Shown piece after piece: positions 1 to 64,000 of a DNA stretch of 64,000 nt (position 1 is its first letter; every line of letters begins with the position of its first letter). This DNA is from Verrucomicrobiales bacterium. GTDB lineage: Bacteria; Verrucomicrobiota; Verrucomicrobiia; Limisphaerales; UBA9464. Location of the stretch: assembly GCA_027488845.1 (NCBI GenBank), contig JAIYBC010000041.1:62001-126000 (forward strand), read 5' to 3'. Made by a program: the position numbers and the translations under genes. The notes beneath the pieces are model-generated. The model did not search any database. It saw only the letters and a list, made by a program, of their open reading frames with translations, and was not told the origin of the DNA.

Positions 1-1
1 G

Positions 2-2662
2 CTACAGAGATTTCGACACGAGCATGTAGGGGCCGTATCGCCGAAGGACCTGATCCAGGGGAGTCAGGTTGTCCACGCGCTCATGGCGCATGGCCTCGCT
101 CAAGCGGCGGGAAAAGGCGGAACGAAGGTCACCGGAATCCACGGCATCCCCGACGATCTGAGGGATCAGCTTCGAGGAGATCAGACCTCGGACAGGCCAC
201 GCGGATGCGAGGACATTCTGAGCCCCGGCGGTGAAGACCGCCCGTTGGAGACCGTAGATTCCCTCGAGTGTCTCGAACTCCCCGAGGCCGGTGGAACAGC
301 CATTCAGGATCACCAGCCAGGTGTCCTTGAGATCCATGGATTCCAGGTCGCCTGCGGTCAGGTAGCCTTCCGGGTATGGTTCTGTCTCCGCCCCTTGGAC
401 CGGAATCTCCATCCAGATCCCGCTCAGACGCGGCTTGGTATCCACCAAGGCTCGCACCTTCGAGTTCGCACCGCTGGCGACGAGGTAGCTGTTGCGCATC
501 GACCACCGGATGGCCTCCCGATCCCCTGGCGCGGATGCTTGAGGGGAAACAGACGGAAACCAGTTCCCGTGCGTGGCAAAGTGGAGGATTCCAGGCGAAC
601 GGGTGGAAAGGACGGCCTTCCTGGTGAAAGCCAAGCCGGTCGAGGAATGCGTCTCCCAGCCCCGCTGGGCGAGGGTACGCTGGAGGTCCTTCGCTTCCTC
701 ACCCGTCAACGGAATCGGATCCCACGGCTTTTCTTCCAACCTTCCGCCGGGGGGTACCCAGTTGAAATCCGCATTGGAGAACGACGAGGCGGTCTTCCGC
801 CGAAGAGGTCCTGAAGTGGTATCCAGGGCTTGGGCGATGGACGGGATGTACCGGAATGAGAAGACCTCACCCAGCAGGAAGTCTTCCCGGGCGAAGCTGC
901 CGAAGGAAATCGTCCCCAACGGCCCCACGGGACACAGGACGATGTTGGTGGTTTTTGCAGGGAGGTGTCGGGCGACTGGATCCCACAGGCACTTGCGCAA
1001 GGAGCGGGATGTTTCCAAGAGGTCCGAGGCGGAAATCTTATTCGTCCGAAGCCCCTCTGAGTACCTCAGGACACGCTTGGGAATCTCGGAGTTCTCAGGC
1101 AGTTCGATGAGTCTCGGGTGTTCTCCCGGAAGGTAGAGAATCGCTGCGAGGCGAATCGGGGAGTTCGATTGTGTGGTGACTTCCGGAAAGTCGATGAAGT
1201 CGACGAGGGCACTGTTGGCGGGAAGTCTCTTCGAGATATCGCCGACCGAGAGCGCCAGTTGGCGACGCGCCCGTCCCAAGGCGTACCCCTGTTCTCGAAG
1301 GGATTTCTCCAGGTCGAGTTCCTCAGGCGATTGTCCGATGGGAGACTCTCCACTCCGCATCCGGAAGCGATTGGAGACCAACCGCTGCCGTACGGATTCG
1401 GTCCATTTCTGTGCGTTTGTTGCGGCCTTCGGATCGGAGCCGGCTTGAGCGAGGTCCTTCTGTTCCGCGGCCCACGCGGCGGCCAAGCCCTTCATTCGAA
1501 GCGAGGCGATTGCGAGACCGGCTGGACCTGAGCGATCCAAGGCAGCCGGTACCAGCATGGAGTCCATCCGGCGTATCCGATATCGAAGAAGCGCCTCGTC
1601 TTCGGAAACGAAGGTCTCCTCGATCAGTTGTCGTTCCGCCTGATGCAATTGGAGGTTCCACTGGGCTGCCTCCGCCTTCCGACCACTCCAGAAGCTGAAC
1701 AACGTCAGATGTCGAAGTGCCGACAGAACCTCCAAGTGGGTTGGGCCGAACGATTCACGCAGGACCGGAAGTGCGGTCTCGAGCTGGACGATCCCGTTGG
1801 AGTGGGCGCCGAGGATGCCATTCAGTTCCCCGAGTTGGCGTAAGCTGGAAGCGATGTCGGGATGACCCGGGCGAAGGAGTGCCACCCGCATCTCCAGCGC
1901 CGACTCGGCCAAGCGAAGGGCCGTTTCGGGTGCCCGCATCATCCGAGCGCTCCGACTCATGAGATGCAGCAACTCGGCCTTCTCGATCAGACGGCCATGT
2001 GGATTCCGTTCATGGAAGTCCCCAATTTCCCCCAGCAGGGTGGATGCGCGGTTCAACGCCTCGGAGCCTTGGGAATTGAGGTCGAGATACGCCTCGGCAA
2101 TCAGGCTTCGAAACCGAATCGCATCCGAGGGCTTCAGCCGCATCGAGTTGAAGTTGGGCTGGGAAAGCGTCTCGAGGACTTTGGAAGGATCTCCGGCGGT
2201 GAGCTGACCTCGGGCGATGTCCTCCGAGAGTCGAACCGATATCTCCTCCAGAGGTTCCGGCAATCGGCTGAAGAGGGAGGTCGCCTCCTCCAGGAATCGT
2301 GCAGCGGCTTCAACCCGCTTGAAGTCGATGAGCATCCGAGCGCGATGCTCCAGGGCGCTGATCCGAACCGCGTTCGTGGGGCCGACGTGCAGGTCGCAGA
2401 GCGCGAGAATGACCGCAGAACGCATCAGGACGTCGTCCGGGTCCTCCCGTCCAAGCCGCGCTGGAAGCTCGGCCAAGGCCTGACGCAGGCAGTTTTCGAC
2501 TCCCTTCGGATCCTTCTGCCCGGCCGCCTGAATCACCTCCTGCTCCAGCGCGGCACCCCATGTCTCGGGGTTGGCCGAGATGGCCTCAGCTCCCCAGGCA
2601 CGAAGGAAGTGCAGCAGCACCAGGATTCCGAACCGGAGGCGTTTCGGAATCGGCAGGTTCAT
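2..2662 (-). CDS. CHAT-domain protease with TPR-like helical repeats
   Basis: The protein has 886 aa if started at the ATG whose first base is 2662. A longer open frame exists upstream, but this start gives a hydrophobic N-terminus (about residues 10-25, FGILVLLHFL) that looks like a signal or anchor segment, and its ATGA overlaps the stop of the upstream gene. Residues about 60-400 are helical with TPR-like 34-residue periodicity. The C-terminal 300 residues are a CHAT caspase-like domain: the catalytic His is in FATHG (H698) and the Cys in NGCSTG (C789). CHAT proteases are peptidase clan CD relatives used in bacterial regulated proteolysis and in gasdermin- and CRISPR-linked defence. The substrate is unknown here. 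It is the last gene of a three-gene operon with two uncharacterised proteins, which may be its regulator or partner. The family call is secure; the role is not. Confidence 0.93.
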   Translation of the reverse strand: MNLPIPKRLRFGILVLLHFLRAWGAEAISANPETWGAALEQEVIQAAGQKDPKGVENCLRQALAELPARLGREDPDDVLMRSAVILALCDLHVGPTNAVRISALEHRARMLIDFKRVEAAARFLEEATSLFSRLPEPLEEISVRLSEDIARGQLTAGDPSKVLETLSQPNFNSMRLKPSDAIRFRSLIAEAYLDLNSQGSEALNRASTLLGEIGDFHERNPHGRLIEKAELLHLMSRSARMMRAPETALRLAESALEMRVALLRPGHPDIASSLRQLGELNGILGAHSNGIVQLETALPVLRESFGPTHLEVLSALRHLTLFSFWSGRKAEAAQWNLQLHQAERQLIEETFVSEDEALLRYRIRRMDSMLVPAALDRSGPAGLAIASLRMKGLAAAWAAEQKDLAQAGSDPKAATNAQKWTESVRQRLVSNRFRMRSGESPIGQSPEELDLEKSLREQGYALGRARRQLALSVGDISKRLPANSALVDFIDFPEVTTQSNSPIRLAAILYLPGEHPRLIELPENSEIPKRVLRYSEGLRTNKISASDLLETSRSLRKCLWDPVARHLPAKTTNIVLCPVGPLGTISFGSFAREDFLLGEVFSFRYIPSIAQALDTTSGPLRRKTASSFSNADFNWVPPGGRLEEKPWDPIPLTGEEAKDLQRTLAQRGWETHSSTGLAFTRKAVLSTRSPGILHFATHGNWFPSVSPQASAPGDREAIRWSMRNSYLVASGANSKVRALVDTKPRLSGIWMEIPVQGAETEPYPEGYLTAGDLESMDLKDTWLVILNGCSTGLGEFETLEGIYGLQRAVFTAGAQNVLASAWPVRGLISSKLIPQIVGDAVDSGDLRSAFSRRLSEAMRHERVDNLTPLDQVLRRYGPYMLVSKSL

Positions 2663-4047
2663 GGCGTTCCAAACACTAGGGAAACGGTCCCGGTCTGGCC
2701 TCCTGAGGAGAGCTCCAGTTCGACCGAGATCCATTCGAGGTCCGGAAGCTGTGCCTTCTGCAGTTCGACGAGGTTCCTGGTTCGAATCCGGACCAATGCA
2801 CTGCCACCGACATCCACCCCGGTGCGGGTCTTGCCCTGAACCGTGGGGCGCCCAATCCACAACCGCCCTCCAGAAGCGGCGCTGTTGGTCAGGACGCCGG
2901 TGAGGTCGATGCGGTCGCCTGCCTGTGTCGCCAGCCGAATGGTGCCCCGACGGAGGTCCATCGAGGCCTCCAGTTCCTTCGGTAGATCCTTAAGAAAAGT
3001 CGGAGCCGTCGTGGGACCCGAACGAAGGCCGTCATTGACCAGGGATGCCACCACAAGCGTCCCGGATTCGCCGCGCTTGAGGGCAACCACGGCAATCCCG
3101 ACGGAGAGAAGGAAGGCCAAGGCGACGGCGGCGTACTGGACGCCTGGAAAGAGGTCTCTCCATCCGAAACCCATCTGCTCGACCGAACGCTTCCGCGGTT
3201 CAACGACTAGGTCCCGAACGAGGTTGGAAAGGTTCTCGTCGTGGGTCTGGGCGTTGGCGAAGGCCTCGGCTTCGGCCTCGAGGTCGCCTCCTTCGTCGTC
3301 ACGCTCCTCGCGCCGGGAATCTGGGGAACCCTTGTCCACGTCCCCGCCACTCTTCGAATCCGGCTTCCTTCTGTCACCAGAACAATACTGCTCGCGACGC
3401 GCTCCCGTTCGGCAATCCAGGGCGCTTTCCAATTCCTTCTCCGTGAACTCGCACCGCTTCAGGAAACACAGCCCACAGCCGCTCCAGCAGTGCTGTTTCC
3501 AACTGGGATGGTGATCCCGTTCCTTGAGCCAACACGGGACGATCTTGGCTCCCGCTGAGGCCGTGGGCACGTAGACGGACCATCTCGGAAGGCCCGCCTG
3601 CCTGTCCCGATACGACTTCTCCGTTTCCGCGAGCGAATGGGCACTCCTAAAGAGCCGCGGAGGAAGCCGCATCCAATGACGAAGCATCCGGTTCGCCTTC
3701 TTGGCGGCCAGGTCTTTGCGGATGAACTCGGTGAACTGCACCCAGCTGCTCGCGGTTCTGCCGTCGGCAGGAAGTCTCTGGTTGAAGGCCTCGATGAAGT
3801 TGCCCAATGGAGCAATCACCTTCGAACGCTCCACGGAGAGCCCGGCCCGCTTGTTGAACTGGTAGCAGAACGAGAGCGCCTGTTTCAGCGCCGTCCTCAC
3901 CTCGTCTCGTCGAACCCGCTCCACCAGTGCGACGACCGCCTCATCCGTCGTCTGCATTCTCCGTGAAGGGGCTCGAAGCACGGCGTCGAGAATCAGGCTC
4001 AGATCCTTCTGGAAGCGTCCGCCCTTCTCGGAGGCTGATGGGTTCAC
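2659..4047 (-). CDS. Single-pass membrane protein of unknown function, CHAT partner
   Basis: A 462-aa protein with no family I recognise. The N-terminal 140 residues are helical. A cysteine cluster (C172, C187, C191, C194, C199) could bind metal. An acidic, charged linker follows (about 220-255), then a helical motif at 250-285, one clear transmembrane helix at about 305-323 (AAVALAFLLSVGIAVVAL) and a beta-rich C-terminal domain of about 130 residues. The 250-285 segment resembles residues 14-51 of the small protein encoded just upstream. The stop overlaps the start of the CHAT gene as ATGA, so the two are probably translationally coupled. The layout (soluble N-terminus, one TM, outer beta domain) resembles membrane-bound regulators such as anti-sigma factors, but no anti-sigma motif is visible. 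Confidence 0.85.
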   Translation of the reverse strand: MNPSASEKGGRFQKDLSLILDAVLRAPSRRMQTTDEAVVALVERVRRDEVRTALKQALSFCYQFNKRAGLSVERSKVIAPLGNFIEAFNQRLPADGRTASSWVQFTEFIRKDLAAKKANRMLRHWMRLPPRLFRSAHSLAETEKSYRDRQAGLPRWSVYVPTASAGAKIVPCWLKERDHHPSWKQHCWSGCGLCFLKRCEFTEKELESALDCRTGARREQYCSGDRRKPDSKSGGDVDKGSPDSRREERDDEGGDLEAEAEAFANAQTHDENLSNLVRDLVVEPRKRSVEQMGFGWRDLFPGVQYAAVALAFLLSVGIAVVALKRGESGTLVVASLVNDGLRSGPTTAPTFLKDLPKELEASMDLRRGTIRLATQAGDRIDLTGVLTNSAASGGRLWIGRPTVQGKTRTGVDVGGSALVRIRTRNLVELQKAQLPDLEWISVELELSSGGQTGTVSLVFGTP

Positions 4048-4059
4048 GGGATCAATTGC

Positions 4060-4302
4060 CTACTCCCGATCCCCCTTGGAGGTCGAGGCATTGCTTCTCG
4101 AATCGCCTCCGGACAACCGGCGCCTGAGTCGGGAGATCCAGGTTTCCTGTTCCGGCGCCTTGAGGGTCATCAGAAGCCGAACGGTCTCCGGCAGGTTCCT
4201 TTCCGAGAGCATTTCTTCGGCGAAGGCATCGGCTTCCTTCTTCAGGTCCTCGCCCGAGTCATCGCGGCATGGGTGGGTGTTTCGGTTCTGTGAATGGGGC
4301 AT
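4060..4302 (-). CDS. Small charged protein, first gene of CHAT operon
   Basis: An 80-aa protein, highly charged and predicted helical, with no transmembrane segment. The ATG is preceded by a good ribosome site (AAAGGAG, about 8 bases upstream), which supports both the start and the gene. Residues 14-51 share a pattern with residues 250-285 of the next gene: DD-x-G-x-DL, then EA-x-AFA, then NL and VR-x-L. The intergenic gap to that gene is 12 bases, so this is the likely promoter-proximal member of the three-gene CHAT operon. No function can be assigned; a small partner or decoy of the membrane protein is a guess. Confidence 0.7.
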   Translation of the reverse strand: MPHSQNRNTHPCRDDSGEDLKKEADAFAEEMLSERNLPETVRLLMTLKAPEQETWISRLRRRLSGGDSRSNASTSKGDRE

Positions 4303-4776
4303 TTGGAGACTCCTTTCCCCTCCAATCGCCTCGATGAACTCCAGTGCTCCATGTCTGGGAACATTCGTTCCATCGGAACGCCCGACTGGGAGTCAAACGC
4401 GAATGCGCCCAGCGGCTTCGGAATCTCTTGCTGGATCGTTATGAGTCTCCTGAAACCTCTGGTGATCAGGGAATAGCGACGGGCGGATATCCATCAGGTT
4501 GGCCCCACGCCTTCCCGTGGCCGACACCCGAAACGTAGGGTGTGCGGCGCATGAAGAACTGCATCGCAGCTCCCAGTGCGCCGGACGGGAACTCCCGCAA
4601 CCGGCGCTTCGTCCGGCCCTGTGTCCAGCCTCACCCCTCGGTGGGCGACACGCTCCGGATCCACTCCAACGCACTCCGTTTTGCTGAGCGCCTTCTCGGC
4701 CTCCGCAAGACCGGTAGCCAGGAACCGTCCCGGTATCAATCCAACTAAAGCCAATCACCCCTAACTCCCCAACTCC
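4303..4776. other. Divergent intergenic region, 474 bp
   Basis: This region separates the CHAT operon (leftward) from two small HTH-like genes (rightward), so it should hold both promoters. A short plus-strand open frame (ATG at 4551, stop at 4748, 65 codons) is possible but has no ribosome site and no recognisable sequence, so I do not call it a gene. Confidence 0.5.
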
Positions 4777-5064
4777 ATGAAGGATAACAGCGACTCAGAG
4801 AGCGTTCCCATTCCGGCGCGTATCAACGCAACGATGGTGGCAGCGCTTCTCGGCATGAAACCCGAAGACCTGTCGATTCCTGCGGTGAAGAAGCTGGTTC
4901 CGCCGCTCAACGACATCGGGCCTGGAATCGTCCGCTACTGGTCCACGGCCGAAGTCCTCGCCATCGGTGAAGACTCCAGGAAGCTGCGCCAGATTACCCA
5001 GGTCATTTATCAGTACTGGAAGGCCCGCTCCGCTGCGAAGCGCACGAAAGTCTCCAGCAGCTGA
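4777..5064 (+). CDS. Small HTH-like protein, tandem paralogue A
   Basis: A 95-aa protein. The central part runs from an IPAR motif (17-20) through ATMVAALLGMKPEDL, a conserved IPAV-K and a PPL segment, to YWS-x-AEVLAI and SRKL. The order helix, turn, helix, then a strand-like YWS followed by a further helix, is the pattern of excisionase/MerR-type winged helix-turn-helix proteins, so DNA binding is a reasonable inference. The next gene (5143-5433) encodes a clear paralogue with the same IPAR, LLG-x-KP-x-DL, IPAV-K and YW landmarks. No strong ribosome site is visible. A hairpin follows the stop. Confidence 0.75.
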   Translation: MKDNSDSESVPIPARINATMVAALLGMKPEDLSIPAVKKLVPPLNDIGPGIVRYWSTAEVLAIGEDSRKLRQITQVIYQYWKARSAAKRTKVSSS

Positions 5065-5080
5065 TTCGTAACCCCTCCAA

Positions 5081-5105
5081 CCCCGGGGTCCATTGGGCCC
5101 CGGGG
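5081..5105 (+). terminator. GC-rich hairpin between paralogues
   Basis: CCCCGGGGTCC and GGGCCCCGGGG pair over 11 positions (one G-U) around a 3-base loop, 17 bases after the stop of paralogue A. There is no T-tract, so it may be an attenuator or mRNA-stabilising hairpin rather than a full intrinsic terminator. Confidence 0.45.
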
Positions 5106-5142
5106 CCTTCCAAACGAACGAACGTCCGCAACACGAAGTCCC

Positions 5143-5433
5143 ATGAATCCTCAGTTCAAGCCCTTCAACAAAATCCGTATTCCCGCACGCCTGTACATCG
5201 AGCAGACGGCGACCCTCCTTGGCGTCAAACCCCACGACCTCGAGATCCCCGCCGTCCGGAAAATCATTCCTCCCCTCATCCAGGAGAAGAACGCGGTGAA
5301 ATACTGGGCCCGCGTGGACCTCGAAGCCATCTGGTACGATCGCCGCAAGCTGATGCTGATCAGCCTCGCCATCTGTGCCCACTGGCATAACGAGAACCAC
5401 GGCTCCGACGAGGAAATGTCCCTCGCAGAGTAA
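5143..5433 (+). CDS. Small HTH-like protein, tandem paralogue B
   Basis: A 96-aa protein paralogous to the one encoded at 4777-5064. It shares IPAR, TLLGVKPHDL, IPAVRKI, a PPL segment and KYWARVDLEAI, then RRKL. The layout suggests an excisionase/MerR-like winged HTH of the minimal type. The two paralogues have diverged to roughly 40% identity by eye while keeping length and landmarks, which argues that both are expressed and selected. The C-terminus is short and acidic. Target and partner are unknown; a heterodimeric DNA-binding pair is one possibility. Confidence 0.75.
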   Translation: MNPQFKPFNKIRIPARLYIEQTATLLGVKPHDLEIPAVRKIIPPLIQEKNAVKYWARVDLEAIWYDRRKLMLISLAICAHWHNENHGSDEEMSLAE

Positions 5434-5463
5434 TCGGAGGGTCCGGTCCACCGGTGGTCCACC

Positions 5464-5500
5464 AAGGCCCCAGGGAGCTTCGACTCTTTGGGGCCTCTTC
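5464..5500 (+). terminator. Intrinsic-terminator-like hairpin after paralogue B
   Basis: AGGCCCCA (5465-5472) pairs perfectly with TGGGGCCT (5489-5496), followed by CTTCGTT, about 30 bases after the stop at 5433. The T-tract is weak and the loop is 16 bases. Confidence 0.5.
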
Positions 5501-5554
5501 GTTACGATCCAACGCTTCTGGGGCTCCGTCCTCCGCAACGACCGCTGAAACCAT

Positions 5555-5707
5555 TGGACCGATCCCAATCTCATCCGCCTCAGCCGCCAGAAGTTCGCTC
5601 ACCCCAGCCAGCAAATCGCCGTCGAGGAATTTCTACCGGCCATTAAAGAACCCATCAGCCGCATCGAACGCCTAGGCGCCGCCGGCACCGTTCAACCGCC
5701 CGGGTGA
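5555..5707 (+). pseudogene. Remnant of IS110/IS1111-type transposase
   Basis: A roughly 50-codon open stretch with a stop just upstream (in frame) and no start reads LIRLSRQKFAHPSQQIAVEE, then FLPAI and ISRIERL. This resembles the segment of IS110-family transposases between the RuvC-like DEDD domain and the C-terminal domain (F-x-HPAQQ, then a helix ending in R-x-ERLE). The rest of the transposase is missing on both sides, so this is a decayed insertion. A short in-frame tail just beyond it (about 5760-5822, ending LTTLKFN and stop) may be another gene fragment. The family match is from memory, not from a search. Confidence 0.45.
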
Positions 5708-5819
5708 AAATGGGTCGGACCCGATAAGGCATGGTTCTATCGCGGGTTTAATGTCTCCTTTTGGATTACGTGCTGGCGGTGGAACTCATTGAAGGATACC
5801 TCACGACATTGAAATTCAA

Positions 5820-6530
5820 CTAGGTCTTGGATCCGTCGTATTCCTGATAGAAATCGGGGAAATTCTTTTTGGCGCAATTGGGGCAGAACCCGTGGCTGAA
5901 GATGACGTCGGAATGAGCAGTGATGTAGTTTTCGACGCTTTGCCAGTAATCACCATCATTCCGGACGGATTTGCAGAAGCAGCAGATCGGCAGGAGTCCG
6001 TTGAGCGTCTTGAGGTTTTCGGCGGCCGCCGCCAACTCTTGGGAAACCCGACGCAACTCCAATTGGGTGACAACCAGACTCGCGAGATGCTTCAGTGCTG
6101 AGGCCTTCTCCGGACTCAAACTGTGTGGGGTTCGGTCGATGACACAGAGGGAACCCAGTGCATTGCCATCCGGTGCGATTAGCGGTGCTCCGGCATAAAA
6201 TCGGATGTTGGGGCTGCCGGTCACCAAAGGGTTGTCCGAGAAGCGTTTGTCCGCCAAGGCGTCTTCCACAACCATCAGCGAACTTTGGAAGACGACATGG
6301 GCGCAGAACGAATGGTCGCGTGACGTCTCGTTGGCTTCGATCCCGACCTTCGACTTGAACCACTGGCGTTCGCTATCCACCAAGGAGACCAAGGCGATTG
6401 GGCATTCACAGATGAAAGAGGCCAGCGCCGTGATGGCGTCATAGGACTGCTCGGGTGCGGTATCCAAAACCCGGTAATGTTGCAGGGCCTTGATTCTGGC
6501 GTCTTCGTTGCTGGGTTTCGGAGGCTTCAT
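5820..6530 (-). CDS. GAF-domain sensor protein with C-terminal Cys motif
   Basis: A 236-aa protein. Residues about 10-165 form a GAF domain: VLDTAPEQSYDAITALAS at the N-terminus, SLVDSERQWFKS, RFYAGAPL and LGSLCVID are typical of bacterial GAF modules. The last 55 residues carry a motif that often follows GAF, PAS or REC domains in sensor proteins: LLPICCFCK, then DYW-x-S-x-E-x-YI, then FSHGFCPNC. The paired cysteines suggest a metal-binding or redox appendage. There is no kinase, cyclase or HTH output domain, so it is a single-input adaptor. It is transcribed alone. Confidence 0.88.
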   Translation of the reverse strand: MKPPKPSNEDARIKALQHYRVLDTAPEQSYDAITALASFICECPIALVSLVDSERQWFKSKVGIEANETSRDHSFCAHVVFQSSLMVVEDALADKRFSDNPLVTGSPNIRFYAGAPLIAPDGNALGSLCVIDRTPHSLSPEKASALKHLASLVVTQLELRRVSQELAAAAENLKTLNGLLPICCFCKSVRNDGDYWQSVENYITAHSDVIFSHGFCPNCAKKNFPDFYQEYDGSKT

Positions 6531-7156
6531 TGTGGTGTGAGGACTTGCTAACTTCGGGACCGCAGTTCCGCTCCGGCAGATAGTTCTTTTGAAACCAACC
6601 GATTGTTGGGCAAGAAACTAGTTGCTTCGTTCGGTTGGAGATCCAGCTTGGGAATCGATCGCAGATTCACGTTTGGCCGAACTCGCGGTCATATTATCTT
6701 CCGGGCAACGTTTTCTCCTGAAAGACTGATCCAGTTGGTAATCCTGCGGAAGTGCCCGCGCAAATCTGAGGGGTCGGCTGCCGCCGACTTCATGCAGTCC
6801 TTCCGACTGTCGGAGGTACTTGCAGCCGGCGTCCCCAAGACATCGGGAGTCAGAGACCCGGCCTTGAGTTTCAACTCGTAACGGCCCGTTGATCGCAGAT
6901 CCGTGGCGCTTGACTGTGCCGGAGCCGCCGCCGCGCTTCGTCCCGGACTCTTCAGCGCGGCAAGTCGGCTTTGACCCTCCTTTTAACTGACGGTGTAGTA
7001 CAAAAGCCAAAACGTCCCGCCGGAGCCCTCCGACTTTTCAAGGCCCTCGCAATTCCGCTCCATTGAAGGAGTCGACGATTCCTCACTGAACGGAGGAATC
7101 CCAGATTGACCTGGACCCGACGCCGCCGATTCCCGGCAGCATTGGGTGAGCGGGAT
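6531..7156. other. Gene-free region, about 625 bp
   Basis: No convincing gene. Open frames exist on both strands (the longest at 6618-7010, minus), but they lack recognisable protein character. The part from about 6770 to 6960 has short dyads (for example TCCGACTGTCGGA at 6796-6808) and looks like a dispersed non-coding repeat; I cannot test copy number from one window. Confidence 0.4.
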
Positions 7157-7624
7157 TTACCTTCTCCCGGGGGTCGCTTCTTCCATCGAAGTCGAATCCT
7201 TCTCCTGCACCAAGCAGATCAGAGCCTCCAGTAGGTCGATGTTTCCGGGCTGGTAGATCAGGCCGGTTTTCAGAGCACGAATCGCCCAATCCGGATGGTG
7301 GGCCGAAGCCACGCACACGGATGCCAGCAAGAGCCAACCGGCAGGATCGCCCGGTTCCCTCGCGGTCAGCCGGGTGCCGAGGCGGACGGCCTCGATGCCT
7401 TGGCCCAAGTCCCGCGCAATCTGCACCCGGTACCAGAGCACCTTCGGTTCGTCCGAATCCTTCCGATCCCCAAGTTCCTCGAGTGCGGCCTGAGGGCATC
7501 CCAGTTCCAGCCAGCCCTCGACCGCCCGGAGCGTGAAGTCAGTGTCGACCGTGATGGACTCGGCCTTGGAGCAGGGTATCGACATGCTCGGCGGCAACAG
7601 GGGTTTGGTTCTCATGGAACTCAT
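7157..7624 (-). CDS. Small TPR-like protein
   Basis: A 155-aa, all-helical protein. Three consecutive segments carry TPR spacing and signature residues: AVEGWLELGCPQAALEEL, then LWYRVQIARDLGQGIEAV and AGWLLLASVCVAS with AIRALKTGLIYQPGN. It has no signal peptide or membrane helix. An alternative in-frame ATG lies nine bases downstream of the chosen start. The chosen ATG overlaps the stop of a possible upstream small gene as ATGA. Probably a protein-interaction module; no partner is evident. Confidence 0.7.
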   Translation of the reverse strand: MSSMRTKPLLPPSMSIPCSKAESITVDTDFTLRAVEGWLELGCPQAALEELGDRKDSDEPKVLWYRVQIARDLGQGIEAVRLGTRLTAREPGDPAGWLLLASVCVASAHHPDWAIRALKTGLIYQPGNIDLLEALICLVQEKDSTSMEEATPGRR

Positions 7625-7878
7625 CTTGCCTGAGGCGGTCGGACATCCCCTGTCGCAGGCCCGAATCGATCGACGGTTTCGATCATCGAGGCAAGCCCTT
7701 GGAGATCAGAATCCGTGGCCCACTTCCGGACTACCTTGGGTGGACTCTCGGGGGACCTGGAGGTCACTTCTTCGAACCGTTCGGCTGGAGCGGACGACGG
7801 CCATTCGCCCGGGGCACAGCGGCCTCTGGCGTCTCCATTCTCCTCCGGGCCCTGAATCCCTTCCTCCGTCGCAAGCAT
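7621..7878 (-). CDS. Possible small gene coupled to TPR-like gene
   Basis: An 85-codon frame whose stop forms an ATGA overlap with the start of the TPR-like gene, the main reason for listing it. The C-terminal half (for example KWATDSDLQGLASMIETVD) has protein-like composition; the N-terminal half is low complexity. There is no clear ribosome site. Open frame continues upstream, so the start is uncertain. Confidence 0.3.
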   Translation of the reverse strand: MLATEEGIQGPEENGDARGRCAPGEWPSSAPAERFEEVTSRSPESPPKVVRKWATDSDLQGLASMIETVDRFGPATGDVRPPQAR

Positions 7879-8304
7879 CTGAATCCTAGGACCCGGGCAC
7901 CACTCCCAGACCACCCTCCTTGGACCTGTGGACCACCTTTCGACCACCGGGAAGGCATGGCCCATTGGCCCTCGGGCCAAAGGGCTGTGTCGTCCAACCG
8001 GGGGGGGCGGTCGGGGGGAGGAATCCGGGCCCTTCCACTCCCGGCATCAAGGTGTTCTCGGGGGGGCCTTGCGGCCCGCTGACGCTCCCCCTGCGCTCCA
8101 CCTTGACCCCTCCGTTCCCGGGCCCGGTCACGTCTCCCATCCGGGAAACGTGAGGCGGTCGGTCCGGGGCCGGACCGGCTGAAGGCCAAGTCGCTTCCAA
8201 GTGGAGGGGGAGGAGTGCCGGGAACGGGCAAAACTCCTCCCCCTCCACCGGAAGCCACTTTTCCGAGGGGAGAGGCGGGAGGGCAAACAACAAAGGAAAA
8301 ACCC
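7879..8304. other. G-rich gene-free region before plasmid-type gene
   Basis: No gene seen. The plus strand carries an unusual set of long G-runs: G8 at 8000-8007, G6 at about 8013-8018 and G7 at 8060-8066. A large hairpin sits at 8194-8254, just before the gene at 8305. Confidence 0.5.
8194..8254 (+). repeat. Long perfect inverted repeat in leader of gene at 8305
   Basis: GTGGAGGGGGAGGAGT (8201-8216) is an exact reverse complement of 8233-8248, with a 16-base loop. Flanking CTTCC (8194-8198) and GGAAG (8250-8254) extend the stem across a small internal loop to about 21 pairs. The structure ends about 50 bases before the ATG at 8305, so it could be an attenuator, an RNA-stability element or a protein-binding site. 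Confidence 0.7.
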
Positions 8305-8586
8305 ATGATGGAACGAACCCAACGCGCTTTTAAACTCGGACAGATTGTCGCCACTCCGGCGGCCATCGCCGAGGTGCACCCGGAGGACATGCGCCGCTGC
8401 CTCAACCGCCACGCTTGTTGCGACTGGGGTGATTGCGGCAAGGAGGACGCCCAAACCAACGAGGAAGCACTCGGACAGGAGCTCCGGCTGTTCTCGGTCT
8501 ACAAGGACCGGAACGGGACGAAGTTCTGGATCATCACCGAGGCCGACCGTTCGGCGACGACCATCCTGTTGCCGTCGGACTACTGA
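8305..8586 (+). CDS. Conserved mobile-element-associated small protein
   Basis: A 93-aa protein starting at the ATG after AAAGGAAAAACCC. It matches a small family common on plasmids and ICEs, often called a plasmid-related hypothetical protein: F-x-LGQIVATP-x-A, then LNRH and DWGD, and at the C-terminus GTK-x-WIITEADRSATT with LLP-x-DY. The biochemical function is unknown. Its presence marks this stretch as mobile-element backbone. A terminator follows it directly, so it is monocistronic. Confidence 0.85.
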   Translation: MMERTQRAFKLGQIVATPAAIAEVHPEDMRRCLNRHACCDWGDCGKEDAQTNEEALGQELRLFSVYKDRNGTKFWIITEADRSATTILLPSDY

Positions 8587-8601
8587 CCGTCCCCCGTCTT
8601 C

Positions 8602-8630
8602 GGGGCCGCTTTCCTGGCGGCCCCATTTTG
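8602..8630 (+). terminator. Intrinsic terminator of gene at 8305
   Basis: GGGGCCGC (8602-8609) pairs with GCGGCCCC (8617-8624) across a 7-base loop and is followed by ATTTTG, 16 bases after the stop. Confidence 0.7.
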
Positions 8631-9189
8631 GGCCTTGGCTGCCCGCCTGAGAGGACTTTGTGCAAAGACCGGGATTCGGGCCGGACCTGACGGTCCGAGT
8701 GTTCTCTGAGGCGTCAGGCCCCGTTTCGGGGCCTGGCCGTTCGTAGGGCGTCTCCGACTCGAGTTCGGGACGCCAGGCACGGTGGTGCCGAAGACCGGAA
8801 GGCCACTGTGTTTGAGGACGAGGAATTCGTCGCTGGGCTCTCCTTCTGGCCACTCCTCATCCCGTGTTTTGCCCTGTCACTCCGTTCGGGGCGGAGCCTG
8901 CGGGCGGCCCGGGGCCACGGGCCCGTCCTCAGCTCCCACCATTCTCTCCCACCAGCACCCGTGCCTCCACCCCCCGATTTCACGCCACCAGAGCCTCTCA
9001 AAACTCCCCACTCCACCGTCCTCCGGTAAACCCGGACTTAACTCCCCAATGCACGCCTCTCAGGACCCGAGCTCATCGTTCAGGATGATTCCCCCGACAG
9101 GGACCGACACACCTGATGCCCGCGGGCGCGACCACAACAGCCGAAAACAGGGCACATCCCACTGAGAATCAACCATTACGGAGTATACC
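8631..9189. other. Gene-free region upstream of mobilization genes, candidate oriT
   Basis: About 560 bp without a convincing gene. It contains a perfect hairpin, CAGGCCCCG (8715-8723) pairing with CGGGGCCTG (8727-8735) around three T residues, and further short dyads. Origins of transfer of MobF relaxases usually lie upstream of the relaxase operon, so the oriT may be here, but no known nic sequence is recognisable. Confidence 0.35.
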
Positions 9190-9486
9190 ATGAGAAAGGC
9201 CCCCCACGTCGTCACCTTCCGCCTCGACCCCATCCATTTCGCGATGCTGACCGAGCTCGTCCCGAAGGGTTCTTCGGTCGGTGCGTATACCCGGGAACTG
9301 GTCCTTCGAGCCCTTCACCAAGAGCAAGCCGGAGCCCATGTGGCCACCCGGTTGGAGGCCCTGATCTTGGACCAGCAGGCGTTGCGTTCGCAGCTCGATG
9401 AAATCGTCCGGCTGCTCACCGAGGAGTCGCCGACTCCGTCGTCCGGGCCTGCCGCCCATCCCCTTGAGAAACTCATCCTGAGGTAA
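9190..9486 (+). CDS. Small relaxase-accessory-like protein
   Basis: A 98-aa protein with a good ribosome site (ACGGAG) and only five bases between its stop and the relaxase start. The N-terminal third (VTFRLDPIHFAML, then GAYTRELVLRAL) has the strand-helix-helix character of ribbon-helix-helix DNA-binding proteins. The middle (about 45-78) is a likely coiled coil. Position and shape fit an oriT-binding accessory factor of the TrwA/MobC kind, which would load or regulate the relaxase. The family assignment is inferred, not recognised from a signature. Confidence 0.7.
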   Translation: MRKAPHVVTFRLDPIHFAMLTELVPKGSSVGAYTRELVLRALHQEQAGAHVATRLEALILDQQALRSQLDEIVRLLTEESPTPSSGPAAHPLEKLILR

Positions 9487-9491
9487 CACGT

Positions 9492-11906
9492 ATGCTCACC
9501 ATTTCCCAAGCACTCACCACGCCCGAATACGTCTTGAGCGTCCAGAGCCTGGGCTACTACACGCGCATCGGCGGAGACGTCGAAGGACGTGGGCTTTGGT
9601 TCGGAGAGGGCGCCGCCGCGCTCGGACTTTCCGGAGAGGTGCACCCCAACATCCTGAGGAACCTGTTCGAGGGAAAATCCCCGGATGGGCAGGAACAGCT
9701 CGTCCGACGAGGCCACAATAAGAAGCGACAAGGAGGTTGGGACCTCACCTTCAGCGCACCGAAGTCCGTCACCATGCTGTGGGCTTTGGGCTCTCCAGAA
9801 CAGAAGGCCGCCGTCGAGGCGGCCCACATGAAGGCCGTGGAGAAGGCGTTGAAGGAGATCGAAGCCTTGGCCGGCTTCACCCGGATCTCCAGTCCCCTGG
9901 GCAAGGAGTTCGTGAAGGTAAAGCTGACCTTCGGCGGGTTTACTCACGCGACCAGCCGTGAGTCCGATCCCGATCTGCATACCCACTGCTTGCTCGTGAA
10001 CATGGGCATCCTCCCGGATGGACGTACGGGCTTCGTCTACACCCGTGAGATCTTCCGGATGAAGATGTTGGGTGGATTGATCTATCGCCAGACCTTGGCC
10101 CACGAGCTTCAGAAGTCCCTTGGAATCGACTTCGTCCAGAAGCGCACCTGGATGGAAGTGGCCGGAATCCCCGAGTGGCTCTGCGCCCGGTTCTCGAAAC
10201 GTCGTCGACAAGTGCTCGAACACCTCGAAGCCCGGGGCATGTCCGGACCCCAGGCTGCGGCCGAATCCGCCAAGGCCACCCGGAGAGGCAAGGAGATGAA
10301 GCCTTCCGAGGAACTCCATGCCCAATGGCGCGAGGAGGCGTTCCGGGAACGCTGGATCACCCAGGAGTGTTTCGACCGTTTGCCGAAGCGTGACCTGTCG
10401 GTGCGCCGACAGGTGGACATCCACGCCGCCATCGATTCGCTGTTGGCGAAGCGGAGCCACTTCACGGAGCGGCAGCTCCTCCAGCGGGTGCTCGAACGGA
10501 ACCAGGCCAACGCCTTCAGCTACGACCAGCTCCGCGAGGCGACCAACCAGGCCATCCGCGGCTTGGTGGACTTGGGCGTGCACGACCGCCAGCGCCACTT
10601 CACCACGAAGGACGTCGTGTTGCGGGAGAAGTACCTGCTCGACCACTCGAAGGAGGGAAAGGACCTGCGACGCCACATCGTCCCGGAGCGTCGGCTGCTG
10701 AAGGCGGGCAAGGGGTTGTCCCAAGACCAGCTCGAAGGTCTTCGACACATCGCAGGCCTGCCCGGTCAGGTGACCGTCCTGCAGGGGTACGCCGGTACGG
10801 GGAAGTCCTCGCTTTTGGCTGCCGCCAAGAAGGCTTGGGAGAGCTCCGGCTTCAAGGTGGTGGGTGCGGCCTTCTCCGGCCGGGCGGCGGAGGAGCTGCA
10901 GGGGGCTAGCAAAATCCGCAGCCACACGGTCGATCGTCTCCTGTTCCAGTGGGCCAAGTCCGACAGCCGGGTCCGGCCATTGGACAAGAAGACCATCCTC
11001 GTGGTGGACGAAGCGGCGATGCTCGACTCGGTGAAGTACGGTCAGCTCCTCGGCTTCGTGGAGAAGACAGGAGCCAAGATGGTCCTCGTCGGCGACGAGC
11101 GGCAATTACCGCCCATTGGTCCCGCATCCATGTTCACCGAGCTGGGGTCCGTCTTGGGTAGGAACGAGCTCACCGAGATCCGCCGCCAGCGGAACCCGCT
11201 CCTCAGGATGGTCGTCGAGGAGATGGCCGAGGGAAGTGTGCGGAAGGCCCTGAAGCTCCTTCAGCGGGACAAGCTCATCCGACTCTTCGAGACACCGGAG
11301 AAGGTCCGCCAGCAGATGGTCCAGGATTGGTTCCGGTCCGGAGACCCCAAGTCGGCCCTGATGTTGGCGGTGACCCGGGAGGACGCCCTCGACCTGAATC
11401 TCCGAGCCCAGACGCTGCGCCGGAACAAGGGGCAGCTGGGATTGGGCTTCTTCACCCGGAACGAGGTCACCTTCCACATGGGGGAACGGGTCCTGTTCCG
11501 CCGGAACGACCGCCTTCTGGGAGTGGTGAACGGAAGCCAGGGGGAGCTGGTGGCGTTCCAGCCCTTCAAGCGCATCGCGACCTTCCAACTCGACAACGGC
11601 AAGAAGGTCTTCGTGCCGGTGGACCGCTACCGGGACCTCGAGCTTGCCTATTGTCGGACGACCTTTTCCGCGCAAGGGGCGACCGTGGACAACACCTTCA
11701 TCCTGTGGAATCCCGAGGTCCAAAGCCGGGAGGGAACCTACGTCCAGGCCTCGCGGTCCCGGTACCGCAGCCAGTTCTATCTGACGCAAGACGAGGCCGG
11801 GAAGGACTTCGAGTCCGCCATCCGGGCCATGGAGAAATCCGTGGCCAAGGACCTTGCCGTCACCAAGGCCCGTGAGCACGGGAAGGACCTTTCGCCGTCG
11901 TTGTAA
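9492..11906 (+). CDS. MobF/TrwC-type conjugative relaxase-helicase
   Basis: An 804-aa bifunctional protein. The N-terminal about 290 residues are the TrwC relaxase: the tyrosine pair Y22/Y23 in GYYTRIGG for DNA nicking, and the three-histidine metal site H152, H163, H165 in the segment ending DPDLHTH. The C-terminal part is an SF1 RecD/TraI-type helicase with Walker A GYAGTGKS (432-439) and Walker B ILVVDEAAM (about 502-510). It nicks oriT, stays covalently on the 5' end and unwinds the strand for transfer. The length is typical of short TrwC-like proteins (F TraI is twice as long). It lies between the small accessory gene and the coupling-protein gene, the standard order of a Dtr module. Confidence 0.95.
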   Translation: MLTISQALTTPEYVLSVQSLGYYTRIGGDVEGRGLWFGEGAAALGLSGEVHPNILRNLFEGKSPDGQEQLVRRGHNKKRQGGWDLTFSAPKSVTMLWALGSPEQKAAVEAAHMKAVEKALKEIEALAGFTRISSPLGKEFVKVKLTFGGFTHATSRESDPDLHTHCLLVNMGILPDGRTGFVYTREIFRMKMLGGLIYRQTLAHELQKSLGIDFVQKRTWMEVAGIPEWLCARFSKRRRQVLEHLEARGMSGPQAAAESAKATRRGKEMKPSEELHAQWREEAFRERWITQECFDRLPKRDLSVRRQVDIHAAIDSLLAKRSHFTERQLLQRVLERNQANAFSYDQLREATNQAIRGLVDLGVHDRQRHFTTKDVVLREKYLLDHSKEGKDLRRHIVPERRLLKAGKGLSQDQLEGLRHIAGLPGQVTVLQGYAGTGKSSLLAAAKKAWESSGFKVVGAAFSGRAAEELQGASKIRSHTVDRLLFQWAKSDSRVRPLDKKTILVVDEAAMLDSVKYGQLLGFVEKTGAKMVLVGDERQLPPIGPASMFTELGSVLGRNELTEIRRQRNPLLRMVVEEMAEGSVRKALKLLQRDKLIRLFETPEKVRQQMVQDWFRSGDPKSALMLAVTREDALDLNLRAQTLRRNKGQLGLGFFTRNEVTFHMGERVLFRRNDRLLGVVNGSQGELVAFQPFKRIATFQLDNGKKVFVPVDRYRDLELAYCRTTFSAQGATVDNTFILWNPEVQSREGTYVQASRSRYRSQFYLTQDEAGKDFESAIRAMEKSVAKDLAVTKAREHGKDLSPSL

Positions 11907-11999
11907 GGGACCTACCAGACCCAACTCCCTCCAGCCTGAGGTAACCTGAGCCATCCCCGGGAGTGTTCCCCGACGGCTTCTCCATTCTGGAGGAGCCTT

Positions 12000-13526
12000 A
12001 TGGGTGAAACACTGATTCCCGAACGCGGCCGGTTCCTCTTGGACTGGCGCACCGTCCTCAACCGCCATGCGAACCTGGTGGGCCAAAAGCCCTTCCAGCC
12101 TCCCAAACGCTGGTACGAGTTCCGTCGCTGGTTCAAGACTGATGAACCCCTCATCCAGCGGTCCTTCCAAGGGCCGCAGCTGGAGTGGGGCGGCCTCTGC
12201 CTCCCGTGGACCGAAGTCACGCACCAGTTCCTGGTCGTGGGTTCGCCGGGCAGCGGCAAGTCGGTCCTGATCCTTCTCGCGATACAGGGCGCCCTCCGTC
12301 AGGTGGCGGTCCTGCCGGACCATCGCGCCTTCATCTACGACGCCAAGAACGAGCTCCTGCCTCGCCTTGTCGCCATGGGTCACAAGCCCACGATCTTCAA
12401 TCCCTTCGACACCCGGTCGGTGCGTTGGGCCATCCGCAAGGACGTCCGCAACGCCGCCGAGGCGGCCCAGGTGGCTGCCGCGCTCATCCCCATGCCCGAG
12501 GGCGGGAAGGAAACCTTCTGGGTCCAGAGCTCCCGGCTGGTCGTGGCCGCCATCATGACGGCGTTCTCCATCCTGAGCCCCGACACGTGGACCCTGCGGG
12601 ACGTCCTCCTCACCCTACGTTCCTCCAGCCGCATCGAGGAACTGCTGAAGCAGGTGCCTGAGACCGCCCACATCTGGGAAGCCATCCGTGGCGACGGAAA
12701 GACCGAGAGCAACCTCATCGCCAGCCTCCTGAGTTCGATGCAGCGCTACGAGGTCGTCGCGTCGCTGATGGAGAAGGCCACCGAGGAGTTCAGCATCCGC
12801 CAATGGGCCAAGGATTCCGGCGGCATCCTTCTCGTCCCGAACATCCGCCGCTACAGCGAGGTCCTGACGCCGTTTCATCGCCTGTTCCTCCAGATGATTT
12901 CGGACGAGACCTTGAGCCTTCCCGACAGCACGTCCCGCCGGACGTTCCTGTTTCTCGACGAGCTCCGGAACCTGGGCCGCATCCCCTGCTTGTTTGCCTT
13001 GGTCAACGAAGGGCGCAGCCGCGGAACGGTAACGGTGGCAGGAACCCAAAGTCTGGAAGGAATCCAAGCCGTGTACGGGGAGAAGGAAGGTCAGGAAATC
13101 CTAGGTCAGTTCCGGTCTAAGTCATTCCTGCGCAATGACTCGCACATTACGGCGAATTGGATCTCCGAGCATATCGGGAAGGTCACCTACTTCGTCGAGC
13201 AGGAAGGCCATGGAATCTCCTCCGGCAAGGATACTGTCTACACTAGGAACTACTCCTACTCCCGCCGGACTGAGTTTCTGATTCTCCCGAGCGAGATCAT
13301 GTCGATGCCGGTGCCCGAGCCGGGCGGCCGGTTCCACCTCATCAACGACCTGCCGAGTGTCGGTGGCGTCTACACCTGCCACTACCCGTTCGAAAACCTC
13401 GTCGGTGCCGTGCCTCCGGCCGACCCGCAGGTTCCAAACCTGATCGAGTTCGAGTCGGCGGAGATGCAGCTCCTCGAATGGAACAAGGGCGACTTCAAGC
13501 GCCTCAGCGAAGGAGGGGGCCTGTGA
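12000..13526 (+). CDS. Type IV coupling protein, TraD/VirD4-like ATPase
   Basis: A 508-aa protein with the start supported by GGAGGAG upstream. Walker A GSPGSGKS is at 81-88 and Walker B FLFLDELRNLG at about 320. The order of motifs (FIYDAKNE after Walker A, FNPFDTRS, then GRSRGTVTVAGTQS after Walker B) is that of VirD4/TraD/TrwB coupling proteins that pump relaxase-bound DNA into a type IV secretion channel. Unlike classical coupling proteins it shows no N-terminal transmembrane pair. Membrane attachment may be supplied by another protein, possibly the multi-TM product of the overlapping next gene. Confidence 0.92.
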   Translation: MGETLIPERGRFLLDWRTVLNRHANLVGQKPFQPPKRWYEFRRWFKTDEPLIQRSFQGPQLEWGGLCLPWTEVTHQFLVVGSPGSGKSVLILLAIQGALRQVAVLPDHRAFIYDAKNELLPRLVAMGHKPTIFNPFDTRSVRWAIRKDVRNAAEAAQVAAALIPMPEGGKETFWVQSSRLVVAAIMTAFSILSPDTWTLRDVLLTLRSSSRIEELLKQVPETAHIWEAIRGDGKTESNLIASLLSSMQRYEVVASLMEKATEEFSIRQWAKDSGGILLVPNIRRYSEVLTPFHRLFLQMISDETLSLPDSTSRRTFLFLDELRNLGRIPCLFALVNEGRSRGTVTVAGTQSLEGIQAVYGEKEGQEILGQFRSKSFLRNDSHITANWISEHIGKVTYFVEQEGHGISSGKDTVYTRNYSYSRRTEFLILPSEIMSMPVPEPGGRFHLINDLPSVGGVYTCHYPFENLVGAVPPADPQVPNLIEFESAEMQLLEWNKGDFKRLSEGGGL

Positions 13527-14332
13527 ACCGACTCTGGCTCCCCGTGCTGCTCTGCAGCGTCTACTTCATCCCGCGCTCGCACGCGGGCCCGTTCCTCGAG
13601 CCTTCGAGCCTTTGGCCCATCGGCTTCGCCCTCGTGTCCATGGCGTTCTTCGTGGTCGCAGGATGGTGGCTCTTCCACCTCGATCCCGACGCCCGGCTCA
13701 TGGCGTTGAGCCGTCTTGGATTCGGCTCCATCGGCGGCGTCTTGGCCGTCTACTTCCTCTACGGCATCGGGCCCGGCCTCGCCACGAAGCTCTTCGGGGC
13801 TTCGGTCGGCATGGGCATCGGCGTCGTCCAGGTCGCCGGATTCTTCAAGGATTCGGAACTCCTGCCCCTGTGGGTCACGATCCTCGCCTACACCCTCTCG
13901 GTGGGGTTGGTGGAGGAAGGCTCCAAGGCCTTCGCCGCCCGCCCGGAATGCTTCCATCCGGTGCAGGTCCGTGCCGCAATGGGCTTCTTCGCTGGCATCG
14001 GCTTCGGGCTCTCGGAGGCGATCCTTTACAGCTACCGCAACTACGCTGGGTCCTCCGACTGGACGATCTACTTGGTCCGCTTCGTCCTGTGCGTGGGCTC
14101 CCACGGAGTCATGTCGGCGGTCGCCGTCCTGTCGCTGCCTGAGGATTGGTGGGACTTCGACCGCATCTGGGTCTCGGTGCTCCGGCTCCTGCCGATCGCC
14201 CTCCTGCACGGAACCTACGACGCGCTTCTGGTCCGCAACCACGGTGGTTGGGCCATCGCCGTCGACATCGCCACCTTCGTGGCGTTGCCCCTCATCCTTT
14301 GGTGGCAGCAGGAACACCAGGGGGAGGTTTAG
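13523..14332 (+). CDS. PrsW-family (CPBP-like) intramembrane protease
   Basis: A 269-aa protein starting with GTG at 13523, overlapping the coupling-protein stop as GTGA. It is polytopic with about seven or eight membrane helices. The signature residues of the PrsW glutamic intramembrane proteases are visible: EEGSKA, then GFFAGIGFGLSEAILY, SHG and LHGTYDALL. These proteins cleave membrane substrates such as anti-sigma factors. Here the gene is part of the mobilization operon, which is unusual; it might process a conjugation or envelope protein, or act as a membrane anchor. Its 3' end overlaps the convergent next gene by 41 bases. Confidence 0.85.
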   Translation: MNRLWLPVLLCSVYFIPRSHAGPFLEPSSLWPIGFALVSMAFFVVAGWWLFHLDPDARLMALSRLGFGSIGGVLAVYFLYGIGPGLATKLFGASVGMGIGVVQVAGFFKDSELLPLWVTILAYTLSVGLVEEGSKAFAARPECFHPVQVRAAMGFFAGIGFGLSEAILYSYRNYAGSSDWTIYLVRFVLCVGSHGVMSAVAVLSLPEDWWDFDRIWVSVLRLLPIALLHGTYDALLVRNHGGWAIAVDIATFVALPLILWWQQEHQGEV

Positions 14333-14780
14333 CCGCGGAGACGGCGCGTTCCACGAACGCCACGAACTCCGGTTGATGAATCCTCCGGACCTCGGTCCAC
14401 ACGGCGGCCGGTGCAGGAAGACTGAAGAAGTGACCTGCATCGGCCGCCAGCACTTCGGCTGGGACCAACGAATGGCCCGATTGGCCGATCAGCCAGCCGG
14501 TGTGGAAATGGGTGAAGACCAGTTCGAGGTAGCGGCGTTCCTCGACCCGCAAGGGCTCGACGGTGAGGTCCCGGTCCGGTTCGAGAACCCGACCCAGGGA
14601 AGGGCGCCGGTGCAACTGGGACCAGAGTCGTCGATGCTGGGTCGCCTGGTTGAGGTACTCGGCAATCTTCCGAGCCTGAAGATCGTGGCGCAGGGTCACA
14701 CCGGTGAAGAGGAGGCCGCCGACGATGCCGACCGCCTCCAGAACCTCATGCCAATGGGACCCCCACCACCCAACTTCCAT
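14292..14780 (-). CDS. Membrane-anchored hypothetical protein
   Basis: A 162-aa protein. One N-terminal transmembrane segment (VLEAVGIVGGLLFTGVTL, about 12-29) is followed by a soluble helical domain with RHDLQARKIAEYLNQATQHRRLW and ERRYLELVFTHFHTGW. This layout resembles small TM proteins in which a membrane helix precedes a helical bundle. I know no functional name. It converges with, and overlaps, the PrsW-like gene. Confidence 0.75.
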   Translation of the reverse strand: MEVGWWGSHWHEVLEAVGIVGGLLFTGVTLRHDLQARKIAEYLNQATQHRRLWSQLHRRPSLGRVLEPDRDLTVEPLRVEERRYLELVFTHFHTGWLIGQSGHSLVPAEVLAADAGHFFSLPAPAAVWTEVRRIHQPEFVAFVERAVSAAKPPPGVPAATKG

Positions 14781-14823
14781 TCCAGCAATCCTACCACGAA
14801 CTGGCCCCGCTACGGTAGCCCCC

Positions 14824-15066
14824 TCAGGTGCTGGCGAAGGAACCGTCCCGCAGGGCTCGCACGAGAATCTCCCGCGGGATCCGCACGATGCGTTCGTCCT
14901 CCCCGCAGCCGGAGCCGGCCGGCAGTCCGGGAGACAACGGGGTGATGTCCCGGCCGATGACCGCGATGGAGCCGTCGGCCATCTCCAGGATGTCCGGACA
15001 GGCCCTGCCGGAAGCGCAGGCCGTGGGGGTGGCGTTGGAATCGATGCCGAGACGACGGAGGAACAT
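14824..15066 (-). CDS. Small conserved hypothetical protein, divergent from Xre gene
   Basis: About 80 aa, started at the internal ATG at 15066 (GCGGAACC upstream); an in-frame ATG at 15090 would add eight residues. It has a recognisable family layout seen mostly in actinobacteria: ACPDILEM-x-DG, then AVIGRDIT, GCG-x-DERIVRIPRE and a short tail. Homologues tend to sit beside helix-turn-helix regulators, as here. It may be a small partner of the regulator; no activity is known. Confidence 0.75.
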   Translation of the reverse strand: MFLRRLGIDSNATPTACASGRACPDILEMADGSIAVIGRDITPLSPGLPAGSGCGEDERIVRIPREILVRALRDGSFAST

Positions 15067-15096
15067 GGTTCCGCATAAGACGAAGGTCATCTATCG

Positions 15097-15108
15097 CGGT
15101 CAAGACCG
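15097..15108. promoter_or_regulatory. Candidate operator between divergent genes
   Basis: CGGTC-AA-GACCG is an inverted repeat halfway between the two starts. It is flanked by direct copies of GGTCATCTA at 15085-15093 and 15121-15129. The placement fits autoregulation by the Xre-type protein. Confidence 0.35.
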
Positions 15109-15132
15109 GAGTACGACTATGGTCATCTACCA

Positions 15133-15420
15133 ATGAAGGAACAGGCCCATCGGATCAGCATGCGGGTACTCGAGCTGCTCAAGGAGGCGCGCGAGGAACG
15201 GGGTGTCAGCGGGTACCGCCTCGCCAAGCTCTGCGGGCTCCACCAGACGACCCTGAGCCTCTTCGACAACCAGAAGCGCACACCGACGCTGGAGTCGCTG
15301 CTTCGGATCACATTGGCGTTGGAGTTGTCGCTGGGGGAGTTGGTGGACCGGGCGGCCAAGGAGGTTGCGGAAGGAAAGGACGGGAAGAAGGCGAAGGCCC
15401 GCACGAAGCGGGCCCGATAG
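15133..15420 (+). CDS. Xre-family helix-turn-helix regulator
   Basis: A 95-aa protein. Residues about 14-66 form a Cro/CI-type HTH: GVSGYRLAKLCGLHQTTLSL as helices 2-3, then PTLESLLRITLALELSLGEL. The C-terminal 25 residues are lysine- and arginine-rich. It is a likely DNA-binding repressor of itself and of the divergent small gene, similar to regulators of mobile-element maintenance. The ATG is the first after the divergent promoter region. Confidence 0.85.
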   Translation: MKEQAHRISMRVLELLKEAREERGVSGYRLAKLCGLHQTTLSLFDNQKRTPTLESLLRITLALELSLGELVDRAAKEVAEGKDGKKAKARTKRAR

Positions 15421-15622
15421 GTATCGCCGGTACGCTGTCGCGGGCACGCCACTGTCCCGCCATCGGTCCCCGCGGCAGCAACGGGACCTCACCTAGGACA
15501 CCAAAGTGATTCGGAAGATTCGTCCGGGAGACCAGGTACTGGAACGGAGGACAAAAGTGGGACGGTGACAGGCAACGCATGTCTCCCGTTATGGAGACCG
15601 GCCCAGAAAGGGTGCGCTTCGA

Positions 15623-15964
15623 TCAGTGGCGCCGCCTTCGGCGGGGTTTGGCGGGTCGGTTCAGAAGGTCACGACCGGGCACGACTAGCCCAAGCGGCGA
15701 GTCCATCAGGAGATCGTTCCGGAAGCCGGCTGCGAGGGCGGCCTCCCGTTCCTTGGCCAGCGTCACCGAGTTCCACTCGGCGAACTTCACCGCCATGCGC
15801 ACCTGCTTCTGGGTCCAGCCGAGGCGCTTGGCTACCCGTCCGACATGGCCCAGCCGTCGCTTCAATTCCGCGACGAGCCAGACGGGTTCCGCCTTCCCCG
15901 ACAGGCACGTCTGCCGAACACCACATACCTCCCGATACTCCCACATCTTTCCCCACTTTTCCAA
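15623..15964 (-). CDS. Small HTH-like protein of mobile element
   Basis: About 113 aa. A later ATG (the M of MWEYREV, eight residues in) is equally possible as start. The middle (PVWLVAELKRRLGHVGRVAK, then RLGWTQKQVRMAVKFAEWNS) looks like a homeodomain-like helix-turn-helix. The C-terminus is GLVVPGRDLL followed by a basic tail. The strong helical pattern and conserved-looking tail argue for a real gene, but I do not know the family name. Confidence 0.6.
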   Translation of the reverse strand: MEKWGKMWEYREVCGVRQTCLSGKAEPVWLVAELKRRLGHVGRVAKRLGWTQKQVRMAVKFAEWNSVTLAKEREAALAAGFRNDLLMDSPLGLVVPGRDLLNRPAKPRRRRRH

Positions 15965-16063
15965 ATCATCATTGCACGAATGAGGATCGAAATAGAAGGG
16001 GAGAGAACGGATGATGCTTAATAGTATTTGATGGCTAACGGCAATTTGGTTGCGGCTAGTGTT

Positions 16064-19000
16064 TCACGAAGGTTCTACAAACTTCTCTTGAATCTCTAAC
16101 CTGGCTTCAATTGCACTAGTGTAACCCAGCTTGGCAAGTTGTTCGCAGATAGCCAACAAGCCTGGAACAAGCAACGTCTTTCTCGGGAGCTTCATAACGA
16201 ATCTGTGTACCTTTTCTCCAGGTGGAAAATCGTTTCGGCAGTTTGTAAGTATCCAGCTAAGAAGCTGAATCACTGGTTCAGGGTGGTTCTCGAATAACGT
16301 TTTTCTTTCCAAGTCGTGGATAACTGTGACCGTCTGTTTATCGACAGTTTGCATCTGAACAACGAGTTCGACTGCCTCGCCGAAAACGGGTTCCAAAGCC
16401 AAAGCCCAATCTACCATTTCACCCGCCTCCTTGTTTGACAACTTGCACGGTTTTCCACTTAGGCGGCTTAGCCAATAATTCTTCATCCACTTGTTCCAGA
16501 TAGTCTCCTTTCTCTCTTTTGGAACCCCCCGGAGTATAGATTCAATTTGACTTGCCCAAGCCCCACGTTGCTCCTCGGTTAGCCCAACAATAAAATCAGT
16601 CAACCACCCGTCCTTGGTTACATCAACAAGGCATGAACACACAATTATCGCGACGTGTTTGTAAAGGTGCGTTGCAAGCTCGGTAGAAACGTTACGAAAA
16701 CGCTGAAACGATTGCCTGTATATTGGAATCATCTCAACGATCAAATCCCGTGAGAGACGGCCATATTTCAAATGGGGTTCCCAAAGCAAGAATGCCTCGT
16801 CTCCGGCCTGCGAGAAGATAAACTTCTGAAAGAGTCTTCCACGAGTCCACAGGGGATCTACTCCATGAACAAATGGCATCTGATTTCCGATAATTGTTCT
16901 CCCAAGCTGTGCAGCATAACTATTTCCATCAATAATATCTTCAAGAGGGTCGCGTATCCATTCTGGCCAACCAGTGGTCGTGACGTTGGGTTTGGTGCGA
17001 ATATAGCTCAAAGCTTTCAACCAAAAATCTACAATATGCCCAGCTGGATGATTTATCGCCCGAGTGGTCCACTCGGTTCTATCAAAATCGTCAATCCTTT
17101 TGGTTTCAGTGGCTGTGATTTGTTGCCACAGGTTAAGAGAAATCCGTAGCATCCGATGAAGGATTTCGTCAGAAGGGGCCTTTTGCTCCGAAAACTCCAA
17201 TCCGTTGAACAAAAAGGTGGTCAAACCTTTCAGCTCATGGGACGCGTCAAAATGCTTCTCAATTACTTCAAGGAGCCAACCTAGCCTTTCAGCAGAGACC
17301 GAAGAGATCTTAAGCCGCCAAAATGCTCCCTGCCAAAGATCACTTCTCCATTCTTGACGGCGATCTAACTCTTCGAACAGCGACATTGCCCAATCTGCAT
17401 TTTGAGAGCAAGCGTCCCCGACTACAGCTACCAATCCAGCTCGCGTTACCCTGGAGGGCCATTTTTCGCCTTGGTAATTAATAAGGAACTCAATCTGAGA
17501 ACATATCTTCTTCGAGAGCAAATCTGCTGTTGATATTGGTGACTGATCACTTTCGAAAACTTCTCCTTCGAGATTTATGGTATTTATCGCGCTCTGTTCT
17601 TGGAATTCGGGCGATCTTTCTTTCGAACTCTTCAAGGCATCTGTCGCAAGGGGGCAGTCCTTGTTGTGAATCGCCAACCTTCCTGTCAACTTGTCGACTT
17701 CATGCTGGCAAAGTTTCTCCCATTGAGTGGTTGCGACATCTTCTGGGCGGGGCCACTTAGGACCTTGATTAATGTAATGCCATAGTTCTGATCGTTCTTC
17801 TTGCGTCAAATCCGGATAGCAGTGCACGAGAAGGGAGTTGGCTTCCTGCTCTGCACAAGAAGCCAGTGGAAAGAGAAGTCCCTGTCCCAGGAACATTTTC
17901 ACCTTGTCCCTGCTACTGCGGCGGTTGTCTAAACGCAAAGCGAGTAATCCGACACGTACAAGGGTAGGAACCTCCGCAGAAAGCCATTCTTCGATGTATC
18001 TAGCAGGAAGACCATCATTTGAAGAGGACATTGCCTCAACAACATCCAATAGGAGATCTACGACTAGCGAGTTGTTGTGGAACCCTCGATTCAAGTCGCG
18101 CTGTTGGATATTGCGGCGCATACTCCACGGATCACAGTGTTTGTCTGCCCTGTCACATGTGCGAAGTGTAATATACATTTCACTCAAACGATCATTCAGA
18201 ATCCGAAGGTATTCTGGCCCCAAGGCGGGAATTAGAGGCTTAAAGACTGATTCCCAAGATTCCTCCAAATGAAATGATTCGCCAATCAGTACTAAATCGA
18301 ATTCCGCTGCTGTCTTTGTTCCTAAATGCCCGGAAGTTGCACTCGTATCAAATGTCCAACCGCTACTCACGGTTATGCGGAAGTTTGTTAGAAATCTAAA
18401 TAGCACCAAGCCCAACGTCTTCGGAGCAGCCTTGGCCACTGGCGCCAAGAAATGACCTACCTTGTTCTTGTGGATGTCGGGGCAGGAATTTACTAGCAGC
18501 AGCATCCACTTCTGGAGGAGTGGAATGCTTAAGTCTGGGTTTTCGTAGGGCCAAAGTTTTCTGCCCAAATGCAGCCATAAGGTGGGACCTGGTGTGCCGC
18601 CATGTTCGGCCACGAGGAGCAGTCCTCTGTCCGACGACTCAGCTAGAAGCATTTTTGCTAACCACATTGCTAGTTTATCAGAGGGTTCATCAAGATTATT
18701 TTGGTTTACGGCAAACAGTGGTTTCAACAACCCTTGTTCATTGGCCCACTCAACCCATCGCCAATCATTTGCTTCGCTCGTGAAGAAGTGACATTCATCT
18801 TTACGGCTAATGCAACGAACTAACAGACTTGATTGAGACTTTGCTGGCTTCACTTCAGGTGGGGTACGCAAGATGTCTCGTACCTTCAGAGCAATGTCCG
18901 TTGGTTGTTCTTTAGAGAATTGTGCCCATGCATGAAGTCCGCGACTCAATTCAGAATAGTCAGTGTCGCCTCCAGGCTTCTCGAATGTAATCGGTATTAC

Positions 19001-19708
19001 ATTAAGAGAATCCCACCGATTCTTATCACCTCTGCTCACCAAGGCATAGCGTGGCCCAACACGAATGCTAGACATGCCTCGTGCTAAATATTCTACTGGA
19101 GTATCCGTATGCGAATAGCCGATAAAAAGTGTAGTGTAGGTATCGAACATCTCGCGGAGAAAGTCGCGCGCCCAGCCATCTGTCATATATGCCCGACCGA
19201 AGTCTTCATCGCTTAAGACCAACGGATCATCTTTTCGCAAAAGTGACCCGTGCAGATAGACAATTCCCCGAAAGTTGCGTCCAAGTGGAAGCGCTGGAGC
19301 AAAATATTGATCGCAGTCGATCTTTCTTTCCTTTAGTAGCCTTGTGAAGTGAGTGTCGAAGTTTGTTGTTACAATTCGGATGTTTCTTTGCTCCTGAAAC
19401 AGATCGAGTATCCAACGGTGCAAATCGGTTGGGAGCGAGGCTGGATCGCCAATACGTTTGCGCACTTCTCTCTCGACGGCCACTCCACCTCGCACCATTT
19501 CTCCAAAGTAGCGATCTAAACGGTGTATGTGGTTTGAAAACTCATTTTCAAACCGTGTGCCCTGGGCAACCTCAACTGCGAGCCCATTGAAATCAGGCAA
19601 GTCCGAAGGTGCACCCCGAGAAACCCCCGCCCCAGCAAACACTACCAACTTTCCTTGCTCTTGGGCCTCGAGCAATTCATCGGGTATATCCAGCTGATCG
19701 AGAATCAT
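16064..19708 (-). CDS. SIR2-like NADase with DUF4020-type C-terminus
   Basis: A 1214-aa protein. The N-terminal about 270 residues are a SIR2 domain of the defence type: FAGAGVS (25-30), TTNFD (114-118, N116 likely catalytic), YLHGS (H153) and a C-terminal GYSHTD. SIR2 domains of this type in phage defence deplete NAD+ when triggered. The remaining about 900 residues are helical and resemble DUF4020, presumably the phage-sensing part. The gene is markedly AT-rich compared with both neighbours, uses different codons (many TTA/AAA/AAT), and stands alone, so it was probably acquired separately. An imperfect dyad (19723-19739) lies just before its start. Confidence 0.88.
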   Translation of the reverse strand: MILDQLDIPDELLEAQEQGKLVVFAGAGVSRGAPSDLPDFNGLAVEVAQGTRFENEFSNHIHRLDRYFGEMVRGGVAVEREVRKRIGDPASLPTDLHRWILDLFQEQRNIRIVTTNFDTHFTRLLKERKIDCDQYFAPALPLGRNFRGIVYLHGSLLRKDDPLVLSDEDFGRAYMTDGWARDFLREMFDTYTTLFIGYSHTDTPVEYLARGMSSIRVGPRYALVSRGDKNRWDSLNVIPITFEKPGGDTDYSELSRGLHAWAQFSKEQPTDIALKVRDILRTPPEVKPAKSQSSLLVRCISRKDECHFFTSEANDWRWVEWANEQGLLKPLFAVNQNNLDEPSDKLAMWLAKMLLAESSDRGLLLVAEHGGTPGPTLWLHLGRKLWPYENPDLSIPLLQKWMLLLVNSCPDIHKNKVGHFLAPVAKAAPKTLGLVLFRFLTNFRITVSSGWTFDTSATSGHLGTKTAAEFDLVLIGESFHLEESWESVFKPLIPALGPEYLRILNDRLSEMYITLRTCDRADKHCDPWSMRRNIQQRDLNRGFHNNSLVVDLLLDVVEAMSSSNDGLPARYIEEWLSAEVPTLVRVGLLALRLDNRRSSRDKVKMFLGQGLLFPLASCAEQEANSLLVHCYPDLTQEERSELWHYINQGPKWPRPEDVATTQWEKLCQHEVDKLTGRLAIHNKDCPLATDALKSSKERSPEFQEQSAINTINLEGEVFESDQSPISTADLLSKKICSQIEFLINYQGEKWPSRVTRAGLVAVVGDACSQNADWAMSLFEELDRRQEWRSDLWQGAFWRLKISSVSAERLGWLLEVIEKHFDASHELKGLTTFLFNGLEFSEQKAPSDEILHRMLRISLNLWQQITATETKRIDDFDRTEWTTRAINHPAGHIVDFWLKALSYIRTKPNVTTTGWPEWIRDPLEDIIDGNSYAAQLGRTIIGNQMPFVHGVDPLWTRGRLFQKFIFSQAGDEAFLLWEPHLKYGRLSRDLIVEMIPIYRQSFQRFRNVSTELATHLYKHVAIIVCSCLVDVTKDGWLTDFIVGLTEEQRGAWASQIESILRGVPKERKETIWNKWMKNYWLSRLSGKPCKLSNKEAGEMVDWALALEPVFGEAVELVVQMQTVDKQTVTVIHDLERKTLFENHPEPVIQLLSWILTNCRNDFPPGEKVHRFVMKLPRKTLLVPGLLAICEQLAKLGYTSAIEARLEIQEKFVEPS

Positions 19709-19722
19709 GATCTGACCATCCC

Positions 19723-19739
19723 AATCTCAATTGGAGATT
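19723..19739 (-). promoter_or_regulatory. Dyad upstream of SIR2 gene
   Basis: AATCTC-AATTG-GAGATT is a perfect 6-bp inverted repeat 14 bases before the SIR2 gene ATG. It could be an operator or an mRNA leader hairpin. Confidence 0.35.
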
Positions 19740-19978
19740 AATTCGTCAAGGTTAAAACATAACTGTCGTGTTAAGGTGATTGCCATGGCGATTTTGGGAG
19801 ACTCACGCCATCTATGGATCTCGGGTATCACCCGAAAGCTCAACCATTTTTCCCCGCCCGAGGCCTTCTATTCTCAGCGTCTCGGTAGAAGAAACCGGAG
19901 AGAATTGAGTTTCTTGTCTTTTGGATGAGGAGTTGGCGGTGACCGAGCCAAGATCGAGGAGACGCCTGTGGGTACCGC

Positions 19979-21142
19979 TTAAGCGGGTCCGTCCCCTTTT
20001 CCGCGAAATGTTAAGGCTCGCAGCTGTCCTTTTGCACCAGGCCCGTTCACTACCTCGTTGATTGCAGGCTTTGGAGCTGAGGTCATCGCATTTCCAATTC
20101 GCAGGGCGCGACGGGCCTGGTCCTCCTGCTCCTGGGTGATGTGTTTCCAGCAACGGTTCCGAACGAGGTGCACGAACACCCGTACCGGATCCCGTGCTGG
20201 AGTTGTCCTTGCCCGGACTGCGGCAGCGAGGAAGTTCAGGGCGTCGGATTGGCAGTGACGGAGCCACCCGCGTTGGACGGCTTGCCGAAAGAGCACGCGA
20301 AGCCTCGCTCTGTCGTGAAGGTCGCTCGCGAGGATGCGGTTGAGGTTCGGTTCCCCTTCCTTCCGTCCTGAAAACACCAGTTTCTGGTTTTGATCTTCCG
20401 AAGGAGTTTTCCGGTCTTCTCTTGGGGGTGCAGCCGGGGTGCCGATTTCGACCTTCAGGGGTGCAACGCCAGGCGCCCAGTCCAAGCGGATGCAGAACCA
20501 TGCGCCGGTCCGGTTGAGCTTCCATTGGGTGGAGGCGCGGTCGGGACAGATCCATCCAAGGCGCTTCAGCTCCTTCTGGGCGTAGCGCACGGATCGTTGG
20601 CTCAGGCCCAGCACGTCCGACAGCCAACTCGCCTTCACCGAGCCCGCACTGCGGATGGCTCCACCCGTCCGATCGATGGTCAGTCCGCGGGCGACGTAGC
20701 CCAACATGACCCGGCCCAATGCCGCGATGGGTTGTGCGGCCAGGAATCTCAACACCGCGCGTGGCACTGGAATCGGCCTTCGGGGGCTTCTGGAACCGGC
20801 GAGGTCATCCACCGTCTCAGCAGCCTCCGCCAAGGCTTTGGTCGGAAACGTGAGGGTGTCGCTCTGGAACTCGAGGAGTCCGGACTTCTGAAGTTGCCCG
20901 AGCCCACGGGTCACCATGCGGCGATTCAGGCCTGTGAGTTCGCCGATTTCCTCGCGGGTGTAGTTCGGGGTCAGGGCCCGTCGGTCCCGTTGCTGGCGAC
21001 GTTGTCGCACCACGGCTTCCCGGATGGCCGTCATCTCCCAACAGGCCAACCAGACCCGGGCCGCCGTCCACGGGATGCGCCTCGTCGAAAGGGTGAACAA
21101 GAGTGAGCCGATCTGGTTGGGTGTGAGGGTTTTGTAGGACAT
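19979..21142 (-). CDS. Double winged-helix protein, Rep-initiator-like
   Basis: A 387-aa protein started at the ATG with GGAGAAC upstream. It has two probable winged helix-turn-helix units: TREEIGELTGLNRRMVTRGL with QKSGLLEF (about 70-95), and KASWLSDVLGLSQRSVRYAQ with ELKRLGWI (about 175-205). Two winged helices in one protein are the layout of plasmid Rep initiators such as Rep_3. The position next to, and divergent from, a ParA gene supports a replication or partition-control role, but sequence identity to a known Rep family is not evident. The C-terminal 120 residues are basic. A simple transcriptional regulator is the alternative. Confidence 0.8.
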   Translation of the reverse strand: MSYKTLTPNQIGSLLFTLSTRRIPWTAARVWLACWEMTAIREAVVRQRRQQRDRRALTPNYTREEIGELTGLNRRMVTRGLGQLQKSGLLEFQSDTLTFPTKALAEAAETVDDLAGSRSPRRPIPVPRAVLRFLAAQPIAALGRVMLGYVARGLTIDRTGGAIRSAGSVKASWLSDVLGLSQRSVRYAQKELKRLGWICPDRASTQWKLNRTGAWFCIRLDWAPGVAPLKVEIGTPAAPPREDRKTPSEDQNQKLVFSGRKEGEPNLNRILASDLHDRARLRVLFRQAVQRGWLRHCQSDALNFLAAAVRARTTPARDPVRVFVHLVRNRCWKHITQEQEDQARRALRIGNAMTSAPKPAINEVVNGPGAKGQLRALTFRGKGDGPA

Positions 21143-21266
21143 GGAAGTTCTCCGCAATCCGATGCATCCCGCACTTCTGGGGATTCGCGCAAGGGGGCAA
21201 CTGCATGGGAACTCGCCCGCGTTGGCCAATGGGCCGTCCGCACCCTTTTCCCGAACCCGTCCCGTT

Positions 21267-21401
21267 GGCCCGATGACCTTCGGGCCTTCCGGCGACAAAC
21301 GCTGTTTGGAGGCGTCAGCGGGCCTCTGGCGTGGAGCTGGTGGATGTGGGATAACCCCAAATGGCGGCTTGGCCCGAAGGCATCGCCCGATGGCCCGATG
21401 G
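21267..21401 (+). repeat. Short direct repeats between Rep-like and ParA genes
   Basis: In the 296-bp divergent region, GGCCCGATG occurs at 21267-21275 and 21392-21400, with near copies GGCCCGAAG at 21371-21379 and CGCCCGATG at 21384-21392. They could be iteron-like or parS-like sites for the flanking Rep-like or ParA/partner proteins. The region also holds both promoters. Confidence 0.4.
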
Positions 21402-21438
21402 CCGTAGGCGCCGAATCCACCGTTTTGAAAGGAGGTCC

Positions 21439-22311
21439 ATGTTTGAAAGAAATCGAAACACCACCGTGATCGTCGTCGGCAACCAGAAGGGAGGCGTCGG
21501 CAAGACCACGAACACCATCCAGCTCGCAGGAGCCCTGTCGGAGAGGGGACGTCGTTCCCTGATCATCGACCTGGACATGACGTCGGGGGCGACCAAGGCG
21601 CTGGGGGCGCCGACCGACGGCTGGATCAGCAGCTTCGAGCTGCTCACCGGCGCCGAGAACGCCGAAGACACGATCATCACCCACGAGGAACCGGAGGTCC
21701 GGCTGCCACCACAGGTTCACCTGGTACCGAGTTCCCGTAAGTTGGCGGAGCTCGACACGTTCCTCGCCCAGAACCCATGGCTGATCCAACAGGACCTGTT
21801 GCTCCAGCCGATGGAGCGGTTGAGGGGGATGTACGACTACGTGTTCCTCGACACGCCGCCGCAGAAGACCAAGACGACCATTCCCGCGCTCAAGGCCGCG
21901 GACTTCGCCGTGTTGAGCGCCATGCCGGACCACTTGGCCGTCAGCGCGATGGCGGAGGCGTTGTCCGACATCGTGGCCGCCCAGAAGTACGCGAACGCGA
22001 AGCTGGCTCTCCTGGGTGTGATCGTCTGTGCCGTGCCTCGGCCCAAGACGCGGTTGTCCCGGGAACTTGTCGCCTACCTCGAACGGACCTGTGTCGACGC
22101 CCAAGGGCAGTCGCTGAAGTTCCGGACCGAGATCAGCCGGAGCGTGGCGGTGCAGGAAGCGCAGAAGGTAGGGCAGACGCTGCTCCAGTACCGGGGAGAC
22201 CACCCGGTTGCCGACGAGTACCGAACCCTTGCTCGGGAGTTCGAGGAACGGCTGGCCTTCCTGAAGCAACGACCGCCGATCCTCCTGACCGAGGAGGTGA
22301 CCCATGCCTAA
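21439..22311 (+). CDS. ParA-family partition ATPase
   Basis: A 290-aa protein with a strong ribosome site (AAAGGAGG). It has the deviant Walker A motif KGGVGKTT (17-24) with the signature lysine, Walker A' IIDLDMTSG and Walker B-like YVFLDTPP. These are diagnostic of ParA/MinD ATPases. It binds DNA non-specifically and moves a partner-bound centromere site to segregate the element. Its stop overlaps the start of the next gene by eight bases, as expected for a parAB pair. There is no N-terminal HTH, so it is the short (type Ib-like) form, where the small partner usually represses the operon. Confidence 0.93.
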   Translation: MFERNRNTTVIVVGNQKGGVGKTTNTIQLAGALSERGRRSLIIDLDMTSGATKALGAPTDGWISSFELLTGAENAEDTIITHEEPEVRLPPQVHLVPSSRKLAELDTFLAQNPWLIQQDLLLQPMERLRGMYDYVFLDTPPQKTKTTIPALKAADFAVLSAMPDHLAVSAMAEALSDIVAAQKYANAKLALLGVIVCAVPRPKTRLSRELVAYLERTCVDAQGQSLKFRTEISRSVAVQEAQKVGQTLLQYRGDHPVADEYRTLAREFEERLAFLKQRPPILLTEEVTHA

Positions 22312-22741
22312 GAAGCCGACCCTCGAACGCCCCTACGATCCCATCTCCGCCGACCTCGTCCGCGATGCGGCCTCCAAGCCGATGCTCGTCAGCCGCTCTC
22401 CGGTATCCGTGGCGCCGCCGGTGACTCCGTCGGAACCAACCATCACCAAGCGGTTCGTGTTGACCCGGTCCGAGGATGCCGAGGTGAACGCCTTCCTCGT
22501 CCGTTTGCAGGAAGCTGCGCGAACGAAGGTGCCCCTGGGGATGCTGGTGCGCGCCGTCCTGTGGGTGCTCATGGAACGGGAGGAAGCCCTCCTCGCCGAG
22601 GCCCGCGGGCAGACGTTCCGGCTGCCGTCGACCCATGACCGGTTGGGGCAGGGGGAGTTTGAGGAGAGGTGGAGGGCGTTGGTCAGATCGTGCGCGGCCT
22701 TTAGAGCAGATCGAAAGGGCTCAGGATACCCAGGAGCCTAG
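22304..22741 (+). CDS. Small ParA partner, centromere-binding-like
   Basis: A 145-aa protein overlapping the ParA gene by eight bases. The N-terminal 45 residues are disordered and proline-rich. The middle KRFVLTRSEDAEVNAFLVRL with PLGMLVRAVLWVL resembles a ribbon-helix-helix DNA-binding fold. Position and size fit the small ParB-like (ParG/ParR type) partner of a short ParA. I recognise no specific family; the call rests on context and fold shape. Its 3' end overlaps the convergent next gene by 41 bases. Confidence 0.7.
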   Translation: MPKKPTLERPYDPISADLVRDAASKPMLVSRSPVSVAPPVTPSEPTITKRFVLTRSEDAEVNAFLVRLQEAARTKVPLGMLVRAVLWVLMEREEALLAEARGQTFRLPSTHDRLGQGEFEERWRALVRSCAAFRADRKGSGYPGA

Positions 22742-23459
22742 GAGGGGTCTCCTTTCCTTCCGTGATGAGGACGGGCTCTTGACCCATCTCGGTCGCGAGT
22801 TCGCTCACCGGTGTCTTTCCCGGAAAACACTTCGCCCGGCCGGGCTCGATTCTTCCACTCCGGATGACGGACTCGAGTGAAGCGGACAGGCGCGCTTCGC
22901 GGTCGGCCTTGGTGCCCGCATCCCGCAGGAACCGCATGATCATCCAGTCGGTGATGAGGTGCCAGCGACCGTCCACGTCCACAGGCAAGGTGGAGAAGGA
23001 GTTGGCCAGCATCATCTGCCGGACGTGGGTGACCATGTGCCATTTCTCGGCGACGACAGGCTGTCGGACCATGATGTCTTCGGCGTACTTCATTCGATTC
23101 CCAATAGATTGTTCCAACAGGATGAGGAGCTCCACCAGACGACTGCTCAGATGCCTTGCCCAAGCGCCCTCGTGGACGGCCATGTTCCGGGCATCCTTTA
23201 CGGTATCGAACAGGCGTTTCACCGAATCGGCCTCGGGCGTATCGCCCGGCTCGATGAGATCTACGATCGCATCCCGGTAATCCCCGAGTCCTTTACCAAT
23301 CTGTCCGCAAACGATTTGGCCGATTCGTTCCAGTGTCATTGCTGCCTCGTGGAAAGCCTCCGCGTCTCGCAAGACAAGCGCCCGGGCTTCTCGAAGGCGG
23401 GCGAGACAGTCCCACCACTCTTCGTCGAAGATGTTGTTCCGAATCTTTTGCGTCTTCAC
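22701..23459 (-). CDS. HEPN-like helical protein with CBS-like tail
   Basis: A 252-aa protein. Residues about 15-130 form a helical bundle containing ARNMAVHEG: the R91-x4-H96 spacing and position match the R-x4-6-H motif of HEPN-type RNases and DUF4145-like proteins. The C-terminus (about 212-252) looks like half of a CBS domain: PVSELATEMG, EPVLITEG, then RLLGILSPFDLL. This would be a nucleotide-sensing helical protein. It lies eight bases upstream of, and is convergent with, the partition genes, and it follows the LysR-type gene in the same orientation, so those two may be co-transcribed. The role is unknown; a defence-related function is a guess from the motif and location. Confidence 0.75.
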   Translation of the reverse strand: MKTQKIRNNIFDEEWWDCLARLREARALVLRDAEAFHEAAMTLERIGQIVCGQIGKGLGDYRDAIVDLIEPGDTPEADSVKRLFDTVKDARNMAVHEGAWARHLSSRLVELLILLEQSIGNRMKYAEDIMVRQPVVAEKWHMVTHVRQMMLANSFSTLPVDVDGRWHLITDWMIMRFLRDAGTKADREARLSASLESVIRSGRIEPGRAKCFPGKTPVSELATEMGQEPVLITEGKETPPRLLGILSPFDLL

Positions 23460-23466
23460 CGTTCTG

Positions 23467-24420
23467 CTAGTTTGGGGCGCCTTCGATCACCGAGAGGCGC
23501 TCCGCGTCCGCCATTGTTTGGCGGAGGCTTCTTGAAAGCACTCGTATGGACTGACGGACGACCGGCTTCTGATCGGGGACCTCAGGGAGCCAGGCGAGCA
23601 CAATCTCCCGGCTTAAACTTGTAAGTCCGGAAAACCGAAGAACCGCAAACCGGTCGCTCGGAAGATTTGCCGTGGCCACCGTGGGCAGGAACGCAGCAGC
23701 GTCACCGTGTTCGACCGATGCAAGCAGGAGCGAAAGTGTCTCTGCCTGAATCACGCGGTTTAGCTGGATGCCCGCCGCCGTCGAAACCTCTCGGGCTGTT
23801 GTCGCGAGCTGTCCGTCACCCATCAGCTCCGCAAACGGAAATGGTTTCCCTTCGTAAACCTCTTCACCCGTTCGAGACCGCAGGAGCTGGCGGGGCACCA
23901 CAAAGACGAACTCAAAAGTCCCAATGGTTTCTGTCGAGTGGTTCTCGGGAACGGCGGACTTCCGAACGAGGCCAACGTCAATCCGTCCCAGTTCAAGTTC
24001 TTGGATCACCTCCGCGCTGCGCAGACTCCGCACCCGGCAATGAATCGGGGGAGAAAGCCCTCGCAATGCACTCATGGATGGAACAAACAGCCAACGGAGC
24101 AGTCCTTCTCCGCCGCCTACGTTGAGCAATCCCGGTTTCTCCGCCTCCTGCGACGCCAAGTCAGCGACCGCTCCAAAAAACATTCGGCTCATGCGTGCCA
24201 ACTGCTGTCCGAGTGGCGTCGGCCTGAGCGTTTTGCCAACGCGTTCGAAGAGCTTCCCCCCGACGGCTTCCTCCAGTTCCTTGATCTGACGGCTGAACTG
24301 GCTCTGACGACTGGGACTTGGACCAGCGGCGGCCGCAATGGACCCGGCATCGATCACGCTGCAAAGCGTGGCAATCCGGTCGAGCGAGAACCCGTTCTTC
24401 GCAACAACCTCTGGCAGCAT
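23467..24420 (-). CDS. LysR-family transcriptional regulator
   Basis: A 317-aa protein from the ATG at 24420; a GTG 33 bases upstream is an alternative start. The N-terminal winged HTH reads IATLCSVIDAGSIAAAAGPS with SRQSQFSRQIKELEEAVGGK and LFERVGKTLRPTPLGQ, the classic LysR layout. The C-terminal about 220 residues form the effector-binding domain. It is divergent from the eleven-gene defence operon that begins at 24495, with a perfect palindrome right at its own start, so it is the obvious candidate regulator of that operon. The effector is unknown. LysR-type control of a defence cluster is unusual. Confidence 0.9.
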   Translation of the reverse strand: MLPEVVAKNGFSLDRIATLCSVIDAGSIAAAAGPSPSRQSQFSRQIKELEEAVGGKLFERVGKTLRPTPLGQQLARMSRMFFGAVADLASQEAEKPGLLNVGGGEGLLRWLFVPSMSALRGLSPPIHCRVRSLRSAEVIQELELGRIDVGLVRKSAVPENHSTETIGTFEFVFVVPRQLLRSRTGEEVYEGKPFPFAELMGDGQLATTAREVSTAAGIQLNRVIQAETLSLLLASVEHGDAAAFLPTVATANLPSDRFAVLRFSGLTSLSREIVLAWLPEVPDQKPVVRQSIRVLSRSLRQTMADAERLSVIEGAPN

Positions 24421-24440
24421 ACCTGACTGGAGAGTCAGGT
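24421..24440. promoter_or_regulatory. Perfect palindrome in LysR/defence divergent region
   Basis: ACCTGACT (24421-24428) and AGTCAGGT (24433-24440) form an exact inverted repeat with 4-base spacer GGAG, immediately upstream of the LysR ATG and 55 bases before the helicase start. It fits a regulator-binding site for both directions. Confidence 0.55.
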
Positions 24441-24494
24441 TATCTGCGAACACTTGCCATTCACAATGGGAATCGGGCCTGTCAGTGTTCGGAT

Positions 24495-27400
24495 GTGCTC
24501 AAACTGGAGAACATCACGGTAGGTTCGATTGTTGGCGGTATTCTCGCCAATCAAGTCGTAACCATCCGCCAGGTTCAGCTTTACGGCGACGATGTACTTT
24601 CCGTCACCTTCGTTGACGCCGAAGGGCGACCCGGTGAGGAACTTCTTTATCGTGACCGGGAAGCGTCCCTGTCGCTCGTGCAGCAAAGCAGGCCGTTCTC
24701 CTTCACCGCCGACAGCGCCAGCTTCCGCTTGGTTTCCGAGGCCCAACGCCTTCGCTACGCGTTCTTGTTCGACCCTCACATCGCCGTGAACACCTCGGCG
24801 GTGGACCCACTGCCTCACCAGATCACCGCCGTTTACGAGACGATGCTCGGCCGCCAGCCCCTCCGGTTCCTCCTGGCTGACGACCCGGGAGCCGGCAAAA
24901 CCATCATGGCGGGTCTGCTGATCAAGGAGCTCATGATTCGGGGCGATGTGGACCGGTGCCTGATCGTTTCTCCCGGCAGCCTGGTGGAGCAGTGGCAGGA
25001 CGAATTGGACGAGAAGTTCAACCTGCCCTTCGAGATCCTGACCAACGAAGGTCTGACGGCCGCCCGCACCGGAAACTGGTTTCAAGAGCACAACCTGTGC
25101 ATCGCCCGGCTCGACAAGCTCAGCCGGAACGAAGACATCCAAGCCAAGCTGGCGGCTGTGGACTGGGATCTCGTCATCGTGGACGAAGCCCACAAGATGT
25201 CCGCGACCTACTTCGGGTCGGAGGTCAAATACACGAAACGCTTCAAGCTAGGGCAACTCCTCTCGGGACACACCCGGCAGTTCGTCCTGCTCACGGCCAC
25301 ACCGCACAACGGCAAGGACGAGGACTTTCACCTGTTCCTTTCCCTTCTGGATGGAGATCGATTCGAGGGCAAGCCACGCGACGGTGCCCATGTCTCCGAC
25401 GTTTCCGATGTCATGCGGCGGATGGTCAAAGAGCAGCTGGTGACGATGGAGGGCAAGCCGCTGTTCCCGGAGCGCCGGGCCAACACGGTCGAGTATTCGC
25501 TGAGCGACGAAGAGCAGGAGCTTTACAAGGCCGTCACCGAATACGTCCGCCGCGAGTTCAACAACGCGGACAAGCTGAACAACGAGAAGCGCAAGGGCAC
25601 CATCGGCTTTGCCCTGACGCTGCTCCAAAGACGGCTGGCCTCCTCACCCGAGGCGATTTATCGCTCGCTCGACCGCCGCCTGAAGCGGCTCGAAGACCGA
25701 TTGCGCGAGGAGCGGTTGCTTCGGCGCGGTGTCGCTTCGGTCAACACCCGTCTCGCAGAGACCCAGGACCTGACCGACGAGGAAATCGAAGACCTCGAAG
25801 ACACGCCGGAAACGGAGGCGGAACAGACAGAAGAACAGATTGTGGACCAGTCCACGGCGTCGCAGACGCTGGCCGAGCTGGAAGCCGAGATCGTCATCCT
25901 CCGGGATCTCGTCCAGCAGGCGTTGAAGCTCCGTCGCTCAGGGAACGACACCAAGTGGCAACGCCTGTCCGAGACGCTTGACCTGCCCGAGATGTTTGAT
26001 GCCAACAGACTTCGCCGGAAACTGGTCATCTTCACCGAGCAGCGAGACACGCTGAACTATCTGACCGACAAGCTGGCTACTCGGTTCGGCAACCAGAACT
26101 CCATTGTCGCCATCCATGGCGGCACGCCGAGGGAACGCCGCCGTCAGGCCCAGGAATCGTTCGAGAACGACCCCGAGGTTCTGGTCCTCATGGCCACCGA
26201 TGCGGCGGGCGAAGGCATCAACCTCCACAAGCGAGCGCACCTGATGGTGAACTACGACCTGCCGTGGAATCCGAACCGCATCGAGCAACGCTTCGGCCGG
26301 ATTCACCGCATTGGCCAGAAGGAAGTCTGCCACCTCTGGAACCTCGTGGCCCACGAAACCCGAGAGGGAGAGGTCTGGCAGCGTTTGCTCCAGAAGCTTG
26401 CCCGGCAACGTGACCAGCTCGGTGGTGCCGTGTTTGATGTGCTGGGCCAGGTCTTCCGCGACCAACCGTTGAAGGACTTGCTGGTTCGCGCCATCCGCTA
26501 CGGCGAGCAGCCCGAAGTGAAGGCTCAACTGGACCGAGTCATTGATGAACAGTTGGATGCGGAACGGCTTCGCAGTCTCATCCACAATCGGTCGCTGGTG
26601 CATGACACGTTGGACCCGCAGCGAGTTCAGGACATCCGGGAACAGATGGAACGCGCCGAGGCGCGTCGGCTCCAGCCGCACTACATCGGCTCCTTCTTCC
26701 TGAAAGCCTTTGAATCCCTCGGAGGCACGGTCCACCGCCGGGAAACCAACCGTTACGAAATTCGCCACGTCCCCGCCGACATCCGGCACCGTGACCGGAT
26801 CATCGGGCAACGAGCCCCGGTCCTGAAGGCCTACGAACGCGTCACTTTTCACAAGGACCGCATTCGCGAAACCGGAAAACCTCCCGCTGCTCTGGTAGCG
26901 CCCGGCCATCCGCTCCTCGACTCCATCGTGGACCTGATTCTGGAAAAGCACCGCAGCCTGCTTAGGGAGGGTGCGGTCCTCGTGGACACGAACGACCAGG
27001 GCACGGAACCCCGGCTGCTCTTCTACTACGAGCATAGCGTCACCGACGGTCGCCGGGACTCGGGCGGAAATCCGCGGGTCGTCTCCCGACGGCTTCAGTT
27101 CGTGGAGATCACTCGCAGTGGCCAGTTGGTGAACGCGGGAACCGCTCCGTATTTGGACTACTCCCCCCCGACCGCAGAACAAAAGGCCCTGCTGCTCCCG
27201 CTTCTCGAAGAGACTTGGCTAGCGGACGGCGTGGAACGGAAGGCGACCGAACACGCCATCCGCCACCTTGTCCCCGAGCACTTGCGCGAAGTGCGAACTC
27301 GGCGTGAGGCGCTGGTGGATAAGACGCTGGAACAGGTTCAGGCGCGGCTGCTCGGAGAGATTCGCCACTGGGATCAACGGGCAAACGACCTCCGGGCGCG

Positions 27401-28028
27401 TGAGGAAGCGGGCCGAGCCGGGGACAAGCTCAATTCCGCCAACGCCCGCAAACGGGCAGACGAACTGAATGAGCGTCTCCAGAAGCGCAGGGCGGAACTG
27501 GCCCAGGAACGCCAGATCAGTGCCCGTCCGCCCACTGTCCTCGGCGGCGCCCTGGTCATTCCGATGGGTTGGTTTGCCACTGCCGGAGGCGCAAATGAGC
27601 CGGCAGCGTTGCAGGATAGCCCAACCCCTTACGGCCCCCCTGACTGCGAGGTGGAACGGCTGGCCATGGAGGCGGTCATGGCCTTTGAGCGCGCCCACGG
27701 TTTTGAGCCCCGGGACGTCTCGAAGGAGAATCGCGGCTACGACATCGAATCCCGTTACCCCACCGGTCACGCGAAGTTCGGGCAGTTGCGGTTCATCGAG
27801 GTCAAGGGGCGTGTCGCCGGAGCGGAAACCGTGAGCGTCACCAAGAACGAAATCCTCACCGCGCTCAACAAGCCCGATGATTTCATTCTCGCGCTTGTGT
27901 TCGTTGAATCGGGGCGGGCTGCAAAGCCCTGCTACCTCGACCGGCCATTCGAGCAAGAGCCTGACTTTGCCACCGCGAGTGTCACCTTCCGCGTCGATCA
28001 ACTCCTCTCCCGCACAGCCGCCGCATAA
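24495..28028 (+). CDS. SNF2-family helicase with C-terminal DUF3883
   Basis: A 1177-aa protein. The GTG at 24495 is chosen because MLKLENITVGSIV is the conserved beginning of this family, although the frame is open further upstream. Helicase motifs: Walker A DDPGAGKT (129-136), DEAH (230-233), LLTATPHNGKDEDF, and the C-terminal SF2 lobe with IHGGTPRERRR, TDAAGEGINLH and QRFGRIHRIGQ. Residues about 1060-1160 are DUF3883, a restriction-endonuclease-like fold: RGYDIES, then RFIEVKGR. Such SNF2-DUF3883 helicases accompany methylase-based defence systems including DISARM-like arrays, where they are thought to translocate on foreign DNA. It is the first gene of the cassette and is followed by the next gene at 15 bases. 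Confidence 0.93.
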   Translation: MLKLENITVGSIVGGILANQVVTIRQVQLYGDDVLSVTFVDAEGRPGEELLYRDREASLSLVQQSRPFSFTADSASFRLVSEAQRLRYAFLFDPHIAVNTSAVDPLPHQITAVYETMLGRQPLRFLLADDPGAGKTIMAGLLIKELMIRGDVDRCLIVSPGSLVEQWQDELDEKFNLPFEILTNEGLTAARTGNWFQEHNLCIARLDKLSRNEDIQAKLAAVDWDLVIVDEAHKMSATYFGSEVKYTKRFKLGQLLSGHTRQFVLLTATPHNGKDEDFHLFLSLLDGDRFEGKPRDGAHVSDVSDVMRRMVKEQLVTMEGKPLFPERRANTVEYSLSDEEQELYKAVTEYVRREFNNADKLNNEKRKGTIGFALTLLQRRLASSPEAIYRSLDRRLKRLEDRLREERLLRRGVASVNTRLAETQDLTDEEIEDLEDTPETEAEQTEEQIVDQSTASQTLAELEAEIVILRDLVQQALKLRRSGNDTKWQRLSETLDLPEMFDANRLRRKLVIFTEQRDTLNYLTDKLATRFGNQNSIVAIHGGTPRERRRQAQESFENDPEVLVLMATDAAGEGINLHKRAHLMVNYDLPWNPNRIEQRFGRIHRIGQKEVCHLWNLVAHETREGEVWQRLLQKLARQRDQLGGAVFDVLGQVFRDQPLKDLLVRAIRYGEQPEVKAQLDRVIDEQLDAERLRSLIHNRSLVHDTLDPQRVQDIREQMERAEARRLQPHYIGSFFLKAFESLGGTVHRRETNRYEIRHVPADIRHRDRIIGQRAPVLKAYERVTFHKDRIRETGKPPAALVAPGHPLLDSIVDLILEKHRSLLREGAVLVDTNDQGTEPRLLFYYEHSVTDGRRDSGGNPRVVSRRLQFVEITRSGQLVNAGTAPYLDYSPPTAEQKALLLPLLEETWLADGVERKATEHAIRHLVPEHLREVRTRREALVDKTLEQVQARLLGEIRHWDQRANDLRAREEAGRAGDKLNSANARKRADELNERLQKRRAELAQERQISARPPTVLGGALVIPMGWFATAGGANEPAALQDSPTPYGPPDCEVERLAMEAVMAFERAHGFEPRDVSKENRGYDIESRYPTGHAKFGQLRFIEVKGRVAGAETVSVTKNEILTALNKPDDFILALVFVESGRAAKPCYLDRPFEQEPDFATASVTFRVDQLLSRTAAA

Positions 28029-28043
28029 ACGTCGCACCAAGCT

Positions 28044-30314
28044 ATGCAATTGACCGCCAATGACATCGCCGCAGCCGCCGACAAGGTGGAGTTCGTCGTC
28101 AAGTCATTCGCTACTCCGGCGATAAAGGACCCCCGCGATCGGCGACTCGAATCGTGGCGATCCAGTCTCACGCAGGTCCGGAGCCTGCTCGCCGACACTG
28201 CGAGGGTTCAAATCGCAATGGTCGGCACAACGGGCGCGGGCAAATCGACCCTCCTCAATGCCGTGCTGGAGCATGAGCTCCTCCCCACGGGCGTGATGGA
28301 ACCTTGCACGGCTTTCGTCACGACCGTCACCTCCCACCCGCAAAAAGTCTGGAAACTGGAGGTCTCCTATCTGACTCGAAAGGATTGGGAATCCGAACTG
28401 GAGATCCTCGCGGACGCCCTGCGGAGCGAAACTCAGGAGGAGACTGGCGATGACCGCGGTGACGCCAACAAACTCAAACGGATGGCCAAGGCCAAACTGG
28501 CAGCCGTCTTCGGTCTCAAAAAGGATGAGATTCCAGATGGATTCGATCCGCGAGACCGGGCTTTACCCTTCCCAGTCGAAAGGGTGCTCAGCCGGGCCGA
28601 GCCGGAACAACTCAGTTTCGCCACCTTTGCCGAACTTCACACCCACATCAAAAGCCTGGTGCGTGGGGAAAGCCTGGTGTGGCCCCTCATTGAACAGGTT
28701 CGGGCCACCGGACCGATACCGAATCTCCCAGCTGGGCTGGAACTCGTTGATTTGCCTGGTTTGAACGACCCAAACCGCATCCGTGTAGAAACCACCCGGC
28801 GCTTCCTGTCGTCGGCTCCGCACATCTGGGTCGTCTTCAACATGAAGCGAGGCCTCACGGATGACATTCACGGAATTCTTCGGGAGCGAGGATTGCTACG
28901 ACGCTTGATCCTCAGCGGCAATTACTCCGCACTTGCTCTTGTCGGCACCCATGCGGACGACGTGGACGCTGACAACGCGGAAAGCCTGGGGCTGTCTCCC
29001 GAAGCCGGTTTTTCCGAAATCTACTCGGAGTATCGGCGGCAAGTTCGGACCAAGGCGCGGGAGCAGGTGTCGGATTTGGTCTCGGACATGCGCCAGCCCG
29101 GCGACAACGAAACCACCTTGCATCGCCTTTTGGAGGTCACAAAGGGCATCCCCGTCATTCCAACTTCCGCCCGGGCGTTTCTACGGATCAAGGGCGTCAC
29201 CAAGGCGAAAAAGGACTACGGCATCAGTGAGCCTTCGGAATCAGGAATCCCGGAAGTTCAGCAACACCTTGCCCGCGTTGCGTCTGAGGGAGGTCCGACC
29301 GCCCGGTTGCGGGAAGCACGCGACCGATTGGGATTCCTGTGCGACGAACTGGAGTTTTTTTTTCGAAGTCCAGGATCGTCCGCTTCGACCGCCCAAAGGC
29401 AGCAGGCCCGCGCCGAACTCGACCGGGCGCTTGAAGCTTTCGCGGCGGCCGTTAAGACCGTCCACGCCCACGCGCAGAGCCAGTATTCGGGCTACCGCGA
29501 AGCATTCCTGCAATCGCTCAAAACCTTGGTGCCCGAGGCGAAGAAGGGAGTCAGCCGCAGCACCGACCATTGGGGCGGAATCCATCACATGACGCTCAAA
29601 GCCATCGTGAAGCGCAATGGCTGCTTCGTCAGCCCATCGACAGGGCGCGACCACGATTTCAACGACGACATATCGAGCCCGCTGTTAAATCTCCTCCCGG
29701 TCAAGTGGGAGCATTTTTTCAACGATCAAATCGACCGGGTCGTTGGCGATGCGAGCACCAAACTGGAGGCCCAATCCCAGGCACTCGCGGATCAGATTGC
29801 GATGATTCTCCGTTTTGGAAAAGGGGCCGATGACGGAGACACCGGCGCGGAGCACCTTAAGTGGTTTCATTCCAAAATGGATTTTCTCCGCGACAAGTGT
29901 CGCGAGGTTCTCGCAAAACAGATTCGCGAAAGGCGCGGGAAACTAACCGGCGATGTTTACAACACCGCACAAGGTCAGATGCAGCCAGCCTACCGGGATA
30001 CTAAGGACGAGTCCGGCACCGGAATGAAGGCGCGGATACTCAGTCGGGTTCAATCGCACGCCGTCCACATCTCGTCCCCGCTGCACGAGTCCATCGAATC
30101 TGACCTGACCAAAGGGCTTGGTGAAGTGTGGCTTCAATTGGAGATCAACTTGCAGCGGCTATTTGAGGAAGTGCGCGATAAAGCACAGCAAATCGGGGCG
30201 AATGCCACGACAGATCTGCAATCGAGTCCGAGTGCCATCGCATTTCCAGATGCCATCAGGCAGCTCGAAGAAATTAAGGAGTCGTCTGCTTTCGCAACCA
30301 ATCTTACCAATTGA
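28044..30314 (+). CDS. Dynamin-like large GTPase
   Basis: A 756-aa protein. G1 GTTGAGKS (61-68), a conserved threonine in the EPCTAFVTTVTS switch region, G3 DLPGLND (236-242) and G4 THAD (302-305, replacing the canonical NK-x-D) define a dynamin-superfamily GTPase. The closest relatives known to me are SLIP-GC-like nuclear GTPases and bacterial dynamin-like proteins. The rest (about 380-750) is helical and fits a stalk. There is no transmembrane helix. Dynamin-like GTPases are known from antiviral settings (Mx proteins, bacterial DynA), but I do not know one in a methylase-based system. A run of nine T (29355-29363) within the gene is a possible slippage site. Confidence 0.85.
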   Translation: MQLTANDIAAAADKVEFVVKSFATPAIKDPRDRRLESWRSSLTQVRSLLADTARVQIAMVGTTGAGKSTLLNAVLEHELLPTGVMEPCTAFVTTVTSHPQKVWKLEVSYLTRKDWESELEILADALRSETQEETGDDRGDANKLKRMAKAKLAAVFGLKKDEIPDGFDPRDRALPFPVERVLSRAEPEQLSFATFAELHTHIKSLVRGESLVWPLIEQVRATGPIPNLPAGLELVDLPGLNDPNRIRVETTRRFLSSAPHIWVVFNMKRGLTDDIHGILRERGLLRRLILSGNYSALALVGTHADDVDADNAESLGLSPEAGFSEIYSEYRRQVRTKAREQVSDLVSDMRQPGDNETTLHRLLEVTKGIPVIPTSARAFLRIKGVTKAKKDYGISEPSESGIPEVQQHLARVASEGGPTARLREARDRLGFLCDELEFFFRSPGSSASTAQRQQARAELDRALEAFAAAVKTVHAHAQSQYSGYREAFLQSLKTLVPEAKKGVSRSTDHWGGIHHMTLKAIVKRNGCFVSPSTGRDHDFNDDISSPLLNLLPVKWEHFFNDQIDRVVGDASTKLEAQSQALADQIAMILRFGKGADDGDTGAEHLKWFHSKMDFLRDKCREVLAKQIRERRGKLTGDVYNTAQGQMQPAYRDTKDESGTGMKARILSRVQSHAVHISSPLHESIESDLTKGLGEVWLQLEINLQRLFEEVRDKAQQIGANATTDLQSSPSAIAFPDAIRQLEEIKESSAFATNLTN

Positions 30315-30357
30315 GTATGGCTCAACCGAGAGCTTTCCGGACCCACCTCTGACGCCA

Positions 30358-31368
30358 ATGATTCGAAACAATCCTAATCAGATAGAGGTAAGCGTTACCA
30401 TTCCGCGGGATGACAATGGCATGATGGGTCGCGAGTGCCCGAAGTGCGAACTCGTGTTCAACATCAAACCTGGCACTGGCCTCAAAGGCGAAGACCTGCC
30501 GTGCCACTGCGCCTACTGCGGGCACATTGCCCCGCACAACCAATTCTTCACGAAGGCGCAGATTGAATACGCGAAGTCCGTCGCCGTAAGGCAGGTTACC
30601 GACAAGTTACATCGTCAACTGAAGCGGCTTGAGTTCAGTCATCCGCCGCGTGGGCCGCTCGGCATTGGCATCAGCTTGAAGGTGACGACGCGGCCTTACC
30701 CAATCCGCTACTACGGCGAGCGTGAACTGGAAACCGAGGTCGTGTGCGACCAATGCACTCTGCTGTATTCCATCTACGGCGCGTTTGCCTTTTGCCCAGA
30801 CTGCGGCTCGCACAACTCTTTCACCATCCTCACCAAGAACCTTGAGCTTGCGGACAAGATGCTCGCACTGGCGGCGGGCGTAAGCCGAGACCTGGCCGAC
30901 CAGTTGATTGGGGATGCCCTGGAGAATGTGGTGTCCGGCTTCGATGGTTTTGGGCGTGAACTCTGCCGCGTGGCAGCGCCAAAAGCGACGAACCCAGCGG
31001 AAGCCGAGGATGTGCGATTCCAGAATCTCACGGGCGCTCGCACCCGCGTGCAGAAGCTATTCTCCATCGACATGACCACGCTGGTCGCGGCCAACGAATG
31101 GGAGTTTGCCTGCCGGTGCTTCCAAAAACGGCATCTGCTGGCGCACAAGATGGGCGTCGTCGATGAGGATTACTTGCAGGCCACAAATGATCGGGCAGCG
31201 GTGGTTGGCAGAAAGATTCAGATTAGCCCGGAGGACGTGAAACGCCTGTGCGCCGCGATGCGCCAACTTGGCGAGAAGCTCGTCAGATTGGTAATGCCAC
31301 AACCCAAAGCCTCAACTCCGCTCAATACTCACGTCACATCCAAGGAGAACCATGCCACGGACAATTGA
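30358..31368 (+). CDS. Double zinc-ribbon protein with HEPN-like domain
   Basis: A 336-aa protein; the ATG at 30358 is the first sensible start after the GTPase stop. The N-terminus has a zinc ribbon CPKC (about 27-30) with CAYCG; a second ribbon CDQC with CPDCG follows at about 131-154. The C-terminal half is helical and contains KRHLLAH (R258-x4-H263), a classic HEPN RNase motif, with a KMG-x-VD continuation as in many HEPN proteins. It would be a zinc-binding toxin-like RNase or regulator. The 3' end overlaps the start of the nucleotidyltransferase gene by 17 bases, so these genes are coupled. Confidence 0.8.
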   Translation: MIRNNPNQIEVSVTIPRDDNGMMGRECPKCELVFNIKPGTGLKGEDLPCHCAYCGHIAPHNQFFTKAQIEYAKSVAVRQVTDKLHRQLKRLEFSHPPRGPLGIGISLKVTTRPYPIRYYGERELETEVVCDQCTLLYSIYGAFAFCPDCGSHNSFTILTKNLELADKMLALAAGVSRDLADQLIGDALENVVSGFDGFGRELCRVAAPKATNPAEAEDVRFQNLTGARTRVQKLFSIDMTTLVAANEWEFACRCFQKRHLLAHKMGVVDEDYLQATNDRAAVVGRKIQISPEDVKRLCAAMRQLGEKLVRLVMPQPKASTPLNTHVTSKENHATDN

Positions 31369-32224
31369 TGAAGGCTTTCGAGACTTTCTGACCAAGCTCA
31401 CCCCGAGCAGTTCAGAGACAGAGGCAGCGAAGAGCCATCGCTCGTCCATTGAGACACGGCTCAAAAGAGATTTCGGCCTTAGGCGCTTTGCCCGCATTGG
31501 CTCATTCGGTAACGGAACGAGCATTTCTGGCTACAGTGATGTTGATTACTTGGCGTCGCTTGGCCGTGACACGCTCACAAGCAACTCAAGCTATTCACTC
31601 GGGAAGATTCGCGACTCGCTGGACGACCGGTTTCCGCATACGGGAGTCCGGGTGAGCTGCCCGGCCGTGGTCGTTCCGTTTGGGAGTGCAAAGTCAGAAA
31701 CGACGGAGATCGTCCCCGCTGACTACATCAAAGAAGAAGGCGGGCACTCCGTTTATGACATTCCAGACTGTAAAGGAGGGTGGATGCACGCCAGTCCCGA
31801 CGCCCATAACGCCTACGTCGCGACAATCAACGAAAAGCTCGGAGGAAAAGTTAAGCCATTGATTCGCTTCATCAAGGCGTGGAAATGCTACCGCGATGTC
31901 CCCATATCATCATTTTACCTCGAATTGCGTGTTGCCAAATATGCTTACAGTGAATCGTCCATCATCTATGACTTTGATGTAAAGCGCGTGTTGTGCCAAT
32001 TGCGAGACTGCAAGCTGGCGGACATGCAAGACCCTATGGGCGTTTCGGGCTATATACCAGCCTGCAAGACTCAGGCTTTCTACGAAGATGCCATTTCCAA
32101 GCTGGATACCGCCGCAACGCGTGCGGAGAAGGCACGTGAGGCCGCTGACAAGGGAAACATCGCTGATGCATTTGAAATGTGGCGACTGCTCTATAACTAC
32201 CAATTCCCAACCTACTACTATTGA
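31352..32224 (+). CDS. CD-NTase-like nucleotidyltransferase (SMODS type)
   Basis: A 290-aa protein with a strong ribosome site (AAGGAGAACC). The motif GSFGNGTSISGYSDVDYL places GS at 50-51 and catalytic D63 and D65, followed by a third acidic residue in TTEIVPAD (E119) with the VPA signature of OAS/cGAS-like CD-NTases. The C-terminal helical domain includes PLIRFIKAWKCYRDVPISSF. These enzymes make cyclic oligonucleotide second messengers on phage infection in CBASS. The next gene encodes an S-4TM pore-forming effector, a known CD-NTase partner, so the two likely form a minimal CBASS-like module. No ancillary Cap2/Cap3 or HORMA/TRIP13 genes are present. Confidence 0.85.
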   Translation: MPRTIDEGFRDFLTKLTPSSSETEAAKSHRSSIETRLKRDFGLRRFARIGSFGNGTSISGYSDVDYLASLGRDTLTSNSSYSLGKIRDSLDDRFPHTGVRVSCPAVVVPFGSAKSETTEIVPADYIKEEGGHSVYDIPDCKGGWMHASPDAHNAYVATINEKLGGKVKPLIRFIKAWKCYRDVPISSFYLELRVAKYAYSESSIIYDFDVKRVLCQLRDCKLADMQDPMGVSGYIPACKTQAFYEDAISKLDTAATRAEKAREAADKGNIADAFEMWRLLYNYQFPTYYY

Positions 32225-33136
32225 GTGAACGGCATTACGGCAACACAAAACGAGGAACGGCAAGTTCAGCGGTTGGCCGCGCAAAGGCAACTTTACGCAA
32301 CCGCGAAGACTCTTTTCGGTTGGCAAGTGTTCTTGAGCGGCCCAGTTGCTGTTACTCTGGCCCTTGTCGTTGCCGGAGTGCCTCAAGTAAAGGCCTACGC
32401 TGCGCTGTGGGGGATAATCGTGAGCCTGAGCGATGTGTTCTGGCTTACGCCGTGGCAAAGGAGGCTACGCAACAAGGCTGCTCGGGTGCAGGAGTTGTTC
32501 GATTGCGACGTCTTGGTGCTTCCTTGGGATGAGTTGAGGGCGGGCAAGCGCCCAGAACCCGAACTCGTGAAGGAGCAATCGGACAAATACAAACGTTGGG
32601 AGGCGACCATGCCCCCGCTGTCGAATTGGTATGGCGCAGAAGTCGCTTGCTTGCCGCTTCATATCGCGCGACTTGCCTGTCAGCGCTCCAATTGTTGGTG
32701 GGATGCGAAGCAGCGTCGGCGTTATGCAACGTGGGTCATCAGTGCAGTTTCACTGGTCTTCCTCACGGTGCTCTTCCTGGCAATGGGCAATGGTCTGACC
32801 GTTGAGAGTTTTGTGGTCAAGGTCGCAGCTCCGCTTGCGCCTGCTCTACTTCTTGGGATTAGACAGTTTACCGAGCAAATGGAGGCAGCCTCCCGACTGG
32901 ACACATTGAAAGAACACGCTGAACGGCTCTGGAACGATGCACTTTGCGGGAATCCAGAACCCGAAATCAGTTCGAGAGCGCGAGGACTTCAAAATGAGAT
33001 TTTGGAAAACAGAAAGCGAAGCCCGTTGGTGTTTGATGAGATCTTCAAGCGACTTCGTCGCAACTACGAATCTCAGATGAATCACGGAATTGCCGAGTTC
33101 GTTGCGGAGGCTAAGCAGAAGCTTGGACTGCAATAG
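32225..33136 (+). CDS. S-4TM family pore-forming effector
   Basis: A 303-aa protein starting with GTG abutting the stop of the nucleotidyltransferase gene. Four membrane helices are visible in two pairs: about 30-53 and 57-75, then about 165-187 and 190-210, separated by a soluble loop containing DVLVLPWDEL. The C-terminal 90 residues are helical (NEILENRKRSPLVFDEI, then RRNYE). This layout matches the S-4TM putative pore-forming effectors described near SMODS nucleotidyltransferases, which would depolarise the membrane when a cyclic nucleotide appears. Fusion-free pairing with the preceding gene supports it. Confidence 0.82.
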   Translation: MNGITATQNEERQVQRLAAQRQLYATAKTLFGWQVFLSGPVAVTLALVVAGVPQVKAYAALWGIIVSLSDVFWLTPWQRRLRNKAARVQELFDCDVLVLPWDELRAGKRPEPELVKEQSDKYKRWEATMPPLSNWYGAEVACLPLHIARLACQRSNCWWDAKQRRRYATWVISAVSLVFLTVLFLAMGNGLTVESFVVKVAAPLAPALLLGIRQFTEQMEAASRLDTLKEHAERLWNDALCGNPEPEISSRARGLQNEILENRKRSPLVFDEIFKRLRRNYESQMNHGIAEFVAEAKQKLGLQ

Positions 33137-33146
33137 TCATCACCTC

Positions 33147-33866
33147 ATGCCGACTACTGCCAAAAACCACTTTGACAAAGACATCGCCCGCGCATTCGCG
33201 CTCCACGCGAAGGCAGAGACACTTCAAACGTCTGGTGATGCGACGCAATTGCCAGAAGACATCCGAGGCGCAGCAGTGGCACTGGCTGTCGGGGCGATGG
33301 ACGCCTACTTCTGCGACAAATACGTGGACTGTTTGACCGCCGCCGTGCAGTCGTATTCCAGAAATGCCTGGAATGGGCCGTTCCCGGCTGCTTTCCGGCA
33401 GCAACGTTTACCTGCCGGTGAGGTCCTCGACGCGTCGCGCCCTCATCGACCGAAATGGGGAATTCGCATGGCGGCGAAGGCGGTGATGGAGAAGGACAAC
33501 ATGTATTCCCTTTCGCGGCTCCATGATGTTTTCAATGGAATCCTTCCGAGTGGGCAGAAACTCTGGCTTGGAATCGTGCCTCCGCTCGTTGCGCTCGTTC
33601 GGCGGCGCTTCACCAGGTTCCTTCCTTCTGATCTCGCGACGTTGACTGGCAAACCGCTCCAGAATGCGCAGAAGGGAGTTGTCAGTTCAGTAAAGAAGCG
33701 AATCAGCACCACGGTCCAATTCCGACATGACTGGATTCACAACTGCTCAAGACCGAAGGGCGCAATCGTGAATTACACGAACGGAGAGGCAAGAGCGGCA
33801 ATGAACGAAATCAAGAGCTTGGTGGACATCTTCGATGCACACATCGAGGCGCACCGGCTTGCTTAG
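33147..33866 (+). CDS. HEPN-domain protein (RiboL-PSP type)
   Basis: A 239-aa protein from the ATG at 33147. An N-terminal helix pair contains DIRGAAVALAVGAMDAYF, and near the C-terminus FRHDWIHNC carries the HEPN R193-x4-H198 catalytic motif. The pattern (AxxAVGAMDAYF early, RHDWIH late) resembles the RiboL-PSP-HEPN family of toxin-like RNases. It lies ten bases after the S-4TM gene. A tRNA- or rRNA-cleaving effector is the family-based guess; no antitoxin is evident nearby. Confidence 0.8.
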   Translation: MPTTAKNHFDKDIARAFALHAKAETLQTSGDATQLPEDIRGAAVALAVGAMDAYFCDKYVDCLTAAVQSYSRNAWNGPFPAAFRQQRLPAGEVLDASRPHRPKWGIRMAAKAVMEKDNMYSLSRLHDVFNGILPSGQKLWLGIVPPLVALVRRRFTRFLPSDLATLTGKPLQNAQKGVVSSVKKRISTTVQFRHDWIHNCSRPKGAIVNYTNGEARAAMNEIKSLVDIFDAHIEAHRLA

Positions 33867-33895
33867 CTGCCCATGACATCGACCACCACATCTCC

Positions 33896-34984
33896 GTGAC
33901 TGACGAGCCTCTAATTCGATTGTTCCAGCGTCATTTTGCTGACCCGGTTGCAGCCTTGAGGCGACTGGACTCGCATCTGGCTGACGTCGGGTTGCCGTTC
34001 GATCTAAAAGCTCAACTGCGGGAGCTTTCGTTCCCGGCCCAGCCGGGGCTGCCGAACGGAGTTCCGTCATGCATTTATTACTTCGTTCCGAATTCTCGGC
34101 GAGGCTCGGACCAGCCCGCTCCGGAAGACCCGCTCCATCCGTCTTTCGTTAACGCCTGCGACGGAATCGGTTTGAACCTTGGCTGCCCTGTCCGGCTCTT
34201 ACGTGCGTTGGACGCGCTCGCTCAACTCGCCGCCGATGACCGGCGCCCGCCGATAGACGCCCTTCGCAACTCACCGGAGCACCTAAATGCGGTCGAAGAA
34301 CTCCTCTGGCTCACCGGCTGGAAGTCTCCCTCGGCACTGCGGCGGGGCGGTCAATTCCCCGGTATCAACGGTGACGTGGACTGGTTTCTCGCAGCGAGCG
34401 GCTTCCCGATTTTCGTTGAGGCGAAGTTCCGCCGCTCTGACTGGCCCCGATTGTCGGACGGGAACAGTTTTGTCCGAATGGGCGACGGATTCCTGTCGAG
34501 CGCGGCTCACAAGTTCCCCGACCCACCCCAGACGACCGCCGTTCACGTCCTCGGCATCACGACCTTCGCGAACATCACTAACGATATCCTGCACCTTATC
34601 GGTGCCGAGTTGGAGGCAACCCCTCAAATCCACGCGGTTGTCGTTCGGAGTCTGCTCCAGATGACGCATGTCATTTCTTTGCACGTCGACATTCGAGACC
34701 GTGTGCTTGCCTTGCTCGCTGTTCCATCCATCGCGGACTTCCCGGTTAATCACGGCGTTTTCTTCCACCGCGAGCAACGCGAGGAACGAGTGGCTCAACG
34801 GCCCTCACAAGGCGGCTCGATTGCCAAGTCCAGAGCTGTCTGCTGGTCCATACGCCCGCAGGGCGCCGTCCCGTTTTCGATGCCTGAGCCGAGCCTTTAT
34901 CGCCTGAGTATCCCGACACGCGGGGCCGATGGTGAACCGCATTTCCAAGTCATTCCCAAATACCTGATGTCTTCTCACGCATGA
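33896..34984 (+). CDS. Candidate PD-(D/E)XK nuclease of defence operon
   Basis: A 362-aa protein starting with GTG. It is not a family I know by name. A central motif fits the PD-(D/E)XK nuclease core: GDVDWFLAASGF (D at the end of a strand) followed by FPIFVEAKFRR (E-x-K). C-terminal strands and helices follow. Its stop overlaps the DUF1156 start as ATGA, so it is probably the restriction partner coupled to the methylase. That role is inferred from the motif and position. Confidence 0.65.
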   Translation: MTDEPLIRLFQRHFADPVAALRRLDSHLADVGLPFDLKAQLRELSFPAQPGLPNGVPSCIYYFVPNSRRGSDQPAPEDPLHPSFVNACDGIGLNLGCPVRLLRALDALAQLAADDRRPPIDALRNSPEHLNAVEELLWLTGWKSPSALRRGGQFPGINGDVDWFLAASGFPIFVEAKFRRSDWPRLSDGNSFVRMGDGFLSSAAHKFPDPPQTTAVHVLGITTFANITNDILHLIGAELEATPQIHAVVVRSLLQMTHVISLHVDIRDRVLALLAVPSIADFPVNHGVFFHREQREERVAQRPSQGGSIAKSRAVCWSIRPQGAVPFSMPEPSLYRLSIPTRGADGEPHFQVIPKYLMSSHA

Positions 34985-37881
34985 CCTACAAAAAGAAGCT
35001 GATCGAAGTGGCGTTGCCGCTGGAGGACATCAATCGCGAGGCGGCGCGGGAGAAGTCCATCCGGCATGGGCATCCGTCCACGTTGCACTTGTGGTGGGCG
35101 CGACGGCCGTTGGCGGCCTGTAGGGCGGTCCTGTTTTCGTCATTGGTGGATGATCCGTCGGAGTGTGTGGCGGAGCTCATGGCAGATGCGGCGAAGCGGA
35201 AGGCGGCGGAGAAGGCCTTTACGGTTCAGAAGAGGGCGTGGGATTCGCGAAAGGCGATCTTCGACAAAGCAGCGGCATCAGGAATGCCGGTGACCAGCAA
35301 CCCGCCTCCAGGCCTGGAGCCGAAGGTTGAGGACATTCTCGTCGAGACGGAGCGCGAGCGCTTGTTCGACATCATTCGCGAGCTGGTGAAATGGGATAAC
35401 TCCAACGATGACCGCACGCTCAACAAGGCGCGGGCGGAGATAATGCGGTCCACTGGCGGCAATCCGCCGCCAGTGTATGATCCGTTTTGCGGCGGCGGTT
35501 CGATTCCGCTGGAGGCGCAGCGGCTCGGACTGGAGGCGCACGCCAGCGATTTGAATCCCGTGCCGGTGCTCATCAATAAGGCGCTCATCGAAATTCCGCC
35601 GAAGTTCGCGGCGAAGCCGCCGGTGAACCCGGAGTCGCGGAAGAGGTTGAGCGCGTCCGGCTCATGGAAGGGTGCGGCGGGATTGGCCGAGGACATTCGT
35701 TACTACGGCCAATGGATGCGCGACGAGGCTGAGAAACGCATCGGCCATCTCTATCCAAAGCTGAGACTGCCCAAGGACCACGGCGGCGGCGAAGCAACGG
35801 TGATTGCGTGGCTGTGGGCGCGAACGGTGGCCAGTCCCAACCCGGCGGCCAAAGGTGCGCATGTGCCGCTGGTACGGTCGTTCTGGCTCTCGACCAAGGC
35901 AGGTAAGAAGGCGTGGGTTGAACCCGTGGTGGACCAGGGCACGATGACCTATCGGTTTGAAGTTCACACGGGCAACGGCGAACCACGCGCGGGCACGATG
36001 AGTCGCAACGGTGGCTTGTGCCTGCTCACTGGCAGTCCGATGCCGCTGGACTACATTCGCACGGAAGGCAAGGCCGGTCGGTTAGGAGCGCGGATGATGG
36101 CGATCGTGGCGGAAGGGCCGGGCGGGCGGGCCTACCTTCTTCCGACCAACGAACATGAACGGATTGCACTGGCAGTGGAAGCGCCGGACAACGTGCCGGA
36201 TACCGACATGGTTGTGAACTCGCGCTACATGACACCGACCGGCTATGGCATGACAAAGCACCGGCACCTGTTTACGAACCGTCAACTCGCTACGCTAGCC
36301 ACGATGTGTGACCTAGTAGACGAGGCCCGATCCAAAGCACTTGAGGACTCTAAAAGCGACACGGCCCACGCAAATGCGGTCGCTACATATCTCGGCTTTG
36401 CACTGAGCAAGGCGCTGGATCGCAATACTAGTCTCTGCTCGTGGGAGCCAGGAATGGGCCGTATGGGTCATACATTTGGGCGCCAGGCAATCCCGCTGAT
36501 CTGGGATTATGTTGAGACTAATCCATTCGCTGGTGCCGGTGGCGACATATACGGCGTGGTTCATTCACTGTGCGAGGTTTTGGACAAGCTGCCTGCCGGC
36601 AGGGCAGGCACAGTTTCCCAGCTTAGTGCTGAGGAGCTGGCGAACAGCCGAACGTGCATGTTTTCGACAGACCCGCCATACTACGACAACGTTCCTTACG
36701 CAGATCTCTCTGACTTCTTTTACGTGTGGCTGCGTCGCTGCCTACTGCCACTTTACCCCGACCTGCTCGGAACTGTGCTTGTGCCGAAGGCTCAGGAATT
36801 GGTTGCAGACCCGCTTCGACACGGCGGCAAAGACGAGGCGCGGTCCTTTTTCGAGGGCGGCATTAGTCGGGTGTTCGCACGAATGCGGGAGGCGGGCGAT
36901 CTGCGATTTCCAACGACTATCTACTACGCTTTCAAACAATCTGAAGATGAAGGCGATGCAAACGAGGATGCCGAAAGCTCAAGCGCCAAGCGCTCTTCGA
37001 CTGGATGGGAAACGTTCTTGCAGGGCTTGGTAAACGCCGGTTGGCAAGTTGACGGCACTTGGCCAATGCGCACGGAATTGGGTAATCGGATGCGAAACAT
37101 GTCCAGTAACGCACTCGCTTCTTCAATTGTCCTTGTTTGCAGGCCTCGCCCGAGCGACGCGGGCGTGGCGTCGCGCCGCGATTTTCTGGGTGCGCTAAAG
37201 CGGGAATTGCCCGAGGCGCTGCGGAATCTGCAGAAGGGGAATATCGCGCCGGTGGATTTGGCACAAGCTGCCATAGGGCCGGGCATGGCCGTGTTCAGCC
37301 GTTACGCTCGCGTGCTCGAAACCAATGGCGACCCGATGGGAGTGCGCACCGCACTGTCGCTCATCAACCAGTCGCTCGACGAAGTCTTGGCCGAACAGGA
37401 AGGCGAGTTCGACGCGGACACGCGCTGGGCGCTGGCGTGGTTCGACCAATACGGCTTCACCGAGGGCGCCTACGGCCAGGCCGAGACTCTCTCGACGGCG
37501 AAGAACACCAGTGTGTCCGGCATGGTCGAAGCCGGTATCCTCGCGGCCAAAGCCGGGAAGGTGCGTCTGCTGAAGAAGGAGGAACTCCCGGCAGATTGGG
37601 ACCCAGCCAACGACGACCGCCTCACCGTCTGGGAGGCAACGCATCATCTCATCCGATCCCTCGACAGCGGCGAACAAACTGCCGCCGGGTTGTTGAAGAA
37701 ACTAGGCGCGATTGCCGAAATCGCCCGCGACCTCAGCTACCGCCTCTACACCGTCTGCGAACGCCGCAAATGGTCGCAAGACGCCATCGGCTACAACGCG
37801 CTCGTCCTAAGCTGGCCGGATTTGAAACGCCTGGCGGACGAACAGAAGGCGACGGGACCGAGCCAGGGGGAACTGATTTAA
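34981..37881 (+). CDS. DUF1156 N6-adenine DNA methyltransferase
   Basis: A 966-aa protein. The N-terminus (KKKLIEVALPLEDINREAAR, then GHPSTLHLWWARRPLAACRA) is the DUF1156 signature. The methylase domain has motif I DPFCGGGSIPLEA (167-179) with an aspartate-containing SDLN loop for AdoMet, and catalytic motif IV DPPYYDNVPYAD at 564-575. It should modify adenine (or cytosine) in its recognition site, protecting self DNA. DUF1156 methylases pair with DUF499 ATPases and SNF2 helicases in DISARM-like defence clusters, as here. The gene has a perfect palindrome CCTGCCGGCAGG (36592-36603) in its middle, inside coding sequence for LPAGRAG. Confidence 0.92.
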   Translation: MTYKKKLIEVALPLEDINREAAREKSIRHGHPSTLHLWWARRPLAACRAVLFSSLVDDPSECVAELMADAAKRKAAEKAFTVQKRAWDSRKAIFDKAAASGMPVTSNPPPGLEPKVEDILVETERERLFDIIRELVKWDNSNDDRTLNKARAEIMRSTGGNPPPVYDPFCGGGSIPLEAQRLGLEAHASDLNPVPVLINKALIEIPPKFAAKPPVNPESRKRLSASGSWKGAAGLAEDIRYYGQWMRDEAEKRIGHLYPKLRLPKDHGGGEATVIAWLWARTVASPNPAAKGAHVPLVRSFWLSTKAGKKAWVEPVVDQGTMTYRFEVHTGNGEPRAGTMSRNGGLCLLTGSPMPLDYIRTEGKAGRLGARMMAIVAEGPGGRAYLLPTNEHERIALAVEAPDNVPDTDMVVNSRYMTPTGYGMTKHRHLFTNRQLATLATMCDLVDEARSKALEDSKSDTAHANAVATYLGFALSKALDRNTSLCSWEPGMGRMGHTFGRQAIPLIWDYVETNPFAGAGGDIYGVVHSLCEVLDKLPAGRAGTVSQLSAEELANSRTCMFSTDPPYYDNVPYADLSDFFYVWLRRCLLPLYPDLLGTVLVPKAQELVADPLRHGGKDEARSFFEGGISRVFARMREAGDLRFPTTIYYAFKQSEDEGDANEDAESSSAKRSSTGWETFLQGLVNAGWQVDGTWPMRTELGNRMRNMSSNALASSIVLVCRPRPSDAGVASRRDFLGALKRELPEALRNLQKGNIAPVDLAQAAIGPGMAVFSRYARVLETNGDPMGVRTALSLINQSLDEVLAEQEGEFDADTRWALAWFDQYGFTEGAYGQAETLSTAKNTSVSGMVEAGILAAKAGKVRLLKKEELPADWDPANDDRLTVWEATHHLIRSLDSGEQTAAGLLKKLGAIAEIARDLSYRLYTVCERRKWSQDAIGYNALVLSWPDLKRLADEQKATGPSQGELI

Positions 37882-37899
37882 CGGAGAACCAGTCACGCC

Positions 37900-38799
37900 A
37901 TGCCAACACAACGAGGTCGCTACTACCTGTCGAGGGTCATCAAGCTTGGAAGCCTGACGCAGGACAAACTGGCGCAGGCTATTCTGGGTGCGCCTGTGTT
38001 GCAGATCGGAAAATTTCAGTGGGCTATCACGGACACCTTCGATGGCCGCGAATCCGATCCGAAGTTTCTCTTCGGCAAATTGGCAAAGTATTCCAGCGAG
38101 GGGCGGGTCACGGTGGTGGACCCTGAGAAGAAGTCCCAGTTGGATGCGCTCGCCCCGAACCTCCTGGTCGCGAGTGCACCCTTTGTGTATCTGCCGGAGT
38201 TTTCGGGCATTGCCTTCCTTCACGTTTGGAATGGCATTCAGGAGGACCTCTTTCCGAAACGGTTCTGCTCACTGATCGAAGCCGCCTACCAGAACTTCTT
38301 TGTCGATTGTTCGGTTGAACCGGTAGCCGATTACCGGGCGTTCGTGGAGAAGTTGGACAACCTCGACCGAATTACTGAGCTGAGCGCCAAGGTTCATCCA
38401 CCGAATCCCCTTTTTGGCCATCTCTGGGGTCCGTTGAAGGACTACATTGTTCAACGAAACGCCGAAGAGGTAGCGGTAAGGGAGAAGAAGACTGATGGCG
38501 AAGGACTCAAGACCGAATTACGGGAACTGATGCGCGAACTTCTGGCCGGGCCGCCTTCCGCTCCACCCTCAACCGCTCCGCAAAAAGTGGACATTACCGA
38601 TGCGGCAATGCTGATGGCCGCCGACGGGTATGGGCACGGCAAGGTGACCGGAGAGCAAAAGGGCGAGGTGGTGATCATCCGCACTTCGGACACCCACAAA
38701 AGCTTCCTGCATTCCAAGGAGCCCGATCCGGTCGAACTGGCTTCAGCGGCGGCGAAGTTGTTCAAGGGAATCTCCGACGAACGCCACATGGAGCATTGA
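37900..38799 (+). CDS. Unrecognised conserved defence-operon protein
   Basis: A 299-aa soluble protein with no family I recognise. The first 170 residues are mixed alpha/beta (YYLSRVIKLGSLTQDKL, GKFQWAITDTFDG, APFVYLPEFSGIAFLHVW). A charged, proline-rich linker at about 195-225 leads to a small C-terminal beta-rich domain with VIIRTSDTHKSF. It lies 18 bases after the DUF1156 gene and its stop overlaps the next start, so it belongs to the same operon. Homologous clusters often carry a DUF3780 gene at a comparable position; I cannot confirm that this is one. Confidence 0.8.
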   Translation: MPTQRGRYYLSRVIKLGSLTQDKLAQAILGAPVLQIGKFQWAITDTFDGRESDPKFLFGKLAKYSSEGRVTVVDPEKKSQLDALAPNLLVASAPFVYLPEFSGIAFLHVWNGIQEDLFPKRFCSLIEAAYQNFFVDCSVEPVADYRAFVEKLDNLDRITELSAKVHPPNPLFGHLWGPLKDYIVQRNAEEVAVREKKTDGEGLKTELRELMRELLAGPPSAPPSTAPQKVDITDAAMLMAADGYGHGKVTGEQKGEVVIIRTSDTHKSFLHSKEPDPVELASAAAKLFKGISDERHMEH

Positions 38800-39284
38800 T
38801 GAGAGGCATTCCAGCCATTCTGCGGTCGATCTTCATCTCCCCGGAGTTTCTGGTGGTTATCGCAGGGGTGGCATTGGCCTGTGTGTTTCCAATGGAGTGT
38901 ATTTGGATCAGCCAGCGCATCAGTCAGCAGCCTGAATTGCTGAAGTATGCGTGGCTACTTCCTGCCGGATTGGTGGCCTACGACCTCAAGGTGGCAAAAA
39001 GCATCCTGCTCCCCGATGCTGACAAGAAGATGCTTTTGCAAGGCTGGCAGCGCTACTGGGAACTGAAGTCCACCACCACCGTCGGAGTGCTATACGGATT
39101 CGGATTTGCCGTAGCAGGACTGGTGACGATGGCCTTCGATTGGAAGGTTCCAGCTTCGCATCAGGCGGCCACATTGCTTGTGGCGGTCATCGGGGCGGTG
39201 GTAGTCACTGCTTCGCTGTTCTACGCACAGATCCGGATCGAAGAGCTGTTTCGAGAGCACAATCAGAGCAATACACCACGATGA
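38799..39284 (+). CDS. Small polytopic membrane protein
   Basis: A 161-aa protein from the ATG at 38799, overlapping the previous stop by one base (TGATG). Four hydrophobic segments are visible (about 12-33, 45-62, 92-112, 124-145), the last ending in a short C-terminal cytoplasmic tail with RIEELFRE. I do not recognise a family. Small membrane proteins in defence operons are often effectors that damage the membrane, but here this is only a hypothesis. No signal peptide. Confidence 0.75.
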   Translation: MRGIPAILRSIFISPEFLVVIAGVALACVFPMECIWISQRISQQPELLKYAWLLPAGLVAYDLKVAKSILLPDADKKMLLQGWQRYWELKSTTTVGVLYGFGFAVAGLVTMAFDWKVPASHQAATLLVAVIGAVVVTASLFYAQIRIEELFREHNQSNTPR

Positions 39285-39352
39285 ACCACAGTGTTTTCAA
39301 TTCCCTACAAACAGCTCAGCTTGTGGCAGCTCAACTTTACCAGCACTGAATC

Positions 39353-42709
<3,357 letters not shown>

Positions 42710-42715
42710 TGAAGA

Positions 42716-42745
42716 AAGCCCTCCATGGCTGGAGGGCTTTCGTTT
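42716..42745 (+). terminator. Strong intrinsic terminator of defence operon
   Basis: AAGCCCTCCA (42716-42725) pairs perfectly with TGGAGGGCTT (42730-42739) around a 4-base loop, followed by TTCGTTT, seven bases after the DUF499 stop. Confidence 0.85.
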
Positions 42746-42852
42746 CAGGGGTGGAAATACCACAGCTCCTTGAGGGAGCTGAAGTTCCGAATGAACGAAG
42801 TAGGCTGGGGTAAAGCGGGTGATTGCGCGCCAGGTTGATGAATCCGGGCGGA

Positions 42853-43179
42853 TCAGGTCAGGGGGCGCTCCGTCTTCGGCAGTACCCCTCGGTTCAGGTC
42901 CGACCGAGCCGGACCGGACGGCGGCGTCGGTTGCCGGGTGATCCAGGAATGGGCTTCGTCTGCTACCTTGGAGAGTTTCAACAGGTCGTCCCGGCCGAAG
43001 GACGTGGTCGAGTGCCAGTCGTTCCCTTCGCGGTAGCTCCGTACGAAGGTCACGTTGTGCCGGACACCCTCCGAGGTGTGGTTGGCCCAGATGACGGCTT
43101 TGACGAGTCCGATGCGGATCTCGTGCACCGGACGGGCCGGCTTGGGACGTGGATTGGGGTTCAGGTTTGTTTTGGACAT
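42853..43179 (-). CDS. Small mobile-element-associated protein
   Basis: A 108-aa protein. The segment RPVHEIRIG-x-VKAVIWAN, then GVRHNVTFVRSYREG and SFGRDDLLKLSKVADEAHSWI matches a small family very common on plasmids and ICEs next to radC genes, as here (RadC-like gene 75 bases upstream). The ATG is followed by a basic, proline-rich N-terminal stretch. It looks like a single-domain beta-rich binding protein; its function is unknown. Confidence 0.85.
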   Translation of the reverse strand: MSKTNLNPNPRPKPARPVHEIRIGLVKAVIWANHTSEGVRHNVTFVRSYREGNDWHSTTSFGRDDLLKLSKVADEAHSWITRQPTPPSGPARSDLNRGVLPKTERPLT

Positions 43180-43253
43180 AGACAGTTCCTCCTATGTCCC
43201 CCAGTCGCTGGCCGAGCGGCGTCCGCTCCATTGGAACGAGTGTTCGGCCGGAA

Positions 43254-43886
43254 TCAGCTCAAGGGCGTGCAGAAGTGGCCCATTTCCTTGAGCGAACAGT
43301 AGTCCCGGGGACGTTCGGTGGTCTTGCAGCCGAGGATGACGTGGTCCAGCACTTCGATGCGCATGAGGGCCCCGATGCGGGCGAGGTCCCGCGTGACGCG
43401 GATGTCGGCTTCGCTCGGAGCGGGATCACCACTCGGGTGGTTGTGGGCGAGGATGACGGCTGAGGCCTTTCGCAGGATCGGCGGACCAAACACCTCCCGA
43501 GCGTGGACCAGTACCTGGTCGAGGATGCCTTTGGAGATGTGGTCCACCCCGATGACCCGGCGACGGGTGTTCACCGAGACGACGACGAAATGCTCGACCA
43601 CATGGACGCCCATTTCCTCGCGCAGCAGGTTCGCGACGTTCTCCGGACAGTCGACGACCGGCGATTCCGAGTAGGTCTCGCGTGAGAGCCGTTGGGCCAG
43701 CAGGAAGGCCGAGCGAACCGCCGAGGCCTTGGCGGGGCCCAGTCCCTTGAGCTGACGCAGCTCCTCCAAGGGCGCCTGGGCGATGGCTCTAAGGCCACCG
43801 TACCGCTGTAACAACGCCGCCGCGGGCTTCGGCCCGGTCAGCGACGACAACAACTCCGCATTCGAAACCTGCTCCAACGGCTGCAT
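43254..43886 (-). CDS. RadC-like JAMM-domain protein of mobile element
   Basis: A 210-aa protein from the ATG at 43886, which has GGGAGGTG upstream. An N-terminal helix-hairpin-helix segment (LKGLGPAKASAVRSAF, about 46-61) is followed by the JAB/JAMM metalloprotease-like core with H148, H150 and D161 in AHNHPSGDPAPSEAD. This is the RadC/YsxC-adjacent family; the chromosomal protein's role is unclear, and mobile copies such as this one are typical of conjugative elements. It forms a pair with the small gene downstream. Confidence 0.93.
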   Translation of the reverse strand: MQPLEQVSNAELLSSLTGPKPAAALLQRYGGLRAIAQAPLEELRQLKGLGPAKASAVRSAFLLAQRLSRETYSESPVVDCPENVANLLREEMGVHVVEHFVVVSVNTRRRVIGVDHISKGILDQVLVHAREVFGPPILRKASAVILAHNHPSGDPAPSEADIRVTRDLARIGALMRIEVLDHVILGCKTTERPRDYCSLKEMGHFCTPLS

Positions 43887-44144
43887 GACACACCTCCCAA
43901 ATGGAATGCCCACGGGACATCCGCAGGGCTTTGGTGGGCGTTATGCGAAGTCACGACGGTTGTGTGCGGTCTGAGCTAGAGGCCCGGCCAGAATGGGGCT
44001 TTGGAAGCCGTCGAAACGGACGACCTGACCCAACCGCTTCATTCCCGGGTCAAACCGGCTACGATGGCCGATTCGGTACTCCGATTCCTGCGTAGATTCC
44101 TTCCCAGCGGAATCGGCGAGGGAAGTCGATCACGCGGCGATGCC

Positions 44145-44471
44145 ATGGGAAGCGAGAAGCAGCTGGGAAGCGTGAAGCTGGAGGAGGTCCTGCGGAAGCG
44201 GGAGCTCGGCCAAGCGCTCAACGCGAAGGAGTTCGCGATCCTTGCCGGAGTTTCCTACTCCATCGCGAGGCAGTGGTTCCGTCTTCCGGGATTCCCCGCC
44301 TTCCGCGGCTTCGTCTTTTGGAGCGACTTCACCGAATGGCGCAAAGAGCAGTTTCGCACCGATGGCAAACCCGTCCCTTCCTGTGCCACGGTTCCGACCC
44401 ACTCGATGGGAAGTGCGCCCTCGGTCGGACTGCCGGAGAGGGCGGCCCGGATTCTTCGCGAGGCGGGATAG
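44145..44471 (+). CDS. Small HTH/excisionase-like protein
   Basis: A 108-aa protein from the ATG at 44145; an in-frame ATG at 44064 would add 27 residues of arginine-rich sequence. The segment LNAKEFAILAGVSYSIARQW, then GFVFWSDFTEWRKEQF is a MerR/excisionase-type HTH with a short wing. Position near the tRNA end of the element fits an excisionase or control protein, but no integrase is in the window to pair with it. The C-terminal 40 residues are disordered. Confidence 0.65.
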   Translation: MGSEKQLGSVKLEEVLRKRELGQALNAKEFAILAGVSYSIARQWFRLPGFPAFRGFVFWSDFTEWRKEQFRTDGKPVPSCATVPTHSMGSAPSVGLPERAARILREAG

Positions 44472-44534
44472 CGGTTGGACTGATGGGGACTCTGGAAGAG
44501 TCCCCTGAGACCTCCCGGAATCGTCCCAAGATTC

Positions 44535-45416
44535 CTAGCAGCACTGGAGGGCCATCCAGACCTTGCTGAAGTCGCCACTCCGCGCGTCCGACTCACGTAC
44601 CCAGAAATAGAGGGTTCCGGCGTCTCCCCACATCCATCCGGTGTCGTTGTCGGTGTCGAGTTGGAGAAGCAGTCGCCATTCGGCGGCGTCCGCCTTCAAC
44701 TCCTCGGGCTTGGGTCGATGTAGGGCGTCCGTTGGACTCGCCAGTTGGCTTCGACGTAGGAAGAGCTCGCAGTCCTCTTCCATGTCGTCGGACTGGACCG
44801 GACTCGGGAAGCCCAGCATCTGGTGTGTCGGTCCGCCCTCGAATGGTTCATGCCGAAGGGTGTGGTAGGTTTCGCCATCCTTGTTCCAGTCGAACTCCGC
44901 CTCGGGCAGACGTGAACTGTCCGGAAGCAGATGGATGCGAACCGGAGTCACGGATTTCGCGTCGAAGACGCCCTCGTCCGGAAGGTCTTCAGGAGCTTCT
45001 CGGCGGCGCACAGCGAGATTTTCCAGTGCGAACAGGACCCGCCACGCACCGATGTCGTCCGGCTCGCCACCCCAAACACCCTGTTCGGAGTCGAAGAAGA
45101 AGTAGAGGCGACCCTTCTCCGGGAGGAACGACGGCAGCGCAGCGTGCACCGTGGCGAGGTCGATCTGCGCGAGGAATCCCAGCGGTTTGTCCTTCCAGAC
45201 GGGCCACTCCAGAGCATCCGGCATATCGGGCAGCCCGCCGAATCGGCTGAAGCCATCCTTGTTTCCCGATTGGAGATGGATGGCGGGGCGGGCATGGGAT
45301 CCAAGTCGTTGCAGGAGCTCTTCGGCCTGGGGAGTGCGTGGCGCCTTTGGCGAGCTGGCCGCTCCCGGCTGACCCGCGGAGGAGTCGGTGGAGAAGAGAC
45401 GACGAAACCAGTTCAT
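44535..45416 (-). CDS. DUF1963 (YwqG-like) protein
   Basis: A 293-aa protein. Landmarks of DUF1963 are present: SRFGGLPDMPDALEWP (about 58-73), LGFLAQIDLATV, GRLYFFFDSEQG, and a C-terminal LLLQLDTDNDTGWMWGDAGT with LYFWV. The fold is known from YwqG of Bacillus subtilis but the function is not; relatives are common near toxin-immunity genes. The protein has an N-terminal alanine/proline-rich 30 residues. It lies between the HTH gene and the tRNA, so it may be element cargo or the first chromosomal gene. Confidence 0.9.
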   Translation of the reverse strand: MNWFRRLFSTDSSAGQPGAASSPKAPRTPQAEELLQRLGSHARPAIHLQSGNKDGFSRFGGLPDMPDALEWPVWKDKPLGFLAQIDLATVHAALPSFLPEKGRLYFFFDSEQGVWGGEPDDIGAWRVLFALENLAVRRREAPEDLPDEGVFDAKSVTPVRIHLLPDSSRLPEAEFDWNKDGETYHTLRHEPFEGGPTHQMLGFPSPVQSDDMEEDCELFLRRSQLASPTDALHRPKPEELKADAAEWRLLLQLDTDNDTGWMWGDAGTLYFWVRESDARSGDFSKVWMALQCC

Positions 45417-45552
45417 TTTCGGTTCGGGAACTTCGATCGGGAGACGGCTCCGTGGGTAGGGAAACCGGAGGAAAGGAATCGAACTCCGGCGAAAACGCCG
45501 TCCGAAGAAACTTTTTTTGGAGGAAACCGAACCGGCTGGAGGAGCCCTCGGT

Positions 45553-45586
45553 TACTTGCACTCTACTTGCACTTTTTCGTAAGTGC
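45553..45586. repeat. Direct and inverted repeats beside tRNA 3' end
   Basis: TACTTGCACT occurs twice in tandem (45553-45562, 45564-45573). GCACTT (45569-45574) then pairs with AAGTGC (45581-45586) as a small hairpin. The cluster sits 15 bases beyond the tRNA 3' end, a typical place for recombinase arm sites or for a tRNA terminator. Confidence 0.4.
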
Positions 45587-45600
45587 TTGATAATCAGTGG

Positions 45601-45671
45601 AGCGGGTGAAGGGAATCGAACCCTCGTCTCAGGCTTGGGAAGCCCACATTCTACCATTGAACCACACCCGC
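45601..45671 (-). tRNA. tRNA-Gly(CCC)
   Basis: Read on the minus strand, the gene folds as a cloverleaf: acceptor GCGGGTG/CACCCGC, D-arm GTTC...GAAT, anticodon loop TTCCCAA with stem TGGGC/GCCTG, and T-arm AGGG with GTTCGATTC. The anticodon is CCC, for glycine codon GGG. The 3' CCA is not encoded. Its 3' end faces the mobile-element side of the window. Confidence 0.93.
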
Positions 45672-45881
45672 TTGCTGTCGGCGTCGCCGATGACCCTTTT
45701 CTAAGCCACTCCCGCCCCAGGTTCAAGGGCGGGTTCGGGGTGGGGAGCTCGGAGTTTTCAGTTCTCAGTGCGGAGGCGGTTGAGCAGAGAGCGGGGAGCA
45801 GGGAGCGAAAGGCTGGGCGATGGGGCCGCAGACAACGGACAACGGGCGACGGGCACCTTCCTCCTTGTCCACGGCGCTCGG

Positions 45882-47192
45882 TCAGTTGGCCGGCTCGCGG
45901 ATGGGAATCAGCAGCACCTTGTCCACCCGGTGGCCGTCCATGTCGATGACCTCCACGTCGTAGCCATGCAGGCGGAAGGTGTCGCCTTCCTGGGGAACAT
46001 GGCCGAGGTGCCTCATCACGAAGCCGGCGAAGGTCTCGTAGTCCCGCTCCGCCCGCGGATGCAGCGGGAATCCCGTCACCGTCCGCTCGAATTCATCGGC
46101 CCCCAACATGCCGTCCACCAGCCACGAGCCGTCCTCACGCCGCAACGCCCGCGGCCGGGCCCGCATCGCGACGGTGGGCAGTTCCCCGATGATCGCCTCC
46201 ATGATGTCGTGCAACGACACCAGCCCGGTGATTCCGCCGAACTCGTCGGCGACCAGGGCGACGTGTCGGCCGCTCTGCTTGAACTTCTCGAGCAGCGTCG
46301 TCGCCGACAGTCCCGCCGGAACCACGAGCGGTGACGTCATCAGGTTCCGCACATGCACCTTGGCGCCGGCCGCGAGGTTCGCATAGATCGCCTTCACGCT
46401 GACCACGCCGACCACGTGGTCCCGGTTTCCTTCGTACACCGGGAAGGTGGTGTGGCTGCTCACGACGATCCGATGCCAGATCATCTCGTGGGGGTCGTCG
46501 ACGTTCACCCAGATGATCTTCGCACGCGGCGTCATCAGGTCGCGGACGGGGATCCGGTCCAGGGCGAGCACGCGTTCGACCATGTTGGACTCGGACGGCA
46601 GGAACACGCCGGCGCGCAGTCCCTCGCGCACCAGGAGGTTCACTTCGTCCTCGCTGACGGCGACTTCGGCCGCGGGCTTGATGCGCAGGAGCGCGAGCAG
46701 GGCGTCGGTGGAGGCTCCGAGGAGCGTGACCAATGGCGAGGCGACGCGGGAGAGCGTGCGCATGGGTCCCGCCAGGGCGCGGGCGATGCCCTCGGGGTTC
46801 CCGAGGCCGAGTCGTTTGGGAAGCAGTTCGCCGAGGACGAGGGTCAGGAAGGTGAGCAGTCCGACCACCACGACGAACGCGATCTTGTCGGCGTACGGTG
46901 CGAGGACCTCGATTCCGCGGAGGGGTGCGGCGAGCCGGGCGGTGAGGGTGGCGCCGCTGAATGCCGCCGCGACGACGCCGACGAGCGTGATGCCGATCTG
47001 GACGGTGGCGAGGAAGGTGTTGGGGGACTCGGCCAGTTCCAGCGCGGTGCGGGCGCGGACGTCACCTTCGTCGGCCAGCTTCCGCAGCCGGGCCTTGCGC
47101 GCGGAGACGACGGCGAGCTCGGCCATGGAGAAGAGGCCGTTGGCCAGCAGCAGGACCAGGATCGCGGCGAGTTCGAAGGCTACGGAATTCAT
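45882..47192 (-). CDS. CNNM/CorC-family (DUF21-CBS) membrane transporter-like protein
   Basis: A 436-aa protein. An N-terminal DUF21 membrane domain has helices at about 7-27, 60-82, 100-125 and 135-155, with LGELLPKRLGL near its end. A tandem CBS pair follows (VRDLMTPRAKIIWV, HTTFPVYEGNRDHVVGVVSV, then LMTSPLVV and ALVADEFGGITGLVSL), and a C-terminal CorC/HlyC transporter-associated domain with DGSWLVDGML. This is the hemolysin-C/CNNM family linked to magnesium and sodium transport. It appears monocistronic, in chromosomal context. Confidence 0.95.
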   Translation of the reverse strand: MNSVAFELAAILVLLLANGLFSMAELAVVSARKARLRKLADEGDVRARTALELAESPNTFLATVQIGITLVGVVAAAFSGATLTARLAAPLRGIEVLAPYADKIAFVVVVGLLTFLTLVLGELLPKRLGLGNPEGIARALAGPMRTLSRVASPLVTLLGASTDALLALLRIKPAAEVAVSEDEVNLLVREGLRAGVFLPSESNMVERVLALDRIPVRDLMTPRAKIIWVNVDDPHEMIWHRIVVSSHTTFPVYEGNRDHVVGVVSVKAIYANLAAGAKVHVRNLMTSPLVVPAGLSATTLLEKFKQSGRHVALVADEFGGITGLVSLHDIMEAIIGELPTVAMRARPRALRREDGSWLVDGMLGADEFERTVTGFPLHPRAERDYETFAGFVMRHLGHVPQEGDTFRLHGYDVEVIDMDGHRVDKVLLIPIREPAN

Positions 47193-47430
47193 GGGGCGGT
47201 TGGGCTCGGCCTCTGAGACACCTCGCGCAACCCATCTCTAACCCGGCGGCCCACGGAGGCAAATGGAGGAAGAGGAGGGAGTTCCAAGTGTTCGGAGGGG
47301 CGGCGACGTCCGGTTGAGCCGGGAGCGCGGAGCGGGGAGAAGTGAGAGATGCTGGGAACGCAGGTTGGCAGCCGTGGCCACAGGCACCGACCACTGTCAC
47401 CGGTCTTCAGGCCGGCGCTCCCTTCCCGGC

Positions 47431-50400
47431 CTACGGAGCCTCCCAGGCTTCCAGTGGTTGTCCCGGGGCGACGTGCAGGAACACCCGGTCGCCTTCCGCA
47501 AAGCGCATCCAGTTGCGGGGCGTCGGCACGCCCACCTGCAAACGCTCACGGCGGATTCCCTCTTCGATGGGCGCCTCGGCGTCCCAGAACCGCAGCGTGC
47601 GGTCCCCAGAGGTCGCCACCAACCGACCGTCCGTCGACACGGCCAGGGCGATCACCGCACCCGTCTGCGCCTGCCACGCCGTCCCACGCTGCTCCGAGCC
47701 GCTTTCCACGTCGAAGACCCTCACCTTTCCGTCCTCGTTGCCCACGAAGACCCGACGGCCGTCCGGATGGAACGCCACCGCCGTGTCGTAGTCCTCCGCG
47801 TCGCCGAGGCTCCGGAATCCGCCCTGGAGGTCGTCGGCCGAATACAGCCGTGCGCGCCGGCCGACGAGGCCGGTCACGACGAGATGCCGCCCGTCCGGTG
47901 ACAGGTCCATCCCGTTGACCCCGGAGGCACCGTAGAGCATGCGCTGGTCGTCGGTGCCGGTGCCCACCCGCTTCTCCAGGTCGACCGTCATCAGGATGCC
48001 CGGGGTCACGATCGCAAGGCGTCGCTCGTCGGCGGAGAGGGCGGCCCGGACCACCTGCTGGTGCCCCGGATAGCCCCAGGGTCCCCGGAACCGCCAAAGC
48101 GGTTGCGGCGCACCCATGCCGACGCCGTCCGCCGGCCAACAGACGATGTCCTCCGAGACGGCGTCCCGGGTGAGCGCACGTCCGTCGCGGAGCACCGCCA
48201 GCGGATGGTGTCCCCGCGGCGAGACCCAGGATCTGCCCGTCGCGCGGTCGACGAAACGGGTCCGGTCGTCGTTGTCCCGATGGAGCACCCGACGGCCGTC
48301 GGAGGACATCGTGGGGTGTTCCCACGGGTTCTTGGTCTCCACCCCGCCGACACGGGAACGCGGCGCGGCAGACGCCCTGGGCCAAAGGCCGACCGTGCCG
48401 TCCGCGGCCGCGGTCCACCAACCGGATCCGTCGGGGGACGGCTTGACGTCGCGCAGGCGTCCCCGATGTCCGAGCAGGAACTGGTACCGGCCCGATCCGG
48501 CGGAGCGGCTCAGGAGGCGTCCGGGCGGATGGACCGCGCCGCCGGCGCCGACGGGCTCGGAACCTTCCGCGACCGCGTCGTCGTCGTAGCTCGTCGGCGA
48601 CGCGTTGGTGCCGGAGGCGGAGGGAGGGGGCAGGAACCGCAGCGTGCGCAGCACGGCGTCGTCGGTCGCGATCGCGACCTCGGGCTCCTCCGGATGCAGC
48701 TGCAGGGTGCGGAAGGCGAAGGGAAACCGCTGGATGAGCACGGTCTTCCCGCTGTCGATGTCCACGACCCCGATCTCGTTGAGCGCGCCGGTTTGCCGTC
48801 CGCCCGCCATGACCAGATGCCGGCCGTCCTGGGCGAACGCCATCCAGCCGGGGGAGATGTTGGTGACGTCGAGGAAAGGTCCGCTGGGACGGGCCTCGAA
48901 AAGGTCGGACAAGGCCACCACCTGCATCAGCTCCAAGCCCCCGGAAAGCCGGGTCCAGGCCAGGCGACGACCATCCCGCGAAAGCGCGAAGGGCCCGAAG
49001 CGGTCGCCCGGCAGCCGCCGCGCCGATCGGTCACGGACGTTGAAGGCCACGGTGGGATCCCCGCGGGAAGCCGCCCAGTTCATGTTGCCGCCGTAGAGAA
49101 GGCGATCCGCGTCGAGCCAGACACCGCCCATGTGGCGGCCGAGTCCGGTGTGCAACACCCGGCCGGTCTCCGTCTCGACCACCTGGAGGACGTCGCCGTC
49201 GGCGCAGAAGAAATGGTGTCCGTCCGGCGCGAAGGCCAGCGTATGGAACCCGTGGTCGAGCACCTCCTGATCCGGCTGGAGGACCGGGTCCGGGACGGCC
49301 GGACCGTCGCTGAAGCGTCCCGTCGCCGGGTCCAGCCATCGGAGGCGGCGGTCGCGGGCAAGCACGGCGAGGCGGCCGCGGGCGGGGACCCAATCCAGCA
49401 CCTGGGGATCCTCCCCGGGATGGGGGAAGGAACGGAGGGCGTCCCCGCGGCAGAACGCCTGGAGCAGACGCCACTCGAAGCCGCGGCGCCTCGGGTCCAG
49501 TCCGTCGAGCAGGCGCGCCGCACGCCCGATGTCGCCCTGCTCCCGGGCGGATCGGGCCTGTTCGAGCACGGCGAAATAGGCGTTCTCGGCGGCGCGTCCT
49601 TCCGCCTCCAGCGCGGCGGCGGCGGATTCCCTCGCCCGCTGCCATTGCCACAACACGCCGCTGGTCCCGGCCACGAGGGCCAGGGCGAGCACGGCGGAGA
49701 GAAGGGCCGTGGCCGGATGACGCCGCGCCCAAAACGCCAGCCGCTCCGGGGAGGTGATCGAGCGGGCCACGACCGGTTCCCCGCGGAGGTAGCGGTCCAG
49801 GTCGTCGGCCAGTTCGCCCGCGGTCCCATAGCGGCGGGCTTCCGAATGCTCCAGGCACTTGGCGCAAATCAGGCCGAGGTCGCGGTCGACCTGGCGTCCC
49901 AGGCGCGAGGCGCTGGGTGTTGCGGACTCGGCCACCTGGCGGATGAGGTCCAGCGCCGAGTGCCCCGAGAAGGGAGGACGTCCGGCGAGCAGGTGGTGCA
50001 GCACGGAGCCGAGGCTGTAGACGTCCGACCTCACCCCCGCCGCCGCGGAGCCGGACCGCGCCACTTCGGGAGCCATGTAGGCCGGAGTGCCGAGCACGGA
50101 CTCGGGCAGGGTCAGGGATCCGCCGCCCTCGAGGCGTTTCGCGAGGCCGAAGTCGGTGACGTGCGGCATGCCCTGCGCATCGAGCAGGATGTTCGAGGGC
50201 TTCAGGTCCCGGTGCAGCACGCCGCGGTCGTGGGCGTGCTGGACGGCGCGGGCGATGGTGGACAGCAGCTGCGCGGCCCGCCGACACCGGTCGGGATTCG
50301 GCGTGCCGTCGTCGAGCGAGAACTCGTGGATGCGCTCCTCCAGGCTCCCGCCCTCCACCAGCTTCATGCTGAACCAGGGGCGGCCGTCCGACTCGCCGAA

Positions 50401-50748
50401 CTCGTACACGGGGACGATGTTCGGATGGTCCAGGCCCGCCGCGGTCTCGGCCTCGAACAGGAAGCGGCGGCGCAGCGACTCGCCGACCGCCGCCGAGACG
50501 TGGACCAGCTTCAACGCCACCACGCGCTTCAGCCGCCGTGAACGGGCGCGGAACACCACGCCCATGCCTCCCCGGGCGATCTCGGCGAGCAGCTCGTAGT
50601 CGCCGAGGTCCGCACCACCCCGCCCCGACCCGCCCTCTTCGGGCAGGTCGAACAACAGGCTCCGCCGCAGGCAGTCCGCGCAGAGCCCGTCTCCGTCGTC
50701 GGGCTCCAGCGGTCCGCGGCAGGAGGCGCAGGCGGCCGGTTGGATCAT
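47431..50748 (-). CDS. Membrane Ser/Thr kinase with WD40-like repeats
   Basis: A 1105-aa protein. A zinc-ribbon-like N-terminus (C7, C10, C23, C26) precedes the kinase domain (about 50-315): glycine loop IARGGMGVVFRA, VALK (K80), HRDLKPSNILL, DFG and APE all intact. One transmembrane helix at about 345-365 (LLSAVLALALVAGTSGVLW) leads to a linker helix with DPRRRGFEWRLL, and about 650 residues of beta-propeller repeats with SPDGRHLVVTG and FWDAE units. It is a Pkn2-like kinase of the kind abundant in Planctomycetota and Verrucomicrobiota. It lies 43 bases downstream of an ECF sigma gene and is probably co-transcribed. Confidence 0.95.
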   Translation of the reverse strand: MIQPAACASCRGPLEPDDGDGLCADCLRRSLLFDLPEEGGSGRGGADLGDYELLAEIARGGMGVVFRARSRRLKRVVALKLVHVSAAVGESLRRRFLFEAETAAGLDHPNIVPVYEFGESDGRPWFSMKLVEGGSLEERIHEFSLDDGTPNPDRCRRAAQLLSTIARAVQHAHDRGVLHRDLKPSNILLDAQGMPHVTDFGLAKRLEGGGSLTLPESVLGTPAYMAPEVARSGSAAAGVRSDVYSLGSVLHHLLAGRPPFSGHSALDLIRQVAESATPSASRLGRQVDRDLGLICAKCLEHSEARRYGTAGELADDLDRYLRGEPVVARSITSPERLAFWARRHPATALLSAVLALALVAGTSGVLWQWQRARESAAAALEAEGRAAENAYFAVLEQARSAREQGDIGRAARLLDGLDPRRRGFEWRLLQAFCRGDALRSFPHPGEDPQVLDWVPARGRLAVLARDRRLRWLDPATGRFSDGPAVPDPVLQPDQEVLDHGFHTLAFAPDGHHFFCADGDVLQVVETETGRVLHTGLGRHMGGVWLDADRLLYGGNMNWAASRGDPTVAFNVRDRSARRLPGDRFGPFALSRDGRRLAWTRLSGGLELMQVVALSDLFEARPSGPFLDVTNISPGWMAFAQDGRHLVMAGGRQTGALNEIGVVDIDSGKTVLIQRFPFAFRTLQLHPEEPEVAIATDDAVLRTLRFLPPPSASGTNASPTSYDDDAVAEGSEPVGAGGAVHPPGRLLSRSAGSGRYQFLLGHRGRLRDVKPSPDGSGWWTAAADGTVGLWPRASAAPRSRVGGVETKNPWEHPTMSSDGRRVLHRDNDDRTRFVDRATGRSWVSPRGHHPLAVLRDGRALTRDAVSEDIVCWPADGVGMGAPQPLWRFRGPWGYPGHQQVVRAALSADERRLAIVTPGILMTVDLEKRVGTGTDDQRMLYGASGVNGMDLSPDGRHLVVTGLVGRRARLYSADDLQGGFRSLGDAEDYDTAVAFHPDGRRVFVGNEDGKVRVFDVESGSEQRGTAWQAQTGAVIALAVSTDGRLVATSGDRTLRFWDAEAPIEEGIRRERLQVGVPTPRNWMRFAEGDRVFLHVAPGQPLEAWEAP

Positions 50749-50791
50749 GTCGGGGATTCCTACAACGGCCCGCGGCCGACGTTACCCGGCT

Positions 50792-51541
50792 TCATGCCCG
50801 GTCGTGCTCCCGTCCCAGCGCCCGGATCAGGTGCCGGATCTCGTCGTCGACGTCCCGCGGGTCGTTCACCTGGCTGGCCACCTCCTCGCGGAAGAGATCC
50901 CGATAGCGTTGTCGAAACCGGTGCAGTGCGGTGCGGAACGCGCCCGGATTCATCCCCAACGATTCGGAAAGCGTTTCCATGGCCCCGTCCTTCGGCGACA
51001 TCCCCAACAGGGGCTTCATCGCCTCGAAGCGGTCCATCTGGTCGGCCTCACGGCACTCGCCCTCCAGACGCCGCAGCACCCGCGAAAGAACCGCCTTGGC
51101 CCAGCGACGGTCGAACATCACCTCCGGGTCGGAGTGTTGGGCGAGGTCCGCCTGGCAGGCTTCCTCGGTCATCGCCAGGTCCAGCGGGACGGTTTCCATT
51201 CCGCCCCCACGCTTCTGGCGCTGCGTGTGCCGCCATTGGTTGGTCCGGAAATTCCGCATCGAAGCCATCAGGAAGGTCCGGAACCGCCCACGGCTGCGAT
51301 CCGCCCCCACATACAGCCGGTGCTCGAGGAAATGGGCGAAGAAGCCCTGGACCAGGTCGCGGGCCTCGTCCGGGTTGTCACCTTGGGAGCGCACGAAGAC
51401 ATACAACGGCGACCAGTAGGCACGGCACAGTTCCGCCAAGGCCTCCTCCGCACCCGGGGCACGGCTGTCCGCGGCATCCGCGACCAGGCTCCAATGCGTG
51501 GTCCGGAAATCACGTCCTCCCTGTTGCGGCTCGGGTTCCAT
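50792..51541 (-). CDS. ECF-type RNA polymerase sigma factor
   Basis: A 249-aa protein from the ATG at 51541; the frame is open upstream but the preceding sequence has no protein character. Region 2 reads LAELCRAYWSPLYVFVRSQG with ARDLVQGFFAHFLEH and SRGRFRTFLMASMRNF. Region 4 is represented by LSESLGMNPGAFRTALHRFR followed by a tail. This is the ECF group of planctomycete/verrucomicrobial sigma factors that sits in front of Pkn kinases, and the next gene is such a kinase. There is no anti-sigma gene; the kinase may regulate the sigma factor by phosphorylation. Confidence 0.93.
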   Translation of the reverse strand: MEPEPQQGGRDFRTTHWSLVADAADSRAPGAEEALAELCRAYWSPLYVFVRSQGDNPDEARDLVQGFFAHFLEHRLYVGADRSRGRFRTFLMASMRNFRTNQWRHTQRQKRGGGMETVPLDLAMTEEACQADLAQHSDPEVMFDRRWAKAVLSRVLRRLEGECREADQMDRFEAMKPLLGMSPKDGAMETLSESLGMNPGAFRTALHRFRQRYRDLFREEVASQVNDPRDVDDEIRHLIRALGREHDRA

Positions 51542-52047
51542 CGGGGTTCGTCGGCCGCGGAGGATCCCGACCCCCAACCCCGATCGTCCAGAGCGATCTG
51601 GGCGCCGGTTGCCCAGTACGGGTTTCCAAGGCGGACAACGCGTCTGCGCCCTTCGAATGGATCCGATGGGGTCGGGTACACGGCACCGCCTGTCGGTCCA
51701 TTGGTGCACCCGGGTCTCGGGCCGGTATTTGGGCTCCCGCCTGCGTTCGGTTCGGATCGTTCGGGATCGGTCGTGGGGCGGGGTCCGAGGCCTGCGGTTT
51801 GGGACGGTTTCCCCCGGCTGAAGCCGGGACTCCATACCCCACGGACTCCCTCAGGATCGGAATGCCGGTCGTGCCCCATGGGACAGGACCGGGGAGGGTT
51901 CCCAGGAGGAGCCCCTCCGTTGGCCTGTTGGGGCCTCTTCATGACGCCCCGTTCGCACCCAGGGTTCGTTTGCCGCGGAAGTCCCCTTGGAATCGCCGAG
52001 GCCGACTCCAAGTCGCTGCGACTTGTCGGGTCCCGTGTTGGCCGTGG
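51542..52047. other. Divergent intergenic region, 506 bp
   Basis: No gene seen. It should contain the promoters of the sigma/kinase operon and of the rightward membrane-protein gene. Composition is GC-rich and without obvious repeats. Confidence 0.5.
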
Positions 52048-52761
52048 ATGCTCCGGTGCGTGAAGCGGATCAGCTATTCGCGGCATGCGGCCCGGACGTT
52101 CCTGTGCTTGGCCATCATCCCCCTGACCGGCGGGGTCCTCGGGAAGGTGTTCGGAGGCGATCCCGGTTTCAGGCCCGGGTTGGGGGTCGGCATCGGCCTG
52201 GGCGTCCTGTTGGCCGTCCGGACCGTTTGGCGACGCCGTCGCGGCGACGCCTGGTCGGCTTCCGCGCGCGCCGCCGGTCTCAAGGCCATCTACTCGGGGC
52301 ACGCGCCAGCCATCGGCCTCGAAGGCTACCGCTGGACGGACAACCTCTTCGGGATCGAAGAGGATGGCCTCCGGCTGCTGGTCGGGGACCGGATGGAATG
52401 GCACGCGGGTTACCGTGCCGATGCGGCCATCGGCACGATCGATACCCACCGCCCCGAGACGGCCGACCCGGTGCAGGAAGAGACGTTCTTCGCCCTGTGT
52501 GTTCCGGGGTCGCTCAACGGACGCTTCGCACTGGGACGGCGGAAGTCGCTGCTCGAAGTGAGCCGAGGTCCATCGCCGGACGGGGGGCAGGGCGTCGTGA
52601 TGCAGGAATGGTCCGCGGCGCACCCGGCATGGCGGCTGGAAGGGGAAGGCGACTGGTTTGTGGGCACCCGCCCGAACCACGTCGCCTCGGCCGGCGAACT
52701 TGGGGACTATGTCCGGCTGGCCAGGGAACTCGGGCGCTCCCTGCAGTCCGCCACGCGGTAA
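52048..52761 (+). CDS. Small membrane-anchored hypothetical protein
   Basis: A 237-aa protein starting at the ATG at 52048; a GTG four codons later is possible. Two transmembrane segments in the first 55 residues (TFLCLAIIPLTGGVL and LGVGIGLGVLLAVRTVW) are followed by a soluble domain with no recognised family (IEEDGLRLLVGDRMEW, GSLNGRFALGRRKS, GDWFVGTRPN). The mixed alpha/beta soluble part suggests a real domain. It shares a divergent promoter region with the sigma/kinase operon. Confidence 0.65.
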   Translation: MLRCVKRISYSRHAARTFLCLAIIPLTGGVLGKVFGGDPGFRPGLGVGIGLGVLLAVRTVWRRRRGDAWSASARAAGLKAIYSGHAPAIGLEGYRWTDNLFGIEEDGLRLLVGDRMEWHAGYRADAAIGTIDTHRPETADPVQEETFFALCVPGSLNGRFALGRRKSLLEVSRGPSPDGGQGVVMQEWSAAHPAWRLEGEGDWFVGTRPNHVASAGELGDYVRLARELGRSLQSATR

Positions 52762-53126
52762 CGGGGTCGGGTTGCAGGAAGTTTCGGCCAGTCCTCGACG
52801 TCGAAACGGGCGCGGTGCGATGTGGCCTAAACAAGCGGGGTGGAAGCCGGAGACAGCCCGTTGGCGTCTTGGTGGATCTGCGGCAGGTCCGATTTCGGTT
52901 CCATGAAACGGCTCCGGCGATCTCGGAATCCGCGATGGGTTCACCCGGGAGACGCCTGATGCATGGATCCTGCAGGGAGTCTTCCGGCGCGGTTGAACGG
53001 TCTGGGGGGCGGGGTTTCCATCATCGGCGGATGCAGCCCGCTTCAACCGTCCCATAGGTGATGCCACCGAGGCGTCGGCTTGGGATGGTCCGTGGATGGG
53101 CGATCGGCCGTCCGACCCCAGACCCG
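52762..53126. other. Gene-free region before VanZ-like gene
   Basis: 365 bp with no convincing gene and no strong hairpin; probably promoter and leader of the VanZ-like gene. Confidence 0.45.
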
Positions 53127-53504
53127 ATGAAGATCAAATCCGCCGCCGTGCTCTCCGTGATGTTCCTCGTCTACATCGCTTGGGCTGCTGACACGGGCCG
53201 GATGCCTGCGGTCCTCCGGCGCCTCTACGACTACCCGAACGGCGACCGTGTCGGCCACGTGGTGGTTTACGGCATCCTGGCCTGCCTGTTGCACTTGGCG
53301 TTCCCGGGCACACGGACGTGGTTCCGGCGTCGGATCCCGGTCGCCGTCACGGTGCTTTTCCTGTTCGGCACCATGGAGGAATTCAGCCAAGGCCTGTTCC
53401 CGCGGAGAACACCGGATCCCGTCGACCTGTCATGCACCTGGCTCGGCATCGTCGTCGGCCACCAGGTGGCGCGCCGCCTTTCCTCCGTCCCCCGGGAGCC
53501 CTGA
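53127..53504 (+). CDS. VanZ-like family membrane protein
   Basis: A 125-aa protein from the ATG at 53127. The VanZ signature is clear: GDRVGHVVVYGILACLLHLA with the conserved GH near the second helix, then LFLFGTMEEFSQGLFPRRTP and DLSCTWLGIVVG. Four membrane segments. VanZ-like proteins are small membrane proteins of unknown activity; the name comes from teicoplanin resistance and does not imply resistance here. Confidence 0.85.
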   Translation: MKIKSAAVLSVMFLVYIAWAADTGRMPAVLRRLYDYPNGDRVGHVVVYGILACLLHLAFPGTRTWFRRRIPVAVTVLFLFGTMEEFSQGLFPRRTPDPVDLSCTWLGIVVGHQVARRLSSVPREP

Positions 53505-53773
53505 ACCACGCATGTCCCCGGACCCGCAGGGCGTTCCGCATTCCGCTCCGATTCGTCTTCGGGCGGCGTGGAGGTGCGGCTTGACGGTGCCGACAGCGGC
53601 GGTACGGAAGCGGCCCTCCCCCGCGTGGCCGACTCCGCGGCGAGGACCCGGCCACGAATCCACCCAACGCCAGTCGAGGTCGAAGCCGGGCGCCGTCGTG
53701 GGTGACCCGGGCGGTCTTCGTCCGGCAGGAGGGCGTTCCGCGGGCGATGGGGTGTCCCGCAGTCGTGACCCGC

Positions 53774-54460
53774 TCAGTCTTCGATCACGTGCCGCATGCA
53801 CCACGGGGTCTTGGCCGGCAAATGGCGGCCGCGCAGCTTGGGACGGAAGCCGGGTGCAAGGAAGAGGGAGGTGGTCTGCTCGAACTGCGCCGCCGGTGCG
53901 AATCCGTTGAGGTCCACCTGGATGAGGCCGCCGGTGCGGAGGGTCTCGGCGGCCTTGACCCAGACGTCGGAGTTGTCGAGGACGACGAAGCCGTCCGGCT
54001 TGAGGTTGGGCAACGCCTTTTCGGCCATGAGGCGGCGGTTCATGGCACCGTCGATCACCACGATGTCGTAGGGCTTACCCGAGTCGATCGCGCCGAGGTA
54101 TTCCGATTCGGTCGCACCGAAGACGACGCGGGCGTTCGGGGGCATGCCCGAGGAGATCTTGTCGTACCAGCCGCGGTCGTTCTCCACCGCAAGCACCTCG
54201 CGGCAGCGCGTGGCCCAGTAGCGGGTGGAGCTGCCGGAGCCGAACTCGAAGAGCCGGCAGTCCGAAAGGTCGAGCCCCGAGATGTAGTCGATGAAGGGGT
54301 ACGACATCCAAGGCAGCGGCACACCGGACGCGTCCATGGGCCTCATGGTGGCAACCGACCCGGCGAGGCCCCGCTGCCTCAGCATGCCAAGGTGGGGCAG
54401 CAGGATCCTGAGGGCCCGGAGCTTCCCAAGAAATCCGTCGAAGTTCGGCAAACTGTTCAC
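53774..54460 (-). CDS. Class I SAM-dependent methyltransferase-like protein
   Basis: A 228-aa protein. Motif I LFEFGSGSSTRYWA (about 69-82), then LAVENDRGWY as the acidic loop, PYDIVVIDGAMNRR and GFVVLDNSDVW fit a class I methyltransferase core of the kind used in polysaccharide or lipid modification clusters. The C-terminus ends in a short beta hairpin with TSLFLAPGF. The substrate is unknown. The gene stands alone on this strand. Confidence 0.85.
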   Translation of the reverse strand: MNSLPNFDGFLGKLRALRILLPHLGMLRQRGLAGSVATMRPMDASGVPLPWMSYPFIDYISGLDLSDCRLFEFGSGSSTRYWATRCREVLAVENDRGWYDKISSGMPPNARVVFGATESEYLGAIDSGKPYDIVVIDGAMNRRLMAEKALPNLKPDGFVVLDNSDVWVKAAETLRTGGLIQVDLNGFAPAAQFEQTTSLFLAPGFRPKLRGRHLPAKTPWCMRHVIED

Positions 54461-54772
54461 CTGGGTGAGGAATAATTCTTCCCAAACGCCAACGCGAGAA
54501 CTCGTTTGGCGACCGCCTGCGAAAACGGCGAACGGAGCGTGGTGACACCGGGTCGGAAGCCTGGGCGAAGGGAGTCGGGGGCAAGGATCCGGTGGCCCCG
54601 ACCGGTGGGTGCCCTCCTCCGGTTTCCGGCGTGCCGGCCTGCGGCTTCACTCCGGTTCCGTCCGCCTCCTCCGCCCTGCGGCCCGGTCCACAAGAAGCCC
54701 AGCCGCCTCCGGCCCTTCGGTCGATTCGCCGCCCGCCTCGATCGGCCCAGGCCCAAAGCCGGCGGACACGGA
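54461..54772. other. Gene-free spacer, about 310 bp
   Basis: Nothing coding is seen; GC-rich, between two same-strand genes. Confidence 0.45.
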
Positions 54773-55870
54773 CTAGGCGGCGCGGCGGATGGGTTCGTAG
54801 AAGGTGTTCCGCTGCACGGGCTCGCGGCCGGCTTCGCGGATCGCCTTCACCAGCTCCTTCTCCGCCGTCATCTGCGGCGTCTTCGCCCCGGCCATGTGGA
54901 AGATGTGCTCCTCGACGATGGTTCCATGCAGGTCGTCGGCGCCGTAGCTCAACGCCACCTGGGCCATCTTCATGCCCATTCCCACCCAGTACGCGGTGAC
55001 ATGGTCGAAGTTGTCGAGGTACAGCCGCGAGACGGCCACGGTCCGCAGCATGTCGAAGCCGCTCGGGGCATGGGTCGCGGGCAGCCGGTTGTTGTCGGGC
55101 TGGTAGGGCAGCGGGATGAATCCGGTGAAGCCATGGGTCTCGTCCTGCAGCGCGCGCAGCCGGCGCAGGTGGTCCACGCGGTCCTCGAGGCTCTCGACAT
55201 GGCCGTAGAGCATGGTGCAGGTGCTCCGGCCACCGAGCCGGTGCCAGGTGCGGTGGACGTCGAGGTACTCCTCGGCGCTTTCCTTGCCGAGGGCGATGCG
55301 GTTGCGGACTTCCTTGCGGAAGATCTCCGCGCCGCCGCCGGTGAGGGATTCGAGGCCGGCCTCCTTCAGTTCGGACAAGGTCTCGGGCACGGACTTCTTC
55401 GCCAGCCAGGCGAGGTGGAGGATCTCGATCGCGGTGAAGCACTTCAGCTGCAGCCGCGGATCGAGCGCCTTCAGGGCCCGCAGGAACCCGGTGTAGTAGG
55501 AGAAGGGCAGCGAGGGGTGGAGACCGCCGACGATGTGCAGTTCGGTGATTCCGAGTGCGAGGGCCTCACGGGCCTTCTGCACGATCTGGTCCTCGGCGAG
55601 CTGGAAGCCGTCGTTGTCGCGCTTCTTGCGGCTGAACGCGCAGAACTGGCAGCTGAGGATGCAGTAGTTGGAGTAGTTGATGTAGCGGTTGACGATGTAC
55701 GAGGCGCGCAGGCCGTTGCGCCGGCGGTTGGCGATGTCCGCGAGGGCGCCGAGGGCGTTGAGGTCCTTGGACTCGAACAGACGCAGGGCGTCGGCCTCGT
55801 CGAGCCGGACGCCGGCCTCGACCTTCCCATGGAGGTCCTTCAGGGAACTGCGTTGGAGCACGAAATCCAC
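54773..55870 (-). CDS. mqnE: Aminodeoxyfutalosine synthase (radical SAM)
   Basis: A 365-aa protein started at the GTG at 55870, which gives the usual family length. The radical-SAM cysteines are C70, C74 and C77 in CILSCQFCAFSRKKRD; GLRASYIVNRYINYSNY just before and ELHIVGGLHPSLPFSYY just after are typical of MqnE rather than MqnC. It converts 3-enolpyruvyl-benzoate plus AdoMet into aminodeoxyfutalosine in the futalosine route to menaquinone. No other mqn gene is in the window. An iron-sulfur cluster is bound by the three cysteines. Confidence 0.93.
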   Translation of the reverse strand: MDFVLQRSSLKDLHGKVEAGVRLDEADALRLFESKDLNALGALADIANRRRNGLRASYIVNRYINYSNYCILSCQFCAFSRKKRDNDGFQLAEDQIVQKAREALALGITELHIVGGLHPSLPFSYYTGFLRALKALDPRLQLKCFTAIEILHLAWLAKKSVPETLSELKEAGLESLTGGGAEIFRKEVRNRIALGKESAEEYLDVHRTWHRLGGRSTCTMLYGHVESLEDRVDHLRRLRALQDETHGFTGFIPLPYQPDNNRLPATHAPSGFDMLRTVAVSRLYLDNFDHVTAYWVGMGMKMAQVALSYGADDLHGTIVEEHIFHMAGAKTPQMTAEKELVKAIREAGREPVQRNTFYEPIRRAA

Positions 55871-55920
55871 GGCCGGGAATGAACAGCATCCGGTGGACGG
55901 GTCAATGGACAACGTCCTGG

Positions 55921-55960
55921 GTTGAAGAGTTGAAGGGTTGAACGGTTGAACGGTTGAAGG
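55921..55960 (+). repeat. Five tandem 8-bp repeats upstream of mqnE
   Basis: Five consecutive units of GTTGAANN (third and fourth both GTTGAACG) fill exactly 40 bases. A short tandem repeat in the spacer between the HTTM gene and mqnE; it could vary in copy number. Confidence 0.75.
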
Positions 55961-56063
55961 GGGCAATGGGCAATGGGGCTTCGAGGGTCCGCAACGTGGC
56001 CGCCGCGGCCACGCTGCGGGGAATCGGGAGCCGGAGATCCGGAATCGCGAATGGCCCTGCGGC

Positions 56064-58256
56064 TCAGGGCGGTCCGCCGGTGCTGCCGAACTCCGAGCGG
56101 TCGCCGTTGCGGATCCAGGCGTTGTGCCCAAACAGGGTGAGCGGGGCCGTGAGAAGGTCGGCCTTCGGGTCGACGAGTTCGCGTGGGGCATGGCCGTTGA
56201 TGGAGATGCTGGCGGCGACGTGGACGGCGGGATCGCGTCCGTACTCCGCGCGCCAGGCGTCGGCGACCCGGCGGGCGTAGCGGCGCATCAGGAACGGCTG
56301 GACGCCGATGTGCATCGTCTTCGAGATGCCGGCGTCGCGGATGAGGTTCCAGCGGATCTCGGGCAGCAGTTCGGCACGGTCCACGGGGACCGACGCGTAG
56401 AAGGACGGAAGCAGGTCGGAGACGTCGAGCACCAGCGGTTCGCAGAGGACGACGGCCGGGGTGGCCTGTGAGGGATCGGCGGGCCAGGCGGTGACGCCGG
56501 CGGGACCGTTTTTCCAGGAGTTGGCGAGCAGCCGGGGCACCGGGACGGGCGGGTTGGAGAACAGGGCCTTGTCCTCGATCTGGAGGAAGACAAGGCCCTG
56601 CGCCGCCTTCGGGTTCAGCGGGAACGGATCGGCCTTGCGCATCACCGGAAGCATCCGGCCGTCGCCGCGGCGGCCGTTGAGCCGGTCGAGGGTGCCGAGG
56701 ACCTCGTTGGCGTTGTTGAAGCGCATGCCCTGCTGGCGCATCGCCTTGTCGTAGCCTTCGAGGATCCGTGAGAGCGGCACCGTGCGGTTCACGGCCTCCG
56801 GCTGGCGGCCGTGGAGTTGGGTCCACAGTTCCGCGATTCGACGATGTGCGGCGGCTTCGGAATGGTCGGTGACGTTGGTGGACTGCGCGTTGTAGACGAC
56901 GCGGTCGCCCATCAGGGGATCGAACAGGACCACCAGTTCGGGTTGGCGGGACCAGTCGATGCGCAGCGGGTCGACCTCCCGGAAGAGGATTCGGTCGGAG
57001 CGCCAGGCGGCCCAATCGAAGCGGGCGGAACCGTCGGGCGAGGACTTGGCCAAGGCCGGATCGGAGACGGTGACGACGCAGGGGTCGGTGCGGTAGACCT
57101 CGGCCTTGAGGCGCCAGCTCCAGGAGAGCCCCTCGAAGGTGTAACGGGAATCGCCCGGGATGAGGAGGTTCCGCAGGGGGAACACGGACTGGAAGGCGAT
57201 CCAGGCGGCGACCAAGGCCGGCGTGGCACGGCCGAGTGCGGTCCAGGTCCGTGCGCCGGGCGCGGACGGCGTCGGAGACGAGCGCCAGCCGAGGAGGGCC
57301 CCGATGCCGGGCAGGAGGACGGCGCCGGGCAAGGCCCAACGCCACTCGGGCCTGGGCAGTCGGGGAGCGGTGAGCCAACGGCCCAACCGCGCGGGCCAGT
57401 CCGGGTCGAGGAAGATCGTGGCGGTGGCGACGCCGAGCAGGGGGAACCAGACGATGTCGTTGAAGAGGATCCCGTGGTTGGTGCCGTGGAAGACGAGGAG
57501 GAGTCCGAAGCCGAGGGTGCGGGTCCGGCGCACGAGCAGGAGCGCGCCGATCGCGAGGTCGAACACGGCACCGGTCCATCCGAGGAAGTGGATGAGCACC
57601 GGGGAATGGACCGCGCGGTCGACTTCGGAGGCCCAGGCGTCGGGCAGGAGGGACTTGAGGCGGGCGGCGACCCACGGTTTTTCCAAGAATAGCCGGATTG
57701 GGACCCCTTCGAACAGCCAGTCGTGGTTGAGCTTGGCGAAGCCGGCGTAGAAGTAGGTGACCACCAGCTGGGCGCGCAGGAGGTACACCGGCCAGAAGGG
57801 AATCACCGGAGGGTTCCGGTCGCCGGGGCGGGCGGCGTCCAGGCTCCAGCGCGCGGCGGCGGGCATCCAGACCATGAGGAAGAGGACGATGAGCTCCAGG
57901 TAGTAGTAGCTCATCCAGTAGGTGCGGGTGGACTCGACGACGTAGAGGTAGCCCCAGGCGAGGAAGGTCAGGAGCGCCGAGACGCGGTAGCGGAAGCCGA
58001 GGACCATTCCGAACGCGCCGATGCCGAGGAGGATGCCGACGCCCTCGATCCATGGGGACGGCAGCAGCGGCAGCCAGCCGAATCCGGGATAGGGCAGGTT
58101 GAAGGCGATGTCCTTGCCGGCGTAGTAGACGTCGAGGTGGGACCGGCCTCCGGAGCTTTCGGACGGCAAGAAGAAGGAGATCGCCTCGAGCAGCATCACG
58201 ATTCCCACCGCGATGCGGAACGCGGCGAGGGAAAGCCCGCTCACCGGCTGGGCCAT
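56064..58256 (-). CDS. HTTM-domain (gamma-carboxylase-like) membrane protein
   Basis: About 730 aa from the ATG at 58256. The frame is open upstream for 127 more residues, partly low complexity, so the start is uncertain. The first about 310 residues are the HTTM domain with four or more helices: SLAAFRIAVGIVMLLEAISF, then YYLELIVLFLMVW, YLLRAQLVVTYFYAGFAKLN and HGTNHGILFNDIVWFP. This fold is shared with vitamin K-dependent gamma-carboxylases. The C-terminal part includes a soluble domain with no obvious carboxylase lysine motif. The function in bacteria is unknown. Confidence 0.85.
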   Translation of the reverse strand: MAQPVSGLSLAAFRIAVGIVMLLEAISFFLPSESSGGRSHLDVYYAGKDIAFNLPYPGFGWLPLLPSPWIEGVGILLGIGAFGMVLGFRYRVSALLTFLAWGYLYVVESTRTYWMSYYYLELIVLFLMVWMPAAARWSLDAARPGDRNPPVIPFWPVYLLRAQLVVTYFYAGFAKLNHDWLFEGVPIRLFLEKPWVAARLKSLLPDAWASEVDRAVHSPVLIHFLGWTGAVFDLAIGALLLVRRTRTLGFGLLLVFHGTNHGILFNDIVWFPLLGVATATIFLDPDWPARLGRWLTAPRLPRPEWRWALPGAVLLPGIGALLGWRSSPTPSAPGARTWTALGRATPALVAAWIAFQSVFPLRNLLIPGDSRYTFEGLSWSWRLKAEVYRTDPCVVTVSDPALAKSSPDGSARFDWAAWRSDRILFREVDPLRIDWSRQPELVVLFDPLMGDRVVYNAQSTNVTDHSEAAAHRRIAELWTQLHGRQPEAVNRTVPLSRILEGYDKAMRQQGMRFNNANEVLGTLDRLNGRRGDGRMLPVMRKADPFPLNPKAAQGLVFLQIEDKALFSNPPVPVPRLLANSWKNGPAGVTAWPADPSQATPAVVLCEPLVLDVSDLLPSFYASVPVDRAELLPEIRWNLIRDAGISKTMHIGVQPFLMRRYARRVADAWRAEYGRDPAVHVAASISINGHAPRELVDPKADLLTAPLTLFGHNAWIRNGDRSEFGSTGGPP

Positions 58257-59104
58257 GATGTGTGCCCAAGCCCCGGGAGGTTGGGTTTCGGCGGACGCCG
58301 GAAGCGCGTCGGGGGCCGATGGCGGGGCGGCTTGGGCGTTGGGCGCCGTCCCCGGCTTCTTGTTGTCGCGGTGTTGAGGTTTGATGGCGTTGGTTCCTGT
58401 GCGGGTCGGAATTGGGGAGAGGTTTGCGGCGGGGAGAGGGGTCAGGCGGTGCGTCGAAGCCGTTGTCCGCGCCCGAATACAAGGAGTCCGCCCCAGGGCT
58501 GTGCGGAGCGACGGGGGTGGCCGACGGGGGAAGAGGGGAAAGGCCACCGGGAGGACTTGGGACCAGCGGACTGAGTGTCCACGGGTCGGGGCGACGAGAA
58601 GACGGCTGGGCAACCCGGAGACCGGAAATGGCTCCAACCGGATCGAAAGCCCTGTAAATACCTGAAAATCAACAGTTCCACGCGCCCGGGAGACCTCGGG
58701 CTGGGGTGCCGGTTACACGGAGTAAACCAACCGGTGGCGTGAACTGGTGAGCGGTGATGTCAGGGGAGTAAGGAGCGCCTTTGGGCGACCGTTCCGCGCA
58801 GAACCGGCCGGGCCACGGGAGGGGCGGGCACAGGGAAGCGCTGGCGCGCTCCCTCAGCCGGGATCATCGAATCCGACTGCGAGCAAAGATGAACTCGACG
58901 TGGAAACGCCGAAGTGTCACCGGGGGGAACCGGATCCGAAGTCGAAACGGTCCACTCCCACAGAGAATGGGTTCTATCGCCGGAAGTTTCCGGCTCTCGA
59001 CTTCTCCCCTTTCCCTGGATTGCAGCATGGCGCTCAACGGACAGCGGCCTTTGAGGGAAGACCGGCCCGTGGGATGCAGCCAGGGGGAAACCGAAGGAGG
59101 GAGA
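58257..59104. other. Gene-free region, about 850 bp
   Basis: Apart from the possible N-terminal extension of the HTTM gene (58257-58637), nothing coding is supported. The 58690-59100 part is GC-rich without clear structure. Confidence 0.4.
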
Positions 59105-59806
59105 TCAGTCCAGCCTGCGCAGCCAGATGTTCCGGTAACGGACGGGATTGCCGTGGTCCTGGAGCATCAGGGGACCGGTGGGGGTCGCACCGCTGAACTT
59201 GGCCGAGGTGGTGGCGTCGCCCTTGATCGGGATGTGGTCCTGCACGAGCACGCCGTTGTGGAACACGGTGAAGGAACCGGGCGTCACCGATCCGTCGGCC
59301 GCGGGCTTGGGCGGATGGAAGACGATGTCGTAGGACTGCCATTCCCCGGGCTTCCGGCTGGCGTTCACCTTGGGGGCGTTGTGTCCGTAGAAGGCCGCGG
59401 CCTGGCCGTTGGAGTAGGTCGGGTTGTTCCACGAATCCAGCACCTGGATCTCATAGCGGCCCTGGAAATAGACCCCGCTGTTGCCGCGGCCCTGGCCCTC
59501 GCCCTTCGCCTCCGCCGGGCTGGCCCACTCGATGTGCAACTGGATCGCGCCGAACTCCTCGCGGGTCAGGATGCTTTTCCCGGCCATCTCGGCGTATCCG
59601 TCGACGACCTTCCACTTGGACTCGCCTCCGTCTTCGCTCTTCCACTTGGACAGGTCCTTGCCGTCGAAGAGGACCACGGCGTCCGAAGGCGGCGAGCCGG
59701 CGGTGCCGGGCGTGACCATCGGCGGTACGGGGTCGGCTGCGTGGAGGAACAGGGCGGTGGCGGCGAGGGCCAGCATTGACCGGCGCATCGGGAGGCGGGG
59801 ACGCAT
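59105..59806 (-). CDS. DUF1080 (3-keto-disaccharide hydrolase-like) secreted protein
   Basis: A 233-aa protein with a signal peptide (residues about 6-24, SMLALAATALFLHAAD). An in-frame ATG at 59788 is an alternative start. The DUF1080 concanavalin-like fold shows VVLFDGKDLSKWKSEDGG, then GNSGVYFQGRYEIQVLDSW, GEWQSYDIVFHPP and GPLMLQDHGNPVRYRNIWLR. Family members act on carbohydrates outside the cytoplasm, some as 3-keto-glycoside hydrolases. DUF1080 proteins are greatly expanded in Verrucomicrobiota and Planctomycetota, which supports the taxonomic guess. Confidence 0.92.
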   Translation of the reverse strand: MRPRLPMRRSMLALAATALFLHAADPVPPMVTPGTAGSPPSDAVVLFDGKDLSKWKSEDGGESKWKVVDGYAEMAGKSILTREEFGAIQLHIEWASPAEAKGEGQGRGNSGVYFQGRYEIQVLDSWNNPTYSNGQAAAFYGHNAPKVNASRKPGEWQSYDIVFHPPKPAADGSVTPGSFTVFHNGVLVQDHIPIKGDATTSAKFSGATPTGPLMLQDHGNPVRYRNIWLRRLD

Positions 59807-60118
59807 CGGTTGACGATGAACTTGGGAAGGCCGGCTGTCAGGTGGACTTTGGCGGGATGGAGATGTTGGGGAAGTCTTCAGTTTTCAGATGGAGCAGCGA
59901 GCAAGCGTAGGATCGAGAGCAGGAGCGCGGAGTTGGGCTGACGACAAACGCGAACAACGGACAACGGGCGACCAGTCACGGACGACGGCCAACGAACAAC
60001 CCCTCCGTGCCCTCCGTGTCTCCGTGGCCCATCCCAAGCCGCGGAAAGGCGGGATCCGTCCGTTTGAAACGTCACTTTCGGAGAATCCGGCTCGGCGTTA
60101 GGCTCGGCGGCCGTCCGA
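59807..60118. other. Divergent spacer with dispersed repeat
   Basis: The 312-bp region between the DUF1080 gene and ppk1. It includes a 19-base word (59954-59972) that also occurs at 45832-45850. Promoters for both directions should lie here. Confidence 0.5.
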
Positions 60119-62308
60119 ATGCCCCCGATCTCCCGAAAGCGCTCCGCCGCGACTGCGGCCCTGGTCCCGACGTCTCCGGCGCCGGCGCCGAGCCCATTCC
60201 TGAACCGCGAGCTCTCCTGGCTGGAATTCAACCAGCGGGTCCTCGAGGAGGCCCAGGATCCGGGGGTTCCCCTGCTGGAAAGGGTGAAGTTCCTCGGCAT
60301 CACCCATTCGAACCTGGACGAGTTCTTCGAGGTGCGGGTCGCCGGATTGAAGCAGCAGGTGGAGACCGACAGCGCCGAGGCGGGACCCGACGGGATGTCG
60401 CCGGCCCGCTGCCTCCGGGCGGTCTCACGGCGGGTGCGGACGATGATGGGCGACGCCGGCCGATGCTGGAGCGAGCAGCTGCAACCGGCGTTGGAGGCGG
60501 CGGGATTCCGGTTCCTGCGGCCGGAGACGCTGGACGAGGCGGACCGGCTTTGGCTCGACGGCTATTTCCGCGAGAAGGTGCATCCGGTGCTGACGCCGTT
60601 GGCCGTCGATCCGTCGCATCCCTTCCCCCAGCTGCTGAACAAGTCGCTGAACCTGATCACCCGGATCCGGATCGGCAGCGGACGCGACGAGACGCGGCGC
60701 TTGGCCATCGTGCAGGTCCCGCGGGTGCTGCCGGCGCTGATCCGGCTTCCGCGTCCGGACGGCGAACGCGACCACGTGTTCCTCTCCGACCTGATCGGCA
60801 TGCACCTGGCCGAGCTGTTCGCGGGGACGGAGCCGGTGGGGCATTGGCTGTTCCGGGTGACCCGGAACAGCGAGCTGTACATCGACGAGGAGGAGGTCTC
60901 GAACCTGTTGAAGGCGGTCGAGGCCGAGCTGCACAACCGCCGCAAGGGCGAGGCGGTGAGGCTGGAGATCTCCGCGGGATGTCCGGAGGACATCCGGGAG
61001 GAGCTGGTCGGGACGCTCGGGCTCGGATCCCAGGACGTGTACGAGGTGGAGGCGCTGCTGGCGCCGGGCCGGTTGCTGGGAATGCTCGAGGGCGAGCTTC
61101 CGCGCGAGTTGCTGGATCCCCACTTCATCGCGCCGGTCGCCGCGGCGGCGCGCGGCCGCCGGGACCTCTTCGAGGCCATCCGCGGGGGGGACATGCTGCT
61201 GCACCATCCCTTCGAGACGTTCGACACGGTGGTGCGGTTCCTCCAGCAGGCGGCGGAGGATCCGCGGGTGCTCGCCATCAAGCAGACCCTGTACCGCACC
61301 GGCGGCGACCGCCGGATCGTCGGTGCGCTGATGGACGCGGTGAAGAACGGCAAGCAGGTCACCGCGGTGGTCGAGCTGAAGGCGCGGTTCGACGAGGCCA
61401 ACAACATCGCGTGGTCGCGTCGGCTCGAGGAGGCCGGCGTCCATGTCGTGTACGGGCTCGTCGGGTACAAGATCCACGGGAAGACGTCGCTGGTGGTGCG
61501 GAACGACCCGGACGGGATCCGCCGGTACGTCCACCTGGGGACCGGCAACTACAACGCCTCCACGGCACGGTTCTACACCGACGTGGGCCTGCTGACCTGC
61601 CGTCCGGAGTTCGGCGAGGACGCGACGCACCTGTTCAACATGCTGACCGGCGTGTGCCAGCCGCGGCCGATGCGGAGCCTGGTGCTGGCGCCGTTCGACC
61701 TGCACGACCACGTGGGCCGGCTGATCGCCCGCGAGCGGGACCTGGCGCGGCGTGGGCTTCCGGGCCGGATCGTCGCCAAGATGAACGCGCTCGTGGACGA
61801 GGAGACGATCCGTTCGCTGTACGAGGCGTCGCAGGCCGGCGTCGAGATCGACCTGGTCATCCGCGGCGTGTGCTGCCTCCGGCCCGGCGTGCCGGGGCTC
61901 AGCGACCGCATCCGCGTCCGGAGCATCGTGGACCGGTTCCTCGAGCACAGCCGTCTCTGGCACTTCGGCAACGCCGGCCAACCCGAGGTGTGGGTGACGA
62001 GCGCCGACTGGATGCCGCGGAACTTCTTCAAGCGGATCGAGGTGGCCTTCCCGCTGTTGGACGGACGCATCCGCGACCGCGTGATCCACGAGATCCTCGA
62101 GCTGCCGCTGGCCGACAACGTGAAGGCGAGGCTGCTCCAGCCGGACGGATCCTACGTGCGGGCGGCGAGGGGTCCGGGCCTGGAGATGGTCCGTTCGCAG
62201 GAACGGTTCATGGACCTGTCCCGCAGCCCATCCGCAGGCAAGCGCGGACGGACGGGCCGGCCGGCGCTCCGGGTGCGACCCGCCCCGGATGCCTCCGGAC
62301 GACGTTGA
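60119..62308 (+). CDS. ppk1: Polyphosphate kinase 1
   Basis: A 729-aa protein. The PPK1 N-terminal domain is clear (PFLNRELSWLEFNQRVLEEA, then NLDEFFEVRVAGLKQQ). The catalytic domain includes IKQTLYRTGGD, ELKARFDEANNIAWS, KIHGKTSLVVR (H453) and VHLGTGNYN (H472), the second carrying the phosphorylated-histidine region of this family. It makes polyphosphate from ATP. The C-terminal 40 residues are a basic, disordered tail. Confidence 0.96.
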   Translation: MPPISRKRSAATAALVPTSPAPAPSPFLNRELSWLEFNQRVLEEAQDPGVPLLERVKFLGITHSNLDEFFEVRVAGLKQQVETDSAEAGPDGMSPARCLRAVSRRVRTMMGDAGRCWSEQLQPALEAAGFRFLRPETLDEADRLWLDGYFREKVHPVLTPLAVDPSHPFPQLLNKSLNLITRIRIGSGRDETRRLAIVQVPRVLPALIRLPRPDGERDHVFLSDLIGMHLAELFAGTEPVGHWLFRVTRNSELYIDEEEVSNLLKAVEAELHNRRKGEAVRLEISAGCPEDIREELVGTLGLGSQDVYEVEALLAPGRLLGMLEGELPRELLDPHFIAPVAAAARGRRDLFEAIRGGDMLLHHPFETFDTVVRFLQQAAEDPRVLAIKQTLYRTGGDRRIVGALMDAVKNGKQVTAVVELKARFDEANNIAWSRRLEEAGVHVVYGLVGYKIHGKTSLVVRNDPDGIRRYVHLGTGNYNASTARFYTDVGLLTCRPEFGEDATHLFNMLTGVCQPRPMRSLVLAPFDLHDHVGRLIARERDLARRGLPGRIVAKMNALVDEETIRSLYEASQAGVEIDLVIRGVCCLRPGVPGLSDRIRVRSIVDRFLEHSRLWHFGNAGQPEVWVTSADWMPRNFFKRIEVAFPLLDGRIRDRVIHEILELPLADNVKARLLQPDGSYVRAARGPGLEMVRSQERFMDLSRSPSAGKRGRTGRPALRVRPAPDASGRR

Positions 62309-62406
62309 CGGCGCCGGAGTCGGCGGAGACCGCGGTGGGACTTCGGGATTGTGTCGCAGGGCACGGGGTCGGACTTTCCCGCGGTCGGATCCACGAACGG
62401 ACACCC

Positions 62407-63045
62407 ATGGCCTCCACCCTCGACACCCTTTCCATTCCCGCCACGCAGCGGCCCGCGCGGGCCCTCCTGGTCGTCCTCCACGGCCTCGGGGACTCGGTGC
62501 ACGGCTGGGACTGGCTGCCGGGCGCCCTGGACCTGCCCTGGATGGAATACCTCCTGGTGAACGCCCCGGACCCCTATTACGGCGGCTTCTCCTGGTACGA
62601 CCTGCACGGGGACCAAGGAGTGGGGATCCGGCGCAGCCGCGGATTGCTCACCGGGCTGCTTGAGGACCTGGTGGCGCGCGGGAGGGATCCGCGGACGATC
62701 GGGCTGCTCGGGTTCTCTCAGGGTTGCCTGATGACCTTCGACGCAGGCCTGCGGCTGAAGGCGCCGTTGGGAGCGCTGGTGGGCATCAGCGGCTACATCC
62801 ACGAGCCGGCCGTCCTGCTCGGTGAGCTGGGACCCGAGGCGAAGAGCGTCCCTGCGCTTTTCACCCACGGGACGCGGGATCCGATCGTCCCGATGCTTCC
62901 GGTGCGCGGCCAGGCCGAGCAGCTGAAGTCGGCGGGACTCGACCTGACGTGGCGTGAGTTCGAGAAGGTGCACACGGTGGCCGGCGAACCCGAGGTGGCG
63001 GTGATCCGGGAGTTCCTGGTCCGGCATCTGGGTCGTTTGGGCTGA
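62407..63045 (+). CDS. Phospholipase/carboxylesterase family hydrolase
   Basis: A 212-aa alpha/beta hydrolase. LLVVLHGLGDSVHGWDWLPG carries the oxyanion region; GLLGFSQGCLM is the nucleophile elbow (G-x-S-x-G); THGTRDPIVP holds the acid and KVHTVAGEPEV the likely catalytic His. This is the short-chain esterase/phospholipase group related to YpfH. The gene is about 100 bases after ppk1 and in the same direction. Confidence 0.9.
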   Translation: MASTLDTLSIPATQRPARALLVVLHGLGDSVHGWDWLPGALDLPWMEYLLVNAPDPYYGGFSWYDLHGDQGVGIRRSRGLLTGLLEDLVARGRDPRTIGLLGFSQGCLMTFDAGLRLKAPLGALVGISGYIHEPAVLLGELGPEAKSVPALFTHGTRDPIVPMLPVRGQAEQLKSAGLDLTWREFEKVHTVAGEPEVAVIREFLVRHLGRLG

Positions 63046-63099
63046 GACGCTTTCCGCGCGCCCGGACTCCACCGGCGGTGTGCGCCGGACCTTGCCCCC

Positions 63100-63894
63100 A
63101 TGTCACGAAGCGTCGTCCTCTCCGGCACCGAACGGTGCGAACGGTGCATGCTGCCCCTGAGGTGGTGCGTCTGCGACGCCGTGGAGCCGGTCCATTCCGA
63201 CCTGCGCGCCGACATCCTGCTGCACACCCGCGAGCAGTGGCGTCCGACCAGCACCGGCAAGCTGATCGAGCGGGCGCTGGCGGGAGCGAGGACGCACATC
63301 CACAGCCGCACCGAGCCGATCGGGCGTGAGACCCTGGTCGAACCGGGGCGCGCGCTGTGGATCCTGCATCCGAGGGGCGCGATGATCCCGGCGGAACAGC
63401 TGGCGGCCACGGATCCGGCGGGGGTGCAGGTGCTGTTGATCGACGGGAGCTGGGGCGAGGCCTCGCGGGTGGTGACCGCCGTGGAGCACTGGGGTCGCCT
63501 GGTCCGGCTGCCGCTGTCAGGGGAGAGCCGCTACTGGCTGCGGGAACAGCAGGGCGAGGGCAACCTCTCGACCGTGGAGACGCTGATCGGCCTGCTGGAA
63601 CTGATGGGCAGGCGGGAGGAGGCGGGGAAGCTGCGCCTGCATTTCGAGCTGCACGTCTATGCGGCGCTCCGTTCGCGGGGACGGAAGGCCTTGGCCGCGG
63701 AGTACCTTTCGGGTTCACCGATCCGGAACGCACTTCCGACGCTGCTGGAACGGCTGCACGAGCGGCGTCCAAACACCGAGTCGGAAGCCCGGCGCGGGAT
63801 GGCTCGGGGGGAGCGCTGGGGCCGGATCGCGGGCGGGCCGGCGCGGGAGGCGGAAACGGAGGAGGAGGACGGACCGCGGGAGGATCAGCCGTAG
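63100..63894 (+). CDS. DTW-domain tRNA uridine aminocarboxypropyltransferase
   Basis: A 264-aa protein. The zinc-binding start C-x2-C...C-x-C reads RCERCMLPLRWCVC, and the core motif is IDGSWGEA, a DSW variant of the DTW signature, followed by PLSGESRYWLREQQGEGNLS with the STVETL helix. DTW enzymes (TapT/YfiP) add the acp group of acp3U in the tRNA variable loop. The C-terminal 35 residues are acidic and disordered. It ends overlapping the convergent gene by 10 bases. Confidence 0.93.
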   Translation: MSRSVVLSGTERCERCMLPLRWCVCDAVEPVHSDLRADILLHTREQWRPTSTGKLIERALAGARTHIHSRTEPIGRETLVEPGRALWILHPRGAMIPAEQLAATDPAGVQVLLIDGSWGEASRVVTAVEHWGRLVRLPLSGESRYWLREQQGEGNLSTVETLIGLLELMGRREEAGKLRLHFELHVYAALRSRGRKALAAEYLSGSPIRNALPTLLERLHERRPNTESEARRGMARGERWGRIAGGPAREAETEEEDGPREDQP

Positions 63895-64000
63895 ACGAGG
63901 AGCGTCTGGTTGATGGGCTGGATGCGGTGGTGGTTGCGCAGCTTGTCGATGTAGGTCTCGGTGAGCTGCTGTCCCTCGGGGATCAGGAGCAGGCCGCTGG
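63885..64000 (-). CDS. 3' end of a gene running off the window
   Basis: The minus strand reads LLIPEGQQLTETYIDKLRNH with HRIQPINQTLLVYG and stop. This looks like the tail of an HD-type or response-regulator-like protein (compare G-x-L-x-P-E-G-Q in HDOD/HD-GYP regulators), but 38 residues are too few to be sure. Confidence 0.6.
   Translation of the reverse strand, partial: SGLLLIPEGQQLTETYIDKLRNHHRIQPINQTLLVYG

Follow-up and report, generated by a model that had tools for sequence, protein, structure and literature searches.

A predicted dynamin-like GTPase with a DUF7605 region, encoded beside HmaA in a verrucomicrobial Hma operon

What a large GTPase of dynamin type might be doing inside a DNA-modification defence cluster is the question raised by this locus, which lies in a window of 64,000 nucleotides (the whole stretch of DNA analyzed) from a Verrucomicrobiales bacterium. 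We approached it by establishing what kind of GTPase is encoded, which operon it belongs to, and how closely it is tied to that operon in related genomes.

Identity of the GTPase

The gene and its two recognizable domains, each of them well above its Pfam cut-off of 27 bits, are located as follows:

28044..30314 (+): dynamin-like large GTPase, Dynamin_N plus DUF7605, ATG start, 756 aa; the main finding
28212..28856 (+): Dynamin_N G-domain match, GTPase residues 57-271 (Pfam, 1.9e-17, 64.3 bits)
29538..30059 (+): DUF7605 domain, GTPase residues 499-672 (Pfam, 2.9e-12, 47.3 bits)

The 756-aa frame stands exactly as given in the first-pass annotation, with domain scores far above chance and a full-length orthologue, 88% identical, at a locus of another Verrucomicrobia MAG (L004). 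The readings of G1 (GTTGAGKS, residues 61-68), G3 (DLPG, 236-239) and G4 (THAD, 302-305) were likewise correct, and a G5-like TSA at residues 374-376 can be added to them. In G4, the window's THAD pairs with TKAD of PDB chain 5owv_A, the lysine thus being replaced, and the corresponding motif reads TATD in a more distant relative from another family of the phylum (G177); as the usual lysine is missing, guanine specificity could be weaker. The P-loop, DLPG, TxxD and the G5-like SA are kept in the three-way alignment of these GTPases. Comparison of the window and L004 copies over 756 codons gave a dN/dS of 0.042, with silent sites saturated, and by this measure the gene is under strong purifying selection. 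Both Dynamin_N and DUF7605 exceed their cut-offs in the window and in L004, and DUF7605 does so in the G177 protein as well, which is 26% identical to the window GTPase over 673 alignment columns, with both halves matching. Identity to it is 33% in the G domain, 27% in DUF7605 and 15-24% in the remainder, so that the two domains are the better kept parts of the protein.

In a set of 14 control genomes, Dynamin_N scored above cut-off in 12, including archaea, and it did so at two other sites in this genome; its score alone is therefore no proof of a dynamin, and the decision rests with the PDB profile search and with DUF7605. The top two chains in that search were bacterial dynamin-like proteins, 5owv_A (1.2e-11; labelled 'GTP-binding protein' and presumably the Campylobacter jejuni pair) and 2j68_A (4.4e-10), both with alignments significant in the G domain only, while EngA/Der chains appeared at E about 0.01 or worse and no chain named Mx was present among the best 60 of 61 matches. 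The C-terminal part had no solved relative in the PDB at E up to 1. Moreover, no NCBIfam model reached its cut-off, the DynA-type equivalog model scoring 17.7 bits against a cut-off of 1600. Overall, the Pfam, PDB profile and NCBIfam searches place the protein with the dynamins rather than with translation-type or AAA-type GTPases, the other classes considered at first annotation, and its sequence marks it as a large GTPase of dynamin type whose C-terminal part carries DUF7605. Two further assignments were rejected: McrB-type AAA+ GTPase, the sole AAA trace being an AAA_29 P-loop match below cut-off (E 0.0073), and Eleos membership, the LeoBC match of 29.8 bits covering 67 residues at the P-loop and not the full length.

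SLIP-GC (NUGGC) is a nuclear GTPase of vertebrate immune cells, and DUF7605 is, we assume, the C-terminal domain of SLIP-GC-like proteins, borne by SLIP-GC itself and by fungal proteins. The earlier comparison of the gene with SLIP-GC is supported in that a DUF7605 region follows Dynamin_N, and the link to SLIP-GC depends on that presumed assignment of DUF7605. The suggestion of membrane remodelling is unsupported: a 19-residue hydropathy scan detected no transmembrane-like segment or hydrophobic paddle in the GTPase, whose best mean of 1.06 is below the shuffled median of 1.52 (the neighbouring 4TM effector, as a control, reached 2.32), so that the protein is most likely soluble, although it may still bind membranes in a peripheral or amphipathic manner. 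AlphaFold modelling of the full protein gave a pLDDT of 39.9, too low for use, and the C-terminal 326 residues were predicted to be almost all helical, but at a pLDDT of only 48.4.

The Hma operon and its cargo

The genes surrounding the GTPase are listed below:

24495..28028 (+): HmaA, SNF2 helicase with C-terminal NOV_C, PD-(D/E)XK-like GYDI..EVK (PADLOC HmaA 1643.4 bits; Pfam; motif)
30358..31368 (+): cargo ORF with CxxC clusters and RHLLAH (R-x4-H; HEPN-like by motif only) (PADLOC PDC-M14A 54.5 bits)
31352..32224 (+): CBASS CD-NTase (SMODS), GS...DVD active-site motif (Pfam SMODS 3.5e-14; PADLOC Cyclase 409 bits)
32225..33136 (+): CBASS 4TM effector, S_4TM (Pfam 2.4e-90; PADLOC 333 bits)
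33147..33866 (+): cargo ORF without family assignment, carries RHDWIH (HEPN-like by motif only)
33896..34984 (+): cargo ORF, no family, D..VEAK motif (candidate PD-(D/E)XK nuclease, motif only)
34981..37881 (+): HmaB, DUF1156 N6-adenine methyltransferase, DPPY (PADLOC HmaB 1160 bits; Pfam DUF1156)
37900..38799 (+): cargo between HmaB and HmaC, ORF without family assignment
38796..39284 (+): cargo between HmaB and HmaC, ORF for a hydrophobic product, probable membrane protein
39353..42709 (+): HmaC, Swt1-like HEPN plus DUF499 ATPase, GGGKT P-loop (PADLOC HmaC 1072 bits)

With its HmaA, HmaB and HmaC core, the operon is, judged by gene content, a complete Hma system (alias Type-1 BREX-related), which upholds the placement of the GTPase inside a DNA-modification defence cluster. 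DISARM was rejected, as DrmD scored 388.9 bits against 1643.4 bits for HmaA on the same helicase. The likely start of HmaA is the GTG at 24495, the mechanical ORF beginning at 24318. As to the immediate neighbours, announced as a helicase and a HEPN protein, the former is indeed present as HmaA, whereas the downstream ORF at 30358-31368 has its HEPN character by motif only, with no Pfam HEPN match; the HEPN domain fused to HmaC was recognized by Pfam (HEPN_Swt1, 8.3e-38, 129.7 bits). The genes run head to tail on one strand with intergenic distances of -17 to +68 nt, and this tight spacing suggests a single transcript, even if close packing may also reflect hitchhiking. A scan of 24200-43200 for promoter-like (1; shuffles 4.3) and terminator-like sites (15; shuffles 20.8) was uninformative on this point. 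Near the operon, a SIR2 plus DUF4020 protein, Dsr1-like (247 bits), is encoded at window 16064-19708 (-), and a protein kinase with WD40 repeats at window 47431-50748 (-).

Between HmaA and HmaB, the window thus carries the GTPase, a PDC-M14A-type ORF, a CD-NTase, a 4TM effector and two family-less ORFs. To see how this interval, hereafter the slot, is used elsewhere, we counted 16 loci with HmaA followed by HmaB (the window, L004, L005, G177, L048-L052, L054-L058, L078 and L082). More than 1 kb separates the two genes in 11 of them, and 0.6 kb or less in the other five (L048, L052, L057, L078 and L082). The window, L004, L005 and G177 entered the count via the GTPase, and all four are filled; among the 12 loci chosen independently of it, the slot is filled in seven. 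The count leaves out L053 (HmaA not found; Z1 and DUF4420 proteins precede HmaB), L081 (HmaA, HmaC and an inverted HmaB), contigs ending in HmaA (G900:C19 and those of G880 and G882), HmaA-like matches at up to 41% identity, and HmaB matches below 900 bits except that of G288 (L058), a weaker Hma whose HmaA is 33% identical.

The cargo is diverse. Thoeris occupies the slot of L004 (ThsA 550 bits, ThsB 214 bits), a Tiamat-like protein with SIR2-HerA that of L005 (171, 324 and 628 bits), and the GTPase with an HTH-Fic pair that of G177. Septu was found in the slots of L051 and L054, an AbiL-like ATPase in L049, HEC-01 in L056, HEC-07 in L055 (weak, 72 bits), a YhcG/PDC-S02 nuclease in L050, and HerA with AAA_21 in L058. 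The second slot, between HmaB and HmaC, holds a TIR protein with a short pAgo in L004 and AbiEi-AbiEii in L005; the former, at L004 12604-15548 (+), is a SPARTA-like pair in which the TIR gene precedes the pAgo (pAgo_I 648 bits). The family-less ORFs at window 33896-34984 and L005 14675-15796 each lie directly before HmaB, and both carry a D..E-x-K nuclease-like motif; blastp detected no similarity between the two. In L081, from G767 (9691-12237 (-), 16900-19079 (+) and 19242-19901 (+)), HmaA and HmaC accompany an inverted HmaB (residues 3-776), and a second HmaB start follows at a distance of 7 kb, with two tyrosine recombinase genes in between, an arrangement that may represent an invertible methylase-specificity cassette. 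As auxiliary nucleases in such loci have been reported (PMC12839542), cargo as such is already known.

Linkage of the GTPase to HmaA

In all three full-length cases (the window, L004 and G177), the GTPase gene immediately follows HmaA and precedes HmaB. It stays there although the cargo behind it differs, being CBASS in the window, Thoeris in L004 and HTH-Fic in G177, whose HmaA is 57% identical to that of the window. Between the window and L004, DNA homology spans 23840-30323 without a break, covering HmaA and the GTPase, ceases 9 nt past the GTPase stop and restarts at 34981, the first base of HmaB; HmaA is 88% identical between the two, with a dN/dS of 0.038 and silent sites saturated. The bases that follow the GTPase stop (TATGGC-C) are common to the window, L004 and L005, and in L004 they form the start of the first ThsB gene, so that Thoeris may be the older neighbour of the GTPase, as these few bases hint. 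The recurrent position next to HmaA is circumstantial, and a functional link to restriction, as suggested at first, is so far unsupported.

L005 provides a case in which the GTPase is incomplete. Its HmaA is 95.5% identical to that of the window, but its GTPase lacks codons 1-471, which are replaced by a Tiamat-like gene of 1397 aa (TmtA 171 bits; sacsin-type ATP-binding domain). What is left are 281 residues of GTPase homology, the DUF7605 end, in a 291-aa ORF whose ATG overlaps the stop of the Tiamat-like gene; as the genes overlap so neatly, an assembly chimera at this first junction is unlikely. The locus keeps HmaA, HmaB and the start of HmaC, where it ends, and with these retained in spite of the loss, the G domain of the GTPase looks dispensable to that Hma system. 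The stub has undergone 28 amino-acid changes since the window and L005 split, and the window copy four (p 2e-5); with the edges removed, the figures are 16 and three (p 0.003). The controls also lean towards L005, though more weakly, with 25 against 10 changes in HmaA (p 0.01), 76 against 52 in HmaB (p 0.03) and seven against two in the first 92 residues of HmaC (p 0.10); tested against HmaB, the excess of the stub is significant (0.003, or 0.04 after trimming), and tested against HmaA it is not (0.14, or 0.34 after trimming). Its dN/dS to the window copy is 0.17-0.22, roughly a three- to fivefold increase over the 0.04-0.05 of the window-L004 pair but still well under 1. The stub is probably a remnant under relaxed constraint, the decay test being suggestive only, even though it may conceivably work as a DUF7605-only protein.

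Among overlapping samples of Verrucomicrobiota, DUF7605 was detected in 2/387, 1/345 and 2/384 genomes, which amount to three distinct ones (G000, G177 and G647, the last being the genome of L004) with one match each; in 3/3 it lies inside the Hma slot and nowhere else, and the three full-length bacterial members all come from this one phylum. HmaB matches at E up to 1e-30 occurred in 25/387 genomes, 12 of them with at least 900 bits. Hma is thus commoner than DUF7605, and the GTPase an uncommon occupant of the slot. The contig scan for relatives used a single-protein query, which reaches close relatives only. A tblastn search at 1e-5 of 72,556 plasmid and 50,697 phage records gave no GTPase match, and on viral contigs the pattern candidates (21 for the single-protein query, 161 for the alignment) yielded no confirmed relative. 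Six more matches in the phylum (L008-L013) were weak and limited to the N-terminal part; all but L012 were examined with blastp and phmmer, which left the C-terminal half unmatched in 5/5, and all six were set aside. Other dynamin-like genes were seen in passing: an operon-like run at L083 680-11909 (+) comprises a fusion of patatin with Dynamin_N, another Dynamin_N, a TerB-like protein and one more Dynamin_N protein, of 773 aa, which weakly matches the G177 GTPase, and a 1260-aa open frame at L084 1-3780 (-) combines two Dynamin_N stretches with an AMPK1_CBM glycogen-binding domain.

Possible role and comparison with known systems

Altogether, we consider it reasonably probable that the gene encodes an auxiliary anti-phage defence GTPase of the Hma slot, linked to HmaA. 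The word defence refers to location here, since no NCBIfam cut-off is reached and the best PADLOC score, 29.8 bits, is confined to the P-loop. In such a scheme, the Hma core would mark self DNA and attack unmarked DNA, while the GTPase, presumably co-transcribed with it, would bind and hydrolyze GTP, self-assemble via its C-terminal region, and serve as a second layer against phage that survives methylation-directed restriction. Its neighbours point to a cytosolic protein close to the DNA, which may assemble on phage or restriction complexes, and the assembled protein could then block phage progress or trigger the module behind it. The target is the weakest step of this mechanism: that it is cytosolic (a nucleoprotein of the phage, complexes on DNA, or the Hma complex) rather than the membrane is a tentative proposal, about which we are doubtful.

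The alternative that fares best, unlikely as we find it, is a self-contained defence gene lodged in the slot and independent of HmaA, HmaB and HmaC. A slot that takes many unrelated modules would suit such a lodger, as would downstream partners that differ among the three loci with a full-length GTPase; nevertheless, the gene stands beside HmaA even at 57% HmaA identity, and between the window and L004 the two diverge in step (88% each) while the other cargo differs. We give rather less credence to a membrane-acting dynamin that, like DynA of B. subtilis, patches or remodels the membrane in infection and delays lysis. The best solved relatives of this dynamin-type G domain are bacterial dynamin-like chains, which act on membranes, but significant similarity is confined to that domain and the GTPase has no transmembrane or paddle-like hydrophobic segment. 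DynA, itself dynamin-like, is reported to protect against phage (PMC8844932), yet the DynA-type model stays far below its cut-off here. That the GTPase is an accessory of the adjacent CBASS module is very improbable: in the window, the CD-NTase and 4TM effector do lie one gene downstream, whereas its neighbour is Thoeris in L004 and an HTH-Fic pair in G177, with no CD-NTase match in the slot proteins examined at those two loci. The majority of bacterial dynamins are not known to be dedicated to defence, but a GTPase with a chromosomal, envelope or stress role that has ended up in a defence island is scarcely credible with DUF7605 found in Hma only in 3/3 genomes.

A bolder extension of the auxiliary role, which we put forward as speculation with little expectation that it will hold, is that DUF7605 GTPases arose as an invention of bacterial immunity. 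As a sensor or clamp driven by GTP, and semi-core in one Hma lineage, such a protein would bind HmaA or the DNA-bound Hma complex via DUF7605 and couple failed restriction to the CBASS, Thoeris or Fic module behind, and animal SLIP-GC would be its descendant. Should the GTPase prove protective, the origin of SLIP-GC-type GTPases could be tested directly. In the three close relatives, the HmaA proteins are about 88-95% identical and the cargo is unlike (CBASS; Thoeris; Tiamat-like plus SIR2-HerA), the GTPase being common to all, whole in the window and L004 and in part in L005. The gene brings together antiviral dynamin-like proteins of bacteria, with their resemblance to immune GTPases of animals, and restriction-modification-like operons that carry exchangeable second-line systems.

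Compared with known proteins, the GTPase shares with SLIP-GC/NUGGC and fungal DUF7605 proteins the order Dynamin_N then DUF7605 (presumed in those proteins), and differs from SLIP-GC in being bacterial and part of an anti-phage operon; DUF7605 returned no literature match, and among the matches listed, no title or abstract opening mentioned a bacterial DUF7605 or SLIP-GC-like GTPase. The bacterial dynamin-like proteins 2j68 ('bacterial dynamin-like protein') and 5owv have a homologous G domain, with nothing significant beyond it, and the window GTPase is without a hydrophobic segment. Eleos likewise employs dynamin-like GTPases in defence, but the matches (LeoBC 29.8 and LeoA 22.9 bits in the window; LeoA 35.3 bits over 37 residues in G177) are limited to the P-loop area, the window GTPase has DUF7605, and PADLOC detected no further Leo-type gene within the slot of the window. 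DynA resembles it as a dynamin-like protein that affects phage outcome and differs by an equivalog score of 17.7 of 1600 bits.

As for the operon, the main text of PMC12839542 contains none of the words GTPase, dynamin, CBASS and Thoeris; the available part describes a Type-1 BREX-related system with a DUF499 ATPase, often with HEPN, a DUF1156 methylase and a Snf2 helicase-nuclease, and auxiliary effectors inside these loci that are nucleases and their partners. The window operon has the same Snf2 helicase with a C-terminal nuclease motif, the same DUF1156 methylase and the same HEPN-DUF499 ATPase.
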